Source: Leisingera methylohalidivorans DSM 14336
GTDB taxonomy: Bacteria > Pseudomonadota > Alphaproteobacteria > Rhodobacterales > Rhodobacteraceae
Assembly (NCBI RefSeq): GCF_000511355.1
Contig: NC_023135.1
Coordinates: 1,452,371 to 1,516,370 of the forward strand
Length of the DNA stretch: 64,000 nt
Direction: 5' to 3'
Part shown: in pieces, positions 1-64,000 of the stretch
Layout: the number at the start of each line of letters is the position of its first letter
How positions within the stretch are numbered: position 1 is the first letter of the stretch
The notes under the pieces: generated by a model
The model's input: the letters and a program-made list of their open reading frames with translations, nothing else
What the model was told of the DNA's origin: nothing
The model's database searches: none
Program-made: the position numbers and the translations under genes

Positions 1-1
1 C

Positions 2-1060
2 GAAAGCGGGGTATTGCTGGGCGATGTCATCTCAGCCTTCCTGCTGCGCGGCTGGTTTCCGGAAGTGGTGCCGGGCAGCAAGTTCGTAACCCTACGCGGG
101 GCAATCGCGGCGGATGTGCATGGCAAGAACCACCATAGGGACGGCAGTTTCCGCAATTGTCTGGACTGGGGGATGTCATGGGACGGGACGGTACAGATCC
201 GCCGCTGTTCGGCGCAGGAAAACAGCGATTTGTTCGGCTGGACTGCTGGCGGCATGTTGCTAACCGGAATCATTTCCAGGGCTGCCATCAGGCTGCGTCC
301 TATGCCGTCGGCCTGGATCCGGCCGCAATCCTGGATGCCGCAATCGAGATCTTCGAGCAGCCGGCCAGCGCGACCTAATCGGTTGCATGGATCGATTGCC
401 TGTCGGAAGGCAGCAAGCTTGGCCAGCTCGCTGGTCATGCTGGGTGAACATGCGGAGTTGCGGGACCTGAGCGCGCAACAATCGGCCGCCCCCTGTGCCA
501 TCGGCGGTGAAAAGGCCTGGCAGGTGCCGCCGGTGTTTCCCTCCTTTCTGCTGAACCGCATCAGTGTCCAGGCCTTCAATTCCGCATACAATTGGGCAGC
601 TGCCCGCAAGCCCGGAGAGCTGATTGCCGGCTACAACCGAAATTTCTTCCCGCTTCACGCACTGCTTGGCTGGAATCGGACTTATGGGCGCAAGGGCTTT
701 GCCCAGTTTCAATGCGTGCTGCCGCTCGACGGCACCGGGTCCGGCCTTCGCGGGCTGCTGCAGGTGATTTCGGCAGCCGGGCAGGGATCTTTCCTGGCGG
801 TGTTCAACCGGCTGGGGCCGCAGAACAGCCCGTTTTCCTTTCTGATGGACGGCTACACGCTGGCGCTGGTTTACCCGGTCAATCCCCGCGGCCTGCAACT
901 GCTGGAGGAGCTGGACCGGATCACCTTTGCCCACGGCGGCCGGTTATACCTGGCCAAGGACAGCCGGATGGGCGCGGACGCCTTGCTGCAGCCGACTCCA
1001 AGGCGGCGGGGTTCTCCGGAATGCGGCAGACTTCCGGCTGAAAAAAGGATCTGGCGCTGC
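2..1060 (+). pseudogene. decayed FAD-dependent oxidase, DprE1-like (5' end outside window)
   Basis: Remnant of an FAD-binding oxidase resembling decaprenylphosphoryl-ribose 2'-oxidase. Recognisable pieces are the FAD-domain stretch GAIAADVHGKNHHRDGSF (about 89-145), a piece ending in LRLRP-like sequence (about 250-300), and a long C-terminal part containing NRTYGRKGFAQFQCVLPLD and LDRITFAHGGRLYLAKD. These parts lie in different frames: the reading moves out of the starting frame near 300, meets a TAA at 376-378 in the middle of a conserved stretch, returns to the first frame near 420 and is lost again near 985. At least two frameshifts plus one nonsense codon mean no full protein can be made. 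The start lies left of the window. Family assignment is from remembered conserved motifs; the partner reductase remnant follows directly, which supports it. Confidence 0.7.
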
Positions 1061-1679
1061 GCCACAGCGTGCCGGTGAGGTTGCATTATTTTGATGCCTT
1101 TGCCTTGGCGCTGGAAGATCACGAGGCTTTCGTTGATGCACTGCCTGAGCTGCCTGAGCTGCCGGGCATAGCGGTTTGCGTTGTCGGCTAAATGGGCGAT
1201 CAGGCGGAAAGCGAAATGAACCCCCAGCAAGCGGCCCGGGTGCTGCGCAGCAATGTTGAGGGGGCGGCGAGTATTCTGGCAGTCCTCGCCAACCGGTTCG
1301 AGCAGCGCTGCAACGGCACGCTGGTCGGCCTAAGTCCAGTCACCGGTGAGCACGGCGGGGCACCCAACTATGTTTACGGGGCTGCCAAAGCAGGCTTCAC
1401 CGCATTCCTGTCCGGAGTTCGCAACCGGCTGGCCGGCAAAGGCGTTCATGTTGTCACATTTTGTCACATTGCTGCCCGGGCTCCTCGCCACGCAAATGAC
1501 TGAAGGCATGGACCTGCCGGCTAAGCTGACTGCTCAGCCTGAAGAGATGGCAAATGTCATCACCGCCGCCGCATCCAAAGGCCGGAATGTTGTTGACGTA
1601 CGGCCTGTTTGGCAGCTGATCATGGTCAATTCATGTCTGGGTAGATTTTTCATTCCATGCATCTTCTTGCACCCCTGAT
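1057..1679 (+). pseudogene. decayed short-chain dehydrogenase/reductase, DprE2-like
   Basis: Remnant of an SDR-family reductase, probably the partner of the preceding oxidase in epimerising a polyprenyl-linked pentose. The SDR catalytic pair is still visible as NYVYGAAKAGFTAF (Tyr and Lys of YxxxK), followed by SGVRNRLAGKGVHVVT. Two lesions are clear. A TAA at 1189-1191 interrupts an otherwise continuous frame. Further on, TTGTCACATT at 1451-1460 is repeated exactly at 1461-1470. Removing one copy restores GVHVVTLLPGLLATQM and then an open frame through WQLIMV. The N-terminal Rossmann part is largely missing. Function is inferred from the family and the neighbour. Confidence 0.7.
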
Positions 1680-2704
1680 TGTATGGAGGCGACAGCCTTT
1701 TCTTAACAGGCTGGCAGGGGCTGGCCAGATAGCTCCACTGCCGGGTAGTTTCAGAATGGGACCAACAACATCAAGAAGAGTATTACTAGCACCAGCCGGG
1801 TTCACCGGTTTCTGACGGACTGAGGGCAATACGTCGTTCTGGCGGGCGCCGCCCTCAAAAAAAAATGCTGGCCGGGCCGGCAGCAATGAAACCAAAGCGG
1901 TTGATTGCGGAGGCAAGGATATTGCCGCTGATCTGCCGCCCGCGAAATCCCTCACCATGATGCAGAGTCTGGCCCGCATTGAAAAAGCAGCGAATGCGAA
2001 AAAGCTGTTTTGCCGAGGCGCAGATAATCCGGGTGATCCAGGAACAGTAAGAAGGCACGCCGACGGCACGGGGTGGTTCGGCCGCGTTCTCCACGTAAAA
2101 GCGGCTTCTGGCCGGTCCAATGCTGGCGATCGCCAATGTGGCCCCAATAGCTTGGGAGACATTGGCGAACGTGGTTGTGAAAGTTCTGCTGGGTAAAACC
2201 TGATTGTGAACCATTAAAGCGGTCTTGGTTCGAGCAGGCGGCGACAGACAGCGCTGCTTTGGTGCCTCACGACGAACCGTGTTCTGGCCGTGATTGGCGG
2301 TTTCAGCCGGGAAGCCCTTTGCCTGATTGCCTGCGCCAGTTTTGTTGTCCGTGAACTGATCGCGGTGGTGCGGACCGGCTGCAAACGCCGCCCCGGCAGC
2401 TATGGCGGCGAGCTTTTCTGTAGTGGCCGGAAACGCCCTTGGGCGGAAGTCCGAAGCTGAGGGGCGGGGCAGATCCCTAGGGCGGTGGATTCCCCTTTAT
2501 CCGAACCTTAGAAGGCTCTTTGCTAATATTGCAGTGATCATAGGCCTCCCTTCCCGGTGCTAGGTGGCTGGCCGTGCGGACATTTGCGCGTGCGGCCATG
2601 GGCTTCTGAAGGATGTGTTTCAGTCTGATAAGTTTTAAGCTTGAAGTAAATGCTGAGGCGGCGGTATGGTCGCTGGCAGGCCGCATCAGCAAAGGAGTTC
2701 CGTC
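1680..2704. other. non-coding or decayed stretch
   Basis: About 1 kb with no convincing gene. On the minus strand at 1855-2214 an open stretch reading SQAIGATLAIASIGPARSRFY has a faint resemblance to the lysylphosphatidylglycerol-synthase/flippase-like membrane family (UPF0104), but it has no supporting context. On the plus strand around 2240-2400 a hydrophobic stretch (VLAVIGGFSREALCLIACASF) could be part of another dead membrane protein. I treat the whole stretch as continuing gene decay from the oxidase/reductase remnants. Confidence 0.4.
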
Positions 2705-3103
2705 ATGCCAGCCATCAGCGTGCAACCCGAAGGGTGGAAGCCCGCCAAAGGTTATGCAAACGGCATGGTGGCGGAGGGCAGGCTGCTCTTTGTCGGCGGC
2801 CAGATCGGCTGGACCGCGGATCAGGTGTTTGAGGCGCAGGATTTCATTGGCCAGATGCGCCAGGCGCTGCAGAATATTCTGGAGGTGGTCAAGGCCGCAG
2901 GCGGATCCGCGCAGGATATCACCCGGCTCACATGGTTTGTAACGGACAAGACCGAATACCTTGCCCATCAGGCGGATGTGGGAAAAGCTTACCGCGCAGT
3001 GATGGGCTATCACTTTCCGGCCATGACGATGGTGGTTGTTTCCGCCTTGATCGAGGATCAGGCCAAGATCGAAATCGAAGCTACTGCGGTTCTTCCGGAC
3101 TGA
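2705..3103 (+). CDS. RidA/YjgF/UK114-family protein lacking the key arginine
   Basis: A 132-residue member of the Rid superfamily, small trimeric cytosolic proteins; the best-known members hydrolyse reactive enamine/imine intermediates. The family fold signature is visible in LFVGGQIGW (28-36), DITRLTWFVTD (71-81) and the C-terminal KIEIEATAVLPD (121-132). The arginine that holds the substrate carboxylate in RidA (in E. coli within FPARS) is methionine here (FPAMT, Met107), so classical 2-aminoacrylate deaminase activity is doubtful. The start is set by AAAGGAG at 2691-2697, eight bases before the ATG; upstream in-frame starts lack this. It is followed by a cupin gene on the same strand. RutC of the Rut uracil pathway is also a Rid protein, so a link to the pyrimidine genes downstream is possible but unproven. 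Confidence 0.85.
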   Translation: MPAISVQPEGWKPAKGYANGMVAEGRLLFVGGQIGWTADQVFEAQDFIGQMRQALQNILEVVKAAGGSAQDITRLTWFVTDKTEYLAHQADVGKAYRAVMGYHFPAMTMVVVSALIEDQAKIEIEATAVLPD

Positions 3104-3187
3104 ACCAAGCGTTACACGGTTCGGTGAAGGCTCTTTTCCAGACCGCCCTAAGCGGCCACATATTCCTGTGGAACAAGGGAGAGCGAT

Positions 3188-3826
3188 ATGCGGATCAACG
3201 CTGATTTCACCAAACGCGTTGCGGTGCATTTTGATGAAACACCTTGGGTGGCAAGCCCGGCGCCGGGGGTGGAGCGGAAAATGCTGGACCGCATAGGAGA
3301 GGAGGTGGCCCGAGCCACCACCATCGTCCGGTTTGCGCCGGGCTCTGCCTTTGCGCGCCATGTGCATGACGGCGGCGAGGAATTTTTGGTGCTGGACGGC
3401 GTGTTTCAGGACGAACACGGGGATTTCCCGAAAGGCTCCTATATCCGCAACCCGCCCACCACCAGCCACACGCCAGCTGCGGCGGAGGGCGCAGTGATCC
3501 TGGTGAAGCTGCATCAGTTCGACCCGGCGGACAGGACCGAGGTGAAAACCCGCATCACAGGCGGTGCGGCGCAGCAGCAGCTGTTTCAGGACAGAATTGA
3601 AACCGTGACTTTGCAAACTTGGGCGCCGGGTCAGGCAGTCAGCCTGGAGGTTCCCGGCGGCGCCGAGGTTTTTGTTATGGACGGCAGCTACATCGAGAGC
3701 AGGGAAGAATTCAGCCGCTGGGACTGGCTGCGGATGCCGCCGGGCAGCTGTTTGGAGGCGACAGCTGGCATCAATGGCGCCAAAGTTTGGATGAAAACCG
3801 GGCATCTTGCGCAATTGACGGGCTAA
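3188..3826 (+). CDS. cupin protein, ChrR-like
   Basis: A 212-residue cytosolic cupin. The first half carries a metal-binding cupin motif: FARHVHDGGEEFLVLDG with His58, His60 and Glu64/Glu65, and His94 in TTSHTP. This pattern is typical of the C-terminal cupin domain of ChrR anti-sigma factors, but the N-terminal zinc anti-sigma domain of ChrR is absent, so it is a free-standing cupin. The second half (about 130-205) looks like a second, more diverged cupin without the metal ligands. A good AAGGGAG precedes the ATG. It lies 84 bases downstream of the Rid-family gene, probably in the same transcript, and upstream of preT. The substrate is unknown. Confidence 0.75.
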   Translation: MRINADFTKRVAVHFDETPWVASPAPGVERKMLDRIGEEVARATTIVRFAPGSAFARHVHDGGEEFLVLDGVFQDEHGDFPKGSYIRNPPTTSHTPAAAEGAVILVKLHQFDPADRTEVKTRITGGAAQQQLFQDRIETVTLQTWAPGQAVSLEVPGGAEVFVMDGSYIESREEFSRWDWLRMPPGSCLEATAGINGAKVWMKTGHLAQLTG

Positions 3827-3908
3827 ATTGCCGCAACAGTTTCTGCACAAATTCAGTTGCTTGCAAGCCGCTCTTCAAAGGGCGCCATTTTTTTTGCCGG
3901 CATCAAAA

Positions 3909-3926
3909 TTTTACCAGTTGATAAAA
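3909..3926. promoter_or_regulatory. degenerate RutR-like operator upstream of preT
   Basis: TTTTACCAGTTGATAAAA lies 57 bases before the preT start. It matches the RutR palindrome TTTGACCA-NN-TGGTCAAA at 13 of 16 non-spacer positions and has the same centre (ACCAGTTG) as the perfect site at 7519-7536. Operator function is inferred from this match and from the RutR-like regulator encoded in the cluster. Confidence 0.5.
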
Positions 3927-3982
3927 AATAAGACTGTGGCACTCTGATAAGTAAGAAAAACAGACAATCAGGGAGACACCCA

Positions 3983-5317
3983 ATGGCGACCAGCCATCAG
4001 GCATCCGGCATTCAGGCAGCGCGATTGGACGCTGCCGGGATTGCGGAGAATTTCTCGGACCTGCACCCAGCCTATGACGCGCATGAGGCAGCCGTGGCAG
4101 CAGACCGCTGCTATTTTTGCTACGACGCGCCCTGCATGACCGCCTGTCCAACCAGCATCGACATTCCCCAGTTCATCCGGGAAATCCAGGCGGGCCATGC
4201 CGAAAGCGCGGCCAAAACCATTCTGGAGCAGAACATCCTGGGCGGCATGTGCGCGCGGGTCTGCCCGACCGAAACGTTGTGCGAAGAGGCTTGTGTCCGG
4301 GAAGCTGCAGAGGGCAAGCCTGTGGAAATCGGCCGCTTGCAGCGCTACGCCACTGACACGCTGATGGATAAGGGCGTTCACCCATTCACCCGCGCCAAGG
4401 CGACTGGCAGGAATGTCGCTGTTGTGGGTGCAGGTCCGGCCGGTCTGGCTGCCGCGCACCGGCTGGCGATGCTGGGCCATGACGTGGTGGTCTATGATGC
4501 GAATGCCAAAGCAGGCGGCCTCAACGAATTCGGCATTGCCGCTTACAAATCCACCAATGACTTTGCCGCGCGAGAAGTGGATTGGCTGCTGCAAATCGGC
4601 GGCATTACAATGGATTACGGCAAGAAACTGGGCGCGGACCTGTCTTTGGATGGTCTGAAATCCGGCTATGACGCAGTGTTCCTCTCGATCGGCTTAGCCG
4701 GTGTCAACGCCTTGCGGGCGCCGGGTGAAGACAAGGACGGTGTGCGCGACGCAGTGGAGTTCATTGCTGAACTTCGCCAGGCAGACGACCTGACCACGCT
4801 CCCGGTGGGCCGAAATGTGGTGGTGATCGGCGGAGGTATGACCGCGGTGGACGCTGCGGTTCAGTCCAAGCTCTTGGGTGCTGAGAACGTTACAATCGCC
4901 TACCGCCGCGGCCGCGACGCCATGGGGGCCAGCCGGTTTGAGCAGGATCTGGCGGCTTCAAAAGGCGTTAAGCTGATGTTCAATGTCATGCCAAAGGCCG
5001 TGCATGGCAATGGTGCTGCCGCTGAGATCGAACTGGAGTATACTAAGACTGCAGACGGTAAGGTTTCCGGCACCGGCGAAACCGTGCGGCTGGCCGCCGA
5101 TCAGGTATTCAAGGCCATTGGCCAGACACTGGCAGGCCAGCCTGACGCGCTGGAACTGGAGGGCCGCAAAATCAAAGTCGGCGATACGGGCCGAACCTCG
5201 GTGGCGGGGGTTTGGGCCGGGGGCGATTGTGCTTCTGGCGGCGAAGACCTCACCGTGACCGCCGTGGCCGAGGGCCGCGATGCTGCAATGGACATTCACT
5301 CCAGCCTGATGGGCTGA
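3983..5317 (+). CDS. preT: NAD-dependent dihydropyrimidine dehydrogenase subunit PreT
   Basis: A 444-residue cytosolic flavoprotein, the electron-input subunit of the enzyme that reduces uracil and thymine to the 5,6-dihydro forms with NADH. N-terminal cysteines bind two 4Fe-4S clusters: Cys43, 46, 51, 55 and Cys90, 94, 100, 104. The FAD site is VVGAGPAGLAA (147-157), the NADH site is VIGGGMTAVDAA (from 281), and WAGGDCASG (411-419) closes the FAD domain. This is the glutamate-synthase small-chain fold. The ATG follows AGGGAGACACCCA. The gene lies 52 bases before preA, the catalytic partner, and has a RutR-like site upstream, so induction by pyrimidines through RutR relief is likely. Confidence 0.93.
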   Translation: MATSHQASGIQAARLDAAGIAENFSDLHPAYDAHEAAVAADRCYFCYDAPCMTACPTSIDIPQFIREIQAGHAESAAKTILEQNILGGMCARVCPTETLCEEACVREAAEGKPVEIGRLQRYATDTLMDKGVHPFTRAKATGRNVAVVGAGPAGLAAAHRLAMLGHDVVVYDANAKAGGLNEFGIAAYKSTNDFAAREVDWLLQIGGITMDYGKKLGADLSLDGLKSGYDAVFLSIGLAGVNALRAPGEDKDGVRDAVEFIAELRQADDLTTLPVGRNVVVIGGGMTAVDAAVQSKLLGAENVTIAYRRGRDAMGASRFEQDLAASKGVKLMFNVMPKAVHGNGAAAEIELEYTKTADGKVSGTGETVRLAADQVFKAIGQTLAGQPDALELEGRKIKVGDTGRTSVAGVWAGGDCASGGEDLTVTAVAEGRDAAMDIHSSLMG

Positions 5318-5369
5318 GCCAGTCAGGAACGGGAAACCGTTCCGAGCTAGCCTGAAGAGGAGAGATCAA

Positions 5370-6674
5370 ATGGCTGATCTGACAACCGAATTTCTGGGGA
5401 TCAAATCCCCCAATCCGTTTTGGCTGGCCTCTGCGCCGCCGACTGACAAGGAGTACAATGTCCGCCGTGCCTTTGAGGCCGGCTGGGGCGGCGTGGTCTG
5501 GAAGACGCTGGGCGCCGAGGGCCCGCCGGTGGTCAACGTGAACGGCCCGCGCTACGGCGCGATCTGGGGCGCCGACCGCCGCCTGCTGGGCCTCAACAAC
5601 ATCGAGTTGATCACCGACCGGCCGTTGCAGACCAATCTGGAGGAAATCACAAGGGTCAAGAATGACTATCCGGACCGGGCCATCATCGTGTCGATCATGG
5701 TGCCGTGCGAGGAGCAGGCCTGGAAAGATATTCTGCCGCAGGTCGAGGCCACGGGCGCCGACGGGATTGAGCTGAACTTCGGCTGTCCGCACGGTATGGC
5801 CGAGCGCGGAATGGGCTCGGCCGTCGGGCAGGTGCCGGAATACATCCAGATGGTCACCGAGTGGTGCAAGAAATACTACTCCAAGCCGGTGATCGTGAAG
5901 CTGACCCCGAATATCGCAGACATCCGCCAGCCGGCGCGGGCGGCGAATGCAGGCAAGGCCGATGCGGTCAGCCTGATCAACACCATCAATTCGATCACCT
6001 CGGTGGATCTGGACAGCATGGCGCCGGAGCCGACGATTGGCGGCAAGGGCACTCACGGCGGCTATTGCGGCCCGGCGGTGAAACCGATTGCGCTGAATAT
6101 GGTTGCTGAAATCGCCCGTGACGCCCAGACACGGGGCCTGCCGATCTCTGCCATTGGCGGCGTCACCACCTGGCGCGATGCGGCGGAGTTCATGGCGTTA
6201 GGGGCCGGCAACGTGCAGGTCTGCACCGCGGCAATGACCTATGGTTTCAATGTGGTGAAGGAAATGATCTCGGGCCTGTCCACTTGGATGGACGAGAAAG
6301 GCTTCACCTCCACCCAGGACTTCATCGGCATGGCGGTGCCGAATGTGACCGATTGGCAATATCTGGACTTGAACTACGTGACCAAGGCGCGGATCAGCCA
6401 GGACGATTGCATCAAATGCGGCCGCTGCTATGCGGCGTGCGAGGACACCTCGCACCAGGCCATCGCGATGAGCGAGGATCGGGTGTTCACGGTGAAGGAC
6501 GACGAATGCGTCGCCTGCAACCTTTGCGTGAATGTCTGCCCGGTTGAAGGCTGCATCACGATGGAAGAAGTGGCTGCTGGACAGATCGACGAGCGCACCG
6601 GCGAGGTGGTTTCCGGCGAGTATGCCAACTGGACCACCCATCCGAACAACCCGTCGGCAACGGCGGCGGAGTAA
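5370..6674 (+). CDS. preA: NAD-dependent dihydropyrimidine dehydrogenase subunit PreA
   Basis: The 434-residue catalytic subunit. An N-terminal FMN-binding barrel related to dihydroorotate dehydrogenase (1-310) contains ELNFGCPHGMAERGMGSAVG, with Cys139 as the likely active-site acid. The C-terminal domain carries two 4Fe-4S clusters: Cys347, 350, 353, 357 and Cys380, 383, 386, 390. With PreT it catalyses the first step of reductive pyrimidine breakdown. A strong GAAGAGGAGAG precedes the start. The gene is complete and of normal family length. The stretch after it has a G/C-rich hairpin-like sequence near 6738-6757, and the RutR-like regulator is encoded convergently. Confidence 0.94.
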   Translation: MADLTTEFLGIKSPNPFWLASAPPTDKEYNVRRAFEAGWGGVVWKTLGAEGPPVVNVNGPRYGAIWGADRRLLGLNNIELITDRPLQTNLEEITRVKNDYPDRAIIVSIMVPCEEQAWKDILPQVEATGADGIELNFGCPHGMAERGMGSAVGQVPEYIQMVTEWCKKYYSKPVIVKLTPNIADIRQPARAANAGKADAVSLINTINSITSVDLDSMAPEPTIGGKGTHGGYCGPAVKPIALNMVAEIARDAQTRGLPISAIGGVTTWRDAAEFMALGAGNVQVCTAAMTYGFNVVKEMISGLSTWMDEKGFTSTQDFIGMAVPNVTDWQYLDLNYVTKARISQDDCIKCGRCYAACEDTSHQAIAMSEDRVFTVKDDECVACNLCVNVCPVEGCITMEEVAAGQIDERTGEVVSGEYANWTTHPNNPSATAAE

Positions 6675-6769
6675 CACTGTTGCACCCTTTAGGGCCGTGC
6701 CTCCGGCGGGGGTGTTTCGGGCAAAAGAAAAGAAGCGGCCCGGTTGGGCCGACCTTTTAACGAGGGAGA

Positions 6770-7384
6770 TCAGCTTTTGGGTGTAAGCATACGCCGGTAC
6801 ACGGTTTCCAGGTATTGCGGCGCTGCGTGAAAGGGGTCCTCTTCCCCCATCAGCGTGCGCACCTGGGCGTCAAAATCGGCGTAATGCTGGGTTAGCGACC
6901 AGATCGAAAACAGCAAATGTTTCGGGTGCGCGCGGTTGATCCGCCCGGCATCCATCCAGTCTTGCAGCAGTCGAGCCTTTTCTTCCACCAGCACTTTCAG
7001 ATCTGCCGCAATCACGTCATGCAGCCGAGGTGCCCCCTGTACAATCTCATTGGCATAAAGCCGGCTTTCGCGCGGGAAATCCCGGCTCATCTGCAGTTTG
7101 CGCTGCACATAGGCGAGGATTTCGTCCAATGGTTCGCCTTCCGGGTCCAGTGCCCGCAGCGGGTCAAGCCAGGTATCCAGCAAGCCTGACATCAGTTCGT
7201 TAAAGATCGCTTCTTTGGAGGCGAAATAGTAAAGCAGGTTCGGCTTTGACAGTCCGGCCGCCTTGGCGATCTGATCCACTGTGGAGCCGCGGAATCCGTG
7301 GCTGGAGAACACATCCAGCGCAGCCTCCAGAATGGCGGCGCGATTCTTTCTCTGAATTCGGGTTGGCGCGCGGTCTGCGGGCAT
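6770..7384 (-). CDS. TetR-family regulator, RutR-like
   Basis: A 204-residue repressor with an N-terminal TetR helix-turn-helix (about 14-60: AILEAALDVFSSHGF, then STVDQIAKAAGLSKPNLLYYFASKEAIF) and a C-terminal domain of the RutR type (YAEFD-like motif as QHYADFD). RutR binds uracil/thymine and releases DNA. The start MPADRAP is preferred over an upstream in-frame methionine because it has a purine-rich site (ACAGGGACGG) and matches family length. It is divergent from the amidohydrolase gene, and the intervening DNA holds a perfect RutR consensus palindrome, which suggests autoregulation and control of the catabolic genes. Confidence 0.9.
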   Translation of the reverse strand: MPADRAPTRIQRKNRAAILEAALDVFSSHGFRGSTVDQIAKAAGLSKPNLLYYFASKEAIFNELMSGLLDTWLDPLRALDPEGEPLDEILAYVQRKLQMSRDFPRESRLYANEIVQGAPRLHDVIAADLKVLVEEKARLLQDWMDAGRINRAHPKHLLFSIWSLTQHYADFDAQVRTLMGEEDPFHAAPQYLETVYRRMLTPKS

Positions 7385-7518
7385 GTCCGTCCCTGTCTGT
7401 TTCTGCCGCCTTTTGCCAGCTGACGCGCGGAATTTCACCTGTTTCCAGTGAAAGAACCGATTTTTTCAAGGGCTGTGCGGCAATTTCTTGACTGATAGCG
7501 AACCCGTGATAGCGTGAG

Positions 7519-7536
7519 TTTGACCAGTTGGTCAAA
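7519..7536. promoter_or_regulatory. RutR operator (perfect palindrome)
   Basis: TTTGACCAGTTGGTCAAA is perfectly symmetric apart from the two central bases and equals the established E. coli RutR consensus TTGACCA-NN-TGGTCAA with one extra pair on each side. It lies between the divergently transcribed regulator (start 7384) and the amidohydrolase gene (start 7654), 134 bases from the first and 117 from the second. Confidence 0.85.
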
Positions 7537-7653
7537 TCATTGACCGGGATCAAGAGAGCCGGCACTGTGAACCGGCCAGCACTTAACGCCACCTCAACGG
7601 CGTAATGCCGGATGAAGCCTGCACAGACGGGCGCACAGGGAAGGGAGCTCGTG

Positions 7654-8904
7654 ATGACGTCGCTTGGACAGAACCTGAAGATCAACGGTGACCGTTTGTG
7701 GGACAGCCTGATGGAGATGGCCGAAATCGGCCCGGGTGTCGCCGGCGGCAACAACCGTCAGACGCTGACGGACGCAGATGGTGAAGGCCGCGCCCTGTTC
7801 CAGAAATGGTGCGAGGATGCCGGCTGCACTATGGGGCTGGATCAGATGGGCAATATGTTTGCCCGCAGGGAAGGCACGGATCCGGAGGCCCTGCCGGTCT
7901 ACGTTGGCTCGCATCTGGACACTCAGCCGACAGGCGGCAAATATGATGGGGTGCTGGGGGTGCTGGCCGGGCTGGAGCTGATCCGCTCGCTCAATGACAT
8001 GAATATCAAGACCAAACATCCGATTGTGGCGACCAATTTCACCAATGAGGAAGGCACACGCTTTGCGCCAGCGATGCTGTCCTCGGGCGTGTTTGCGGGC
8101 ATTCACACGCAGGACTGGGCCTATGACCGTGAGGATGCCGAGGGCAAAAAATTCGGTGACGAATTGAAGCGCATCGGCTGGCGCGGTGAAGAGGAGACCG
8201 GTGCGCGGAAAATGCACGCCTTTTTTGAACTGCATATCGAACAGGGCCCGATCCTGGAGGCCGAGGGCAAAGACATCGGTGTGGTGACCCATGGGCAGGG
8301 CCTGAGCTGGACCCAGGTGACGGTCACTGGCAAGGATGCGCACACCGGCTCCACCCCGATGCCGATGCGCCGCAATGCCGGCCTGGCGATGGCACGCATT
8401 CTGGAAACGGTGGATGAAATCGCCTGGGGGCACGCACCGCATGCGGTCGGGGCGGCGGGGCATATCGACGTTTACCCGAACTCCCGCAATGTGATCCCGG
8501 GCAAGGTGGTTTTCACCGTCGATTTCCGCAGCCCGGAGCTGGAGGTGATTGCCGATATGGAAAACCAGCTGCATGAAAAGGCTACCCAGATTGCCGAGGC
8601 GATGGAGGTCGAGATCGAGTTTGAGAAAGTCGGCGGCTTTGATCCCGTGGCCTTTGACGCGGGCTGTGTCACAGCCGTGCGCGACGCGGCAGAGCGGTTG
8701 GGATATTCGCATCAGGATCTGATATCCGGAGCAGGCCATGACGCCTGTTGGATCAACCGGGTGGCGCCGACCGCGATGGTGATGTGCCCTTGCGTGGATG
8801 GCCTGAGCCACAACGAGGCCGAAGAGATCAGCAAGGAATGGGCCGAAGCCGGTGCCAATGTGCTGTTCCATGCGGTGGTCGAGACGGCGGAAATCGTGGA
8901 ATAA
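7654..8904 (+). CDS. Zn-dependent amidohydrolase, N-carbamoyl-beta-alanine type (hydantoinase/carbamoylase family)
   Basis: A 416-residue M20-family metal hydrolase. Metal-binding residues are visible: His87 and Asp89 (GSHLDTQ), Asp98 (KYDGVLG), Glu132/133 (NEEGTRFAP), His194 (ELHIEQGP) and His386 (LSHNEAE). The family includes beta-ureidopropionase, allantoate amidohydrolase and L-carbamoylases. Between preTA and dihydropyrimidinase the natural reaction is hydrolysis of N-carbamoyl-beta-alanine (or its methyl form) to the beta-amino acid, CO2 and ammonia. ATG at 7654 is chosen over one at 7612 because AAGGGAG lies just upstream. It is the first gene of the plus-strand catabolic run, behind the RutR operator. 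Confidence 0.9.
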   Translation: MTSLGQNLKINGDRLWDSLMEMAEIGPGVAGGNNRQTLTDADGEGRALFQKWCEDAGCTMGLDQMGNMFARREGTDPEALPVYVGSHLDTQPTGGKYDGVLGVLAGLELIRSLNDMNIKTKHPIVATNFTNEEGTRFAPAMLSSGVFAGIHTQDWAYDREDAEGKKFGDELKRIGWRGEEETGARKMHAFFELHIEQGPILEAEGKDIGVVTHGQGLSWTQVTVTGKDAHTGSTPMPMRRNAGLAMARILETVDEIAWGHAPHAVGAAGHIDVYPNSRNVIPGKVVFTVDFRSPELEVIADMENQLHEKATQIAEAMEVEIEFEKVGGFDPVAFDAGCVTAVRDAAERLGYSHQDLISGAGHDACWINRVAPTAMVMCPCVDGLSHNEAEEISKEWAEAGANVLFHAVVETAEIVE

Positions 8905-9034
8905 GGGGCGCGCCCCCCGCGGCCCGGCGGGCTGCTCTCCCGGAGTGTGTCCGGAAAGATGATAACAGCTGCGCCAGACAGCGGAAGAGATAATGGGAGG
9001 CGTGAAAATACGCCCCGAACAGGGAGTTGCAAGC

Positions 9035-10489
9035 ATGAGTAAAGTCATCAGAAACGGCACTATCGTGACCGCTGATCTGACTTATAAGGCAGATGTTCTG
9101 GTTGAAAACGGGGTGATCACGCAGATTGGCCCCAATCTGAAAGGCGATGAGGAGCTAGACGCCACCGGCTGCTATGTGATGCCGGGCGGGATTGATCCGC
9201 ATACCCATCTGGAGATGCCCTTCATGGGCACCTACAGTTCGGATGATTTCGAGAGCGGCACCCGTGCAGGCCTTGCGGGCGGTACCACCATGGTGGTGGA
9301 CTTCGCGCTGCCGAACCCGGGCGAAAGCCTGCTGGATGCGCTGAAGCGCTGGGACAACAAGTCGACACGCGCCAATTGCGACTACTCCTTTCATATGGCG
9401 GTCACCTGGTGGGGCGAGCAGGTCTTTGACGACATCAAGACCGTGATCGAGGAACGCGGCATCAACACCTTCAAGCACTTCATGGCCTACAAGGGCGCGC
9501 TGATGGTGAATGATGACGAGCTTTATGCCTCGTTCCAGCGCCTGGCGGAGCTGGGAGGCATAGCTATGGTGCATGCCGAAAACGGCGATGTGGTGGCCGA
9601 GTTGTCGGCCAAGCTGCTGGCGCAGGGCAACACCGGCCCCGAGGCGCACGCCTACTCCCGTCCCCCGCAGGTGGAGGGCGAGGCTACCAACCGCGCCATC
9701 ATGATCGCTGACATGGCCGGTGTACCACTTTACGTGGTGCACACCTCCTGCGAGGACAGCCACGAGGCGATCCGGCGCGCGCGGATGCAGGGCAAGCGGG
9801 TCTGGGGTGAGCCACTGATCCAGCATCTGACGCTGGACGAGAGCGAGTATTTCAACAAGGACTGGGACCATGCTGCGCGCCGGGTGATGTCGCCGCCCTT
9901 CCGCAACAAGCAGCATCAGGACAGCCTATGGGCCGGTCTGCAGTCTGGATCCTTGTCAGTGGTGGCGACGGATCATTGTGCCTTTACCACTGAGCAAAAA
10001 CGCAATGGCGTGGGGGATTTCACCAAGATTCCCAATGGGACCGGCGGTCTGGAGGACCGGATGCCGATGCTGTGGACCCATGGCGTTGAAACCGGGCGGA
10101 TCACTCCGAACGAATTCGTGGCAGTTACCTCGACCAACATCGCCAAGATCCTGAATTGTTATCCGAGAAAGGGTGCAGTTCTGGTTGGCGCCGATGCCGA
10201 TCTGGTGGTTTGGGATCCGCAAAAGACCAAAACCATATCCGCAGGCACCCAGCAGTCTTCGATCGACTACAATGTGTTCGAGGGGCATGAGGTGAAGGGT
10301 TTGCCGCGCTTTACCCTGACCCGCGGTCATGTGGCGGTGCATGACGGCGAGATCCGCTGTCGGGAGGGACACGGGAAGTTTGTCGCTCGAGAGGCCAATA
10401 CGACGGTCAACAAGGCGCTCAGCACTTGGAAAGAGCTGACCGCGCCGCGCCCGGTGGAACGCGCCGGCATCCCGGCAACAGGTGTATAA
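9035..10489 (+). CDS. hydA: dihydropyrimidinase
   Basis: A 484-residue amidohydrolase that opens dihydrouracil/dihydrothymine to N-carbamoyl-beta-amino acids, the second step of the reductive pathway. The binuclear zinc site is intact: His56 and His58 (DPHTHLEMP), carboxylated Lys153 (FMAYKGALM), His180 (VHAENGD), His236 (VVHTSCEDS) and Asp313 (VATDHCAF). The start at 9035 follows AGGGAG; an upstream in-frame ATG at 8993 would add 14 unlikely residues. It stands 130 bases after the amidohydrolase and is followed by a strong hairpin before the ABC transporter genes. Confidence 0.94.
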   Translation: MSKVIRNGTIVTADLTYKADVLVENGVITQIGPNLKGDEELDATGCYVMPGGIDPHTHLEMPFMGTYSSDDFESGTRAGLAGGTTMVVDFALPNPGESLLDALKRWDNKSTRANCDYSFHMAVTWWGEQVFDDIKTVIEERGINTFKHFMAYKGALMVNDDELYASFQRLAELGGIAMVHAENGDVVAELSAKLLAQGNTGPEAHAYSRPPQVEGEATNRAIMIADMAGVPLYVVHTSCEDSHEAIRRARMQGKRVWGEPLIQHLTLDESEYFNKDWDHAARRVMSPPFRNKQHQDSLWAGLQSGSLSVVATDHCAFTTEQKRNGVGDFTKIPNGTGGLEDRMPMLWTHGVETGRITPNEFVAVTSTNIAKILNCYPRKGAVLVGADADLVVWDPQKTKTISAGTQQSSIDYNVFEGHEVKGLPRFTLTRGHVAVHDGEIRCREGHGKFVAREANTTVNKALSTWKELTAPRPVERAGIPATGV

Positions 10490-10497
10490 ATCCAGGA

Positions 10498-10526
10498 ACG
10501 GGCTGCCGAAATCGGCGGCCCGTTTT
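10498..10526 (+). terminator. rho-independent terminator after dihydropyrimidinase
   Basis: ACGGGCTGCCG and CGGCGGCCCGT form an 11-bp stem with one G-T pair and a short AAAT loop, followed by TTTTCC. It lies 25 bases before the ABC ATPase gene, so it may be a partial terminator that lowers transporter expression relative to the enzymes. Confidence 0.75.
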
Positions 10527-10550
10527 CCTGTGTGAATTTAAGGCGAAGAT

Positions 10551-11390
10551 ATGAACATGGAAACGACCACCCAGGCAATCCGACCCGAGGCCGCCGCTTC
10601 CGAAACAGTCCCCTCAAACTGTGTGATCGAAGCCCGCAATCTGGATCTGACATTTGAGACAAACGACGGGCCGGTGCATGCGCTGAAGGATGTGAGTCTT
10701 GAGGTCCACAAGGGCGAGTTTGTCTCCTTCATCGGCCCATCGGGCTGCGGAAAGACCACGTTTTTGCGATGTATCGCAGCACTGGAAACACCCACCGGCG
10801 GCAGCCTGAGCGTTAATGGAATGACGCCGGACGAGGCGCGCCGCAACCGGGCCTATGGCTATGTGTTCCAGGCGGCGGGGCTGTACCCGTGGCGGACCAT
10901 TGCCAAGAACATCAAACTGCCGCTGGAGATCATGGGATACTCCAAGGCGGAGCAGGAAAAGCGCGTTAATCAGGTTCTGGAACTTGTTGAATTGTCAGGT
11001 TTTGGTGCCAAATTCCCCTGGCAGCTGTCCGGTGGGATGCAGCAGCGGGCAAGCATCGCGCGGGCGCTGGCCTTTGACGCCGATATTCTGTTGATGGATG
11101 AACCTTTCGGGGCGCTGGATGAGATCGTGCGCGACCATCTGAACGAGCAGCTGCTGAAGCTTTGGGCGCGGACAAACAAGACCATCGGCTTTGTTACCCA
11201 TTCCATCCCCGAGGCGGTGTATCTTTCGACCAAGATCGTGGTGATGTCGCCGCGCCCCGGACGGATCCATGACGTGATCGACAGCACCCTGCCCAAGGAG
11301 CGGCCGCTGGATATCCGTGACAGTCCTGAGTTCATAGAGATTGCCCACAGGGTGCGTGAAGGGCTGCGGGCGGGGCATAGTGATGATTGA
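10551..11390 (+). CDS. ABC transporter ATP-binding protein (pyrimidine/THI5-type uptake)
   Basis: A 279-residue ATPase of the nitrate/taurine/thiamine-precursor importer class. Walker A is GPSGCGKTT (62-70), the signature LSGGMQQRASIARAL starts at 159, and Walker B is ILLMDEPFGALDE. It energises uptake through the two permeases encoded next. The binding protein is THI5/NMT1-like, a fold that binds pyrimidines such as the thiamine precursor, and the neighbours degrade pyrimidines, so uracil/thymine or a related base is the likely cargo. The N-terminal 23 residues before the ABC domain are poorly conserved. Confidence 0.9.
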   Translation: MNMETTTQAIRPEAAASETVPSNCVIEARNLDLTFETNDGPVHALKDVSLEVHKGEFVSFIGPSGCGKTTFLRCIAALETPTGGSLSVNGMTPDEARRNRAYGYVFQAAGLYPWRTIAKNIKLPLEIMGYSKAEQEKRVNQVLELVELSGFGAKFPWQLSGGMQQRASIARALAFDADILLMDEPFGALDEIVRDHLNEQLLKLWARTNKTIGFVTHSIPEAVYLSTKIVVMSPRPGRIHDVIDSTLPKERPLDIRDSPEFIEIAHRVREGLRAGHSDD

Positions 11391-11469
11391 TCCTATCAAT
11401 CGGAAATTGCAGGAACGGACAATAGAAAAGAGCCCGGCAGAGGCTCCGGAAAGTTCGAGTTTTCTGGCC

Positions 11470-11489
11470 AATTTTCTTCGAAGAAAATT
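11470..11489. promoter_or_regulatory. 20-bp perfect palindrome before permease gene
   Basis: AATTTTCTTCGAAGAAAATT is a perfect inverted repeat without spacer, ending 21 bases before the first permease start. It stands out as AT-rich in GC-rich DNA. It could be a protein-binding site or a member of a dispersed repeat family; it lacks the T-tail position of a typical terminator. Confidence 0.5.
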
Positions 11490-11510
11490 AGCGCGGGAAG
11501 GGGGCGTGTC

Positions 11511-12428
11511 ATGAAAAGCCTTGTTGCAGTCCTCACCGTGCTCACCGCCATCATCGCCCTTTGGTACGCGGCCTGTGTGCCGATGAACATCAAGGGCGTT
11601 CTGGATTCAGCCGAGCGGGCAGGCGTGGAAGTCAGCCCGGCTACCGCCAAGGCGCGCCGGCATATGAGTGAGATCGGGCTGGTGGCGAAAAACACCTTTG
11701 CCGTTGGTGAAACCTGGGTGCAGGAGCGCCCGCGCCTGCCGGCCCCGCATCAGGTGGCTGTGGAGCTGTGGCAGACCACGGCCGAGAAGAAGATCACTTC
11801 CAAACGCAGCCTGATCTATCATGCGCAGGTGACACTTTCGGCGACGCTTTTGGGCTTTGCCATCGGCACCGGGCTGGGCATTCTGCTGGCGGTGGGGATC
11901 GTGCATTCCCGCGTGATGGATATGTCGGTGATGCCCTGGGCGATTGTCAGCCAGACCATCCCGATCATCGCGCTGGCGCCGATGATCATCGTGGTGCTGT
12001 ACTCTATTGGAGTGCAGGGGATCATTCCCAAAGCGGTGATCTCGGCCTACCTCAGCTTTTTCCCGGTTGTCGTGGGGATGGTGAAGGGTCTCAGGGCGCC
12101 GGATGCGATGCAGCTGGATCTGCTGAAGACCTATAACGCCAATACTAATCAGGGGTTCTGGAAACTGCGGTTGCCGTCGTCGATGCCCTATCTGTTTGCC
12201 TCGCTGAAGATCGGCATTGCGGCATCGCTGGTGGGGGCCATCGTGGGGGAGCTGCCGACCGGAGCGGTTGCGGGCCTTGGCGCGCGCTTGCTGGCCGGAA
12301 GTTACTACGGGCAGACCGTGCAGATCTGGTCAGCGCTTTTTGCGGCGGCGATTCTGGCTGCCGCCTTGGTCGCGCTGTTGGGGCTGATGGAGAAACTGGT
12401 GCTGAAGCGGATGGGGGTGCAGGCATGA
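11511..12428 (+). CDS. ABC transporter permease
   Basis: A 305-residue inner-membrane permease of the BPD_transp_1 family. A first membrane helix (about 3-22) is followed by an unusual hydrophilic stretch of roughly 80 residues, then five further helices. The coupling helix facing the ATPase is seen in KTYNANTNQGFWKLRLP. It pairs with the permease encoded next and with the ATPase upstream. The long loop after the first helix (residues 25-100) is not usual for this family and may be periplasmic. The start has a G-rich ribosome site (AAGGGGGCGTGTC). Confidence 0.88.
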   Translation: MKSLVAVLTVLTAIIALWYAACVPMNIKGVLDSAERAGVEVSPATAKARRHMSEIGLVAKNTFAVGETWVQERPRLPAPHQVAVELWQTTAEKKITSKRSLIYHAQVTLSATLLGFAIGTGLGILLAVGIVHSRVMDMSVMPWAIVSQTIPIIALAPMIIVVLYSIGVQGIIPKAVISAYLSFFPVVVGMVKGLRAPDAMQLDLLKTYNANTNQGFWKLRLPSSMPYLFASLKIGIAASLVGAIVGELPTGAVAGLGARLLAGSYYGQTVQIWSALFAAAILAAALVALLGLMEKLVLKRMGVQA

Positions 12429-12513
12429 CTGGCTTATGGAATAGGGGCTCGGCCCTCGCCGCAGCGCGGCTCACCCGGAGTATTTGGCCCAGAAAGAAGC
12501 AGGAGGGCGCGGC

Positions 12514-13359
12514 ATGGTGATGGTTCTGCTTGCGGTGCTGGTCTGGTGTTTGGGCTGGTGGTTGAACAGCCGCCTGGCCAAGGGTCCAGCTGCGCATACC
12601 CGCGCGGTGCAGCTGCTGGTTCCGGCCGTCTTCGGCGTCACCGTGGTGGTGGTCTGGGAACTGCTGGTGCGCGGGTTGGAGGTGTCGCTGGTGATCTTGC
12701 CTGCACCCTCGGTTATCGCTGTGCGCTTTGCCTCCAGCATGCCGATCCTGTGGCAGGACTTTGCCCAGACCATCCTGAAGGGGGCGCTCGGCGGCTATGT
12801 GATCGGCTGCGGCGCGGCGTTCCTGACCGCGATCCTGGTCGACCGCAGCGACTTCCTCCGGCGCGGGCTCCTGCCGGTGGGGAATTTCGTTGCCGCGCTG
12901 CCGATTGTGGGCACCGCGCCGATCCTGGTGATGTGGTTCGGTTTCGACTGGCATTCCAAGGCCGCCGTTGTTGTCGCCATGGTGTTCTTTCCAATGCTGG
13001 TAAACACGGTGGCGGGCTTGCGGGAAACCTCGGCCATGCAGCGCGATCTGATGCAAACCTATGCAGCAAGTTACTGGCAGGCATTTTTCAAGCTGCGTTT
13101 GCCGGCGGCGCTGCCTTTTGTCTTCAATGGGCTGAAGATCTCCACCACCCTGGCGCTAGTCGGTGCGATTGTGGCGGAGTTTTTTGGCTCGCCCACTGTT
13201 GGGATGGGCTTTCGTATCTCTACCAGCGTGGGCCAGCTGGCGCTGGACATGGTCTGGGCAGAGATTGTGGTGGCAGCACTGGCAGGATCGGCCTTTTACG
13301 GGCTGATGGCACTAATTGAGAAAACACTGACTTTCTGGCACCCGTCGCAACGGGGGTGA
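12514..13359 (+). CDS. ABC transporter permease
   Basis: The second 281-residue permease of the importer, with about six helices. The coupling motif is QTYAASYWQAFFKLRLPAAL. ATG at 12514 is set by AGGAGG at 12501-12506 with seven-base spacing; a frame open from 12484 lacks such a site. Two different permeases imply a heterodimeric channel. The 85 bases between the two permease genes contain a copy of a motif seen in several other gaps of this window (see findings). Confidence 0.9.
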   Translation: MVMVLLAVLVWCLGWWLNSRLAKGPAAHTRAVQLLVPAVFGVTVVVVWELLVRGLEVSLVILPAPSVIAVRFASSMPILWQDFAQTILKGALGGYVIGCGAAFLTAILVDRSDFLRRGLLPVGNFVAALPIVGTAPILVMWFGFDWHSKAAVVVAMVFFPMLVNTVAGLRETSAMQRDLMQTYAASYWQAFFKLRLPAALPFVFNGLKISTTLALVGAIVAEFFGSPTVGMGFRISTSVGQLALDMVWAEIVVAALAGSAFYGLMALIEKTLTFWHPSQRG

Positions 13360-13446
13360 GGGAACAGCCGCTCCGCCGCGTGCGGGGCGGTTTTGCGGAA
13401 ATCTTGCGCTGGTGCCCGGCAAAGGACCGACCCAAAAAGAAAAAAC

Positions 13447-13464
13447 TTTGAACGAATGGTCAAA
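13447..13464. promoter_or_regulatory. RutR-like operator upstream of binding-protein gene
   Basis: TTTGAACGAATGGTCAAA lies 42 bases before the binding-protein start. The right half-site is a perfect TGGTCAAA and the left differs from TTTGACCA at two positions. The match and the gene order suggest RutR control of a separate promoter for the binding protein, which importers need in excess. Confidence 0.6.
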
Positions 13465-13506
13465 CCCGGGCAAGCTTAACATCATAATCAACAGGGAGAA
13501 CAGGAT

Positions 13507-14493
13507 ATGAAACATCTGATGACGGCGGCAGCGCTGGCACTGGGCACCGCAGGTGCGGCGCAGGCGGCGGATGACGTGACGCTGCAGCTGAAATGGGTGA
13601 CCCAGGCTCAGTTCGCCGGTTATTACGTTGCCGCTGACAAGGGGTTCTATGAGGAAGAGGATCTGAATGTCACCATCCTGCCTGGCGGCCCTGATATTGC
13701 GCCGACCCAGGTGATTGCCGGCGGCGGCGCCGATGTGACGGTGGAATGGATGCCCGCGGCGCTGGCAGCACGTGAAAAGGGCCTGCCGCTGGTTAATATC
13801 GCGCAGCCGTTCAAATCTTCGGGCATGATGCTGACCTGCTGGAAGGACACAGGAATATCCGCACCTGCGGACCTTGCCAACCGCACCCTGGGCGTTTGGT
13901 TCTTTGGCAATGAATTTCCTTTCATGAGCTGGATGAGTCAGCTGGGGATTTCCACCGAAGGCAAAGGCGAGGAGGGCGTTGAGGTATTGAAGCAGGGCTT
14001 CAACGTCGATCCGCTGCTGCAGCGCCAGGCGGATTGCATCTCGACCATGACTTATAATGAATACTGGCAGATCCTTGATGCTGGTGTTGGTGCGGATGAG
14101 CTGATCACTTTCAAGTACGAGGATCAGGGTGTGGCGACGCTGGAAGACGGTTTGTATGTGCTGGAAGAAAACCTCGACGATCCGGAGTTCGTTGACAAGA
14201 TGGAGCGTTTTGTGCGGGCCTCGATGAAGGGCTGGAAATACGCTGAGGAAAACCCGGACGAGGCGGCGGAAATTGTACTCGACAATGATGCGTCCGGTGC
14301 CCAGACCGAGACCCACCAGAAACGCATGATGGGCGAGATTGCCAAACTGACCGCGGGCAGCAATGGTGCGCTGAATCCGGCGGATTATGAGCGGACGGTT
14401 TCAACGCTAATGGGCGGTGGCTCGGACCCGGTCATAACCAAAGTCCCGGAAGGCGCTTGGACCCACGCTATCACCGATGCGGCTTTGAAATAG
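13507..14493 (+). CDS. ABC transporter substrate-binding protein, NMT1/THI5-like
   Basis: A 328-residue periplasmic binding protein. The signal peptide MKHLMTAAALALGTAGAAQA is followed by a mature start ADDVTLQLKWVTQAQFAGYYVA, typical of NMT1/THI5-like proteins that bind pyrimidine compounds. It captures the substrate for the two permeases. The ribosome site is AGGGAGAACAGGAT. The gene is last in the transporter set and followed by a strong terminator; its own promoter probably carries the RutR-like site at 13447. The ligand is inferred from the neighbouring uracil-degradation genes. Confidence 0.92.
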   Translation: MKHLMTAAALALGTAGAAQAADDVTLQLKWVTQAQFAGYYVAADKGFYEEEDLNVTILPGGPDIAPTQVIAGGGADVTVEWMPAALAAREKGLPLVNIAQPFKSSGMMLTCWKDTGISAPADLANRTLGVWFFGNEFPFMSWMSQLGISTEGKGEEGVEVLKQGFNVDPLLQRQADCISTMTYNEYWQILDAGVGADELITFKYEDQGVATLEDGLYVLEENLDDPEFVDKMERFVRASMKGWKYAEENPDEAAEIVLDNDASGAQTETHQKRMMGEIAKLTAGSNGALNPADYERTVSTLMGGGSDPVITKVPEGAWTHAITDAALK

Positions 14494-14509
14494 ATAAGCC
14501 ATAGACCTT

Positions 14510-14550
14510 GAAGATCCGCCGGGGTTTTGATGCCGGCGGATCTTCCGTTT
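14510..14550 (+). terminator. strong rho-independent terminator
   Basis: GAAGATCCGCCGG pairs with its exact complement CCGGCGGATCTTC across a loop containing GGTTTTGATG, followed by CGTTT. It closes the transporter genes. Confidence 0.8.
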
Positions 14551-14642
14551 GATCCCCGCGCAATATTGACAAAATCCCAACAATTCTCTGGCAATATTAA
14601 AATACATCCCTGAGGTGTCTGTTTTTGTGTTAGAGTTGCCTT

Positions 14643-15554
14643 ATGGGAGAGATGCGTGCTCATATCCCTGATCGGCAAAAGCAATCCGGATACCCGCCGC
14701 AATACTTGTGCCTTTGCCCTCAGCCAGACGATATTGCGTGCCATGCACGGTCTGCAGCGCACGGAAGGCCTGCATTGCTGGATGTCGCCAGCAGAAGCTG
14801 CGAACTGCCGCTGATGGATCTCTGCCAGACGGCGCACCAGCGCAAGCTGGAGACCGGACGGGCCCAGATTCTGTTGCTTTACGAAGTGGAGCCGCTGGGG
14901 CTGGAGCTGGCGGCGACTTGGCAGGTTGACGTGATTCCGGTTTCGGTCTGCTGCCTGCAACAGATTACCCACACTGATTTGCTGCACGCCTTGGCCTGCG
15001 GTTTTGATGTCATTCACGTGCAGGTCTGCGCCAGCTCAGCTGACAGGCTGCATCAGCAGCAGGAAGTTGAACTGGTGCAGGTTCTGGGCGGGCTGGGCCG
15101 GGTCTTGCTGTTTGACGGGGCCGAGACTCTTGCACGACGGCTGGCAGCGGGTATTTTCCCGTTTCCTTCGGTTGCGCCGGACATAGTGGCGGTGGGCAGC
15201 CGCAGGGATACCGCACGGGCCAGCGCCGCAGCGCTGCTGCCGGCCAGTGAGGACCATGTAGTCTTGCCGGAACAGGCGCCATACGGCGCCGTCAGCCTGG
15301 ATGAAGGCCAGTGCAACCAATGCAGCAGCTGCGTGTGGGTCTGCCCGTCGGATGCCTTGAGCCTGACCGAAGACGGCGGCGCACTAAGCTTTGTGGAAGC
15401 CATGTGTTTTCAATGCGGCCTGTGCGTTTCGATCTGTCCGCAGCGGGCGCTCAGCATGGAGGCAGGGATGAATCTGTCCGCGTCTGCCGTGTTGCCGCAT
15501 CTGCTGGCGGGGCAAGGCGCGGAAGATGCAGAAGCCCCTGGTCTGGCGGAGTAG
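14643..15554 (+). CDS. 4Fe-4S dicluster ferredoxin-type protein, N-terminally truncated
   Basis: A 303-residue reading frame ending in two ferredoxin cluster motifs, CNQCSSCVWVCPSDAL and CFQCGLCVSICPQRAL, about residues 221-270. The preceding part (GRAQILLLYEVEP, then a Rossmann-like stretch to FDGAETLARRL) resembles the C-terminal half of long (about 650-residue) 4Fe-4S proteins common in Rhodobacteraceae. Those have another Fe-S region upstream and a terminal cysteine pair; both are missing here. The first 60 residues are low-quality sequence, and another frame at 14708-14929 is cysteine-rich, so a frameshift may have removed the true N-terminus. It may still be an electron carrier or already a pseudogene. 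The neighbour on the other strand is a flavin reductase. Confidence 0.6.
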   Translation: MGEMRAHIPDRQKQSGYPPQYLCLCPQPDDIACHARSAAHGRPALLDVASRSCELPLMDLCQTAHQRKLETGRAQILLLYEVEPLGLELAATWQVDVIPVSVCCLQQITHTDLLHALACGFDVIHVQVCASSADRLHQQQEVELVQVLGGLGRVLLFDGAETLARRLAAGIFPFPSVAPDIVAVGSRRDTARASAAALLPASEDHVVLPEQAPYGAVSLDEGQCNQCSSCVWVCPSDALSLTEDGGALSFVEAMCFQCGLCVSICPQRALSMEAGMNLSASAVLPHLLAGQGAEDAEAPGLAE

Positions 15555-15639
15555 GTTTGGGTTCCAGGCTTCGCAAGTGCCGTGGTGCCGGGCATTGGGG
15601 TATGCCGGGGGCCAGGGGCCTGACCTGAGACTGGCCTTT

Positions 15640-16140
15640 TCAGCTCTGCTCCAGGAAGCCGCCGTACTGGCCGCGTTTGAAGATCAGGCCTTTGCCGGGA
15701 CGGGTGGTTACGCTGGCCACTTCACCTATGATGATGGTGTGGTCACCCGCCAGATGGGCGGCAAAGCGGCGGCAGTCAAAGCGGGCAATCACCCCGTTCA
15801 AGGCCGGCGCCCCCTGGCCATTGGGCTGCCATGCTGCGGCACTGAAGTCCTCGCCGCGGGCCGCGAAATGCTTGGCCAGGCCCAGTTGGTCCTCCGCCAT
15901 CACGTGAATGGCGAAATTCTCGGCCATTACAAAGGCATCATGGCGAAGGGACGCTTTGGCCGGGCACCACAGCAATAAAGGCGGATCCAGTGACACGGAG
16001 GTAAAGCTGTTGACGGTAATGGCCAGGGGGCCGCGCGCTGTCATGGTGGTAACTACCGTCACCCCGGTGCCAAAGCAGCCGAGCGCATCGCGGTAGTCCC
16101 GGGCGGTCTCCGGCCCGGGGATGAAGCTGGTGTCGGCCAT
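15640..16140 (-). CDS. flavin reductase family protein (FMN-binding split barrel)
   Basis: A 166-residue FMN-binding split-barrel protein with the family signature TGVTVVTTMTARGPLAITVNSFTSVSLDPPLLL near residues 25-58 and GDHTIIIGEVASV near 131-143. Such proteins supply reduced flavin to two-component monooxygenases; RutF of the Rut pathway belongs here, but no RutA-type oxygenase lies in the window. It is encoded convergently to the Fe-S gene, with only 85 bases between the stops. Its partner enzyme is unknown. Confidence 0.85.
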   Translation of the reverse strand: MADTSFIPGPETARDYRDALGCFGTGVTVVTTMTARGPLAITVNSFTSVSLDPPLLLWCPAKASLRHDAFVMAENFAIHVMAEDQLGLAKHFAARGEDFSAAAWQPNGQGAPALNGVIARFDCRRFAAHLAGDHTIIIGEVASVTTRPGKGLIFKRGQYGGFLEQS

Positions 16141-16205
16141 GTTGCGCGCCTTTTATCCGTTCCGGGCAGTGACGTGCCACGCATGGCGGCGATTGTCTAC
16201 CACGT

Positions 16206-17609
16206 TCATGTCTTCATGAGGCGTCCGTGCTTGCGGGATTCTTCCAGCACCGCGCCAAAGGTGGCAAGCCCGCGTGCCTCAAGCATCGGCAGCATCTTGC
16301 AGAATACCTCAGCGGTGGCGCGGGCGTCCCCCATCGCGGTGTGGCGCAGGGCCGGAGGGATGGCGACGTCCAACCGTTCGCATAGCGCGTCCAGCGTGTG
16401 GTTCTGCGAGGCGCCGAACAGTACTGCGCTCAGCAGCACGGTGTCCAGCACCGGCTGGTCCCAACTGAAACCCGTGCGCTTGGCGTGGCGGTGCAGAAAG
16501 GCCATGTCAAAGGGCGCGTTGTGGGCCACGATCACGGCGTCCGAGGCAAATTGGTGAAAGGCGCGGGCGGCGTCGGAAATCACCGGCGCGCCCTGCACCA
16601 GGGCATCGCTGATGCCATGCACTTTGGTTGAAGCAGCAGGGATTGGCCGACCCGGATCCACAAGGGTTTCAAACGACTCGCTTTCGATAATACGGCCCCG
16701 GACAATCCGCAGTGCGCCGATCTGCACAATCTCGTCCTTATGCGGCAGCAGTCCGGTGGTTTCGGTGTCAAACACCACATAGCTGAGATTGCTGAGCTTG
16801 CGGCTGTCCAGCTCGGCGTGGTCCGTTTCCAGCAGCGCGAAGTCATAGACCAAGGGCCGGGAGTCTCCCGGGGCGAGTTCCGCATGGCTCCCTTCGAACA
16901 GAATGATGTAGCCTGGAGCGCCGCCCAAGGGTTTCAGCCGCAGGTCAAACACCTGGGTGCCGCTGGCGCTTTTGACTTCGGCCTGCACTTCCGTCCCGCT
17001 TCGTATCAGCCGGCCATAGGCGGCCTCCAGACCGGTGAGGTCCAGGTAATCGGACAGCGGCGCATTCAGACGCGGCGGGGCCTCCTGTGCCAGCACCGCG
17101 GCGGCCTGGCCGTCGTAGAGCACGATCTGATGGGAAGGGTTAACCATCACGGTGGCAATAGGGATGTCCGTCAGTAAGGCCGCGAGGCGGTTTTTTTCGG
17201 CCTCCAGATGCTCGGTTTCGCGGGCTATTGCTTCAGCCGCGGACAGCGCCGAGTCTCCCAATTGCCCGGCCAACCCCTCCGCTGCGGCTGCCAGATCACC
17301 GAGATATTGCGCGCCATGGGTGTCGAGCGCCCGCGATACGCCGGCATGGGCGCGGGCGCGCATGCCGGCCGCCAGCCGCTCGATTGGTTTGGCGACGTTT
17401 TCGTCAAACAGCAGCCAAACCGCGGCGCAGAGACCAAGGATGGCAAAACCGCTGAGCAGGCCGGAAAAGACGAAGGCATCCGTCAGTCCGGGCTGTCCAG
17501 CGCGGCTGTAGCCCAGCCACAGCGCGCCTGTGGTGACCGCAATGCCGCCAAGCGCCAAGGCGCAGAAAAACAGGAAGATGCGCAAACGCAAGCTGAGGCG
17601 CGCGTGCAT
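16206..17609 (-). CDS. membrane-anchored DEDDh exonuclease (DNA pol III epsilon-like) with sensor-like N-terminus
   Basis: A 467-residue protein of three parts. Two membrane helices (about 10-33 and 44-68) enclose a short periplasmic loop. A HAMP/PAS-like region follows (about 70-240, with TDIPIATVMVNPSHQIVLYDGQAA typical of PAS). The C-terminal exonuclease domain (275-440) has the full DEDDh set: Asp281, Glu283 (FDTETTG), Asp368 (HNAPFD), His423 and Asp428 (HTAMGD). Proofreading epsilon subunits are cytosolic and lack the first two parts. The gene is last in the minus-strand operon, three bases from its upstream neighbour, with the symporter and DUF294 genes. A sensory or regulatory nuclease is plausible; its substrate is unknown. 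Confidence 0.85.
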   Translation of the reverse strand: MHARLSLRLRIFLFFCALALGGIAVTTGALWLGYSRAGQPGLTDAFVFSGLLSGFAILGLCAAVWLLFDENVAKPIERLAAGMRARAHAGVSRALDTHGAQYLGDLAAAAEGLAGQLGDSALSAAEAIARETEHLEAEKNRLAALLTDIPIATVMVNPSHQIVLYDGQAAAVLAQEAPPRLNAPLSDYLDLTGLEAAYGRLIRSGTEVQAEVKSASGTQVFDLRLKPLGGAPGYIILFEGSHAELAPGDSRPLVYDFALLETDHAELDSRKLSNLSYVVFDTETTGLLPHKDEIVQIGALRIVRGRIIESESFETLVDPGRPIPAASTKVHGISDALVQGAPVISDAARAFHQFASDAVIVAHNAPFDMAFLHRHAKRTGFSWDQPVLDTVLLSAVLFGASQNHTLDALCERLDVAIPPALRHTAMGDARATAEVFCKMLPMLEARGLATFGAVLEESRKHGRLMKT

Positions 17610-17611
17610 GG

Positions 17612-18130
17612 CTACCCTCCGCAGGCGGTTGTCAGAATAGTATCGTCCGGAGTGCCCGCCACCCAGTCAAGCCCCTTGGGCAGGCCACTGCCGGAAAACA
17701 CGATAGTGCCTGCTGCCAGCGCCCGCCGCCATTTGCCGCAATCCAGCACCACGGGCCGGCTGTTGACCGGTGCCCAGCGGCCAAAGAAATAGATCTCGGC
17801 CAGATAGACCTCAGGGTGCGCCTGGTGGCTTTTCATTGTCGCAGTATCCAGCGCGGCAAAGCGGTCGATGTAAGGCACGGCATAGGTCCAGGGCCGGTAG
17901 AAGCTTTGGTTTTCAACTGTGTCCGCTACGACCAGCCCGTCTGGCAAGGCTGCGGCGGTGCGCGGGTACCAGCCGTATTCCGAAGCGATGGTAGCCGCGA
18001 TCATCGCTAGTCCCGCCGCCACCGGCGCCAGCCAGCGCGGCAGGCGACCGCGCATGAATTTTCCCAGCAGCATGACAACGCCAGCTGCAGCAATACCGGC
18101 AAAGATCACCGCAATCAATTCCAGAAACAT
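17612..18130 (-). CDS. uncharacterised inner-membrane protein of the symporter operon
   Basis: A 172-residue protein with two N-terminal membrane helices (about 4-26 and 34-52) and a soluble remainder containing FYRPWTYAVPYIDRFAALD and YFFGRWAPVNSRPVVLDC. Two cysteines remain in the soluble part. I do not recognise a characterised family. MFLELIAV is preferred as the start because GGGAGTTGAG precedes it; the upstream in-frame ATG lacks this. It sits between the DUF294 protein and the membrane exonuclease with a three-base gap to the latter, so the three are probably made together. Confidence 0.75.
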   Translation of the reverse strand: MFLELIAVIFAGIAAAGVVMLLGKFMRGRLPRWLAPVAAGLAMIAATIASEYGWYPRTAAALPDGLVVADTVENQSFYRPWTYAVPYIDRFAALDTATMKSHQAHPEVYLAEIYFFGRWAPVNSRPVVLDCGKWRRALAAGTIVFSGSGLPKGLDWVAGTPDDTILTTACGG

Positions 18131-18223
18131 CTCAACTCCCCGCAGGCCCAAGGCCGCTTCTTTTTTGTCCAAATATTTGCGCCGTAAGCTCCCGCGCTCC
18201 CGCGCTGCCGACAGGCGGAGGTG

Positions 18224-20053
18224 TCAGCTTAGCATGGCTTTGCCGTGCCCAACCGCCGATTGCATCGTCTTTACCACAACAAAGGCGTCGCGCAGATGAC
18301 TTCGCTCAAAATCCGAAAGATCGGACGGCGCCAGGTAATTGTCCGGCGCCTGGCCGCTGCGGATCTGTGCGGCCTGATGCTCGAGCCGGGTCTGGGAAAT
18401 CAGATCGTAGGCGTCCAGCAGATCGCGCGCACCGGAGGGGCTGAGCACGCCCGCTGCTTCTGCCGCCTCCAGCCGGGCGCGGGTGTCCACTACGGGCAGC
18501 TTGCCCTGCAGCGCATAGACCCGGCCCAGGTCGACCACCGGCACCACGCCGTTGTGCTTCATATCCAGCGTATTGCGGTGTTCGCCCGAGCGGATGGTGG
18601 CCAGCCCGCGCAAGAGACCCAGCGGCGGCGTGTGCTTCAACGAATTGGCGATCAGATGCGCGGTGAAGATCGAATTAGCGCTGGCGGCCTGCAGGGTCTC
18701 CTGGTGAAGACCGGCAAACAGCGCGGCCTCGCCGCCGATCGGGCGCAGGTCGAACATCACCGAGGCCAGCATCTGCGCCTCGGGATCAGGTTTGGCGATC
18801 CAGCCGCGGAAGTAATCGCGCCAAACGCGCAAGGGCTGCCGCCAGCGGCCATTCGACGCCATCATGTCGCCGGGGCAGTAGACGTAGCCGCAGGTATTCA
18901 GCCCGTCGCAGACGAAACCGGCAAGCTGCGCGAAATAGACCTCATCGCCGGACGCCAGATCGTCGGACAGGATCAGGCAATTGTCCTGATCGGACACGCC
19001 GGTCTGTTCGCGCCGCCCCTGTGATCCGCAAGCAAGCCACAGATAGGGCACCGGCGGCGGACCCAGTGCCTTCTCGGCCAGCGCCAGCAGGCGGCGGGTC
19101 ACGATGTCGGCGATGTCGGTTATCAGCCGCGTGACGATTTCATGGCGGTTGCCTGCGGCCACCAGCTGCACCAGCAGACGGGGGATCTCGGCGGTGACCC
19201 GGGCCATGTCCTTGGCACTGGTGGCGCGGGTCAGGGCTGATACCAGCTCAGCTGAGCTGACAGCCTGGAACCGGGTCAGATCGGTCTGGGTGACAATGCC
19301 TGCCAGCACGCCGCGCTGCATAACCGGGATATGACCGATGCCGTGCTCCATCATCAGGTGCAACACGTCCGAGCCAATAGCCGACGCATCCAGTGTCAGC
19401 GGGTCCGGGGTCATCATGGCGGCAACAGGGGTCGAAATGGGTTTGCCCGCAGCCAGAACCTTGGCGGTCAGGTCGCGGGTGGTCAGTATGCCTTGCAGCT
19501 GGTCGCCATCGGTGACGCAGACCGAGGATATGCCGTGATCCCGCATCAGCTGCGCCGCGCCCTGGCACGTCAGCCCGCTGGAGCAGGTGACGGGCGCGCG
19601 GGTCATGATTGCCTCGACCCGCGTGGTGGCGAGGCTGTTGCTGCCGACGCTGCCGGGGCGGCGCCGGTCAAAGAACCTCGCGACCTGCGGCTGGCTGGCC
19701 ATCAGGTTGTGGAAATCTCCTGTTGGCAGCAACAGCAGCAGGCTGTCGGTGATTGCCCGTGCCGAAGTTACAGCGCGACCGCCGCGGGTCAGGCCGCGCT
19801 CGCCAAAGGAATTGAGCGGGCCAAGGATCGAGACGGGGATGTTGTTTTCATCCCGAACCTCCACCTCGCCGCTGTGGACCAGGTAGAGGCCGTCCAGCTC
19901 CGCGTTCAGCACATAGACGGGGGCGTCTGCGGCAGTCTCAATCTGGCGGAACCTGGGTGCCAGCTCCTGCAGTAGCGCCGGGTCGAGGCTGTCGTAGGGA
20001 TGAACAGAGGACAGGAAGCGGAGCAGGGCGGCGTCGGAAAGGGGCATGATCAT
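18224..20053 (-). CDS. cNMP-binding / CBS / DUF294 nucleotidyltransferase-like protein
   Basis: A 609-residue cytosolic regulator-like protein. Domains in order: a cyclic-nucleotide-binding domain (12-120, with LDGLYLVHSGEVEVRD and FGERGL), two CBS domains (about 148-205 and 210-265), and a DUF294 nucleotidyltransferase-like domain (from about 300) with ACGSQGRREQTGVSDQDN: the GS of the fold at 343-344 and the acidic pair Asp355/Asp357. The last is the pattern of GlnD-like uridylyltransferases. It thus could sense a nucleotide and modify a partner. It lies between the symporter and the exonuclease genes. Start may be 20053 or the second ATG at 20047. Confidence 0.88.
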   Translation of the reverse strand: MIMPLSDAALLRFLSSVHPYDSLDPALLQELAPRFRQIETAADAPVYVLNAELDGLYLVHSGEVEVRDENNIPVSILGPLNSFGERGLTRGGRAVTSARAITDSLLLLLPTGDFHNLMASQPQVARFFDRRRPGSVGSNSLATTRVEAIMTRAPVTCSSGLTCQGAAQLMRDHGISSVCVTDGDQLQGILTTRDLTAKVLAAGKPISTPVAAMMTPDPLTLDASAIGSDVLHLMMEHGIGHIPVMQRGVLAGIVTQTDLTRFQAVSSAELVSALTRATSAKDMARVTAEIPRLLVQLVAAGNRHEIVTRLITDIADIVTRRLLALAEKALGPPPVPYLWLACGSQGRREQTGVSDQDNCLILSDDLASGDEVYFAQLAGFVCDGLNTCGYVYCPGDMMASNGRWRQPLRVWRDYFRGWIAKPDPEAQMLASVMFDLRPIGGEAALFAGLHQETLQAASANSIFTAHLIANSLKHTPPLGLLRGLATIRSGEHRNTLDMKHNGVVPVVDLGRVYALQGKLPVVDTRARLEAAEAAGVLSPSGARDLLDAYDLISQTRLEHQAAQIRSGQAPDNYLAPSDLSDFERSHLRDAFVVVKTMQSAVGHGKAMLS

Positions 20054-20152
20054 ACCTGCGTGACATCAAGAAAAATGGTCCCGCCGAGTGTGAACCGGAC
20101 GGGACCATGAGGAAAGAGGCGGGCCGCAGGGAGAACGGCCCGCCAGGGGAGG

Positions 20153-21937
20153 TTAGTGGTCCTGTGCGGCCCCTGCGCCGCGCGGGATGCGGACGCTTTC
20201 CACCAGCTCTTCGATCTCGGCAGGAATGGCCGCGGTCGATTTGGAGACGATGAAGGCGACTGCGAAATTGACCATTGCGCCGATCGCACCGAAGGAGGTG
20301 GATTTGACGGTGCCCAGCAGCGGATCCGCATCGGTGAAGGAGTTGGTGTCCGGGATGAACAGCCAGCCCTTGTGCAGGAAGATGTAGACCAGGGTCACGA
20401 TCAAGCCTGCCAGCATGCCGGCCACGGCGCCCTTGTTGTTCACCTTTGTGAAGATGCCCATCATCAGCGCCGGGAAGATCGAGGCAGCGGCGAGGCCAAA
20501 GGCCAGCGCCACGGTCTGTGCCGCAAAGCCGGGCGGGTTCAGACCCAGATAGGTCGCCACCGCAATCGCCACGGCCATGGCAATGCGGGCCGACAGCAGT
20601 TCGCCCTTTTCCGAGATCTGCGGGTTGATCGAGCCTTTGATCAGGTCGTGCGAAACGGCCGAGGAGATCGCCAGCAACAGGCCCGCCGCGGTCGACAGCG
20701 CCGCCGCCAGACCGCCGGCAGCCACCAGGCCGATCACCCAGCTGGGCAGGTTGGCGATTTCCGGGTTGGCCAGAACCAGGATGTCCCGGTTGAACTTGGT
20801 CAGCTCATTGCCAGCCCAGCCGTTGGCTTCGGCAGTTGCTTGCAGATCGGCGTTCTGGTCGTTGTAGTACTGAATTGCTCCGTCGCCGTTCTTGTCTTCC
20901 CAGGCCAGGAGGCCGGTTTTCTGCCAGGTCGCCATCCAGTCGTACTGCGGATCGTTCTCGATCTGCTGCACGGTCACGGCGCCTCCTTCGATGCCGCCAT
21001 TGGGCCACATCATCTCGGTGATATTGAGGCGCGCCATAGCGCCAACTGCCGGAGCGGTCAGGTACAGCAGCGCGATGAACACCAGCGCCCAGCCTGCCGA
21101 CCAGCGCGCATCAGCGACGCGCGGTACGGTGAAGAAGCGCATGATCACATGGGGCAGGCCCGCGGTGCCGATCATCAGCGACAAGGTGAAAAGCACCATG
21201 TTGAAGGTGTCGGAATGATGCGTGGTATACTCGTTAAAACCCAGTTCGCGGACAATTGCGTCCAGCTTGGCCAGCAGCGGCTCACCCGAAGCGGCATGGT
21301 CGCCGAACAGGCCCAGGGCCGGAACCGGGTTGCCGGTTAGCTGCAGTGAGATGAAGATCGCCGGGATAGTGTAGGCCATGATCAGCACGCAGTACTGCGC
21401 CACCTGGGTGTAGGTCACGCCCTTCATGCCGCCGAACACGGCGTAGGCAAAGACCACACAGGCGCCGATCAGCAGGCCGGTAGTGTTGGAAACCTCCAAG
21501 AAACGGCCGAAGGCAACGCCGACGCCGGTCATCTGGCCGATCACATAGGTGGTCGAGGCCACGATCAGGCAGATCACCGCGACGATGCGCGCGGTCGGGG
21601 AGTAGAACCGGTCGCCGATGAACTCGGACACGGTGAACTTGCCGAACTTGCGCAGGTAGGGGGCCAGCAGCAGCGCCAGCAGCACATAGCCGCCGGTCCA
21701 GCCCATCAGAAAGGTCGAGTTGTCATAGCCGGTAAAGGCGATGAGCCCCGCCATCGAGATGAAGGAAGCCGCCGACATCCAGTCGGCCGCGGTGGCCATG
21801 CCGTTGGTGACCGGGTGAACACCCCGGCCGGCGGCATAGAATTCCGAGGTGGAGCCCGCCCGGGCCCAGATGGCGATGCCGATATAAAGCGCAAAACTCG
21901 CGCCCACGAACATCAGATTGATGGTGAACTGGTCCAT
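20153..21937 (-). CDS. sodium:solute symporter, VC_2705 subfamily (acetate-type)
   Basis: A 594-residue SSS-family permease with about 13 membrane helices. MDQFTINLMFVGASFALYIGIAIWARA opens the protein and AADWMSAASFISMAGLI carries the Na+/substrate region. A soluble loop with NGDGAIQYYNDQNADLQ lies near 360-385; its DKNGDGAIQ stretch is EF-hand-like. The small DUF4212 protein encoded one base upstream is its usual partner. Adjacent acs indicates acetate or another short carboxylate as substrate. The DUF294 gene follows 99 bases downstream. Confidence 0.9.
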   Translation of the reverse strand: MDQFTINLMFVGASFALYIGIAIWARAGSTSEFYAAGRGVHPVTNGMATAADWMSAASFISMAGLIAFTGYDNSTFLMGWTGGYVLLALLLAPYLRKFGKFTVSEFIGDRFYSPTARIVAVICLIVASTTYVIGQMTGVGVAFGRFLEVSNTTGLLIGACVVFAYAVFGGMKGVTYTQVAQYCVLIMAYTIPAIFISLQLTGNPVPALGLFGDHAASGEPLLAKLDAIVRELGFNEYTTHHSDTFNMVLFTLSLMIGTAGLPHVIMRFFTVPRVADARWSAGWALVFIALLYLTAPAVGAMARLNITEMMWPNGGIEGGAVTVQQIENDPQYDWMATWQKTGLLAWEDKNGDGAIQYYNDQNADLQATAEANGWAGNELTKFNRDILVLANPEIANLPSWVIGLVAAGGLAAALSTAAGLLLAISSAVSHDLIKGSINPQISEKGELLSARIAMAVAIAVATYLGLNPPGFAAQTVALAFGLAAASIFPALMMGIFTKVNNKGAVAGMLAGLIVTLVYIFLHKGWLFIPDTNSFTDADPLLGTVKSTSFGAIGAMVNFAVAFIVSKSTAAIPAEIEELVESVRIPRGAGAAQDH

Positions 21938-21938
21938 C

Positions 21939-22223
21939 TTATTCTTCCTCCACGCCGTATTCGCGGTCCAGTTTGTTCATCCGGAACGCGTAGAAAAAGA
22001 TCAGCCCCAGGAACACCAGGATCGAGCCCTGCTGAGCGAACCAGAAGCCCAGATCGCTGCCGCCTACCTTGATGCCGGACAGCATCGGGCGCAGCAGAAT
22101 GCCAAATCCGAACGAGACGACAGCCCAGATCACCAGGCTGACAAGAATGATGCGCACGTTTGCCGCCCAATAGCCCTTGTCGGACTCGGCAGTTTGCGCA
22201 GAGTGTGTGGTTTGTTCCGCCAT
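21939..22223 (-). CDS. DUF4212 symporter small subunit
   Basis: A 94-residue membrane protein with two helices (VRIILVSLVIWAVVSFGFGI and FWFAQQGSILVFLGLIFFYAF) and the family ending MNKLDREYG. DUF4212 proteins are found directly before VC_2705-type sodium symporters and are thought to be their small subunit. The start is fixed by AGAAGGAGGAACCGCTG. Its stop is one base before the symporter start, so translation is probably coupled. Confidence 0.9.
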   Translation of the reverse strand: MAEQTTHSAQTAESDKGYWAANVRIILVSLVIWAVVSFGFGILLRPMLSGIKVGGSDLGFWFAQQGSILVFLGLIFFYAFRMNKLDREYGVEEE

Positions 22224-22382
22224 CAGCGGTTCCTCCTTCTTCCTCTCCTGTGCGGCCCGGCCTGGGGCTGGGCACACGGTCTCCGTTGACCCGGCGCCGG
22301 TTCAGGGCGTGCAGGCATGCAACCTCCGGTCCGGCGGGCACGGGGCCTGCCGGTTCCAGCGGGTATTTTCATTTCGGATAAG

Positions 22383-22414
22383 ACGGGGTCCGGCGCGGTT
22401 CGCACCGGCCCCGT
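22383..22414 (-). terminator. hairpin after adk
   Basis: ACGGGG and CCCCGT with inner arms CCGGTGCG and CGCGCCGG form a long GC stem about 11 bases beyond the adk stop. The T-rich side (TTTCTT) reads on the plus strand, so it may act weakly on the minus strand and allow read-through toward DUF4212. Confidence 0.5.
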
Positions 22415-22424
22415 TTCTTGGTCG

Positions 22425-23108
22425 TTAGCTGGTGGCCGTCCTTACGATGGCCGCCATTTCATGGGCGATGTCGTCGATGCCGCCCATGGCATCTGTGGAT
22501 TGCAGAACGCCTTTGCCGCTGTAATAGGCGATCAGCGGCGCGGTCTGCGCGTGATAGGCCTCCAGCCGGCTGGCAACGGTTTCTGCGTTATCGTCAGCAC
22601 GCCGCTTCATTTCAGAGCCGCCGCATTTGTCGCATCTACCGGCCTCGGCGGGCTGCTTGAAGCTATCGTGATAGCCCTCGCCGCAGCCGCCGCAGGTGTA
22701 GCGGCCGGAGATCCGCTCGACCATCGCCGCATCATCCACCTCGAGGCTGATCGCGGCGTTGATTTTCTGGCCAGTCTCGGCCAGCAGGCCGTCCAGCGCT
22801 TCGGCCTGCACGGTTGTGCGGGGGAAGCCATCAAGGATCACGCCCTTGGCGCAGTCCGGCTCTGCCAGACGGTCGCGCAGGATGTTGATCACGATCTCAT
22901 CGCTGACCAGCTGGCCTGCTTCCATCACCGCTTTGGCAGCCAGGCCCGCAGGCGTGCACGCGGCCACTGCGGTGCGTAGCAGGTCGCCCGTCGACAGCTG
23001 CACGTAGCCAAATTTTTCCTCCAGCATCCGCGCCTGGGTGCCCTTGCCGGCGCCCGGAGGCCCCAGCAGGATCAAGACGGCGGGGCGGGTCATGACTGCC
23101 ATGTTCAT
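22425..23108 (-). CDS. adk: adenylate kinase, zinc-lid type
   Basis: A 227-residue enzyme converting AMP + ATP to 2 ADP. The P-loop is GPPGAGKGTQ near the N-terminus. DGFPRTTVQAEAL and the LID domain are of the long form, with a zinc knuckle CGGC...CDKC (C-x2-C-x16-C-x2-C). The start MNMAVMTRP lies seven bases after the acs stop, so the two are surely co-transcribed; this start is chosen because an upstream one would overlap acs. The acs reaction yields AMP, which adk recycles. Most adk genes lie in the ribosomal-protein cluster, so this may be a second copy. Confidence 0.92.
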   Translation of the reverse strand: MNMAVMTRPAVLILLGPPGAGKGTQARMLEEKFGYVQLSTGDLLRTAVAACTPAGLAAKAVMEAGQLVSDEIVINILRDRLAEPDCAKGVILDGFPRTTVQAEALDGLLAETGQKINAAISLEVDDAAMVERISGRYTCGGCGEGYHDSFKQPAEAGRCDKCGGSEMKRRADDNAETVASRLEAYHAQTAPLIAYYSGKGVLQSTDAMGGIDDIAHEMAAIVRTATS

Positions 23109-23115
23109 CTGTTTA

Positions 23116-25077
23116 TCACCCCTTGTTCGCGCGGTTTGCAATCAGGTCGTCGACCACCGACGGATCGGCAAGAGTCGATGTATCGCCAAGGCTGCCAAAG
23201 TCGTTCTCTGCGATCTTGCGCAGGATGCGGCGCATGATCTTGCCGGAGCGGGTTTTCGGCAGGCCCGGCGCCCACTGGATCACGTCGGGCGAGGCAATCG
23301 GGCCGATCTCGGTCCGCACCCAGGTACGCAGCTCCTTCAGCAGTTCATCCGAAGGGTCGCGGTCGTTCATCAGGGTCACGTAGCAGTAAATGCCCTGGCC
23401 CTTGATCTCATGCGGGTAGCCGACCACGGCGGCCTCGGCTACGGCGGTATGGGCCACCAGCGCGCTTTCAACCTCGGCTGTGCCCATGCGGTGGCCGGAG
23501 ACGTTGATCACGTCATCGACGCGTCCGGTGATCCAGTAATCGCCGTCCTCGTCGCGGCGGCAGCCGTCGCCGGTGAAGTAGTAACCTTTGTAGTCAGAGA
23601 AATAAGTCTTCTCGAACCTCTCATGGTCGCCCCAGACGGTGCGCATCTGACCCGGCCAGCTGTCCTTGATGCACAAAACGCCTTCCACGCCGTTGCCCTC
23701 GATCTCGCCGCCGCTGGTGGGGTCCAGAACCACCGGCTGGATACCAAAGAAAGGTTTCATCGCGGCGCCCGGCTTCATTGCGTGGGCGCCCGGCAGCGGG
23801 GTCATCAGATGGCCGCCGGTCTCGGTCTGCCACCAGGTATCAACGATCGGGCATTTGCCCTTGCCGACAACCTCATTGTACCAGTTCCAGGCCTCGGGGT
23901 TGATCGGTTCACCCACCGTGCCCAGCACCTTGAGATCGCTGAGATCGCATTTTTCGACCCATTCGTTACCCTGACCCATCAGTGCGCGCAGCGCTGTGGG
24001 GGCCGTATAAAACTGATTCACCTTGTGCTTTTGGCAGACTTGCCAAAAGCGTGAGGCATCGGGATAGGTCGGCACGCCTTCGAACATCAGCGTGGTGGCG
24101 CCGTTGGCCAGCGGGCCATAGACGATATAGCTGTGGCCGGTGACCCAGCCCACATCCGCGGTGCACCAGTAGATGTCGCCATCGTGGTAATCGAAAGTGA
24201 TCTCATGGGTCATCGCGGCATAGGCCAAATAGCCGCCGGAGGTATGCACAACGCCCTTGGGCTGGCCGGTGGAGCCGGAGGTGTAGAGGATGAACAGCGG
24301 ATCCTCGGCGTTCATCTCGGCGGGGGCGCAGTAATCATCCGCTTCCAGCGCCATTTCATTGTAGTCAAAGTCGCGCCCGTCGACCCAGGTGGTCTGGCCG
24401 CCAGTGCGTTTGACCACCAGGCATTTAACGCTGTCCTTGGTGTGCAGCAGCGCCGCGTCGGCGTTCGACTTCAGGGCGGTCTTGCGGCCGCCGCGGGGGG
24501 CCTCATCGGCGGTAATGACCACTTTGGCGTCGCAGCCGTTGACCCGGGCCGCCAGCGCGTCGGGGGAGAATCCGGCAAACACGATGGAATGGATGGCGCC
24601 GATCCTGGCGCAGGCCAGCATGGCATAGGCCGCTTCGGGGATCATCGGCAGGTAGATCACCACGCGGTCGCCTTTGCGCACCCCCATCGACACGAGGATG
24701 TTGGCCATCCGGCAGGTGCGGCGGTGCAGTTCCTTATAGGTAATGTGCTGCGCAGGTTCTTCCGGGCTATCCGGTTCCCAGATGATCGCGGTCTGATCGC
24801 AGCGGTTTTCCAGGTGGCGGTCGATGCAGTTGGCGCTGACGTTCAGGGTGCCGTCGCTGTACCAGTTGATCGAAACATTGCCAAAATCATAGTTCACGTC
24901 CTTCACCTGGGTAAAGGGCTTGATCCAGTCGATGCGCTTGCCTTGTTCGCCCCAGAACCCTTCAGGGTCGGTCAGCGAGGCGTCATACATCTCCTGATAC
25001 TTGGCGGCAGTCACATGCGCACGGGCAACGGTTTCGTCGGACGGCGGATAGACAGCGTCTGCGTGCAACGCGTTCAT
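23116..25077 (-). CDS. acs: acetyl-CoA synthetase
   Basis: A 653-residue AMP-forming ligase making acetyl-CoA from acetate, ATP and CoA. Adenylation motifs are [18 protein letters not shown] and [16 protein letters not shown]. The C-terminal catalytic lysine is Lys613 in [14 protein letters not shown], the residue known in the family to be acetylated for control. Length is typical of Acs (about 650). The start at 25077 follows GGGAGGAAACC. It leads the minus-strand operon acs-adk, with the symporter genes further downstream. The long upstream gap (490 bases) probably holds the regulated promoter. Confidence 0.95.
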
Positions 25078-25566
25078 TCGGTTTCCTCCCAGAATTTTAT
25101 TGGCAAGACAAACGACAACGCTGTGCCGTGGCTGTCAAACCGTTTCCTCCTAGGGTCAAACAATACCGCAGTTTGAAAATTTGTGAATAAGGTACCGATA
25201 TCAAAGGCTTTACCTGTCAACTAATTTAAGGATTTCAGATTTTCTTGTAAATAAAGTGGCGTGCAAGCGGATGCGGCGGTCTGTTTTCATAGGCTTTTCT
25301 GTAAATTTCGCCAGCGGCCTGTTGCTGCCTCAATCGCTGCAATGGGCTTAGGAGCGGCGTACTGCCGCACCTTCCGGCAGCTTAGCACCTGCGGCATATT
25401 GTGCCTGTGCGGCGGAACTTTCGCTTCGAGGACGGCGCGAGTCGCTGCGTCACCTTTCCCTTCGAGGGGCTTGGCAGCGCCTATCTGTGCCGCTAGCCTG
25501 CCTGTTAAGCGCTCCACTCCGGTCAGATGCCGGATCGAAAAGGGCGCAATTCGGGAGAGTTACATC
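25078..25566. promoter_or_regulatory. divergent promoter region of acs and the TRAP operon
   Basis: A 489-base gap between divergent genes. The part near acs (25150-25260) is AT-rich (AAATTTGTGAATAAGG, TCTTGTAAATAAAGTGG) and a likely promoter zone. The rest is GC-rich with no convincing reading frame or named operator. Confidence 0.5.
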
Positions 25567-26583
25567 ATGAATAGATTTCTGACGGCCGCTGTGGCGGCAA
25601 CTGCTGGCGTAGCAATGGCAGGCGAGGCCGCCGCGACCGAATGGAACGTGTCGCTGTGGGGCAAGCGCCGCGCGTTCACTGAACATGTGGAAAAACTGGC
25701 CGAGCTGGTGGCGGAGAAAACCGGCGGCGAGTTCACCCTGAACATCAGCTATGGCGGCTTGTCCAAGAACAAGGAAAACCTCGACGGCATTTCCATCGGT
25801 GCGTTTGAAATGGCGCAGTTCTGTGCCGGCTACCACCGTGACAAGAACCCTTCGATTACCGTGCTGGAACTGCCGTTCCTGGGCGTGAACACGCTGGACG
25901 AAGAAGTGGCCGTGGCAAATGCGGTGTACGCGCACCCGGCGGTGCAGGCGGATCTGGCGCGCTGGAATGCCAAGCTTCTTATGACCTCCCCAATGCCGCA
26001 GTACAATATCGTGGGCACAGGTGAGCCGCGCGATGAGCTGGCAGAGTTCAAGGACATGCGGGTCCGTGCCACTGGCGGCATCGGCAAGGCGTTCTCGGCT
26101 GTCGGCGCAGTGCCGACCTCGGTGACCGCGACGGAAGCATACAATGCAATGGAATCCGGCGTCGTGGACACCGTCGCCTTTGCCCAGCACGCGCATCTGG
26201 CCTTTGGCACCATCAATCGCGCTGACTGGTGGACCGCGAACCTGAACCCCGGCACCGTGAACTGCCCGGTGGTGGTGAACACCGATGCCTATGAGGCCCT
26301 TAGCGACGCCGAGCGTGCGGCACTCGACAGCTCCGTTGAAGAGGCGATCGACCACTATCTGACCAACTACGGTGCTCTGCTGGAGAAGTGGGACAGCGTG
26401 CTGGCCGAGAAAGGGGTCGAGAAAATCACCATCTCTGACGACCAGCTGGCCGAGTTCCACAAAGTGGCCGCCGACCCGATCCGCGCTCAGTGGATCGAGG
26501 ATATGACCGCCCAGGGCCTGCCGGCGCAGGAGCTTTATGATCTGGTGCAGAAGACTCTTAGCGATCACCGCTCAGGCAGCTGA
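25567..26583 (+). CDS. TRAP transporter substrate-binding protein (DctP family)
   Basis: A 338-residue periplasmic binding protein. The signal peptide MNRFLTAAVAATAGVAMAGEAAA is followed by TEWNVSLWGKRRAFTEHV. The family arginine region is DMRVRATGGIGKAFSAVGAVP, then TATEAYNAMESGVVD, the usual ligand-contact segment. It delivers a carboxylate to the DctQM permease encoded next. The ATG is set by GGGAGAGTTACATC. A frame open further upstream (from 25261) lacks a ribosome site. The ligand is unknown; it lacks clear hallmarks of the C4-dicarboxylate subgroup. Confidence 0.9.
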   Translation: MNRFLTAAVAATAGVAMAGEAAATEWNVSLWGKRRAFTEHVEKLAELVAEKTGGEFTLNISYGGLSKNKENLDGISIGAFEMAQFCAGYHRDKNPSITVLELPFLGVNTLDEEVAVANAVYAHPAVQADLARWNAKLLMTSPMPQYNIVGTGEPRDELAEFKDMRVRATGGIGKAFSAVGAVPTSVTATEAYNAMESGVVDTVAFAQHAHLAFGTINRADWWTANLNPGTVNCPVVVNTDAYEALSDAERAALDSSVEEAIDHYLTNYGALLEKWDSVLAEKGVEKITISDDQLAEFHKVAADPIRAQWIEDMTAQGLPAQELYDLVQKTLSDHRSGS

Positions 26584-26600
26584 GCCGGACGAAACACATA

Positions 26601-26632
26601 GGGCCGGGCTGATCAGGCCCGGCCCCTTTTTT
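26601..26632 (+). terminator. terminator/attenuator between dctP and dctQ
   Basis: GGGCCGGGC-TGATCA-GGCCCGGCCC followed by CTTTTTTCTTT. A strong hairpin inside a TRAP operon allows more binding protein than permease. Confidence 0.85.
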
Positions 26633-26662
26633 CTTTGACGATACTGAACGACGGGGGCGGGC

Positions 26663-27313
26663 ATGGCAGGCAGCGCAGCAGTGCTGGAGGACGGAAGCCT
26701 GATCAGCAGGCTGGACCAGCGGCTATTGAAAGCAGAGCGCCTACTGGCGCTTCTGAGCGGCATAGCGGTATTTTCGCTGATGATCCTGGCGGTGGTCTCG
26801 GTCGGTGGGCGCAATGCGGCCAATGCGCCCTTGCCCGGTTACGTCGACTGGATCGAACAGATTATGCCGCTGATCGCCTTCATGGGCATCGCCTATGTGC
26901 AGCGCAATGGCGGCCATATCCGCATGGACATCGTTATCGGCGCCCTTAGCGGCCGGGCCATGTGGCTGTTTGAGATGATCTCGGTCATTCTGATCTTGCT
27001 GCTGATTGCAGCGCTGGTCTGGGGCAGCTGGTCGCATTTCCTGCGCTCCTTTGATTTTGCCGCGCCTTGGTGGAGCCGCGACAGCTCCATCGACATCGGC
27101 CTGCCGATCTGGCCCGCCAAACTGCTGGCTCCGGTGGCCTTTGCGGTGCTGGGCCTTCGGCTGATGCTGCAGATCTGGGGCTATGGCCGGGCGCTGGTTC
27201 TGGGGCTGGAGACGCCGGTGGCGGTGCCGCTGGTGCAAAGCGCCGCGGAGCAGGCCGCGGCAGAGGCGGATCAATTGGAAGGCCATGACACGAACAGCAG
27301 CGGGCAGGGATAA
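26663..27313 (+). CDS. TRAP transporter small permease (DctQ)
   Basis: A 216-residue membrane protein with four helices (about 32-55, 69-90, 102-123, 150-170) in the DctQ arrangement, including MPLIAFMGIAYVQRNGGHIRMD, the conserved stretch of the family. It forms the scaffold for the DctM channel. The N-terminal 28 residues and the acidic C-terminal tail are variable. It is five bases before dctM. Confidence 0.9.
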   Translation: MAGSAAVLEDGSLISRLDQRLLKAERLLALLSGIAVFSLMILAVVSVGGRNAANAPLPGYVDWIEQIMPLIAFMGIAYVQRNGGHIRMDIVIGALSGRAMWLFEMISVILILLLIAALVWGSWSHFLRSFDFAAPWWSRDSSIDIGLPIWPAKLLAPVAFAVLGLRLMLQIWGYGRALVLGLETPVAVPLVQSAAEQAAAEADQLEGHDTNSSGQG

Positions 27314-27318
27314 GATAC

Positions 27319-28722
27319 ATGGAACCCATTGAAATCGGCCTGTGGGTCACCGGCGGCCTGCTGGTGATGGTGGTCTTGGGGATGCGGGTGGCCTTCGCCG
27401 CCGGTCTTGCGGGCCTCATCGGCCTCGTCTGGATCTTCTGGGCCAAGTTCGGCTACAGCCCGGATAAATTCGGCAAGGCGCTGACCGTGTCGGTCAAGAT
27501 CGCGGGGCAGGTGCCGCACTCCAAGGTCTCCAGTCAGGCGCTGTCGCTGATCCCGACATTCATCCTGATTGGCTATCTTGCTTATTACGCGGGCCTGACA
27601 CGCGCTTTGTTCGAGGCAGCCAAGCGCTGGATTGCCTGGCTGCCGGGCGGGCTGGCGGTTTCCACCGTCTTTGCCACCGCGGGCTTTGCCGCGGTATCGG
27701 GCGCCTCTGTCGCCACCTCTGCCGTCTTTGCCCGCATTGCCATTCCGGAGATGCTCAAGATCGGCTACAACAAGCAATTCGCCGCCGGTGTGGTGGCAGC
27801 TGGTGGCACGCTGGCCTCGCTGATTCCGCCCTCGGCGATCTTGGTGATTTACGCGATCATCGTGGAACAGGACGTCGGCAAGCTGCTGCTGGCGGGATTC
27901 ATCCCAGGAGCTTTTTCGGCAGTGATTTACGGCCTGCTGATTGTCGGCATCGCGGTGGTTTTCAAATCGGTCGGCCCGCCGGTCAAAGGTTTCACCTGGG
28001 GGCAGCGCTTTGCTGCGCTGCCAGGCGCGCTGCCAATTATCTTTGTGGTCGTGATCATCATCTGCTTTGTCTACAACCCCTTTGGCGGCGATGCTTGGGG
28101 GACACCGACCGAAGGCGGGGCTTTGGGGGCCTTTGTGGTCTTTTGCATGGCGGTGCTCAAAGGCATGAAATGGGCGGAGCTGAAGTCTGCCCTGCTGGAA
28201 ACAGCGAAACTGACGGTGATGATTTTCACCATCATCTGGGGAGTGCTGATCTATGTGCGCTTTCTGGGGTTTGCGGACTTGCCTGGGGCGTTTTCTGACT
28301 GGATCACCTCGCTGGAAATGTCGCCGATGGTAATCCTGATCTGCATCCTTCTGGCCTATGCGGTGCTGGGCATGTTCATGGATGCCATCGGAATGCTGCT
28401 GCTCACGTTGCCGGTGGTCTACCCTGCGGTGATGGCGCTGAACGGCGGCGAAAGCGTTGCCGCTGCCGACAGCGCCTTTGGCATGAGCGGCACGATGTGC
28501 GCGATCTGGTTTGGCATTCTGGTGGTGAAGATGGCCGAGTTCTGCCTCATCACCCCGCCAATCGGGCTGAACTGTTTCGTGGTTGCCGGCGTTCGGGATG
28601 ACCTGAGCGTGCAGGATGTGTTCAAGGGCGTGACGCCGTTTTTCATTGCCGACGCCGTAACAATTGCGCTGCTGGTCGCCTTCCCGGGGATTGTTCTGTA
28701 CCTGCCGTCATTGGCTGGCTAG
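27319..28722 (+). CDS. TRAP transporter large permease (DctM)
   Basis: A 467-residue channel subunit with about 12 helices. DctM hallmarks include AVSGASVATSAVFARIAIPEM and GGTLASLIPPSAILVIYAII, and PPIGLNCFVVAG near the C-terminus. It uses the sodium gradient to move substrate from the binding protein. It is somewhat longer than the typical 425-residue DctM, as some subgroups are. It ends the operon; next comes accessory DNA. Confidence 0.93.
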   Translation: MEPIEIGLWVTGGLLVMVVLGMRVAFAAGLAGLIGLVWIFWAKFGYSPDKFGKALTVSVKIAGQVPHSKVSSQALSLIPTFILIGYLAYYAGLTRALFEAAKRWIAWLPGGLAVSTVFATAGFAAVSGASVATSAVFARIAIPEMLKIGYNKQFAAGVVAAGGTLASLIPPSAILVIYAIIVEQDVGKLLLAGFIPGAFSAVIYGLLIVGIAVVFKSVGPPVKGFTWGQRFAALPGALPIIFVVVIIICFVYNPFGGDAWGTPTEGGALGAFVVFCMAVLKGMKWAELKSALLETAKLTVMIFTIIWGVLIYVRFLGFADLPGAFSDWITSLEMSPMVILICILLAYAVLGMFMDAIGMLLLTLPVVYPAVMALNGGESVAAADSAFGMSGTMCAIWFGILVVKMAEFCLITPPIGLNCFVVAGVRDDLSVQDVFKGVTPFFIADAVTIALLVAFPGIVLYLPSLAG

Positions 28723-29331
28723 CTGGGAGCGGGCTCAGGGCTCACAAAACCGGACCGGCTTGGCAGGCGGCGGCGCAGGCCTATGGGGCGCGGCGCAAGT
28801 GATTTCGGCCCTTGCAACACGCGGCCCGGCTGCTGGCGGTCCCGATGTAGGATTTGCATGGCTGAGTGCAATTGTCGTTTCGTAATACTTTTTTACCGTC
28901 CAATTTGGGCGTAGCACACATGTAGCGTCCGTCCTGATCGGATCGCGAAGCTGTGCTTCATTGAATGTATGATGCAAAACAGGGAGTTTCTACGTGTTGG
29001 CTTGAAAACCGATGAAGAAGTCCTTTTCTGGGACAGGCTTGCAGACGCGTTCTTGCTTACGGTTCAATGCAGAGCAGTATGTTTCTGTGGAGTTGATGAC
29101 GATATCCCGCTAAAACATCTGTGGCCGCAGTTCCTGGTTAATTGCACTGTTGGTTTTCCATGCGAGCGCGCTATTGGGATTGGTTTTCCATCTTGCTATC
29201 GCTGAAAACGGTTGCTCGAGATGTCCTGAGTTCTCCTGATGGTGGTGTCCGAGATCGTGAACGGCCCTAGCGGGGCACTATCCTGAGTTTTGTGTCCTGG
29301 CGGGGGCGCTCAATTCTGAGGAGATCCAAGT
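28723..29331. other. intergenic stretch at the left edge of the accessory region
   Basis: About 600 bases. The one open frame, 28969-29205 plus strand (78 codons, MMQNREFLRVGLKTDEEVLF), is not recognised and has only a modest AGGGAG-like site after its first codons, so I do not call it. Base composition falls around 28860-29200 (CGTAATACTTTTTTACCG), unlike the TRAP genes, which suggests foreign DNA. GGTTTTCCAT occurs twice within 35 bases near 29151 and 29180. Confidence 0.5.
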
Positions 29332-30262
29332 GTGAGCATAGTCAAAGACCAGCTGGACCGGCTTATGGAAGGGCGTTCGCCCGGCGACTTTTTTGGCAAG
29401 GGGGGCATCCTTTCCCAACTGACCAAGGTGCTTGCGGAACGTGCGCTGAGCACCGAGTTGGACGTACATCTCAGAGAAGAGCGCGAAGGAGCCGCCTGAA
29501 GGCCGAAACCAGCCCGCCAATTGCCGCAATGGCAGCAACCAGAAGACTGTGGCGACGGACTCTAGCAAGGTGGTTCTGACATTCCGCACGACCGGGACGG
29601 GATCTTTGACCCGGTTTGGGTCGCTAAGTATCAGTGCCGCTTTCCGGAGTTCGGCACCAAGATCATCCACTGCCCGGCAGGGAATTGCGCAGCAATGTCC
29701 CGGGAGGGAGAATGTACGCCCGCGGCTTGACGGCCCGGGAAAGTGAGTCATCGGTTCGAGCACAATGGCGAACGGGCCATATCGAGGAGATCTACGGCTT
29801 TAAAGCGTCTCTCAGCTTGTTTCCGGCGATCACCGGCACCGTGATGCAAGAGGTAACGGTCTGGCAGAACCGCTCCCTGGGGCCCTGCTATCCGGTCGTC
29901 TTCATGGCCTCCATCAGGGTCAATATCCGCAGCGACGGCGCAGTCACTAACACAGCGGCCTTCGTGGCCCTGGCAACCTGCCGGACGGGGCACGGGACGT
30001 TCTGGGCTTATGGTTCCAGGCCAATGAGGGGGGCAAGGTGCCGGGCGGTCTGCGCAACCGCAGGTTTTAGGACATCCTGATCTCCGCCGTGGACCGGCTT
30101 AAGAGCGTACTTTAAGCCATCAAGGCGGCCTTCCCCCGAAACCCAGGTCCAGACCTGTCCCGTTTATCTGCTGCGCCATTCCATGAGCGTTGCCAGCGAC
30201 AAGGACCGCAAGGCCGGCGCCGCGACTCTGAAGGCGGTCTGCACGGCCGTTAAGGCCGGGGC
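29332..30262 (+). mobile_element. IS256-family transposase remnant
   Basis: A GTG at 29332 after GAGGAG starts an IS256-type N-terminus (SIVKDQLDRLMEGRSPGD, then LAERALSTELDVHL) that stops at about 29500. Downstream, family segments continue in shifting frames: a stretch ending KTVATDSSKVVLTFR, then MYARGLTARE, VMQEVTVWQNRSLGPCYPVVF, ANEGGK-like, and finally MSVASDKDRKAGAATLKAV up to about 30262. There the sequence turns abruptly into an IS110-family gene on the opposite strand. The C-terminal third is missing. It is non-functional. Confidence 0.8.
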
Positions 30263-31287
30263 GGCGCTTGTGCGCGAGCAGGCTAGGCCGGACCCAGCGA
30301 TAGTCCTTGGCTTTTGTCAGCATGTGCCAGCAGAGCGTGGCGAGCTTTCGCGCCTCGGCAACGGCGGAGATCTGGTGGCCGCGGTGGGCCCGGATCCGGA
30401 CAAAGAAGGCGTGGAGCGGAGCCAGTGCCTTTGCCCCGGCCCAGGCTGCCCCGGCCAGCATCGCGCGGGCATGGCTGCGCCCGGCCTTGCTGATCCGGCT
30501 ATGTTGGGCGGGCTCCAAACCGGGTTGGCGCCCCCGCGGGTTCAGCCCGAAATAGCTCACCAGTTTCTGGGGAGAGGCGAACCGGGCGATGCTGATGATC
30601 GCCGCCATCAGCCCGGAAGCCACCGTCGGATTGACGCCCGTAATAGCCAGCAACCTCCGGAACGGTTCGTCCTCCAGCGCGTCCTGGGCGATGTCGCGGC
30701 CGAGTTGGGCGAGATCTGCCCCGAGCCGGGCCGGCTCCCGGATATGACGCGCAATCGCTGCCCGTTCGTCCTCCGGCACCGGCTGGCCGTTCAGCCAGTC
30801 GCGGCCGCGCTTGTTGAAGAGATCGGCATGCGGGCATTTGGGGATCAGATGCGCGGGGCAGGATGGCATGCACCTCGCTCTTGACCCGGGTCCGGTGCCG
30901 GACAACCTGATAGCGGCGCGCGACAAGCCTGCGCATCCCTTCTGTGGCTGCATCCGGGGGCCGGATTTCCGGCAGGCAACCGGCCGCATACAGGCTGGCC
31001 AATGTGCCTGCACCGACCTTGCCGGTCTTCACATGGGCATGGGCGATTGCCTCGACCTGAAGCGGCTTGGCAATCACCACCAGATTCACATGGGGCGACA
31101 GGATCCGGGACACTGCCATGCAGTTTCCGGTCGCCTTGATCACGCGTCGCATGCGCGCCTCCCTTGCCAGTGACAAAAGCGGGAGCGGCGGGCGGCACGG
31201 CACCTGCGGATTCGCGCGCTCGGCGCAACCCGACGCGCCGCAGAAGCGGCCGGCTATTACCACGCGCTCGCGGCTCATCGTATACAT
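30255..31287 (-). mobile_element. IS110-family transposase remnant inserted in the IS256 remnant
   Basis: Minus-strand IS110-family transposase. The N-terminal part (MRRVIKATGNCMAVSRIL, VVIAKPLQVEAIAHAHVKTGKVGAGTLASLYAAG) lies in one frame to about 30870, and the C-terminal part (ITGVNPTVASGLMAAI, KLVSYFGLNPRGRQPG, ARAMLAGAAWAGAKALAPLHAFF, WHMLTKAKDYRWVRPSLLAHK) continues in another. One frameshift near 30860-30880 separates them. The order of events is IS256 first, IS110 landing in it later. Confidence 0.8.
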
Positions 31288-31289
31288 CG

Positions 31290-31594
31290 GCCTGGGGAAA
31301 CGTTCCCAACCGGCCCGATCATAACGGCAAGCTCGTCGAGAGGCTCAGTTGAACAGCCTGGCAGCTGCATTTCTGCTATGAAGCGGGTCCGTGCGGATAT
31401 GGCCTGCACCGGGAGATTACCGGGCCCGCCCATGCCTGTGACGTGGATGCGCCCTCTCTGGTGCCAATGAAGGTTGGAGACCGGGTAAAGACAGACCGTC
31501 GCGATGGCGTGATGCTGGCCAACCGCGGTCGCGCGGGAAATGGTCGGGTTCATTTGGGTTATTTCATGCGAGGACGCTCCAGCGCCGGCCTGTG
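31290..31594 (+). mobile_element. second IS110-family fragment (N-terminal part)
   Basis: Plus-strand N-terminal piece of another IS110-family transposase: NGKLVERLS, a TGA at 31347-31349, then [49 protein letters not shown]. The DRVKTDRRD stretch is diagnostic. The frame ends at 31592 with no C-terminal half. It points opposite to the neighbouring IS110 remnant. Confidence 0.75.
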
Positions 31595-31789
31595 ACGTCC
31601 CCGCAAGTTAACGGCCAAACTGCTACCTCCGATGCAGAGGGTCGGGGGCGGAATGCGGTAGGGAACCCTCGAGCCCTGTTATGAGCCGGCCGAGCCGACG
31701 CTCGCTATCTAGAGCGAGGCAGCCCCAGGACGAAACCACGGTAATGCGGTAGCCAGACCGCGCATGAGAGCTTGCTCAACCGTCGTCTC

Positions 31790-32500
31790 AGTTCCGTCTC
31801 CCACCCTGTGCATCTCCAGCCGTCCGTATCCAGTCCTGCCGGAGGAAAAGGTCATGAAACAAAGGCTTGACAACGATCCTGAGAGCAGGCCGCCTATCGC
31901 CGCTTGCTTTCCATTGAAGGCGACCATGGGCCATACTCTTTCGGATCTGGCTGAGCTCCATTTCGGGGGCGAGCTGCATCACAGCTGCATAGGTCGGAAG
32001 CTCAACATTTATCGGTAACCCGTCGGCCAACAGGCCCGCTTCTTTAATCAGCTCAGGCGCGGCAATGGGAATGGTTTTCAGGAGGACATAGCCGCGGAAA
32101 TTTTCTTAATGCCGCAATTTGTGTGCGATCTGCACCATGTCTGACATCGTCGCGTCAAGCGAGCATATGATCCCGGGCGACAGGAAAAGTCCTTCGATAT
32201 AGTTGCGGCGATAAAATTCGATCGTCAGTTTCAGGACTTCCTCGACATTGAAGCGTGCACGCGGCACATTCAACGACACACGGTTCACGCAATTTTCGCA
32301 ATCATAGATGCAAAAGTTTGTCATCTGTATTTTTAGCAGCGAGATGCAGTGACCGTCCGGCGCATAGGAATGGCAAATCCCGCTGCCTTCATTGGACCCC
32401 AGCCTTTAGCCGTCGCGCGTATCACGTTTGGTCGGTCCGGACGACGTACACAATGCGTCGTATTTTGCCGCGTCACTGAGGATTGCCAGTTTTGATTCTA
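31790..32500 (-). pseudogene. dead radical-SAM protein (putative DNA modification/repair radical SAM family)
   Basis: Minus-strand remnant matching the TIGR03916-type radical-SAM family. KLAILSDAAKYDALCTSSG is followed by an in-frame TAA where homologues continue into GSNEGSGICHSYAPDG. Then comes MTNFCIYDCENCVNRVSLNVPRARF with the radical-SAM cysteines (CIYDCENC), and YRRNYIEGLFLSPGI. A TAA at 32106-32108 interrupts the frame, after which GYVLLKTIPIAAPELIKEAGLLADGLPINVELPTYA continues to about 31790, where similarity is lost. Normal members exceed 400 residues and usually pair with a DUF4130 (TIGR03915) protein; no partner is visible. Confidence 0.8.
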
Positions 32501-32765
32501 GGGTGTGTTTAACTGTGTGTTCACTATGTGTACTCAGTCCGTGTTGTGCAACAGACACGCCTTTGCATCCCGCAGGAACGGTCGCTGACTGGCTCTATTC
32601 GGGATCCCCTGCAGAGCTCGGACTGGCCAGGCAAAAGCAATTATTCGGGACCATACCGGAACCATATTGGCGTTCGGGGGGTTGGACTACACATGAGAGC
32701 ATACCGAAATCGATCGGTGACCGATTTTCACGGTACGCACCCAAATTCGCATGGTGGAGGAAAGC

Positions 32766-33713
32766 ATGGCACGCGGACGAACGGCAACCAATCCAAGTGA
32801 AATTCCTGCACCAGGCTGGAAAGACATTGCGTTCCGGTTGAAGGATGAAATCGCAGAGGATCACATCGGATTGATTGCGGCAGGTGTTGCCTTCTATGGC
32901 CTGCTTGCGCTTTTTCCGGCCATCACTGCGGTTCTCGCGATCGGAGGCATTCTGATTGAACCTAATCAAATCGTCGATCAGCTTTCGGCCTTCTCGGGGA
33001 TCGTCCCGGATGAAGTGATGACAATCATCAGCGATCAGGCAACCAAGGTTGCAGGGTCGCGCGAGGGTGGATTGGGTCTGGCCGCGGTCATTGGCCTGCT
33101 GGTTGCCATTTATTCAGCCTCCAAGGGAATGGCGAGTCTGATTGAAGGTATGAATGTTGCCTATGACGAGAAAGAGACGCGCGGGTTCATCCTGAAAACC
33201 GCCGTCACTTTGGCTCTTACGGTTTTTCTGATGGTCGGGCTGGTGCTTGGGCTCGCGGCAACCTTGGCCGTACCGTCGATCATCGCCTATTTTGATGCGG
33301 GGTGGATGAACGAAGCGCTGGTGACGGTCGGGGTCTGGATTTTGCTCATTCTGCTTACTCTTTTCGGGTTGGCTGTCTTGTATCGCTACGCACCCTCGCG
33401 GGATGCTGCTGAGTTTCAGTGGGTATCACCCGGCGCAGTCGCTGCCTGTGTGTTTTGGATTTTTGGTTCTGCCGGGTTCGCCTTCTACGTCGGTAACTTC
33501 GGATCCTATAACGAAAGCTTCGGCTCGCTTGCGGGTATAGTCGTATTGCTGATGTGGTTCTGGATATCTGCGTTCGTCATCCTTCTTGGTGCTGAACTGA
33601 ACGCCGAGATGGAGGCGCAGACGCGTTACGACACAACAGTGGGCAAGGATCGGGAGATGGGCAATCGCGACGCCGTAAAGGCGGACAAATTGGGGGAAGC
33701 CCACAGAGCGTGA
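32766..33713 (+). CDS. YihY/virulence factor BrkB family membrane protein
   Basis: A 315-residue inner-membrane protein with six helices. The family signatures are GLIAAGVAFYGLLALFPAI (about 38-56), SASKGMASLIEGMNVAYDEKE near 118-138, LYRYAPSR and MWFWISAFVILLGAELNAEME. The function of the family is not established; it is often wrongly called ribonuclease BN. The start at 32766 follows GGAGGAAAGC; an ATG at 32751 lacks this. It stands alone in the accessory region next to a Pmp3-like gene, a pairing that suggests a membrane-stress role, but that is inference. Confidence 0.88.
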   Translation: MARGRTATNPSEIPAPGWKDIAFRLKDEIAEDHIGLIAAGVAFYGLLALFPAITAVLAIGGILIEPNQIVDQLSAFSGIVPDEVMTIISDQATKVAGSREGGLGLAAVIGLLVAIYSASKGMASLIEGMNVAYDEKETRGFILKTAVTLALTVFLMVGLVLGLAATLAVPSIIAYFDAGWMNEALVTVGVWILLILLTLFGLAVLYRYAPSRDAAEFQWVSPGAVAACVFWIFGSAGFAFYVGNFGSYNESFGSLAGIVVLLMWFWISAFVILLGAELNAEMEAQTRYDTTVGKDREMGNRDAVKADKLGEAHRA

Positions 33714-33754
33714 AACTGGTCGCAGCATTGGGCAAGTGACAAAAGGAGCAAGAA

Positions 33755-33913
33755 ATGGACCTTATTCGCTTAATTCCGCCCGTGATCATTCCGCCGCTCG
33801 ACGTATTCACGACGTTTGCGCTGCGGAACCATTACTTGCTCTACTTTCTTCTGTCGCTTTTCGCGTGTATGCCCGGGCATTGTCACGCCGTTTATATTGC
33901 CGCAAAGAAATGA
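33755..33913 (+). CDS. Pmp3/YqaE-family small membrane protein
   Basis: A 52-residue two-helix protein, MDLIRLIPPVIIPPLDVFTT... ending HAVYIAAKK. The family pattern (MDLIRII, ILPPLGVF, then GYIPGIIHAVYII) is clear, though diverged: PPLD in place of PPLG, and CMPGHCHAVY with two cysteines in place of YIPGIIHAVY. Pmp3 proteins are plasma-membrane stress proteins affecting ion homeostasis. A good AAAAGGAGCAAGAA precedes the ATG. It begins 41 bases after the BrkB-like gene and is probably co-transcribed with it. Confidence 0.75.
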   Translation: MDLIRLIPPVIIPPLDVFTTFALRNHYLLYFLLSLFACMPGHCHAVYIAAKK

Positions 33914-34285
33914 TCGTTGTCATGCCGCGTGATATACAGAATCTGGAAAGCGTATCAAATCTTCAGGGCGGCAGATTTTGTTCTCCCGCAATGAATGTGC
34001 GCTTCGGCTTGGATACGAACCGTGGCTCCGTTCAAGGTGTCGGCGATGCTGCCGTTGTTTTTCCGGCTGTCTGGCTGTGCTGCAATTGCCATGTCTGCAG
34101 CGCTCACAGACGCACAATCGCGCGCATGGCACTCAACACGGCTATGGATAATCGATCGCCGCAATGCTCCTGCTTGGCGATCTATTCTATTTGTTCTTCA
34201 AGTTCAGAAACTGGAGAGTTGCGCTGCTGAAACGATAGCTTGAGACGCGCGGCATCCGTGAAATTCGATCTGAAAGGCTTGCACG
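33914..34285. other. stretch without a clear gene
   Basis: About 370 bases. A frame ending at 34237 reads MLLLGDLFYLFFKFRNWRVALLKR, which looks like the C-terminus of a membrane protein, but a stop lies 12 bases before it. Longer open frames on both strands have no recognisable similarity. Probably gene remnants. Confidence 0.4.
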
Positions 34286-35263
34286 TTGCTTTTAAAAGTC
34301 CTCAAAGTCCTGATCTGGCTTGCGACGTTAAGTGTTCTTACCGTCACCGTCTTGCCGCTTTCCGGATCGCGTGAGTGGTGGGTCAGGATGTGGGATTTTC
34401 CTCGCGCGCACATCTTCGTCATCTCGGTGTCGCTGGCCCTCATCGCTGCGTTGCTTCTTCGAACTCAGTCTATTGTCATCGTCCTGATTCTTGTCGTTTG
34501 CGCTGCGTATCAGGGTAGAATGATCTTACCCTATACACCTCTGGCGTCAGTGGAAATTGAAATGTCGACAAGAACGAACAAGCCGGCAATTTCGTTTCTG
34601 GCGGCTAACGTGCTCATGCAGAATAGAGAGTATGAACGACTGATCGCTTTGATTGAGGAGGATTTTCCTGATGTTTTATTCCTGATGGAAACGAATGCGC
34701 AATGGGTTCAGGCACTGGAAAGTACACTTGCCAGTTATAAAACGGTGGTGACCCATCCTTTAGAGAACCATTACGGGGTGGTATTCGCGACAAATATTGA
34801 GGTCATTGACGCCCAAATCGTCTTTCTTGCGGAGGACAACACCCCAACCCTGCTTGCTGAAATGCGGGGGGCGGACGGCGCCGGTTTTCACTTCATCGGG
34901 TTGCATCCCCGCCCACCGGTTCCGGGCAATGATACTGAAGAAAGGGATGCCCAGATCAGGCGTGCCGCCACGCTGACAAAACACTCGGACTTGCCGGTCA
35001 TCGCGATGGGTGACTTTAACGACGTCGCCTGGTCATGGACCGCCAAACGCTTCAAGCATCACGGAAACTTTCTCGATCCCCGTGTCGGTCGCGGTATGTT
35101 GTCAAGCTTTGACGCCAATCACCCGGTCTTGAAGTTCCCGATTGATCAACTGTACCTCACGCAAGGCATTAACCTGATCTCATTTCAACGTAAGCGGAAC
35201 ATAGGTTCTGATCATTTTCCAATGGAGGCGGTTGTTTCAATAAGTGGTGATAAAGGCAGTTAG
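34286..35263 (+). CDS. endonuclease/exonuclease/phosphatase family protein, membrane-anchored
   Basis: A 325-residue protein. Three N-terminal helices (about 5-26, 40-58, 60-78) precede an EEP catalytic domain (100-318). Catalytic motifs are ANVLMQNREYERLIALIEE (Asn-containing first motif), LFLMETN with the metal Glu, FIGLHPRPP, VIAMGDFNDVAWS (Asp/Asn) and NIGSDHFPM with the general-base His. Such proteins face the periplasm and probably hydrolyse phosphodiester lipids or nucleic acid; the substrate cannot be read from sequence. Base composition is lower in GC than the flanking core genes, which fits acquired DNA. Confidence 0.85.
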   Translation: MLLKVLKVLIWLATLSVLTVTVLPLSGSREWWVRMWDFPRAHIFVISVSLALIAALLLRTQSIVIVLILVVCAAYQGRMILPYTPLASVEIEMSTRTNKPAISFLAANVLMQNREYERLIALIEEDFPDVLFLMETNAQWVQALESTLASYKTVVTHPLENHYGVVFATNIEVIDAQIVFLAEDNTPTLLAEMRGADGAGFHFIGLHPRPPVPGNDTEERDAQIRRAATLTKHSDLPVIAMGDFNDVAWSWTAKRFKHHGNFLDPRVGRGMLSSFDANHPVLKFPIDQLYLTQGINLISFQRKRNIGSDHFPMEAVVSISGDKGS

Positions 35264-35502
35264 ATGTCCGGCGAAGAAGACGAAACACCCATTGATGAAC
35301 GTGGTCATGATCACTGTCATTCGCGGAACTCGATTCGCCGGAATCTCGGTTTGATTTTTTCTATCAATTTAGACGATCGTTTGGGTGAGCGATTTCCTGA
35401 TGCCGGTTACTGCTGCCGTTCTGGTCTATTTCGTTTTGAACCGGCCAAGGCGCTGGATGGGCATATTGGGCATCCCACCTGCGTTTAGTGCGGCGATCTT
35501 TA
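35264..35502 (+). pseudogene. interrupted gene fragment left of the IS element
   Basis: A frame with ATG immediately after the previous stop codes 74 residues and is not recognised. In another frame, GTG at about 35387 gives VSDFLMPVTAAVLVYFVLNRP and then RRWMGILGIPPAFSA, a membrane-protein-like C-terminal stretch that runs into the IS left end. I read this as a small membrane-protein gene broken by frameshift and IS insertion; identity unknown. Confidence 0.4.
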
Positions 35503-35512
35503 GGGTCAGGAT

Positions 35513-35902
35513 TCATAACCAGTAGATGACGGTTGCCGCGAGGGCGATGGCTGAGAGGAAGACTTTAGGACAACGGTCATAGCGGGTTGCCACGCGCCTC
35601 CAGTCCTTGAGCCTGCCGAATATGATCTCGATGCGGTTTCGCCGCTTGTAGCGGCGCTTGTCGTATTTGACCGGCGTCTTCCGCTGCTTTCGGCCGGGAA
35701 TGCAGGCGCGTATCCCCTTGTCCTGCAACGCTTCTCTGAACCAATCAGCGTCATAGCCGCGATCCCCGAGCAGCCAATTGACGTTCGGCAGGCTGCTGAG
35801 CAGCGCCCGCGCTCCGGTATAGTCGCTGACCTGCCCGGCGGTGATGAACAGGTTGATCGGTCGTCCCAAGCTGTCGCAGATTGCGTGCAGTTTGGTGTTC
35901 AT
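35513..35902 (-). CDS. IS5-family transposase, downstream frame (OrfB)
   Basis: A 129-residue frame carrying the rest of the DDE domain: MNTKLHAICDSLGRPINLFITAGQVSD, LLGDRGYDADWFREAL with the second aspartate, and KRRYKRRNRIEIIFGRLKDWRRVATRYD with the catalytic glutamate in the IE(I/R) helix. It is probably expressed only as a fusion with the upstream frame through slippage at 35936-35946; its own ATG at 35902 has no convincing ribosome site. Confidence 0.88.
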   Translation of the reverse strand: MNTKLHAICDSLGRPINLFITAGQVSDYTGARALLSSLPNVNWLLGDRGYDADWFREALQDKGIRACIPGRKQRKTPVKYDKRRYKRRNRIEIIFGRLKDWRRVATRYDRCPKVFLSAIALAATVIYWL

Positions 35903-35922
35903 GCCGCCCTTGGTGCGACCGA

Positions 35923-36282
35923 TCAGGCGACCGCGCCCCCTTTTTTAGCGGCCATGCTGGTCGCAGTCCTATGCGCCTTCAGGTAGGTCGCGTCGATCAT
36001 CACGGTCTTCTCTTCGCCGTGTTCGGCAGCCAGCCCGACCATCATCCGCGCAAAGATGCCTTTCTCGCTCCAACGCTTCCATCGGCTGTAGAGCGTTTTG
36101 TGCGGGCCGTAATCTTTGGGAGCATCACGCCAGCGCAAGCCATTGCGATTGATGAAGATAATTCCGCTCAGAACACGCCGGTCATCAACACGCGGCTTGC
36201 CGTCGGACTTCGGAAAATAAGGCTCAAGACGGGCCATCTGCGCGTCCGTCAGCCAGAAAAGATCAGACATATCACCGCTCAT
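35923..36282 (-). CDS. IS5-family transposase, upstream frame (OrfA)
   Basis: A 119-residue frame, MSGDMSDLFWLTDAQMARLEPYF through GLRWRDAP and KRWSEKGIFARMM, ending with the first catalytic aspartate in VMIDATYLKAHRTA. The catalytic domain continues only after a frameshift in the run AAAAAAGGGGG (minus strand, 35936-35946). Programmed slippage at this A6G motif is known for the IS427 group, so the break is not damage. Confidence 0.88.
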   Translation of the reverse strand: MSGDMSDLFWLTDAQMARLEPYFPKSDGKPRVDDRRVLSGIIFINRNGLRWRDAPKDYGPHKTLYSRWKRWSEKGIFARMMVGLAAEHGEEKTVMIDATYLKAHRTATSMAAKKGGAVA

Positions 36283-36566
36283 TTTTCGAACCGTGAATCA
36301 CGCCACCCACCGGAAATCAATGCATCCTGAGCCTAGAAATCGACATGTCATGCAACCCAATCGCCTCCAATCAAGTTTGGATTTTTGTGCATCAGTCGAA
36401 AATGTCTTGATATGTGTTATGGGCGAATTTGAGCTAATTATGAAAACCTATCCTTATGCCGCTTTGGTGAACTCCTCGCCAGGTGACTGGGAAGTGATGT
36501 CATTTAAGTGAACATCTGATCCGCTTGCGAGCCTTGGCTGGCGCGAAAGCGGTCAGAGAATCCTAT

Positions 36567-37706
36567 TTAGGATGTCACCACAGCCCACCAATTCCAGCCT
36601 TCATACTTATCACCCCGCTGTTTGATCTGCGTGTAGCGCTTGAGACATTGCCAGGATTGATGACCCGAGATCTGCGCAACCTGGGGAATGGTCAGCCCCA
36701 TCTCGAACAAGCGGGAAATTCCCTCATGGCGTAAGTCGTGGAAATGCAGGTCTTCGATCCCGAGAAGTTTACATGCATAGGTGAACCGCCGGCTGACTAC
36801 ATCGCTGTTGTAGGGAAAAATCCTGCCGTCAGTGCGAGGCATGGACTCGATGATCGCCCGTGCTTCTTCCTGAAGGGACAAAGTCACATCGTTTCCCTGG
36901 GTCTGTCTGGGGTGCTTCATGTCGCGAATGGTGATCTCTTCATTCTCCAGGTCATAGTCCGCCCAGGATTGCGACAGAATGGCTCCCTGGCGACGGGTTT
37001 CGAAGATAGCTGCCGCCACGATTTTGTGCATGGGGACCATTCGGGGATTTTCGCGGTATCCGTTGACGAAATGGTACATCAAAAGGTCGAGCTCATCGAA
37101 AGTGGGTCTGCGGGTTCGTTGCGCTGATTTCGTAACGATCTTCTGATGTTGAAGGGTGCGCATGGCCTCCTCGAATTCAGCACGCGGCATTGTGACGCCA
37201 CAGGTTGGCCCACCAAAACGGATGAGCATGCCCAAGGTCACTATGTATCCATTGACCTTTTGCGGTTCGCGAGGTTTGAACGTGTAATGTGCGGTTGTGT
37301 CCTTTCGCGGATCAACGGGGCGTGCTTGAAGCCCGGACAGAAGCTCGATTGCGATTTTCACGAAATCCCGTGCTAAAAGATCTTCAATGGCAGACGCGCC
37401 AAAATTCAGTCGCTGAAAAAAGCTCAGCATCTGGGACTTGGATTTGCCGAAACCTTCCAGGGAGGTATCGATGTAGTCGCTGATGCAATCAGCAACGCTT
37501 TTGCGTGCCTTTGTATTCACGGCGCGCTCCAGGCCGCCCGGCTTTATCAATGCGTCTTCACGACGTTTCAACCAGCTTTTTGCAGCTTGTTCCGATGCAA
37601 ATGTCTCGACCAGGTTGAGGATGACCTTGCCGTTTTTCTTCTTGCGGATCTGGGCGGTGAAGCTCGGTTTGCCATTGGTCTTGAGGCGTTCTGTTATAGT
37701 TCCCAT
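36567..37706 (-). CDS. int: tyrosine recombinase/integrase, probably dusA-targeting
   Basis: A 379-residue site-specific recombinase. An N-terminal arm-binding-like part (1-60), a core-binding part (70-190) and the catalytic domain (200-365) are seen. Catalytic residues: Arg238 or Arg239 (FETRRQGA), Lys264, His323-x-x-Arg326 (HDLRHEG), His349 (SGHQSW) and the nucleophile Tyr358 (LKRYTQI). All are intact. The gene points away from dusA and begins 275 bases before its start, the arrangement known for dusA-associated integrases of prophages and islands. It is therefore the probable enzyme that brought in DNA left of dusA. Confidence 0.9.
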   Translation of the reverse strand: MGTITERLKTNGKPSFTAQIRKKKNGKVILNLVETFASEQAAKSWLKRREDALIKPGGLERAVNTKARKSVADCISDYIDTSLEGFGKSKSQMLSFFQRLNFGASAIEDLLARDFVKIAIELLSGLQARPVDPRKDTTAHYTFKPREPQKVNGYIVTLGMLIRFGGPTCGVTMPRAEFEEAMRTLQHQKIVTKSAQRTRRPTFDELDLLMYHFVNGYRENPRMVPMHKIVAAAIFETRRQGAILSQSWADYDLENEEITIRDMKHPRQTQGNDVTLSLQEEARAIIESMPRTDGRIFPYNSDVVSRRFTYACKLLGIEDLHFHDLRHEGISRLFEMGLTIPQVAQISGHQSWQCLKRYTQIKQRGDKYEGWNWWAVVTS

Positions 37707-37893
37707 GGGATTTCCTTTCAGTCACGGGTTTTCCATGGCCGGGACATCTGATCGTTTGAATTTTTGGGAAGCGGGTTTGACTGGGTTTGAAACCCGAATC
37801 GGGGGGGATCGAGCCGAATAGGGCAGAACTGATGGAGGAGGATGGCAGCCCGGCAGTGCTCGAACCGGAGTGCTGGAACTTGGGGCGAAAAAA

Positions 37894-37932
37894 GTGCTAC
37901 ACGGCGCCGTCGGTGCTACATTCTGTAGCACC
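37894..37932. repeat. GTGCTACA direct and inverted repeats between int and dusA
   Basis: GTGCTACA occurs at 37894-37901 and 37913-37920, and its inverse TGTAGCAC at 37924-37931. The last two form a perfect nine-base-arm hairpin (GGTGCTACA, three-base spacer, TGTAGCACC; 37912-37932). The location between integrase and dusA suits arm-type integrase or excisionase sites, or an operator. Confidence 0.6.
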
Positions 37933-37981
37933 GCATCCAAAAACGGGGCTAAATCGGGCCAAAACGAGGAAAACGGTGAAG

Positions 37982-39007
37982 ATGATGGATTCGAAAAACC
38001 AAGAAAAATCAGGTTTTTCCGAGGTTAGGCGGGCGGCACGCCTATCCATTGCACCGATGATGGATTGGACGACATCCGATTGCAGGTTTTTGCACCGGCT
38101 GCTGAGCCGGGAGACGCTGCTTTACACAGAAATGGTGACCGCGCCTGCGCTGGTGCGGGGCGGGGCGCTGCACTTGCTTGAGTTTCACACCGACGAGCAT
38201 CCGGTAGCCTTGCAGCTGGGCGGTTCGGACCCGGTAGAGCTGGCAGAGGCCGCCCGGCTGGGGGCGGAAGCGGGCTATGACGAGATCAACCTCAACTGCG
38301 GATGTCCAAGTGACCGGGTGCAATCGGGCGCCTTTGGCGCGGTGCTGATGCAGACGCCGGAACTGGTGGCGGATTGCGTCGCTGCCATGCGTGAAGCCGT
38401 AAAGGCCGCGGTTACCGTTAAATGCCGGATCGGTGTTGATGATCAGGAGCCGGAAAAGGTGCTGCCGGACTTCCTGGACAAGATCCGGTCGGCGGGCTGC
38501 CGACGGGTGACGATTCACGCACGCAAGGCCTGGCTGCAGGGGCTGAGCCCCAAGGAAAACCGCGATATCCCGCCCTTGGATTATGATCTGGTGCATAAGA
38601 TGAAAGCCGCATTCCCGGATCTGCATATCTCGATAAACGGCGGTATTGCCACGCTGTCTGAGGCCAAGACGCATCTGGACCGGGGCCTTGATGGTGTGAT
38701 GGTGGGGCGTGCGGCATATCACCAGCCTGCCGATGTTCTTTGCGCCGCAGATCCGGAGATCTACGGGACCGGCAGTGTTAGTGAGCCTTGCCAGGCCGTG
38801 CGGCAAATGCTGCCGTATATCGAGGCGCGGCTGGGCGAAGGGGCCAAGCTGAACCAGATCACCCGGCATATGCTCGGACTGTTTGCCGGCAAGCCGGGCG
38901 CGCGGCAGTGGCGGCGGACGCTCTCTGAGGGCGCCTGCCGAGCAGGAGCCGGGCCGGAACTGGTGGAGCAGGCCCTGGCGCAGGTGGCGGATCGCGCGGC
39001 CGCGTGA
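37982..39007 (+). CDS. dusA: tRNA-dihydrouridine synthase A
   Basis: A 341-residue flavoenzyme reducing uridine in the D-loop of tRNA. ARLSIAPMMDWT starts the barrel, GYDEINLNCGCPSDRVQSG carries the catalytic Cys108, ITIHARKAWLQGLSPKENR-like sequence and SINGGI/VMVGRAAYHQP bind tRNA/FMN. Length is normal. The start is taken as the ATG pair at 37982/37985, after a GAGGAAAACGGTGAAG stretch. The frame stays open further upstream to 37787, but that part is not DusA-like and crosses the integrase-proximal repeats, so the first codons may derive from island DNA. Confidence 0.92.
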   Translation: MMDSKNQEKSGFSEVRRAARLSIAPMMDWTTSDCRFLHRLLSRETLLYTEMVTAPALVRGGALHLLEFHTDEHPVALQLGGSDPVELAEAARLGAEAGYDEINLNCGCPSDRVQSGAFGAVLMQTPELVADCVAAMREAVKAAVTVKCRIGVDDQEPEKVLPDFLDKIRSAGCRRVTIHARKAWLQGLSPKENRDIPPLDYDLVHKMKAAFPDLHISINGGIATLSEAKTHLDRGLDGVMVGRAAYHQPADVLCAADPEIYGTGSVSEPCQAVRQMLPYIEARLGEGAKLNQITRHMLGLFAGKPGARQWRRTLSEGACRAGAGPELVEQALAQVADRAAA

Positions 39008-39093
39008 CGCGGCGCATCGCAGGCTATCGGCTTGTGCAATCAGTTTCCGACCGCTAACCCTTTGCCGGTGAAGCCAAGTCGGAGGTGCCCCGC

Positions 39094-39948
39094 ATGACTG
39101 ATCCTGCCATGACTGCCGCCCTGTGGCCGGAGCCTGCATTGCTGATGCAGATGGCGGGGCTGCTGCTGGTGATCGGCGCATTCGCCGGGATGCTGGCGGG
39201 ACTTCTGGGTGTTGGCGGCGGTATCGTCCTGGTGCCGGCGTTTTTCTATGCCTTTCAGACCCTTGGCTATGGCGGCGATCAGCTTATGCAGATGTGTCTG
39301 GCGACTTCTTTGGCGACAATTATTGTGACCTCTGTGCGATCAGTCCTGAGCCACAACAAGAAGGGCGCGGTGGATTGGCAGATTCTGCGCGGCTGGGGCA
39401 TCGGCATTGCGCTGGGGGCCATTGCCGGGGTGCTGGCAGCATCCTCTTTGCGTTCATCCGTGCTGCAAGGCGTGTTTGGCGGATTGGCGCTGGTGATTGG
39501 CTGCTATCTGGGTCTGGGCCGCGCGAACTGGCGGCTGGCTGAGGCGATGCCCAAGGGTGTTAAGCGGCTGGCGTTGTCGCCCGCGGTCGGGTTTCTGTCG
39601 GTACTGATGGGCATTGGCGGCGGCAGTTTTGGCGTGCCGCTGATGACTCTGCACGGGGTGCCGGTGCACCGCGCGGTGGCGACGGCTGCCGGCTTTGGCG
39701 TGATCATTGCGGTGCCGTCAGTTGCTGGCTTCCTGCTGCTGGATTTGGACCCTGCCGTGCGGCCTCCGTTCACCATCGGAGCGGTTAATCTGGTGGCGTT
39801 TTTCATTGTGATAGCAATGACGCTGATAACCGCGCCCTGGGGGGTGAAGCTGGCCCACGCGATGGACCCGAAACCGCTGAAACGGGTGTTCGGGGCCTTT
39901 CTGGTGCTGGTGGCGCTCAATATGCTGCGCAAGGCATTTGGACATTGA
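39094..39948 (+). CDS. TSUP-family (TauE/SafE) membrane exporter
   Basis: A 284-residue protein with eight or so helices. The two repeats of the family show as GAFAGMLAGLLGVGGGIVLVP (about 25-45) and VGFLSVLMGIGGGSFGVPLM. TSUP proteins export sulfite, sulfoacetate or related anions. The start ATG at 39094 has GGAGGTGCC nine bases before; a GTG at 39085 sits in that site and is rejected. It is ten bases before the next gene, so the two are probably co-transcribed. Substrate unknown. Confidence 0.88.
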   Translation: MTDPAMTAALWPEPALLMQMAGLLLVIGAFAGMLAGLLGVGGGIVLVPAFFYAFQTLGYGGDQLMQMCLATSLATIIVTSVRSVLSHNKKGAVDWQILRGWGIGIALGAIAGVLAASSLRSSVLQGVFGGLALVIGCYLGLGRANWRLAEAMPKGVKRLALSPAVGFLSVLMGIGGGSFGVPLMTLHGVPVHRAVATAAGFGVIIAVPSVAGFLLLDLDPAVRPPFTIGAVNLVAFFIVIAMTLITAPWGVKLAHAMDPKPLKRVFGAFLVLVALNMLRKAFGH

Positions 39949-39957
39949 GGGGGCGTC

Positions 39958-40755
39958 ATGCAAGATCCGTTTGCACAGTATCAGGACAGGGGCTGGGTGC
40001 GGTTCGGCCATGACCCGCAGGTCGCGGCCTGGGCGGCGGATGCTCTGACGCACGGAGTGGCCGCGCTGGACGACCCGGCCTGCGCTGAGTGGTTCCAATG
40101 TGAGCGCACGTGGTTCATTGGCGTTGATGCCCTGCCCAATGATGCCGCGGGCCGTCTGTCCGGCGGACCGCCCTTGTCCGGCGCGCCGGTGGACTTCATC
40201 ACCAGGCACATCGGCCCCGTTCCGGAGCTGCACCGGGCGCAGGTGTCCTCGGTGTTTCCAGGCTACCCGCGCCCGCGTCCGGGCGAGGGCGAGGCCGCCT
40301 TCCGCTACCGCGTCAAGCGCGATGCGGCGCATGTGGACGGGGTGAAAATCTATGGCGTGCACCGCCGCCGCAAGGTGGAGGAGCCGCATGCCTGGGTGCT
40401 GGGCATCCCGCTGAACGAAAGCAGCCCCGATGCCGCGCCGCTGGTGATCTGGGAGGGCAGCCACAGGATCATGCGCCGCGCCTTTGCCGCCGCGTTTGAG
40501 GGCGTGGCGCAGGCGGACTGGGCGGATGTTGATGTGACCGGTGCCTATACCGCTGCGCGTGCCGAAGTGTTTGAGACCTGCCCGCGGATCACCGTGCATG
40601 CCAAGCCCGGTGAGTCCTATCTGATGCACCGGCTGTGCCTGCATGGGGTTGCGCCCTGTGGCGAGGGGGCATACGCGCCGGAAGAGGGCCGCATGATCGC
40701 CTATTTCCGCCCGGAGCTGGCAGATTGGACCAATGGGTGGCTGGCGGAGGGGTAG
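39958..40755 (+). CDS. putative 2-oxoglutarate/Fe(II) dioxygenase-like protein (phytanoyl-CoA-type)
   Basis: A 265-residue cytosolic protein not clearly of a characterised family. RDAAHVDGVK (about residues 121-130) gives a His-x-Asp pair, and MHRLCLHGVAPC with a following Arg (EEGRMIAYFRP) would supply the distal His and the oxoglutarate arginine. This is the metal-ligand order of phytanoyl-CoA dioxygenases. I infer an Fe(II) oxygenase with low certainty about substrate. It overlaps no neighbour and follows the TSUP gene by nine bases. Confidence 0.6.
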   Translation: MQDPFAQYQDRGWVRFGHDPQVAAWAADALTHGVAALDDPACAEWFQCERTWFIGVDALPNDAAGRLSGGPPLSGAPVDFITRHIGPVPELHRAQVSSVFPGYPRPRPGEGEAAFRYRVKRDAAHVDGVKIYGVHRRRKVEEPHAWVLGIPLNESSPDAAPLVIWEGSHRIMRRAFAAAFEGVAQADWADVDVTGAYTAARAEVFETCPRITVHAKPGESYLMHRLCLHGVAPCGEGAYAPEEGRMIAYFRPELADWTNGWLAEG

Positions 40756-40858
40756 GATTGTTGTCTCTTGCAGCAGCAATCAGCCGCCTGCTAAGCATGG
40801 TGAAAGTGCGCGGGGTCCTCGCGCCGGCGTTAGGCGAATTGTAGAAGTAAGGTTATCG

Positions 40859-41101
40859 ATGCCAAGCCAGGCTGGGTTTGCTGAATACCTGAAGATCAAG
40901 GGTGGGCTGCCGTGGCTTGCGAAGCTCGTTTTCTTTGCCGCAGCTGTAGAAATTGGTTTGGTTTACTACGTAGTTTACGAGCCGGATTACTATCTTCAAA
41001 GTAAATCGAGATACCTTGTCCCAAGTATGGTGTGGTTATTTCTGCCTGTGCTAGCAGGAGCCGTAGTCTATGACGTGAAGAAGGTCATTTCCCGAAACTA
41101 G
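40859..41101 (+). CDS. small hypothetical membrane protein
   Basis: An 80-residue protein with two membrane helices (about 21-40, LVFFAAAVEIGLVYYVVY, and 51-70, MVWLFLPVLAGAVVYDV). A short N-terminal soluble part (MPSQAGFAEYLKIKGGLP) precedes. The start has AAGG nine bases upstream. GC content is lower than in the neighbouring genes. No family recognised. Confidence 0.55.
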   Translation: MPSQAGFAEYLKIKGGLPWLAKLVFFAAAVEIGLVYYVVYEPDYYLQSKSRYLVPSMVWLFLPVLAGAVVYDVKKVISRN

Positions 41102-41168
41102 ATTGTGTCTGTATGCCCGGAACAAGCCGGAGGCGCGCCCTTTGTGGATAGGTCAGCATTCCTGCCTG

Positions 41169-41190
41169 AATGTTTCGCGCGCGAAACATT
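41169..41190. promoter_or_regulatory. 22-bp perfect palindrome with parS-like arms
   Basis: A perfect 22-base palindrome whose core is TGTTTCGCGCGCGAAACA. The arms TGTTTC/GAAACA equal those of the ParB-binding parS site (TGTTTCACGTGAAACA), but the spacing is two bases longer. It lies beside the duplicated DUF1289 end at 41201. Protein-binding role unproven. Confidence 0.5.
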
Positions 41191-41200
41191 GGGTCAGTGC

Positions 41201-41304
41201 TTATTCCGCATGATTTACAGAGCCTTACCCCGCCGTGCGCTGCGTTAGCTGCGCTTTAACCTTGCACTGCGGCCGCCGCGGCGCTTGTTCAGGTTGACGG
41301 CGCG
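41201..41304 (-). repeat. duplicated 3' end of the DUF1289 gene (copy A)
   Basis: This 104-base stretch aligns without gaps to 43312-43415, with roughly 80 percent identity by eye, covering 31-odd bases beyond the DUF1289 stop and the last codons. On the minus strand it reads ...LNKRRGGRSARLKRS-stop, the same ending as the intact gene. Further upstream the reading continues (VPLPHDQLVQLHRHAAHLRR) without close similarity, so it may be the tail of a diverged paralogue. Confidence 0.8.
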
Positions 41305-41440
41305 CCTCAAATGCGCAGCGTGGCGGTGCAGCTGGACCAGTTGGTCGTGCGGCAGCGGGACGGAGAAGGCTTCGGTATGTGTCTGACTTAACCGTCAGGT
41401 TTCACACAGGGAATCCTCTTTGGCGATATTTGTAGCAAGG

Positions 41441-41940
41441 TCAACGACACCTCAACGCCAAACCTTCAGCAAGCCACAACGGCGCAGTTTCGGGCCAGGC
41501 CCCATTACGGTATCTGACAAATGCCTCTTGACCCTGCTGGTCATCCCCACGGCTTTGACCAGATCCTGCACCGAATGTGTTGAGAGGCCCTAAGCGGGCA
41601 CCTTCTGAATTACCACAGTCATCGCCTTCTCCGCCGCCCCGCGGGGCTTCAAAAGCAAGGGGAAACAGGGAGCCTTGCGCAGTTTTAGGTACTTCACGCC
41701 GACCGATCCGGCGCGCGTCTCCCAGCCTCGGGACCAGTAACCGTCGCGGCGGTTCATCCGCTCGGCCATGCGGCCGTGCGCCCTGACTCTGCAGAGCTGG
41801 CCGCATCCAGCCCCATGAGACAGCCAGCGAACGCGGGCATCCCGGCCAGCCAGTGAGTGTCGGGCATCTCCGACGCAAGTGCATGAAGCGCCGCAATCTC
41901 TGATAGGCTGTCCTTGCTCAAAGTTAGGCCGGTGAACCAT
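41441..41940 (-). mobile_element. IS256-family transposase remnant, copy 1
   Basis: Minus-strand remnant. RMNRRDGYWSRGWETRAGSV, KYLKLRKAPCFPLLLKPR and AAEKAMTVVIQ match the IS256 N-terminal region; in another frame STHSVQDLVKAVGM follows. The catalytic DDE part is missing. Several frameshifts are present. It resembles copy 2 at 42125-43016 in family but is not the same piece. Confidence 0.75.
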
Positions 41941-42124
41941 ACCTTAGCCGAAGAACATTCGTGGCCGCCAAGCGATCCGCGCGGGCTTCGCTTCGCGAAG
42001 ACGCCGCTGGGTCCGCACTAAAAGCAGAAGCTAAACCAATCGTCGGGACACCGCGTTTGCCGATCATGTCCCGTGCAGTGGTGTAGCTCATGGCTGGCCT
42101 GGCGCTATTGGCGAGCCGGGCAGA

Positions 42125-43016
42125 TCATTCTGTCAGAGTTGCAGGCAGGCTGATGACAGGATCATCGCTGACCGGCGCCAAGGTTTCCAGCGTTATGTAT
42201 CGCGCATGCTGCTCGGTCCATTCCTCGGTCCGCTCCATGAGGATGGCGCCGGCGAGACGGTGTTTGGCAGCCTCGTTGGGTAAGATACCGGCGACGCCGG
42301 TCCTCCGCTTGATCCTTCCGTTCAAACGTTCAATCGGATTCTTGGAATGCAATTTCGTCCGATGCTGCGGAGGAAACGTCATGTAGGCGCGCAGTCTTCT
42401 TCAGCCTCATCCATAAGACCGGAGAGTTTCAGCACCCGCGCGACCGAGGCCTTGATGCCTTCGTGGACATCGCTGATGAAGAGCTTCACGCCGCACAGTC
42501 CGCTCCGCACCACATTCCGTAGAAACTCGGTCCAGAAGATTTCGGCCTAGGACGGGCCGATGGCCATGCCCAGGACCTCGCGGCGGCCGTTCATGAAGAC
42601 GCCAACAGCGATGGTGTCGGCAACAGACACGATACGGCCGCCCTGCCGGACCTTGAGATAGGTCGCGTCCATAGGGCGGGTCGAGACGCCGTGGACATAG
42701 GCCTCCTGGATGACCGTGGTCCGGGCCTTCTCCGCCGCTCGCCGTGGCTCCAGGAAGGAGGGAAAGTAGCTGCCAGTGCGCAGTCCTGGGGGGGGGCGGT
42801 TCCATGTCTCCAGCCCGCGTCCGCCAGTCCCGTTCGGGATAGCCATTCCTTTGCGCTTTGCACTTCGGGATCTCCTGATGACAGCCGGCGCCGGTTTTCG
42901 CGCCCGCCGCCAGCTCCATCAACTGTTCGGCGGCGAAAACCGATCCTCTCACGCAGCAGATCAGCATCTGCATTCTTCTCCACCAGCTCTCTCAGGTCCA
43001 TCATGGGTTTGGTCAT
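42125..43016 (-). mobile_element. IS256-family transposase remnant, copy 2, with internal deletions
   Basis: The minus strand starts with MTKPMMDLRELVEKNADADLLRE. It continues through EWLSRTG, SYFPSFLEPRRAAEKARTTVIQEAYVHGVSTRP and then jumps directly to MDATYLKVRQGGRIVSV, so about 50 residues between them are gone. MNGRREVLGMAIGPS ends in a TAG, and after another gap MTFPPQHRTKLHSKNPIERL to the C-terminus (LETLAPVSDDPVISLPA) is intact at 42125-42382. The spacing shows at least two internal deletions and several frameshifts. Confidence 0.85.
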
Positions 43017-43311
43017 CGGGGTTTTCCTTCGGTCCAGGTTTGCTTTAGCAACCCGAACTGCCGGAAATTCCCCGATGACCGCCGCGCCCTTGATGGCGCC
43101 CTACGGCGCCCCCTGGCGGGCGCGGACGCAATCAAGGGCGATACCCGCTGTTACACCTCCGCGAAGGACATGACCGCAAGCTGTCTCGTTTGAGTGGTTT
43201 TGGCGCGATTTCAGATGGTTGTAACGTGCCGCGCCCTTTAGTGCTAAAACTGGAACCAGCTCCGGATAGCGCTCCATCGACAGGGCGCACATCTTCAAAA
43301 TGGGGCAGGAA

Positions 43312-43415
43312 ATATTCGGCAAGATTTGCAGAGCCTTACCCTGCCACGCGCCGCGTTAGCTGCGTTTCAACCTAGCACTGCGGCCGCCGCGGCGCTTGAC
43401 CAGTTTGCTGGCGCG
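43312..43415 (-). repeat. 3' end of the DUF1289 gene (copy B, intact gene)
   Basis: Partner of the repeat at 41201-41304. Together they bracket the IS256 graveyard as direct repeats about 2.1 kb apart, both oriented on the minus strand. Confidence 0.8.
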
Positions 43416-43592
43416 GGCGGGCAGGTCATTCATGATGCCGGCGCGTTCCTCGTTCGACATTTTCGACCAGTCGCGGATTTCGTCGATAGAGCGGTAGCAG
43501 CCGGTGCAGATGCGCGCCTCGGGGTGGACGACGCAGATCTTGATGCAGGGGGACTGAATCTCATCCCGTTTCCATACGTCGTCAGTCATCAT
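43356..43592 (-). CDS. DUF1289 domain protein
   Basis: A 78-residue protein with the DUF1289 pattern SPCIKICVVHPEARICTGCYRSIDEIRDWSKMSNEERAGIM: Cys residues at about 16, 20, 29 and 32, which probably bind a metal, and a basic arginine-rich C-terminus. Function of the family is unknown. It directly abuts ruvX (stop of ruvX and start here are adjacent), which suggests translation coupling. Its 3' end is duplicated at 41201. Confidence 0.88.
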   Translation of the reverse strand: MMTDDVWKRDEIQSPCIKICVVHPEARICTGCYRSIDEIRDWSKMSNEERAGIMNDLPARASKLVKRRGGRSARLKRS

Positions 43593-44066
43593 TCACCCGT
43601 TCTTCAAATGCCGCATCCGGTCCAATGCACCCTGGAGGATATAGGAGGCCGCGACGTGGTCGATAACCTCTGCGCGGCGTTTGCGTGTCGTATCTGCCTC
43701 AAGAAGCGCTTTTTCTGCCGCTACGGTGCTGAGACGCTCGTCCCAGAAACTGATTGGGAGATCAGTGAGCTGCCCCAGATTTCGGGCAAAGGCACGGGTG
43801 GATTGGCAGCGGGGGCCTTCGCTTCCATCCATGTTGCGCGGCAGGCCCAGCAGGATGCCGCTGATGTCGCGTGCCTGGGTGATCTCCAGGAGGCGGGCGG
43901 CGTCGGCTGAGAACTTCTTGCGCTTCACGGTTTCCAGCGGAGTCGCTACCGCGCCTATGCGGTCGGAAACGGCAACACCGATGGTCTTGGTGCCGAGATC
44001 CAGCCCGATCAGCGCGCTCATCGGCGGCAGGGCAGCGGCAAATTCTTCGAAAACGTCGTGGATCAT
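43593..44066 (-). CDS. ruvX: Holliday junction resolvase-like protein RuvX/YqgF
   Basis: A 157-residue RNase-H-fold nuclease. LIGLDLGTKTIGVAVSD (19-35) carries the first catalytic aspartate, GILLGLPRNMDGSEG is the second motif, DERLSTVAAEKAL holds the DERLST signature, and IDHVAASYIL the last acidic residue. The family acts in 16S rRNA 5'-end maturation and possibly recombination. It has about 18 extra residues before the usual start (MSALIGLDLG could be the true one). It overlaps the ccmI stop by four bases. Confidence 0.9.
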   Translation of the reverse strand: MIHDVFEEFAAALPPMSALIGLDLGTKTIGVAVSDRIGAVATPLETVKRKKFSADAARLLEITQARDISGILLGLPRNMDGSEGPRCQSTRAFARNLGQLTDLPISFWDERLSTVAAEKALLEADTTRKRRAEVIDHVAASYILQGALDRMRHLKNG

Positions 44067-45301
44067 TCTGCAATCCCTGTCTGGGCGGCGATGGTTTCCA
44101 ACAGCACCAGTGCGTCCTGGTCGGCGGCAAAGGCGCCGCGGGCTTCGTCATAGACGGTGCGGGCACGTGCGCTGTCGCCGAGCACCGAGAGGGCGCCGAT
44201 CAGCCGGGCCCATTCCTCTGCCGAGCCGCCTTCGGATGCGAGCCGGTCGGACAGGCGGGTGACCATGCCGCGGATCATCTCCTGCCGGTCTTCGGGGCTG
44301 AGCCCGCTGGCATCCGCCATATCTTCGACGCTGGGGCCGGGCAGGGCGGGGGCGATGCCGCCGCCGGGGGGGATCGGCTGGTATTCAACACCTGCGCGGA
44401 AGGCCATCTCCTCGATCTGGCCCTGGATGCCCTTGATCCAGGGGGCTTCCGCCGGGCCGTCACGCAGGGTTGCAGCCCATTCGCGGTAGGCGAGGTCCGG
44501 GCGGCCGATCTGACCCAGCATCAGGCCCCAGTAATAGCGGGCCGGCCCGTGTGCGGGATCAATAGCGCGTGCCTTTTGCAGGTCGGTCTGGGCCTCGGGA
44601 GAGACATAGCCGGCGGCAGCCATGATTTTCAGCTCGGCCAGCTCCGTGAAGTCGCGGGCGTTGACCTGGCCCTCCGCCAGCCGGATGTAGTTGGTCTTGG
44701 CGGCATAGGCGGCCTTGAAGTTGCCGAGGTTGGCCTCGTGCTGGGCCAGCAGGGCCTGGCCCTGGGCGTCGGTGTCGCGCTGGCCCGCGGTTTTGCGCAG
44801 CTGCTCCACCAGTTTAACGTAGCCTTCTTCAACCTGGGGCTTGGGCAGGGCGGGCACTTCGGCTTCAGCTTCGGATTGTGAAGGGCGGTTTTCGGCGCGT
44901 TCGCCCGCCATCTGGATACGGTCCTTCAAGCCCAGATCGCCATAACCGGGCGCACCCAGCTGCCAGTAAATGCCCAGGGTGCCGCCAGTGATCAGCAGCG
45001 CCGTGGCTGTTCCAGTGACCAGCGACAGGGTCCGGGGCTGCGAGCGGCCTGACTGCGCTTGTTGCATCTGCGCGTCGGCGGCCAGAATGCGGCGGGAAAT
45101 CTCAGTGCGGATCCGTTCGGCGTCGCCTGCGTTGATGACGCCGCGGGCAAGATCCCTGTCCACCTCCCGCAGTTGCTGGCGGTAGACGCGCAAGTCGTAG
45201 GCCGCGGCGGGTTCACCCGCAGTGCGGGCGCGAATAAGGATCATAGCCAGCAAAAAGGCTGCCGAGAACGCGATCAGGGCGGTGACTGTCCAGAAAATCA
45301 T
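44063..45301 (-). CDS. ccmI: cytochrome c biogenesis protein CcmI
   Basis: A 412-residue membrane protein that presents apocytochrome c to the haem ligase CcmF/H. Two N-terminal helices (about 3-24, TVTALIAFSAAFLLAMILI, and 94-113, LSLVTGTATALLITGGTLGIYW) flank a cytoplasmic loop with the YDLRVYRQQLREVDRDLARGVI motif (leucine-zipper-like). TPR-like repeats follow in the periplasmic part (about 165-300). The rest of the ccm genes are not adjacent. It overlaps ruvX by four bases, so they share a transcript. Confidence 0.88.
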   Translation of the reverse strand: MIFWTVTALIAFSAAFLLAMILIRARTAGEPAAAYDLRVYRQQLREVDRDLARGVINAGDAERIRTEISRRILAADAQMQQAQSGRSQPRTLSLVTGTATALLITGGTLGIYWQLGAPGYGDLGLKDRIQMAGERAENRPSQSEAEAEVPALPKPQVEEGYVKLVEQLRKTAGQRDTDAQGQALLAQHEANLGNFKAAYAAKTNYIRLAEGQVNARDFTELAELKIMAAAGYVSPEAQTDLQKARAIDPAHGPARYYWGLMLGQIGRPDLAYREWAATLRDGPAEAPWIKGIQGQIEEMAFRAGVEYQPIPPGGGIAPALPGPSVEDMADASGLSPEDRQEMIRGMVTRLSDRLASEGGSAEEWARLIGALSVLGDSARARTVYDEARGAFAADQDALVLLETIAAQTGIAE

Positions 45302-45499
45302 GCCGTCTCCGTGGTTTGGTGTTCATCTATATCCGGGGGCGGGCGAACAAAAGGGTCAAACTGCCGCGCCCGGACACCGCCTGTCGGAATGCGATCGCTG
45401 CATATGTCGCAATAGCGCAGAAAGGGGACGATAAACGGCACTGGTCTGCCATGCGTTTCAGGCATACCCGCTAGCAGACACGAACCATCGGATTCGCTT

Positions 45500-46744
45500 A
45501 TGAAACGCTATTCAGCTTTTGCCGTCGCGCGGGAAGCCCTGCGCTATCACACCGGATGGGAGCGCGCCTGGCGCTCGCCTGAACCCAAGCGCCATTACGA
45601 TGTTGTCATCGTCGGGGCTGGCGGGCATGGCCTTGCCACTGCCTATTACTTGGGCAAGAATTTCGGCATCACCAATGTCGCAATTATCGAGAAAGGCTGG
45701 CTGGGGGGCGGCAATACCGGCCGGAACACCACCATCATCCGCTCGAACTACCTGCAGGATCCGTCCGCTGCGATCTATGAAAAGGCGCGCAGCCTCTATG
45801 AGACGATGTCGCAGGATCTGAACTATAACGTGATGTTCAGCCCGCGCGGCGTGATCATGCTGGCCCAGACCGAGCATGAGATCCGCGGCTACAAGCGGAC
45901 GGCGCACGCCAACCTGCAGCAGGGCGTTCCGACCGAGTGGATCAGCCCGGAGCGGGTGAAGGAACTGGTGCCGATCATCAATCTGCACGGCCCCCGTTAC
46001 CCGGTTCTGGGCGGCTTGTGGCAGGAACGCGGCGGCACCGCCCGTCACGATGCGGTGGCCTGGGGCTATGCACGCGCCTGTTCCGACATGGGCATGGACA
46101 TCATCCAGAAATGCGAAGTCACCGGCGTGCGCACCGAGAACGGCCGCGCTGTAGGTGTCGACACCACCAAAGGCCCGATTGATTGCGACAAGCTGGGGAT
46201 GCTGGTTGCAGGCAATGCTTCGGTCCTTTCGGAAATGGCGGGTTTCCGTCTGCCGATGGAATCCGTAGCCCTGCAGGCGATGGTTTCCGAGCCGATCAAA
46301 CCCTGCATGGATGTGGTTGTGATGGCCAACACCGTGCACGGTTATATGTCCCAGTCCGATAAGGGCGAGATGGTCATTGGCGGCGGAACCGACGGGTTCA
46401 ACAACTACACCCAGCGCGGCTCGTTCCACCATATCGAGGAAACCGTGCGCGCACTGGTCGAAACCTTCCCGATGGTCAGCCGTCTGAAGATGCTGCGCCA
46501 GTGGGGCGGGATTGTGGATGTGACCGGCGACCGCTCACCCATTATCTCGAAAACCCCGGTGCAGAACTGCTTTGTCAACTGCGGCTGGGGCACCGGCGGC
46601 TTCAAGTCGATCCCGGGCTCGGGCTGGGCAATGGCGGAACTGATGGCCACCGGCCATTCGCCGCTGACCGAGGAGTTCTCGATGATGCGCTTCAAGGAAG
46701 GCAAGTTCATCGACGAGAGCGTCGCTGCCGGTGTGGCGCACTAA
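45500..46744 (+). CDS. soxB: sarcosine oxidase subunit beta
   Basis: A 414-residue flavin subunit of heterotetrameric sarcosine oxidase, which turns sarcosine plus tetrahydrofolate into glycine, methylene-THF and H2O2. The FAD site is VVIVGAGGHGLATAYYLGKNFG, followed by GNTGRNTTIIRSNY. His183 (GGTARHDAVAWGYA) is the probable covalent FMN anchor. WGGIVDVTGDRSP is typical. It is first of soxB-D-A-G, all plus-strand. Length is normal. Confidence 0.95.
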   Translation: MKRYSAFAVAREALRYHTGWERAWRSPEPKRHYDVVIVGAGGHGLATAYYLGKNFGITNVAIIEKGWLGGGNTGRNTTIIRSNYLQDPSAAIYEKARSLYETMSQDLNYNVMFSPRGVIMLAQTEHEIRGYKRTAHANLQQGVPTEWISPERVKELVPIINLHGPRYPVLGGLWQERGGTARHDAVAWGYARACSDMGMDIIQKCEVTGVRTENGRAVGVDTTKGPIDCDKLGMLVAGNASVLSEMAGFRLPMESVALQAMVSEPIKPCMDVVVMANTVHGYMSQSDKGEMVIGGGTDGFNNYTQRGSFHHIEETVRALVETFPMVSRLKMLRQWGGIVDVTGDRSPIISKTPVQNCFVNCGWGTGGFKSIPGSGWAMAELMATGHSPLTEEFSMMRFKEGKFIDESVAAGVAH

Positions 46745-46777
46745 CGCTGCAAAATTCAATTTTACGGAGCAAGCACC

Positions 46778-47119
46778 ATGCTGATCCTTGAATGCCCCTA
46801 TTGCGGCGTCAAAGCCGAAGAAACCGAACTGGCCGCGGGCGGTGAAGCGCATCTGAAGCGCTTTGGCCCCGGCTCCTCGGATGATGAGTTTCATGACTAC
46901 CTGTTCATGCGCGAAAACCCCAAAGGCGTGCATTTTGAACGCTGGCGCCATGCCAATGGCTGCGGAAAGTGGTTCCACGCTGCCCGCTGCACCATGACGC
47001 TGGAGGTCTTTGGCACCTACACTGCCCAGACCAGCGTGCCGACGCAGGAGATCATGGACAAGATCACTGCCAAACGCCCGGGCTGGACCTGGCGCGAATT
47101 CTCGGACGGTCAGAAATGA
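46778..47119 (+). CDS. soxD: sarcosine oxidase subunit delta
   Basis: A 113-residue zinc-binding subunit. CPYCGVKAEETEL (Cys6, Cys9) with HANGCGKWFHAARC later gives the zinc ligands. It stabilises the alpha/beta assembly. The ribosome site is ACGGAGCAAGCACC. It lies between soxB (33-base gap) and soxA. Confidence 0.94.
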   Translation: MLILECPYCGVKAEETELAAGGEAHLKRFGPGSSDDEFHDYLFMRENPKGVHFERWRHANGCGKWFHAARCTMTLEVFGTYTAQTSVPTQEIMDKITAKRPGWTWREFSDGQK

Positions 47120-47168
47120 TCCGCCGCCTGACTGAAACACCTGCTTTTCCTTTGAAAGGTCTGCGCAC

Positions 47169-50100
47169 ATGAGCACGCGTCTTGCCAAGCACGGCCGGCT
47201 GATCGACCGCTCCAAACAGATCGCCTTCACTTTCAATGGCAAATCCATGAAGGGATTTGCCGGCGATACCCTGGCCTCCGCTCTTTTGGCTAACGGCCAG
47301 GTGATGATGGGCCGCTCGTTCAAATACCACCGCCCCCGTGGTGTTGTTGCATCCGGTTCGGAAGAGCCCAATGCGCTGATGCAGTTGGGAACCGGTGACC
47401 GTTACGAGCCGAACCAGCGCGCCACCACCACCGAGCTGTTTTCGGGACTGTCGGCAAATTCGCAGAACCATTGGCCGAGCCTTGAGTTCGACGTGCTGTC
47501 GATCAACAACAAGCTGAGCCGGTTCCTGACCGCCGGCTTCTATTACAAGATGTTCATCCACCCGCGCCCGCTGTGGAAGCACGTCTATGAGCCGATCATC
47601 CGGAAGTCCGCAGGTCTGGGCGCAGCCCCCGACAAGGAACTGAAAGACGCTGACACCTACGAGCACTTCTACTTCTTTGCGGATGTGCTGGTCATCGGCG
47701 GCGGCGTTGCCGGCCTGCAGGCGGCCAAGGCGGCAGCGGCCACCGGCGCCAAGGTTCTGGTGATTGAGCAGAACAACCATTGGGGCGGCCGCGCTCCGGT
47801 TGATGGTGGCACCATCGACGGTGAAACCCCTGATGCCTGGATCGCCAAGACCCTGGCTGAGCTGGAAGCGATGGATAATGTCACCCTGCGCGACCGTTGC
47901 ATGGGTTCAGGCGTCTATGACCACGGCTATGCCCTGGGCTATGAGCGCCTGACCGACCACGCGCCGGGCCAGGGCGGTCCCCGCCACCGCCTGTGGCGGG
48001 TCCGCGCCAGCCAGATCATCACCGCAACCGGTGCCATTGAACGGCCGCTGTCCTTTGCGGGCAACGACGTGCCGGGCGTGATGCTGGCCGGTTCGATGCG
48101 CGACTATGTGGTGAACTGGGGGGTGAACCCGGGCCAGAAGGTTGTGGTTGCCACCAACAACGACGACGCCTACCGCACCGCACTGGTGCTGCATGAGGCC
48201 GGGGTCGAAGTGGTGCGTGTGGTCGACACCCGCGAAACCGGCGGCGGCGCGCTGATGGAAGCCGTTCGCGAAAAGGGTATCCGGGTCGAATTGGGCCGTG
48301 CCATCGCCAAGGTGAAGGACGGCAAATGCGTGACCCAGGTCTCCATCTGCGCCCAGAACGGTGAAGGCGGCGCCCGTGAAGAGGTCGAAGCAGACGCGGT
48401 TGCCATGTCCGGCGGCTGGTCACCGGTGGTCCACCTGTGGTCCCACTGCGGCGGCAAGCTGATCTGGGATGAGAAGAACGCAAACTTCCGCCCCGACGCC
48501 TCCCGCCCGCCTCTGGGTGACAGCGGTCAGGGATTTGTGGTGCCGGCTGGTGCCGCGAACGGCGAATTCGGCCTGGGTGCGCTGCTGGAAGACGCTGCAG
48601 CTGCCGGTGCCAAAGCGGCAGAAGCTGCCGGCTTCCCGGCAAAATCCGTGGCGGCTGCCAAGGGTGTGTCCGAAGAAGAAGCTCAGATGGAAGCGGTCTG
48701 GCTGATGCCGGCCAAGGCGGACATCAAACTGCGCATGAAGTCCTGGCTTGACTACCAGAACGACGTGAAAGTCTCCGACGTGCAGCTGGCTGCGCGCGAA
48801 GGCTACGAAAGCGTAGAGCACACCAAGCGTTACACCACGCTGGGCATGGCTACCGACCAGGGCAAACTGTCCAACATCAACGGTCTGGCGATCCTTGCGG
48901 ACTCGCTGAACTCGGAAATTCCGTCGGTTGGCACCACCACCTTCCGTCCTCCGTACCACCCGATCTCCATCGGTGCGATCGCTGGCGAGGCTCGGGCTGA
49001 AATCTTCCAGCCGGTGCGCAAGACGCCGATCTATGACTGGATGGACAAGAACGGTGCGGATTGGGAACCGGTTGGCCAGTGGCGCCGCCCGTTTGCCATC
49101 ACCCAACCGGGTGAGGACCGTCATGCCGCGGTGAACCGCGAGGTGAAAAATACCCGCGAAAACCTCGGCCTGCTGGACGCCTCGACCCTGGGCAAGCTGA
49201 TTGTCAAAGGGCCGGACGCAGGCAAGTTCCTGGACATGCTCTATACCAACATGATGTCCACGCTGAAGGTCGGCAAATGCCGCTATGGCCTGATGTGCTC
49301 GGAAAACGGCTTCCTGATCGACGACGGCGTTGTTGCCCGCATCGACGAGGACACGTTCCTTTGCCACACCACCACCGGCGGTGCCGAAAGCATCCATGGC
49401 CACATGGAAGAATGGCTGCAGACCGAATGGTGGGACATGAAGGTCTATGTTGCCAACGTGACTGAGCAGTACGCCCAGGTTGCCGTGGTCGGCCCCAATG
49501 CGCGCAAGGTGCTGGAGAAACTGAACGCGCAGGCTGGCGGGGGCATGGATCTGTCGAAAGAGGCGCTGCCGTTCATGGAATGGCGTGAGGGGCAGATCGG
49601 CGGCTTTGATGCCCGTGCTTTCCGGATCTCCTTCTCGGGCGAGCTGTCCTACGAGATCGCGGTTGCGGCTTCCGAAGGCCAGGCGTTCTGGGATGCGCTG
49701 ATGGAAGCGGGCAAGGAATTCGGCGTTATGCCGTACGGCACCGAGACCCTGCACATCCTGCGGGCCGAAAAGGGCTTCATCATGATCGGCGACGAGACCG
49801 ATGGCACCGTGATCCCGCAGGATCTGGGACTGCATTGGGCGATCTCCAAGAAGAAGGAAGACTTCCTTGGCAAGCGCGCCCAGCAGCGCAACCACATGGC
49901 GGACCCGGACCGCTGGCAGCTGGTCGGCCTGGAGACAGTGGACGGATCGGTGCTGCCGGACGGCGCCTATGCATTGGGTGAAGGTGTTAATGCTAACGGC
50001 CAACGCAACATGATCGGCCGGGTGACCTCAACCTACTATTCCGCGACCTTGGGGCGCGGCATCGCAATGGGACTGATCAAGCACGGTCCAAAGCGGATGG

Positions 50101-50201
50101 GCGAAGTGGTTGAATTCCCGGGCACTGACGGCAAGACCTACAAGGCCAAGATCGTTGATCCGGTCTTCTATGACAAGGAAGGGGAGAAGCAGAATGTCTA
50201 A
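47169..50201 (+). CDS. soxA: sarcosine oxidase subunit alpha
   Basis: A 1010-residue subunit. The N-terminal part (about 15-100) has FTFNGKSMKGFAGDTLASALLANG and FKYHRPRG, a ferredoxin-like fold without cysteines. A Rossmann NAD-binding domain follows (VLVIGGGVAGLQAAKAAAATGAKVLVIEQ, about 176-204). The C-terminal 400 residues form a GcvT-like folate-binding domain (from RRPFAITQPGEDRHAAVNREV, about 650). It binds NAD and tetrahydrofolate and shares FMN with beta. The ATG overlaps no other gene; soxG starts inside its last codons. Confidence 0.95.
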   Translation: MSTRLAKHGRLIDRSKQIAFTFNGKSMKGFAGDTLASALLANGQVMMGRSFKYHRPRGVVASGSEEPNALMQLGTGDRYEPNQRATTTELFSGLSANSQNHWPSLEFDVLSINNKLSRFLTAGFYYKMFIHPRPLWKHVYEPIIRKSAGLGAAPDKELKDADTYEHFYFFADVLVIGGGVAGLQAAKAAAATGAKVLVIEQNNHWGGRAPVDGGTIDGETPDAWIAKTLAELEAMDNVTLRDRCMGSGVYDHGYALGYERLTDHAPGQGGPRHRLWRVRASQIITATGAIERPLSFAGNDVPGVMLAGSMRDYVVNWGVNPGQKVVVATNNDDAYRTALVLHEAGVEVVRVVDTRETGGGALMEAVREKGIRVELGRAIAKVKDGKCVTQVSICAQNGEGGAREEVEADAVAMSGGWSPVVHLWSHCGGKLIWDEKNANFRPDASRPPLGDSGQGFVVPAGAANGEFGLGALLEDAAAAGAKAAEAAGFPAKSVAAAKGVSEEEAQMEAVWLMPAKADIKLRMKSWLDYQNDVKVSDVQLAAREGYESVEHTKRYTTLGMATDQGKLSNINGLAILADSLNSEIPSVGTTTFRPPYHPISIGAIAGEARAEIFQPVRKTPIYDWMDKNGADWEPVGQWRRPFAITQPGEDRHAAVNREVKNTRENLGLLDASTLGKLIVKGPDAGKFLDMLYTNMMSTLKVGKCRYGLMCSENGFLIDDGVVARIDEDTFLCHTTTGGAESIHGHMEEWLQTEWWDMKVYVANVTEQYAQVAVVGPNARKVLEKLNAQAGGGMDLSKEALPFMEWREGQIGGFDARAFRISFSGELSYEIAVAASEGQAFWDALMEAGKEFGVMPYGTETLHILRAEKGFIMIGDETDGTVIPQDLGLHWAISKKKEDFLGKRAQQRNHMADPDRWQLVGLETVDGSVLPDGAYALGEGVNANGQRNMIGRVTSTYYSATLGRGIAMGLIKHGPKRMGEVVEFPGTDGKTYKAKIVDPVFYDKEGEKQNV

Positions 50202-50760
50202 GGCTGTTTCCGTACTGAACGGCGCGCATTTCTCCGGCCTGGCCAAGGTCGAGGACGCGGGCCTGCAGGGGATGATCACCCTGCGTGGCGATCTGGGGTC
50301 TTCCGCGCTGAAGGCGGCTGTCAAAGCCGCCACCGGCGCCGAGGTTCCGGACCAGGGCAGCATCTTGGTTGCCGAAAGCGGCGCCGCTGCCTGGATGTCG
50401 CCGGATGAGCTGCTGCTGCTGGTGCCCTATGAGGATGCAGTCGCCAAAACCGCGGAAGTGACCGCGGCACTGGCCGGCGAGCATGCGCTTGCGGTGAACG
50501 TCTCTGACGCCCGTGCCTTCTTCCGTGTTTCGGGTGAAGGTGCGCGCGAGGTGCTGGGCAAAGTAAGCCCGGTGGACTTTGACGCGGCGGCCTTTAAGGC
50601 AGGCCAGTTCCGCCGCTCGCGCTTGGCGCAAGTGGCAGGCGCTTTCTGGTTGCACGAAGACGGCAGTTTTTACATCGTCTGCTTCCGCTCTGTTGGCGAA
50701 TATGTGTTTAAACTTCTGAGCACAGCGGCACATCCACAAAGTAAAGTGGGTGTTTACTAA
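50194..50760 (+). CDS. soxG: sarcosine oxidase subunit gamma
   Basis: A 188-residue subunit related to GcvT domains. SPDELLLLVPY, VNVSDARAFFRVSGEGAREVLGKVSPVDFD and FKAGQFRRSRLAQVAGAFWL are the family stretches. The ATG lies eight bases inside soxA (AAGGGGAGAAGCAGA upstream). It ends the sox operon; a terminator follows. The folD/purU/glyA genes that often follow are not here. Confidence 0.93.
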   Translation: MSKAVSVLNGAHFSGLAKVEDAGLQGMITLRGDLGSSALKAAVKAATGAEVPDQGSILVAESGAAAWMSPDELLLLVPYEDAVAKTAEVTAALAGEHALAVNVSDARAFFRVSGEGAREVLGKVSPVDFDAAAFKAGQFRRSRLAQVAGAFWLHEDGSFYIVCFRSVGEYVFKLLSTAAHPQSKVGVY

Positions 50761-50804
50761 AATTTTAACTCGCTTTCTGCTTGTGACGCTATGATGCGTC
50801 ATTT

Positions 50805-50841
50805 ACGGTGCCTTGGAGACCTTCCAGGGCACCGTTTTTTT
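50805..50841 (+). terminator. terminator after the sox operon
   Basis: ACGGTGCC and GGGCACCGT arms with TTGGA/TTCCA inside, then seven T residues. A strong rho-independent signal closing soxBDAG. Confidence 0.85.
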
Positions 50842-50952
50842 GCACTTGAGCACCCATGGAATCGTTCCTTAGAACTGATTGCAATTGGTTGAATTTAAAG
50901 CCTTTTCACGGTGGATGGGGCGGCTGTTTAAAAAAGTTTCAGGGAGCGGCAT

Positions 50953-51387
50953 ATGAGCGTGCCTGCATGCGGAATTCTAGCACTGGTTTTTACGTTATCC
51001 GGGGCGGGCGCCTTGGCGGAAGACAGCTTTCAATGCAACCTGAAACCGATCTCCCGCGCATCATGGATACCTAGTCGTATCAACGTGCGATTTTCTGATG
51101 ACTTCACGACTGCAATGGTCACCGATGCGGCGTTTGGGGTGTCTGTATCAGCCAAGGTTTCGCAGCGCAGCGCGACAACCTATGCGCTTAGCTGGTCGTT
51201 GCCTGTGCTGACGAACAGCGGACGGGCAAAGCCGCGCTTCCGGGCCGCGCTGAACACTGCAAACCTGAAGATGAGCATTCAATCAATCCGCGCCGGCAGC
51301 ACAATGCAGCCGCCGCGCGGTTGGGGGACATGCCGCAGGGAGGCGTCTTTGTCACTGTTGGCCCAGAACCGCGTCGGGTGGAACTAG
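50953..51387 (+). CDS. small secreted protein of unknown function (possible 3' frameshift)
   Basis: A 144-residue protein with a signal peptide (MSVPACGILALVFTLSGAGALAE) and a mature part with DSFQCNLKPISRASWIPSRINVRFSDDF and TTYALSWSLP. The ribosome site is AGGGAGCGGCAT. Near 51310 another frame continues as ARLGDMPQGGVFVTVGPEPRR, then ELGACQILKGAM and stop at 51416-51418; that ending looks more natural, with a cysteine to pair with the first one, so one base may be inserted or deleted. A damaged tandem relative follows at 51506. Confidence 0.6.
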   Translation: MSVPACGILALVFTLSGAGALAEDSFQCNLKPISRASWIPSRINVRFSDDFTTAMVTDAAFGVSVSAKVSQRSATTYALSWSLPVLTNSGRAKPRFRAALNTANLKMSIQSIRAGSTMQPPRGWGTCRREASLSLLAQNRVGWN

Positions 51388-51505
51388 GCGCCTGCCAGAT
51401 CCTGAAAGGGGCAATGTAATGTTTGCGGTGCATCCATTGATTGCAATCGCATCGGTACTGGCGTGCTTGAATCACATGCGCGGCATGCAGAATGGTACAA
51501 CCTGA

Positions 51506-51850
51506 ATGAAACGATTGCTGCTGGCTGCGCCCATTCTGCTGGCAACCTCGTCCGCCGCAGCGGCGGAAGGAAGAAGCATTACCTCGTAGGGCTGCGGAAA
51601 AAAGGTTTCACCAGCAATGGCTGGATAGCACCGCGAGTATTTGTCTTGGGGAATGCGCAGTCACGAACGGCGATGATCAACGACGGTCATATCCACACGC
51701 TAGCAGGCTGACTTGTCCCGGCAACTGTCGAAAAAAAACTGAGACTTCCTATACTTTAGGGTGGAGTCTTAGCGGTATTCCTGTCGGCAACGCCCGGACC
51801 AAAGCTGCCGTGATTGATATGAAGCAAAACACAGTCGATCCGGGGTGCTG
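51506..51850 (+). pseudogene. dead tandem paralogue of the small secreted protein
   Basis: ATG at 51506 gives a fine signal peptide MKRLLLAAPILLATSSAAAA, then a TAG after SITS at 51587-51589. In another frame GWIAPRVFVLGNAQSRTAMINDG aligns with SWIPSRINVRFSDDFTTAMVTDA of the gene upstream. Further on, SYTLGWSLSGIPVGNARTKA aligns with TYALSWSLPVLTNSGRAKPR. Frameshifts and stops prevent expression. Order and similarity show a tandem duplication followed by decay. Confidence 0.65.
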
Positions 51851-51919
51851 TCAACGGACACGACAATGAGCTACTCTCTGATCTTTGGATAATTTACGGC
51901 GTAACTTAAGATACTCTCT

Positions 51920-52830
51920 GTACCTGCTGACCGGATTGGGTTTTGCCTGTTCTCAGCCAATAGACCACGACTGGGGGGCAAGACCTTCTGGGGGTGCCAG
52001 TCCATGATCGCGGCCAGATAGAGAAACCCGTGTCACTTCGGCAAATAAGTTATGGCAGCCGCCCAAGCCTGGTCCGGGCGGCCTACCCGCTGACCACGTA
52101 GCCAATACGGGTAAGCCTTGTGGCTCTTCTCCGCCTTGCTGGTGTTGGGCATCTGGTAGATCGGCATTAGGCCCATCAGCCGCATAAGGCGCCGGATACG
52201 CTACTCATTGACCAATTGATCTTCATTACGCAGATGCCAGGTCTTCTGCCGCATGCCATAGAACGCCGTTTTAAAAACCTGTTTGTCGATCACGCGCATC
52301 AGATCGAGGTTCATTTCGTTTTTCCCCTTGGGCTCATAGCAAAATGAGGACCGCGGGATCGACAGCAAAGCGCATTGTTTGTCCACTGATAGACCATGCA
52401 GGTTTGGCTCAATCGTCTTTCGCCTCACTTGCCGGTCCAGGGATTGAGCTTTCTGGCCAAAAAACCGTTGGCGACGGCATTCGCCCATTGTCCTCGGACC
52501 AATGGCGGACAAAGGCTCAATCCCCGATCTTCGGGTGCAGGTCCTTGACCTGTTCTTCGTCAACTTCCGGCGTCTTTCGGCCAGCACGCCCGAACACTCC
52601 CGATGCACCTGCAAGCAAAGGCCGTTTCCATTGGTGGATCATCGCTGGATGAACGCCGAACAGATTGGCCAGATCGCAGACCGTCTGCTCGCCCTTCAAC
52701 GCTTCCAACGCGACCTTAGTGTTGAAAGCTGGGTGATGTAGCTTCCGTTCTGGCATCACTGATTTCCTTCGTGTTGAGGATCAGCTGACTGCAAATCGCA
52801 GCTTAGGTCAGTGTCCGAATTTCGGGGGGA
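51920..52830 (-). mobile_element. IS3-family element remnant with internal deletion
   Basis: Minus strand. OrfA (52517-52759, MMPERKLHHPAFNTKVALEALKGEQTV, FGVHPAMIHQWK) has the IS3 helix-turn-helix. OrfB starts with PNLHGLSVDKQCALLSIPRSSFCYEPKG, then RVIDKQVFKTAFYGMRQ, a stop, RIRRLMRLMGLMPIYQMPNTSKAEK and DITYLP-like AAAITYLPKXHGFLYLAAIMDWH. It then jumps directly to the C-terminal VVYWLRTGKTQSGQQVQRVS. Most of the DDE domain is deleted. The right boundary is near 52811-52830 (TGTCCGAATTTCGGGGG). Confidence 0.8.
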
Positions 52831-53028
52831 ACTCACAACGCGCCGCGCGGCAGCAATAAATGTATAGTTAGGAGAGACTGAGGTCAGCATCGCGCCAGCC
52901 GGAACGGTCAGGGACAGCTTTTGTACGCATAAACCTTGCAGGGAAATGGGGCCTTGGCACTTGACCTGAAACCCGCCGCACAGCATGTATCTGATCAGGA
53001 ACGTAATCTTATTTTACAGGGGGCCCAA

Positions 53029-53628
53029 ATGGCTTTTGAACTTCCCGATCTTCCTTATGCACACGACGCCCTGGCCGCCAAAGGCATGTCGGCCGAGACC
53101 CTGGAGTATCACCACGACCTGCACCACAAGGCCTATGTCGATAACGGCAACAAGCTGATCGCCGGTACCGAGTGGGACGGTAAGTCGCTGGAAGAAATCA
53201 TCAAAGGCACCTATGACGCCGGTTCAGTTGCCCAGAACGGTATCTTCAACAATATCTCACAGCTGTGGAACCACAATCAGTTCTGGGAAATGATGGGCCC
53301 GGGCGACAGCGCAATGCCAGGCGAGCTGGAAAAGGCGCTGGTGGAGTCATTCGGCTCGGTTGACGATTTCAAATCGCAGTTCTCCGCTGCAGGCGCCGGC
53401 CAGTTCGGCTCCGGCTGGGCCTGGTTGGTCAAGAATGCCGATGGCTCGCTGGCCGTGACCAAAACCGAAAACGGCGTCAACCCGCTGTGCTTCAACCAGA
53501 CTGCTCTTCTGGGCTGCGATGTGTGGGAACACTCCTACTACATCGATTTCCGCAACAAGCGCCCGGCCTATCTGACCAACTTCCTGGACAATCTGGTGAA
53601 CTGGGAGAACGTCGCCTCGCGGATGTAA
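53029..53628 (+). CDS. sodB: superoxide dismutase, iron type
   Basis: A 199-residue Fe-SOD dismutating superoxide in the cytosol. Metal ligands are His28 (EYHHDLHH), His82 (WNHNQFW), Asp164 and His168 (DVWEHSYY). Length and MAFELPDLPYAHDAL start are standard. ATG at 53029 follows ACAGGGGGCCCAA; the frame is open back to 52936 but those residues are not SOD-like. It stands alone, followed by a terminator. Confidence 0.95.
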   Translation: MAFELPDLPYAHDALAAKGMSAETLEYHHDLHHKAYVDNGNKLIAGTEWDGKSLEEIIKGTYDAGSVAQNGIFNNISQLWNHNQFWEMMGPGDSAMPGELEKALVESFGSVDDFKSQFSAAGAGQFGSGWAWLVKNADGSLAVTKTENGVNPLCFNQTALLGCDVWEHSYYIDFRNKRPAYLTNFLDNLVNWENVASRM

Positions 53629-53651
53629 TCTGCAGGCAGATCGACTTCAGG

Positions 53652-53685
53652 AACGCCCGGTCATCCGACCGGGCGTTTCTTGTTT
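53652..53685 (+). terminator. terminator after sodB
   Basis: AACGCCCGGTC-ATCC-GACCGGGCGTT is a perfect 11-bp stem with a four-base loop, followed by TCTTGTTT. Confidence 0.88.
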
Positions 53686-53752
53686 CGCCGGGCGGCCGGG
53701 GCGCATAGCGCACAACAGGCTGACGGCGGGAAGCTGACGCTGGGAGGTAAAG

Positions 53753-54664
53753 ATGAGTGACGCCGGCAAGGGCATTCTGGCAATGATCGCAGCCTGCCTG
53801 GTCTGGGGCCTGTCGGGGATCTATTACAAGGCTCTGTCGCATGTGCCGCCAGAGCAGGTTCTGTCGCACCGGGCGCTGTGGTCGTTCCTGTTCTTTGCGG
53901 GCGTGCTGCTGTTCCAGGGCCGGATCGGCGTCTTGGGCACAGCGCTGAGCAGCAGGCGCAACGCGATGTTTCTGGTCCTCGCAACGGCAATGATCTCGCT
54001 CAACTGGTTTGTTTTCATTTCGTCGGTACAGACGGGCCACGCAACCGAAGCAAGCCTAGGCTATTACATCTTCCCCTTGCTGAGCGTGCTGCTGGGGCGG
54101 CTGGTGTTCAGTGAACGGCTGACACGGACCCAAGGCGCGGCTGTCGGGTTGGCGGCGCTGGCGGTTGCGGTGCTGTCATTCGGATTGGGGGCGGCGCCTC
54201 TGATCCCGTTGGTTCTTGGTGGCAGCTTTGCCCTGTACGGCGTTGCTAAAAAACAGCTTTCTTTGGGCCCGGTGGTTTCGGTCACGGCCGAGGTCCTGCT
54301 GATCCTTCCGGTGGCGCTGGCGGTGATCTGGCTGACAGGCGGCGCTGGATTCCTGGGCAGTACTGCGGACGCGGCAATGCTGGCGTTTTCCGGTATCCTG
54401 ACCGGGCTGCCGCTGATCCTGTTCAGCTATGCCGCCAAACGCGTGCGGCTGGGCACCATTGGGGTGCTGCAGTATCTGAACCCGACGCTGCAGTTCCTAG
54501 TGGCGGTGCTGGTCTTTGCCGAGCCGTTCACCCCCTGGCACAGCGCCGCCTTTGCACTGATCTGGAGCGCGGTTGCGGTGTTTTCGTTCTCGGCTCTGCG
54601 TCAGGAGCGGGCGTCGCGCAGAGCGGCAATGGCCGCCACCGGAGTGTCGGCCCAGATCAGATAA
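53753..54664 (+). CDS. rarD: EamA-family transporter RarD
   Basis: A 303-residue membrane protein with ten helices. GILAMIAACLVWGLSGIYYKALSHVPPEQVLSHRALWS is the RarD N-terminal signature, and GVLQYLNPTLQFLVAVLVF marks the second EamA repeat. The subfamily is linked to chloramphenicol sensitivity in E. coli but its substrate is unknown. GGGAGGTAAAG precedes the ATG. Its last 64 bases overlap the 3' end of the convergent LOG-family gene. Confidence 0.9.
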   Translation: MSDAGKGILAMIAACLVWGLSGIYYKALSHVPPEQVLSHRALWSFLFFAGVLLFQGRIGVLGTALSSRRNAMFLVLATAMISLNWFVFISSVQTGHATEASLGYYIFPLLSVLLGRLVFSERLTRTQGAAVGLAALAVAVLSFGLGAAPLIPLVLGGSFALYGVAKKQLSLGPVVSVTAEVLLILPVALAVIWLTGGAGFLGSTADAAMLAFSGILTGLPLILFSYAAKRVRLGTIGVLQYLNPTLQFLVAVLVFAEPFTPWHSAAFALIWSAVAVFSFSALRQERASRRAAMAATGVSAQIR

Positions 54665-55152
54665 TCCGCTGTGTCCTGACCGGCAAAACCCTGGCTGACG
54701 ATATGGTTCAGCAGGTCGCGCAGCTTGTCCCAGTAGCCTGCAGTGTTCAGGATCACGATCGGCTTGTCATGCAGGCCTAGCTGGCGCCAGGTGAGCGCCT
54801 CGAACAGCTCATCCAGCGACCCGGCGCCACCGGGCAGCAGAACCACCGCATCGGCGTTCCACAGCATGACCTTTTTGCGCTCATGCATGGTCTCGGTGAC
54901 GACATAGGTGCTGACATCGGATTTACCGACTTCCCGCTTTTCCAGATGGCCGGGGATCACGCCGAAGGTTTCTGCCCCTGCAGCCTGAGCGGCGCGGGCG
55001 ACCTCTCCCATCAGTCCCACATCTCCGGCACCATAGACCAGCCGCATCCCGTTTTCGGCGAGTACGGTGCCGAGATCCTGTGCAGCTTGGGTATAGGCGG
55101 GCAGGACACCAGCGCGGGAGCCGCAATAGACACAGACGGATTTGATGCTCAT
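54601..55152 (-). CDS. LOG-family protein (TIGR00730), nucleoside 5'-monophosphate phosphoribohydrolase-like
   Basis: A 183-residue Rossmann-fold enzyme of the LOG family, which release free bases from N6-modified or purine 5'-monophosphates. CVYCGSRAG at the N-terminus and LLPGGAGSLDELFEALTWRQLGLHDKPI carry the phosphate loop and catalytic Glu. The usual PGGxGTxxE has Ser in place of Thr, a conservative change. It overlaps rarD tail to tail by 64 bases. Confidence 0.9.
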   Translation of the reverse strand: MSIKSVCVYCGSRAGVLPAYTQAAQDLGTVLAENGMRLVYGAGDVGLMGEVARAAQAAGAETFGVIPGHLEKREVGKSDVSTYVVTETMHERKKVMLWNADAVVLLPGGAGSLDELFEALTWRQLGLHDKPIVILNTAGYWDKLRDLLNHIVSQGFAGQDTADYLIWADTPVAAIAALRDARS

Positions 55153-55276
55153 CGGCCAGCCTTTCCGTTGAATTTCAAGGTGGAACGCAATTGGTGTTTT
55201 GACCCGTGATAGCGGGATTGGTAGGTTTGCTCAACTAAGCGGAAGGCAACATTCCGCAATTTCCGAAGGGATCGAA

Positions 55277-56965
55277 ATGGCGGAAGCATCTGGAAGCGGG
55301 GGTCTGGGGGCTCTCACAATTGGCGGTATTGCCGGCGTGGCCGTGGTGCTGGGCGGCGTGGCGCTGTACCAGCTTGGGGTTTTCGGCAGCGGCCAGCCAG
55401 GCGACGGGGCGACGGACGGGCAGACGGGCAGCCAGGTGGCAAACGGGGCTGACGCATTCACGGGGGATGGCGACGAATCCGGCCAGCCGCTGCAGAACCA
55501 GGCCCGAACCAAAGACGATAGTGCGGAATCTGAATTCGCGGCCGCTGTTTCTGATACCGGCGGGCCTAGGGCTGAACCTGCTGCGCCTGTAGCAGCCGGG
55601 TCAATTGAAGATCCGGCGGCAGTGCCGGCACCGGGGGCAGCCGCGGCAGAAAAATCTGCTGAAACAATGACTGTTGAAGATCAGATTTCACATGAGGATC
55701 TGCCTGTAACTATCGGAACTGATAACGAAAATTTTACTACAGAGGATCAAACTGCCAGGGTGGGTTCGCCGCCGGAACAGATTGCCTTGGCAGATCCTGT
55801 AGATGAGGCGCCAACGTCCGCGGAAGATACCTTTGTTCTGGAAGCCCCCGAACTGGACCTGGTGCGGGTCGACAATGAGGGCGCAGCAGTGATTGCCGGA
55901 CGCGCGCAGGCAGGGGTGCGCATTTCGGTCTTGCTTGACGGCGAAGTGCTGGAACAGCTGGAAGTGCCGACGGGCGGTGAATTTGTTTCTTTGACCACGA
56001 TTGCGCCAAGCACCGATGCACGCGTGGTGTCGCTTTTGGCTGAACATCATGGCCGGAAAAAAGCCTCGGGGGCGTTCTTTATCCTGACGCCGGTCAGCCA
56101 GGGTGCGGCGCAGTTTGCAGAAACTGGGGCGGCGCAGGCAGCGGGTGCGGACCGTGAAGTCATCGCGCAGGATCCGGAACAGGTTGCCGCGCCCGAAGCT
56201 GCAGAGGATGCCGTGGCGGAACAATCTGCAATCGAAACAGCATCAGCGGCTCTGGATCCAGCCGCAGACTCAGTTACAGGAACGGCGGACCCAGACAATG
56301 GTGTTGCCAGCACCGGTCAGGCGGCGGGCACCTTCGCAGCAGGGGCTCCGGCAGCGTCAACAGACCCGGAAACCGCCGGCGAACCGGAAGCGCCGCAACC
56401 GCAGGGGCAGGCTATGGCCGTTCTGCGGGCAGATGCGGAGGGCATTGAGGTTGTGCAGCCCGCAAGTCCTGCCGATCCGGAGCTGAACGACGAAGTGGCA
56501 TTGGATTCAATCAGCTACAATGGCAGCGGCGGGGTCGAGCTGTCGGGCCGGGCGCAGCCGCAATCGCAGGTGCGGGTCTATGTCGACAACCGGCCTGTGG
56601 CAGAGCTGGGCGCCGCGGCAGACGGTCGCTGGAGCGGACGGCTTGAGGATGTGGCACCTGGCATTTATACCCTGCGCCTGGATGAGATCGAACCGGCAAC
56701 CGGAGCTGTGGTCAGCCGTCTGGAAACCCCGTTCAAACGCGAATCACCCGGGACGCTGCCGCAGCCTGGGGAGGATGCAACTCCGGATCAGCCGGTGCCA
56801 TTGGTTCGGGCGGTAACGGTGCAGAAGGGCGATACGCTCTGGGCCATCTCGCAACAGAAATACGGCAGCGGCTTTCTGTACGTCCGGGTCTTTGAAGCCA
56901 ATCGCGGTGCGATCCGCGATCCGGATCTGATTTATCCGGGGCAAGTCTTTACCGTACCGGAGTAA
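55277..56965 (+). CDS. LysM domain protein with acidic low-complexity middle
   Basis: A 562-residue envelope protein. One N-terminal helix (about 12-34, ALTIGGIAGVAVVLGGVALYQLG) anchors it. The long middle (40-400) is Ala/Glu/Pro-rich and contains two related beta-sandwich-like repeats (LDLVRVDNEGAAVIAGRAQAG and ISYNGSGGVELSGRAQPQSQ). The C-terminal LysM (about 512-562, VQKGDTLWAISQQKYGSG) binds peptidoglycan. Such proteins are common in Rhodobacteraceae next to the LOG gene and ABC exporter. ATG at 55277 follows AAGGGATCGAA; a frame open from 55199 has no such site. Confidence 0.85.
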   Translation: MAEASGSGGLGALTIGGIAGVAVVLGGVALYQLGVFGSGQPGDGATDGQTGSQVANGADAFTGDGDESGQPLQNQARTKDDSAESEFAAAVSDTGGPRAEPAAPVAAGSIEDPAAVPAPGAAAAEKSAETMTVEDQISHEDLPVTIGTDNENFTTEDQTARVGSPPEQIALADPVDEAPTSAEDTFVLEAPELDLVRVDNEGAAVIAGRAQAGVRISVLLDGEVLEQLEVPTGGEFVSLTTIAPSTDARVVSLLAEHHGRKKASGAFFILTPVSQGAAQFAETGAAQAAGADREVIAQDPEQVAAPEAAEDAVAEQSAIETASAALDPAADSVTGTADPDNGVASTGQAAGTFAAGAPAASTDPETAGEPEAPQPQGQAMAVLRADAEGIEVVQPASPADPELNDEVALDSISYNGSGGVELSGRAQPQSQVRVYVDNRPVAELGAAADGRWSGRLEDVAPGIYTLRLDEIEPATGAVVSRLETPFKRESPGTLPQPGEDATPDQPVPLVRAVTVQKGDTLWAISQQKYGSGFLYVRVFEANRGAIRDPDLIYPGQVFTVPE

Positions 56966-56976
56966 CAGCAGAGAAC

Positions 56977-56998
56977 CGCGCCCCTGCGGCGCGTTTTT
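56977..56998 (+). terminator. terminator after the LysM gene
   Basis: CGCGCC-CCTGC-GGCGCG followed by TTTTT. Confidence 0.75.
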
Positions 56999-57062
56999 CC
57001 TGTTCGCCCCTCGCAAATCCGTGAACAGGTGAATATCTGAGGGCGTCAAGCCAGGAACCATC

Positions 57063-58892
57063 ATGACCCAGACAGATCAGGCCGCCGTGCCGCCGCCAGC
57101 CCTTACCGCCGAAGACGAACGCCGTTCCGGCCTGCGCACACTGCGCAAGGTGGGACCGTATCTGTGGCCCAAGGATAACCGCGCAGTGAAGGTCCGGGTG
57201 GTGCTGGCTCTGGCGGTGCTGGTTCTGGCCAAGCTGATCGCGGTCTATACGCCGATGCTGTACAAAGACGCAGTCGACAGTCTCGCGGGGGAGGGTGTGC
57301 CGCCGCTGGCACTAGGCGCCGTCGGGCTGACGGTGGCCTATGGCATGTCGCGCGTCCTGACCATTGGCTTTCAACAGTTGCGCGATGCAATCTTTGCCCC
57401 GGTCGGGCAGCGAGCCCTGCGCCGATTGGCGCTGGAGACCTTCGCCCATATCCACCGGTTATCGATGCGCTATCACATCACCCGCAAGACCGGGGGGCTC
57501 AGCCGGATCATCGAGCGCGGCGTGAAGGGTGTCGAGTTCCTGCTGCGTTTCATGCTGTTTTCCATCGGGCCGCTGATCCTGGAGCTGACCCTGGTTGCGG
57601 TGATCTTGACGGTTCTTTTCGACGCCTGGTATCTGGCAGTCGTAGCCGGAACTATCACCCTTTATGTCTGGTTCACGTTTGCTGTGACCGAATGGCGGGT
57701 GAAGCTGCGCCGCGAGATGAACAAGCAGGACACCGACGCCAACCAAAAAGCCATCGACAGCTTGCTGAACTACGAGACGGTCAAGTATTTCGTCGCCGAG
57801 GAGCGCGAGGCGGCGCGCTATGACGGCGCGATGCGGGGATATGCGCAGGCGGCGCTGAAAACAGCCTATTCGCTGGCAGCACTGAATTTCGGCCAGAGTA
57901 TGATCATAACTGCGGGCCTTATCGGTGTCATGGTGATGGCCGCGATCGGTGTGGAACGGGGCGAACTGACTGTCGGCGATTTCGTCATGGTCAACGCCTA
58001 TATGATCCAGATCACCGTGCCATTGAACTTCCTTGGCACCGTCTACCGCGAAATCCGCCAGAGCCTGGTGGACATGGGCGAGATGTTTGATCTCTTGGAG
58101 CAGCCCGCCGATGTGAGCGACCGCCCGGGCGCTGCTGAGCTGCAGGTCAATGGCGGCCGGATCACGCTGGAGGATGTACGGTTTTCCTATGAGTCAGGGC
58201 GGGAGATTCTGAAAGGCGTCTCGCTAGAGGCTGAACCCGGCCAGACGGTGGCCATTGTCGGCTCCACCGGGTCGGGCAAATCCACCATCGGACGGCTGTT
58301 GTTCCGCTTTTATGACGTCACAGGCGGTGCGCTGAAAATCGATGGGCAGGACGTGCGCGAGGTGACCCAGAAAAGCCTGCATCAGGCGATCGGCGTGGTG
58401 CCGCAGGATACGGTTCTGTTCAATGACACGATCCGCTACAACATTGCCTATGGCCGTGACGGAGCCACCCAGGAAGAAGTGGAGCAAGCGGCGCGCGACG
58501 CGCAGATCCATGACTTCATCGCGGCGCTGCCAGAGGGCTACGACACTCAGGTTGGCGAGCGCGGTTTGAAATTGTCCGGCGGCGAGAAGCAGCGGGTTGG
58601 CATTGCCCGCACATTGCTGAAAAATCCGCCGGTGCTGCTGCTGGACGAGGCGACCTCGGCGCTGGACAGCGATACAGAGCAGGAGATCAAGGGCGCCCTG
58701 GCGCGGGCCGGGCAGGGGCGCACGGTGATCACCATCGCGCACCGGCTGTCCACCATCGCCGAGGCCGATCGCATCGTGGTGCTGGAGCAGGGGGAGATTG
58801 CCGAAACCGGCACTCACGAAGAACTGCTCACCAAAGACGGCCGCTATGCGCAGCTGTGGCAGCGCCAGCAGGCGGACCAGGACGCGGCATGA
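57063..58892 (+). CDS. Atm1-type ABC exporter
   Basis: A 609-residue half transporter with membrane domain (about 35-330) and ATPase domain. Walker A GSTGSGKST at 400-408, signature LSGGEKQRVGIARTLL from 504, Walker B VLLLDEATSALD. ALNFGQSMIITAGL and the region DAVDSLAG are of the ABCB7/Atm1 group, which moves glutathione-linked compounds and supports Fe-S or metal detoxification. A homodimer is expected. AAGCCAGGAACC precedes the ATG. Substrate not provable from sequence. Confidence 0.9.
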   Translation: MTQTDQAAVPPPALTAEDERRSGLRTLRKVGPYLWPKDNRAVKVRVVLALAVLVLAKLIAVYTPMLYKDAVDSLAGEGVPPLALGAVGLTVAYGMSRVLTIGFQQLRDAIFAPVGQRALRRLALETFAHIHRLSMRYHITRKTGGLSRIIERGVKGVEFLLRFMLFSIGPLILELTLVAVILTVLFDAWYLAVVAGTITLYVWFTFAVTEWRVKLRREMNKQDTDANQKAIDSLLNYETVKYFVAEEREAARYDGAMRGYAQAALKTAYSLAALNFGQSMIITAGLIGVMVMAAIGVERGELTVGDFVMVNAYMIQITVPLNFLGTVYREIRQSLVDMGEMFDLLEQPADVSDRPGAAELQVNGGRITLEDVRFSYESGREILKGVSLEAEPGQTVAIVGSTGSGKSTIGRLLFRFYDVTGGALKIDGQDVREVTQKSLHQAIGVVPQDTVLFNDTIRYNIAYGRDGATQEEVEQAARDAQIHDFIAALPEGYDTQVGERGLKLSGGEKQRVGIARTLLKNPPVLLLDEATSALDSDTEQEIKGALARAGQGRTVITIAHRLSTIAEADRIVVLEQGEIAETGTHEELLTKDGRYAQLWQRQQADQDAA

Positions 58893-59028
58893 CAGGTGAT
58901 CGATAAACACCGCCCGGGGCAGTCCATCCCGGGGTTCCCATTGACCCGCAAAGCGCGGTGCCTAAAGTATCTTTACTCCGGGAGGCAGCGGCATTGGCGC
59001 CGGCTGGCCCGCATATAAGGATATATTG

Positions 59029-59355
59029 ATGAAGCCTCTTCTGACTGCCGCCGCCGCGGCTGCTGTGTTTGCTTTTCAGGCACCTGCCTATGCCGAGGAC
59101 CTGCAATTCCAGTTAATCAATGACAGCAGTGCCGATCTGGTCGAATTCAACGTGTCGTCTGCGTCCTCGGACAGCTGGGAAAGCAATCTGTTGGAAGGAG
59201 GCTATCTGGCCCCAGGCTATGAGATCGGCGTGCTGATCGCTGATGGGGCGACCACCTGCGTCTATGACATCCGCGGCAGCTTTTCAGATGGTTCCGAGGC
59301 TGAAGACTACGGGCTCGATCTCTGTGAAATGGGTGGATACACCTTTACCGACTGA
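59029..59355 (+). CDS. small secreted protein
   Basis: A 108-residue protein with a signal peptide (MKPLLTAAAAAAVFAFQAPAYAED) and a mature acidic domain LQFQLINDSSADLVEFNVSSASSDSWESNLL, with two cysteines (TTCVYDIRG and LDLCEMGG) that could form a disulfide. I do not recognise a characterised function. The ATG at 59029 follows AAGGATATATTG. It ends before a bidirectional terminator. Confidence 0.75.
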   Translation: MKPLLTAAAAAAVFAFQAPAYAEDLQFQLINDSSADLVEFNVSSASSDSWESNLLEGGYLAPGYEIGVLIADGATTCVYDIRGSFSDGSEAEDYGLDLCEMGGYTFTD

Positions 59356-59392
59356 TCCCGCAGCTGGCCGGTAAGTCCGGTCAGCCGGAAAG

Positions 59393-59420
59393 AAAAAGCC
59401 CCGCTAAAGAGGGGCTTTTT
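59393..59420. terminator. bidirectional terminator
   Basis: AAAAAGCCCC-GCTAAAGA-GGGGCTTTTT. It works on both strands and sits between the convergent secreted-protein and RND genes. Confidence 0.9.
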
Positions 59421-59430
59421 GATGACCGGG

Positions 59431-62400
59431 TTATTCAGCAGCGCGCAAGCGGCCCTGCGGAGCGGGCGGTTGCGGCTCGTCCTCCTCGCCTTGCCCGCCG
59501 GCTTTTTCAGGCGCTGCATCTTCGACCCACTGGATTTCGGTGGTCGGCAGGTGGCGGGCCTTCTTGAACAGCCTGGAGTCCTGCGCGATGCGGCTGGAGC
59601 GGCCGCGGGTGATCCGCGACAGTACCCGGCCCAGGGCGCGCATGTAAGTGCCGAACCACACCCGGATTGCCAGCAGCGAGGGGGTGACAACCAGGGTCAG
59701 CACAGTGGCGATGCCAAGGCCAAAGACCACGGCGGTTGCCAGCTGCTTCCACCACAGCGCGGTTGGGCTGTCGATGGAGTAGCCGCCGTTGATGAAGTCG
59801 AGGCTGACGCCGAACATCATCGGGGTGAGGCCGGCCATCGTGGTGATGGTGGTCAGCAGGACCGGGCGGATACGTGCCTCGGCGGTGCGGATGATCGCCT
59901 CGATCCGCGGCATCTGCTGGCTGAACTCCTGATAGGTGTCGATCAGCACAATGTTGTTGTTCACCACAATCCCCGCCAGTGCCACGATTCCAGTGCCGGT
60001 CATGATGATCGAGAACGGCTGCTGCATCACCATCATGCCGATTAGCACCCCGGTGGTGGACAGCACCACCGCCAGCAGCACCAGCGCTGAATTATAGAAG
60101 CTGTTGAACTGGGCCAGCAGGATCACGAACATCAGCGCCAGCGCGCCGGCAAATGCCTTGGACAGGAAGGCGCCGGATTCCGCCTGCTCTTCCTGGTCGC
60201 CGGTCCATTCCCAGGAAATGCTGCGCGGCAGCGGGTCGGTCTCCAGCCATTCGGTGAGGACGGCGATCCGCTCATTCGGGTTCACCGGGCTGACCCTGCC
60301 GCCGCCGTCCAGCGCGGCCTGGAGGGCGTCCAGGCTTTCGGCACCGGTCAGCTGCACCAGCTGCAGGGTCTTGCCGTTCGGCGCGGAAACAGTTTCGCCG
60401 GTTGCCGCAGTGCCTTCCGGCATTTCCTTGAGCAGCGCGAGGCGGGTTGTTTCGCCGGTTTCCGGATCCACGGTCTCCGCCTTGCTCAGCCCTGCCGTTA
60501 CATCGGCCTTGACGTCATAGTAGCGCTCCTGGCCGATGCGGTTGATCTGCGCCAGTTTCGGCACCGGCTGGCGGGTAATGAAGTTCGACAGCGGCACCAG
60601 CCCGCCGGCAGTGCGGACCTTGAGGTTGTCGAGCGTCGACAGCACCCGGTCCTGTTCCGGCAGCCGGACGCGGATGTCGATCTCCTCGTCCGAGCTGTCG
60701 ACCCGCATGGTGTCCAGCAGGATGCCCCGGGTGACAAGCTGCACCATCGCGCCCACGGTGGCCACATCGGCGCCGTAGCGGCCGGCCTTTTCGACATCGA
60801 CGTCGATCTGCCAGTCGATGCCCGGCAGCGGCAGGCTGTCTTCGATCAGGATCAGGCCGGGGGTGGTCTCGAAATGCTCCCGTGCGGCCAGGGCAGCGGA
60901 CGTCAGATCCTCCCAGTTGTCGCCACGCAGGCGCAAGTGCACCGGCTTGCCGGTGGCCGGGCCTTGCGCCAGGGCGCGGACCTCAACCTCGAAACCGGGC
61001 AGCTTGGCCATTTCGGCGTTGAGCTCGTCCAGGACCGTGTTACCGTCGTATTCCTCGGCGATCAGTTCCTTTTCAAAGCCCAGGTATTTGCTCAGCACCC
61101 CCCCGAACCAGCCATCCAGGGGTTCGCTGTCGGTGGGGCGGTCTTCCCAGGGGATGATCTCGAACTGGACCTGGCCGATGGTGTCAGGTGGCAGTTGCGC
61201 ACCGGAACTGTCGGTGTTCAACCCACCGTCGCCGGCAAAGGAGAAGACATTGATCACCGCGTGGTGCTGCAAAATGATCTCTTCTGCGGCGCGGACCATT
61301 TCGTCTTTTTCCTGCAACGAAATGTTGCCGCGGGCGCGGACGTAAGCGGAGGCCTGTTCAGGTTCCGAATCCACGAAGAATTCAACGCCAAGGTTGTTTT
61401 CGCCAAAGGTCTTGAACACCATCATGATGGAGAACGCGACCGCGACGATGGTCACCACCGGCATCACTGGATTGCCTGCGATGAACTTGATCACATGGCC
61501 AAAGGGCGTGTGATGGTAACCGGCGGCGACCTCCTTCTGCTCACGCTCAATCTTAACCGCGCTAAGGGTGATGGAGGCGGCAAAAGAGGAAAGCGTGAAG
61601 ACCAGTCCGCCAAACAGCACGCCGCCCAATCCGCCGGACCCGCCTCCCAGCAGGTAAGACGGGTTCAGCATCTGCATGGCGCCTGCAAACATGCCCCACA
61701 TGGCAACCGGCACCAAAACGGCGCGCAGCCACCAGGGCGCGACCATGCGCAGCGCGCGGGAGGCGCCCTCAAACGTGCGGCTGATACGGCCGGTGACTCC
61801 GCCCATGACAGGCAGGTAGATCAGCGCCACCACCAGCGAGGCTGACAGCACAAAGATCATGGTGACCGGCAGCATTCCCATGAATTCGCCAGGCACGCCG
61901 GGCCAGAACAGCAAGGGTAAAAAGGCGCAGAGCGTGGTCGCGGTGGAGGAGACCACCGGCCAGAACATCCGCTGTGCAGCCTCGACATAGGCGTGCATCG
62001 GGCCGGTGCCTTCCTTAATGCGCTTGTCGGCATATTCAACGATCACAATGGCGCCATCCACCAGCATGCCCACGGCAAGGATCAGTCCGAACATCACCAT
62101 GTTGGAAATGGTGACGCCCATTAGCGCCAGAAACGCAAAGCACAGCAGGAACGAGGTCGGGATCGCAAAGCCGACCAGCAGCGCAGCACGGCTGCCAAGC
62201 GCAGACAGAACGACGATCATCACCAGCGCCACGGCGGTCAGTACCGAGCCTTCAAGCTGGCTGACCATCGAGCCGACGACGCGGCTTTGATCGTTGGAAG
62301 TGCCGACTTTTACCGCGGCCTGCAGTTCCGGCGGCCATTTGGATTTAGAGGCTTCCAGCGTCTCTTTCACCAGGTTGACGGTGTCGATAACATTGTAACC

Positions 62401-63261
62401 CTTGCGCTTGACCACCTGCAGCGCCACCGTGTCGCCGCCGTTGAACCGGGCGGTGCCGATCCGGTCTTCAAAGGTGAAATTGATCTGCGCCAGTTCCCCA
62501 AGGGTAACCACACGGTCGCCGTTGGTTTTGACCGGCAGCTGATAGATATCCTTCACCTCGTCAAAGGAGGAGGGGATCTTGACAGCAAAGGTGCCCTGCG
62601 CAGTCGTCACTTCACCTGCCGCAATCAGCTGGTTGTTGTTCTGCACAACATTGATCAGCTCAAGTGCTGTGACATTATAGGCTTCCAGTCGCAGCGGGTC
62701 GATCAGCACCTCGACCATTTCGTCGCGGTTGCCGGCGATCCCGGCCTCCAGAACCGCGTCCAGCGCTTCAAGGTCGTCTTGCAAGTCCTTGGCAATGCGC
62801 GCCATCGTGCGTTCCGGCACCGCACCGGTCAGGTTGACGATGACGATGGGAAACTCTGAAAAGTTGATTTCGGTGATCGAATACTTCTCGGCGCCTTCGG
62901 GAAACTCTGCCTCGGCCTTATCCATGGCGTCGCGGACGTCGGCCATGATCGCGGTCTTGTCCCAGCCGAAGTCGAATTCCAGCGCCACGCCGGCATAGCC
63001 TTCCGCAGCGGTGGAGGTCATTTTGTCGAGCCCGTCGAGATCGGCCAGCTCGGTTTCCATCACCTTGACCATCAGGGTTTCGGCGTCTTCGGCGGAAATG
63101 CCGGGGAAGGGGACTGAGATGAACAGGGCAGGGATTTCGATGTCTGGCTCGCCCTCTTTGGGCAGCATCGAATAGGCGACGCCTCCGACAAGCAGCGAGA
63201 TCGCGATGAAGGCGAGGATCATCCGCGCGCGGCCGGCGGCCCAATCGACGATGCCAATCAC
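59431..63261 (-). CDS. RND efflux permease, HAE1-like, unusually long
   Basis: A 1276-residue inner-membrane pump subunit. N-terminal MIGIVDWAAGRARMILAFIAISLLVGGVAYSMLPKEGEPDIEIP, the TM4 motif GMLVDGAIVIVEYADKRI (second acidic residue of the usual VDDA is Gly) and AGIVVNNNIVLIDTYQ near the C-terminus identify the family. Typical members have about 1040 residues. Extra sequence is seen at about 485-605: a helix pair (WLRAVLVPVAMWGMFAGAMQML, a Gly-rich loop YLLGGGSGGLGGVLF, LVFTLSSFAASITLSAV). The C-terminus is Pro/Glu-rich. The adaptor gene lies directly upstream with overlapping ends. Confidence 0.9.
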   Translation of the reverse strand: MIGIVDWAAGRARMILAFIAISLLVGGVAYSMLPKEGEPDIEIPALFISVPFPGISAEDAETLMVKVMETELADLDGLDKMTSTAAEGYAGVALEFDFGWDKTAIMADVRDAMDKAEAEFPEGAEKYSITEINFSEFPIVIVNLTGAVPERTMARIAKDLQDDLEALDAVLEAGIAGNRDEMVEVLIDPLRLEAYNVTALELINVVQNNNQLIAAGEVTTAQGTFAVKIPSSFDEVKDIYQLPVKTNGDRVVTLGELAQINFTFEDRIGTARFNGGDTVALQVVKRKGYNVIDTVNLVKETLEASKSKWPPELQAAVKVGTSNDQSRVVGSMVSQLEGSVLTAVALVMIVVLSALGSRAALLVGFAIPTSFLLCFAFLALMGVTISNMVMFGLILAVGMLVDGAIVIVEYADKRIKEGTGPMHAYVEAAQRMFWPVVSSTATTLCAFLPLLFWPGVPGEFMGMLPVTMIFVLSASLVVALIYLPVMGGVTGRISRTFEGASRALRMVAPWWLRAVLVPVAMWGMFAGAMQMLNPSYLLGGGSGGLGGVLFGGLVFTLSSFAASITLSAVKIEREQKEVAAGYHHTPFGHVIKFIAGNPVMPVVTIVAVAFSIMMVFKTFGENNLGVEFFVDSEPEQASAYVRARGNISLQEKDEMVRAAEEIILQHHAVINVFSFAGDGGLNTDSSGAQLPPDTIGQVQFEIIPWEDRPTDSEPLDGWFGGVLSKYLGFEKELIAEEYDGNTVLDELNAEMAKLPGFEVEVRALAQGPATGKPVHLRLRGDNWEDLTSAALAAREHFETTPGLILIEDSLPLPGIDWQIDVDVEKAGRYGADVATVGAMVQLVTRGILLDTMRVDSSDEEIDIRVRLPEQDRVLSTLDNLKVRTAGGLVPLSNFITRQPVPKLAQINRIGQERYYDVKADVTAGLSKAETVDPETGETTRLALLKEMPEGTAATGETVSAPNGKTLQLVQLTGAESLDALQAALDGGGRVSPVNPNERIAVLTEWLETDPLPRSISWEWTGDQEEQAESGAFLSKAFAGALALMFVILLAQFNSFYNSALVLLAVVLSTTGVLIGMMVMQQPFSIIMTGTGIVALAGIVVNNNIVLIDTYQEFSQQMPRIEAIIRTAEARIRPVLLTTITTMAGLTPMMFGVSLDFINGGYSIDSPTALWWKQLATAVVFGLGIATVLTLVVTPSLLAIRVWFGTYMRALGRVLSRITRGRSSRIAQDSRLFKKARHLPTTEIQWVEDAAPEKAGGQGEEDEPQPPAPQGRLRAAE

Positions 63262-64000
63262 TGTTCAGTCTCCCGGTAGGTGGCCGCCACGGCGACTCCT
63301 TCGGTCACAAAGTCCTGCCCCACCACGATCACATCAACGGTTTCGGGCAGGCCGCCGAGCCAGACGCCGTCGGCCTCATCCCGCAGGAGCTGCACCGGGT
63401 AGAATACCACAGTGCTGTCAGAACCGACAACGCGCACGCCCAGCTTGCCTTCGTTGTTCAAGGTCAGCGCCGATTGCGGCAGCTTGTGCGCGAGCCGGCC
63501 GGCTGAAGAAATCGCTATATCGGCAGTTTGGCCGTCACGGATGCTGAGATCCGGGTTGGGAACGGTGATTTCCACCTCAAAAGTGCGGGTGTTCGGATCG
63601 GCGGAACGGCTGACGAAGGTGACCTCACCCTGCACATGCTGTCCGGTCGCCAGTTCGGCCCCGGCCGTGGCGCCTAGGGTCACCTTGTTCACTTCGGCCT
63701 CGGGCACGTAGCCAACCAGCTTGATGGTGTCGAGCTGGATCACTGTGCCGCACAGGCTGCCGGGCTGAAGCAGGCTTCCCAGCTCGGCGGTGTCGCTTTC
63801 CAGCAGGCCGTCGAAAGGTGCTGTAATGGTCAGGTGGCCGAGTTCTTTTTCTGCAGTCGCCACGGCGGCCAAGGCCGTCCGTTCCGCAGCTTCCGAAGAG
63901 GCCAGCCGGGTTTCCGAGGCGTAACCGCCCTGGGACAGTTTCGCCGCGGCGGTCAGATTGATCCTGGCTTCTTTCAACTGGGCCTGCGCCTGAAGCAGCA
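63258..64000 (-). CDS. RND efflux periplasmic adaptor subunit (partial)
   Basis: The C-terminal 247 or so residues of a membrane-fusion protein; the start lies right of the window. Alpha-hairpin (LLQAQAQLKEARINLTAAAKLSQGGYASETRLASSEAAERTALAAV), lipoyl half (ELGHLTITAPFDGLLES), beta-barrel (VPEAEVNKVTLGATAGAEL) and membrane-proximal domain (LPQSALTLNNEGKLGVRVV) appear in order. The stop overlaps the permease start by four bases, so they are co-translated. It links the inner-membrane pump to an outer-membrane channel not encoded here. Confidence 0.9.
   Translation of the reverse strand, partial: LLQAQAQLKEARINLTAAAKLSQGGYASETRLASSEAAERTALAAVATAEKELGHLTITAPFDGLLESDTAELGSLLQPGSLCGTVIQLDTIKLVGYVPEAEVNKVTLGATAGAELATGQHVQGEVTFVSRSADPNTRTFEVEITVPNPDLSIRDGQTADIAISSAGRLAHKLPQSALTLNNEGKLGVRVVGSDSTVVFYPVQLLRDEADGVWLGGLPETVDVIVVGQDFVTEGVAVAATYRETEQ

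Follow-up and report, generated by a model that had tools for sequence, protein, structure and literature searches.

A DUF294 protein and a membrane-bound sensor exonuclease in a putative monocarboxylate uptake and activation block of Leisingera methylohalidivorans

Pseudomonas relatives and the seven-gene block

The pairing of a DUF294 protein with an exonuclease is already known from Pseudomonas, and we liken the locus described here to PP_0354-PP_0353 of P. putida, PA3232-PA3235 of P. aeruginosa and Pflu5625 of P. fluorescens, all members of the MxtR/ErdR (CrbS/CrbR) regulon. In P. putida, pp_0354 and pp_0353 are reported as an operon of the acetate system MxtR/ErdR, in which a CBS/DUF294-type protein is followed by an RNase_T-family exonuclease, as in our block (PMC9927547); ErdR binds the pp_0354 promoter, and acetate induces pp_0354 (PMC8402216). 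The P. aeruginosa homologues adjoin actP and yjcH (PMC9927547), PA3232-PA3235 are up about 16-fold on propionate with no growth defect reported there upon deletion of PA3234 (PMC9765439), and PA3234 expression needs MxtR/ErdR (PMC5436829). Pflu5625 is described as a cAMP-binding/CBS/nucleotidyltransferase protein in the CrbS/R regulon together with Acs and ActP, and nucleotidylation was suggested for it with reference to Aravind and Koonin (PMC5715377). The tie of these systems to an acetate/pyruvate symporter and acs is thus one of regulation or position (PMC9927547, PMC5715377, PMC8402216, PMC9765439).

Acetate-regulon membership and mutant phenotypes have accordingly been observed by others (PMC9927547, PMC5715377, PMC8402216). 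Deletion of pp_0353 or pp_0354 is reported to have no effect at 20 mM acetate; on pyruvate, the pp_0353, mxtR, erdR and actP-I mutants are impaired and the pp_0354 mutant is normal, and transposon fitness data cited in the same paper point to a role for actP-I and pp_0353 at 5 mM acetate (PMC9927547). In P. fluorescens, the change in acetate growth upon deletion of Pflu5625 or actP is given as negligible (PMC5715377). A sequence-only reading of the present DNA had tied the DUF294 and exonuclease genes to acetate use and had called them the best candidate for a poorly described system. The former holds for the exonuclease on pyruvate and at 5 mM acetate but not for growth of P. fluorescens or of P. 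putida at 20 mM (PMC9927547, PMC5715377); the latter is right in part, since members and regulation are published and it is the biochemistry that was not found in the cited literature.

The locus of Leisingera methylohalidivorans is a variant of this pair with acs-adk and a sensor exonuclease. In the window (the whole stretch of 64,000 nucleotides that was analysed), the following features, all on the minus strand, were assigned.

23116..25077, minus: acs, acetate-CoA ligase (AMP-forming), first gene of the block (AcsA equivalog TIGR02188, 1012.6 bits, cut-off 724.95)
22425..23141, minus: adk, adenylate kinase (TIGR01351, 247.5 bits, cut-off 168)
21939..22277, minus: DUF4212 small subunit of a Na+/solute symporter (TIGR03647, 110.2 bits, cut-off 26.05)
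20153..21937, minus: large subunit of a VC_2705-family Na+/solute symporter (TIGR03648, 808.5 bits, cut-off 320.75)
20118..20144, minus: terminator-like hairpin in the 99-base gap between symporter and DUF294 genes (10 pairs, 9 of them G-C, poor T run)
18224..20053, minus: DUF294 protein with cNMP, two CBS, GlnE-like nucleotidyltransferase and DUF294_C domains (Pfam, alignment, AlphaFold model)
19694..19927, minus: its cNMP-binding domain, residues 43-120 (PF00027, 48.9 bits)
19268..19624, minus: its CBS pair, residues about 144-262 (PF00571 twice, CBS 80.6 bits)
18779..19189, minus: its nucleotidyltransferase domain, residues 289-425, motif GSQGR...SDQDN (PF03445, 160.5 bits)
18248..18670, minus: its DUF294_C domain, residues 462-602 (PF10335, 155.7 bits)
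17612..18130, minus: uncharacterized protein of 172 aa with two predicted hydrophobic helices plus a conserved beta domain that carries two invariant Cys (start by homology)
16206..17609, minus: membrane-bound sensor exonuclease, 467 aa (RNase_T domain and homologue comparison)
16824..17609, minus: its sensor part, residues 1-262, with two hydrophobic helices (by eye), a linker and PAS (by homologue L036)
16302..16778, minus: its DEDDh 3'-5' exonuclease domain, residues 278-436 (RNase_T PF00929, 127.1 bits, cut-off 24)

In the direction of transcription, the order is acs–adk–DUF4212–symporter–DUF294–uncharacterized gene–exonuclease, with a 26-base overlap (given by the first in-frame start of adk) followed by spacings of 147, 1, 99, 93 and 2 bases, the 93 being computed with the later start of the uncharacterized gene. 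The five minus-strand ORFs of the sequence-only reading are present and intact in the ORF list and by Pfam/NCBIfam domains, but the end it had set at 22223 (a later in-frame ATG of the DUF4212 gene) stopped short of adk (22425-23141) and acs (23116-25077), which lie directly upstream on the same strand; those five genes thus make up the downstream portion of an acetate block of seven. The complete order is kept in six of the eight loci fetched from the host's family (L032, L033, L034, L037, L038 and L039); L036 has the block without adk, and L035 a diverged form in another arrangement. In the genome profiled (4.65 Mb, three contigs), TIGR03647 and PF03445 each match once, and adenylate kinase is found twice, the second copy being at G000:C1:212026. 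Among homologues that carry a name, those nearest to the proteins of the block come from Leisingera. In the cited literature on these genes (open-licence papers), we found no mention of the acs-adk block or of the phylum-wide pairing, the fusions and the pseudo-kinase form described below.

The symporter had been called acetate-type. Both subunits exceed the curated cut-offs of the VC_2705 family, and their genes are adjacent with the ORFs one base apart, so that the pair belongs to that family with a putative substrate; the ActP acetate symporter equivalog (TIGR02711) is rejected at 145.1 bits against a cut-off of 1099.25. The block thus differs from the Pseudomonas systems in its TIGR03648 plus DUF4212 symporter and in the sharing of one block by acs, adk and the 172-aa protein. 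A tyrosine in the tail of the small subunit, considered as the site of a nucleotide mark, was discarded, the position being Y, F or H in most relatives.

The hairpin at 20118..20144 is a possible attenuation point; it is a consensus match only, of a kind found 14 times between 15000 and 26500 against 8.8 expected. A riboswitch candidate is reported upstream of TIGR03647 genes (PMC6429828). Rfam, which may not hold this candidate, gave two matches in 15000-27000 at E up to 1, both below the gathering threshold and unrelated. A role in anti-phage defence was also considered and set aside, since PADLOC gave no system-specific hits on several genes among the four proteins scanned: the DEDDh part of the exonuclease accounted for its matches to four models (DEDDh, PDC-S48 twice and Effector), the DUF294 protein matched only PycC (13.6 bits, residues 24-94), and the 172-aa protein and the symporter had zero matches.

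Pairing of DUF294 and DEDDh exonuclease across the phylum

PF10335 was found in 123 of the 299 genomes sampled from the phylum, although GlnD-like proteins may account for the weakest matches counted (E about 1e-4 to 1e-3), and above the cut-off in 115. Around the best 150 matches, 120 stretches were chosen (about 19 kb at most, less where a contig ended; three hold two matches), and pairing was counted directly from profile hits. Among the matches listed, 104 of the 120 DUF294 loci have a DEDDh exonuclease on the same strand no more than 4 kb away (101 within 1 kb and three farther off), and three have one on the other strand at up to 4 kb; the two enzymes are fused in five loci (L136, L138, L143, L145 and L151), and in eight no exonuclease was found in the fetched stretch. 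In two of these eight, a sensor exonuclease is encoded elsewhere in the genome, namely at 13.6 kb (G262) and unlinked (G270). The nuclease is N-terminal of DUF294 in all five fusions; according to Pfam, those in L138 and L143 consist of the nuclease followed by CBS-CBS-DUF294-DUF294_C, with no cNMP domain reported. The association of DUF294 with the exonuclease is far beyond chance, and this pair is the core of the system. Co-occurrence had been proposed as the check on the five genes as a set, and for the enzyme pair a restriction to close relatives is ruled out.

When 1696 genes picked from 121 loci (the 120 plus the block) were clustered, DUF294 was present in 119 loci, stand-alone DEDDh in 78, sensor-DEDDh in 23, the SSF symporter in 71, DUF4212 in 45, an SSF-type kinase in 30, acs in 26, the 172-aa protein in 16 and a response-regulator-like cluster in 25, one checked member of which is a receiver domain. 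Greedy picking of genes for linkage counts lost some ORFs, for example the symporter in L040 and the exonucleases in L056, L057, L123, L137, L140 and L147, so that its counts are lower bounds; with its score limit, it placed the symporter in 64 loci against 71 by clustering. Symporter, DUF4212, kinase and acs are all absent nearby in 48 of the 121 loci, an upper bound because greedy picking lost some ORFs found otherwise, and this counts against a switch dedicated to uptake.

The 172-aa protein, in turn, is tied to the symporter. DUF4212 and SSF genes are present in all 16 loci with this protein, and in seven (L050, L053, L097, L099, L100, L128 and L147) it follows the symporter instead of the DUF294 pair; the sequence-only reading, which placed this two-helix protein among the five genes, had missed this tie. 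Among the 149 genomes of the host's family, it occurs in 71, with a DUF294_C match no more than 2 kb away in 70 of these, and five of the 75 genomes with a DUF294_C match are without it (76 matches with E up to 1.6e-27 were used, weaker ones possibly being GlnD-like). The protein probably begins at residue 15 of its ORF, judging from its homologues (465 in number), and every readable name among the best 120 of these is "hypothetical" or "uncharacterized". Its model (pLDDT 89) shows a beta domain and two helices, at 2-25 and 34-60, that look hydrophobic by eye; C131 and C170 (later-start numbering) are invariant in 44 sequences and in the 16 copies of the loci. It may serve the symporter as an accessory or outer sensor.

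The sensor exonuclease and the DUF294 protein

The exonuclease belongs to the DEDDh class by its RNase_T domain and the residues D281, E283, D368, H423 and D428, and its activity is predicted on that basis. Intact catalytic residues had been noted in both enzymes, and this is borne out across the families: D281, E283, H423 and D428 are kept in 97-99% of 118 exonucleases, and the motif GSxGR...DQD in 123 of 124 ORFs of the DUF294 family. The third acid of the DEDDh set, D368 in the block, corresponds to an alignment column with Asp in 75, Glu in 41 and another residue in two of the 118 members. The nearest solved sequences to the domain are the PolC exonuclease and Pol III epsilon.

The N-terminus had been read as a membrane sensor with PAS. 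Pfam reports no PAS in this copy, but L036, whose sensor part is 44% identical, passes as PAS_4 (26.6 bits, cut-off 23.1), so PAS is assigned by homology; among four long homologues, L065 and L108 fall below the Pfam cut-off for PAS and L035 has no match. The linker may be HAMP-like, judging from its position. While no known secretion signal is described for the P. putida exonuclease (PMC9927547), that of the block has a membrane anchor and a PAS-type sensor. When the 299 genomes were searched with a profile of the sensor part, 39 of them yielded 40 strong matches (E up to 5.6e-39, the next match being at 9.7e-19). A DUF294_C match is no more than 5 kb away for 37 of the 40 and 13.6 kb away for one; of the other two, one is unlinked in a genome with DUF294 elsewhere and one sits on a contig for which no DUF294_C match is listed.

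Eighteen members, furthermore, are long (635-760 aa), and a profile of the segment that separates their PAS from the nuclease matches the HisKA and HATPase part of the SSF-type kinase profile (hhalign probability 97.9, E 5.7e-13 in a single comparison); the nuclease profile, taken as a control against the same kinase profile, gave a probability of 0.1. Pfam found no kinase domain in the four long proteins scanned, and another residue stands in place of the phosphoacceptor His both in the aligned sequence and in the consensus. The module would hence be homologous to, but degenerate from, the kinase module of CrbS-type SSF histidine kinases, with a nuclease as the output. The exonucleases of the block and of L032, L033, L034 and L037 have no kinase-like stretch, whereas L036, L038 and L039 of the same family retain much or all of it. 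Since long members have the stretch and some roseobacters do not, it looks as if the ancestor was a sensor kinase carrying a nuclease and part of the roseobacters later dropped the dead kinase, although this direction is inferred. Such a pseudo-kinase exonuclease represents an unusual wiring of a sensor to a nuclease.

The DUF294 protein is a member of the cNMP-CBS-nucleotidyltransferase family, with PF00027, PF00571 twice, PF03445 and PF10335 in order and the nucleotidyltransferase motif. The AlphaFold model of its DUF294 half resembles GlnE and DrrA, both of which act on proteins and are the only nucleotidyltransferase-type entries among the 50 fold-comparison rows listed; several neighbours in the comparison are bound to AMP, ADP or ATP. 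It thus probably attaches nucleotides to a protein, as far as a model with pTM 0.56 and pLDDT below 50 at residues 351-354, within the active-site motif, can indicate. The quality of this model and a cNMP pocket with no family-wide conservation both count against the switch model considered below. The likeness to the AMPylase DrrA is one of fold, with domains, host and setting being different. GlnD combines ligand sensing and transfer on one chain, a likeness to the DUF294 protein, and has HD and ACT domains, and GlnE has two transferase halves. The DUF294 protein has neither the HD/ACT domains of GlnD nor the two halves of GlnE (Pfam, E 0.1); its sensing domains are CBS and cNMP, and the presumed remover is a separate DEDDh enzyme. 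The nucleotidyltransferase fold is nonetheless common to them, as the fold match with GlnE suggests, and DUF294_C has been grouped with the C-terminal domains of GlnD/GlnE, a helical domain of the same class (PMC3710099).

A possible nucleotide-based switch and its alternatives

Tentatively, and at a little under an even chance, we read the block as an operon for uptake and activation of monocarboxylate (acetate and/or pyruvate) with its own nucleotide-based switch, in which the DUF294 protein and the exonuclease oppose each other. The DUF4212 and TIGR03648 subunits would import the acid, a putative substrate, with Na+, Acs would produce acetyl-CoA and AMP, and Adk would recycle the AMP. The DUF294 protein would sense an adenylate, perhaps also a cyclic nucleotide, through its CBS and cNMP domains and would add AMP or UMP to a protein; this mark would most likely shut down uptake or the control of uptake. 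The DEDDh enzyme, kept at the membrane by its PAS sensor, would act in opposition and turn uptake on, either by cleaving the nucleotide from the target or by degrading the product. AMP is attractive as the input because Acs releases AMP, adk is in the block and CBS pairs bind adenylates.

That the pair adds and removes a nucleotide mark had already been suggested from the sequence. It is still the best-fitting reading, given the fusions, the GlnE/DrrA-like fold and the published mutants, with transfer and reversal being inferred. With the DUF294 protein as the writer of an inhibitory mark and the exonuclease as its eraser, a mutant in the eraser should resemble one in the transporter, and a writer mutant should have no phenotype, which is the published pattern; the same pattern would also be expected if the exonuclease alone matters. 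Of the earlier interpretation as a whole, therefore, the grouping of the genes stands, while acs and adk had been missed, the symporter is not the ActP equivalog and the two-helix protein is tied to the symporter. A more specific form, reversible protein nucleotidylation in which the DUF294 protein AMPylates or UMPylates the symporter, an SSF-kinase cousin or Acs at high AMP and the kinase-derived membrane sensor nuclease erases the mark, is unlikely. Against the switch in general, to our knowledge, no DEDDh enzyme removes a nucleotide from a protein, the known substrates being nucleic acids; for the specific form, we know of no earlier protein de-nucleotidylase with a nuclease fold. If true, nonetheless, it would be a GlnD/GlnE-like circuit for carbon uptake, namely a covalent acetate/pyruvate switch as the carbon counterpart of the classic nitrogen switch, and a widespread one in view of the genomes with PF10335 above the cut-off.

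The exonuclease might instead be an RNase that shortens or degrades specific mRNAs, those of TCA/glyoxylate enzymes or of transporters, with the DUF294 protein as a separate adenylate sensor that shares or tunes the operon. This is rather unlikely, even though the DEDDh domain is nearest to the PolC and Pol III epsilon exonucleases and the P. putida authors, who report a phenotype for the exonuclease mutant alone, speculated on mRNA decay for the nuclease by analogy with Corynebacterium glutamicum (PMC9927547); the frequent pairing and the five fusions (among the matches listed) argue for a shared substrate or complex, and the Asp/Glu variation of the third acid may indicate a specialised role. 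A pair for a second messenger or for RNA tailing, in which the DUF294 protein makes a short oligonucleotide or tails an RNA end and the exonuclease degrades the product, would also account for enzymes encoded or fused together, and DEDDh enzymes do degrade short oligonucleotides. The protein-acting GlnE and DrrA, as the sole nucleotidyltransferase-type entries among the fold rows listed, make it still less likely.

Loss of transfer activity, with the DUF294 protein as a ligand-binding scaffold that regulates the exonuclease, would be consistent with the absence of a demonstration of nucleotidyl transfer by this family in the cited literature and with the normal growth reported for the DUF294 mutant (PMC9927547), but a motif kept in nearly all ORFs of the family would be improbable without catalysis, and we consider this improbable. 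The two enzymes could, finally, be neighbours only through a shared promoter, as the reported lack of an acetate phenotype in the DUF294 mutants of P. fluorescens and P. putida would allow (PMC5715377, PMC9927547). Pairing across the phylum, the fusions and the fact that in Pseudomonas the DUF294 gene is regulated together with acs and actP (PMC5715377, PMC8402216) leave very little room for such an unlinked arrangement.

Returning to the switch, some observations from Pseudomonas do not favour it. The mutant pattern comes from one strain, which has an ActP transporter and an exonuclease reported with the RNase_T domain only, and fits equally an exonuclease acting alone on RNA (PMC9927547); acetate growth, moreover, was unaffected in the DUF294 and actP mutants of P. 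fluorescens (PMC5715377) and in P. putida at 20 mM (PMC9927547).

An SSF-type kinase, a label taken from the symporter profile with the Pfam SSF model silent on the two kinases scanned, is also encoded in the host genome (L157:7262-10009, about 915 aa) and is 39% identical to the L097 kinase over the SSF part. Beside it lies a receiver protein of 144 aa (L157:6557-6991), a length that leaves little room for a DNA-binding domain. The two genes are located at about G000:C1:1442556-1446008, approximately 23 kb from the block and outside the 64-kb window.

SSF-type kinases and the third DEDDh acid

In several of the stretches fetched around DUF294 loci in other genomes (L042, L065, L083, L098, L101, L105, and L107-L109), the sensor exonuclease has a histidine kinase nearby that is 806-941 aa long and was typed as SSF by its match to a symporter profile, and in L042, L065, and L083 a receiver-like gene also lies beside the exonuclease and the kinase. 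The host has a kinase of this type in a row of three genes to the left of the window:

L157:5130-10009, XRE-type regulator (typed by eye), 144-aa receiver protein, and SSF-type histidine kinase, in that order

In the aligned exonucleases of the fetched loci, the third DEDDh acid is Asp in 75 of 118 and Glu in 41, with Ile and Arg in one each. A DUF294 homologue with 77% identity (P0135) carries the label Nocardioides marinus; this record is perhaps mislabelled or contaminated.

Other genes in the window

Outside the seven-gene block, the window has the following genes of note:

15640-16140, minus strand, flavin-reductase-domain protein (domain scan)
14643-15554, plus strand, protein whose cysteine-rich C-terminus resembles an iron-sulfur ferredoxin (by eye)
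3983-13359 and 13507-14493, plus strand, dihydropyrimidine dehydrogenase-like, amidase, dihydropyrimidinase, and ABC transporter genes (by eye) with an NMT1/THI5-like binding protein (domain scan)

Judged from sequence, the last set looks like one for pyrimidine degradation and uptake. The flavin-reductase-domain gene lies downstream of the exonuclease and on its strand, with 65 bases between the two. Of the family loci compared, L032 has a gene of the same cluster in this place and the six others do not.
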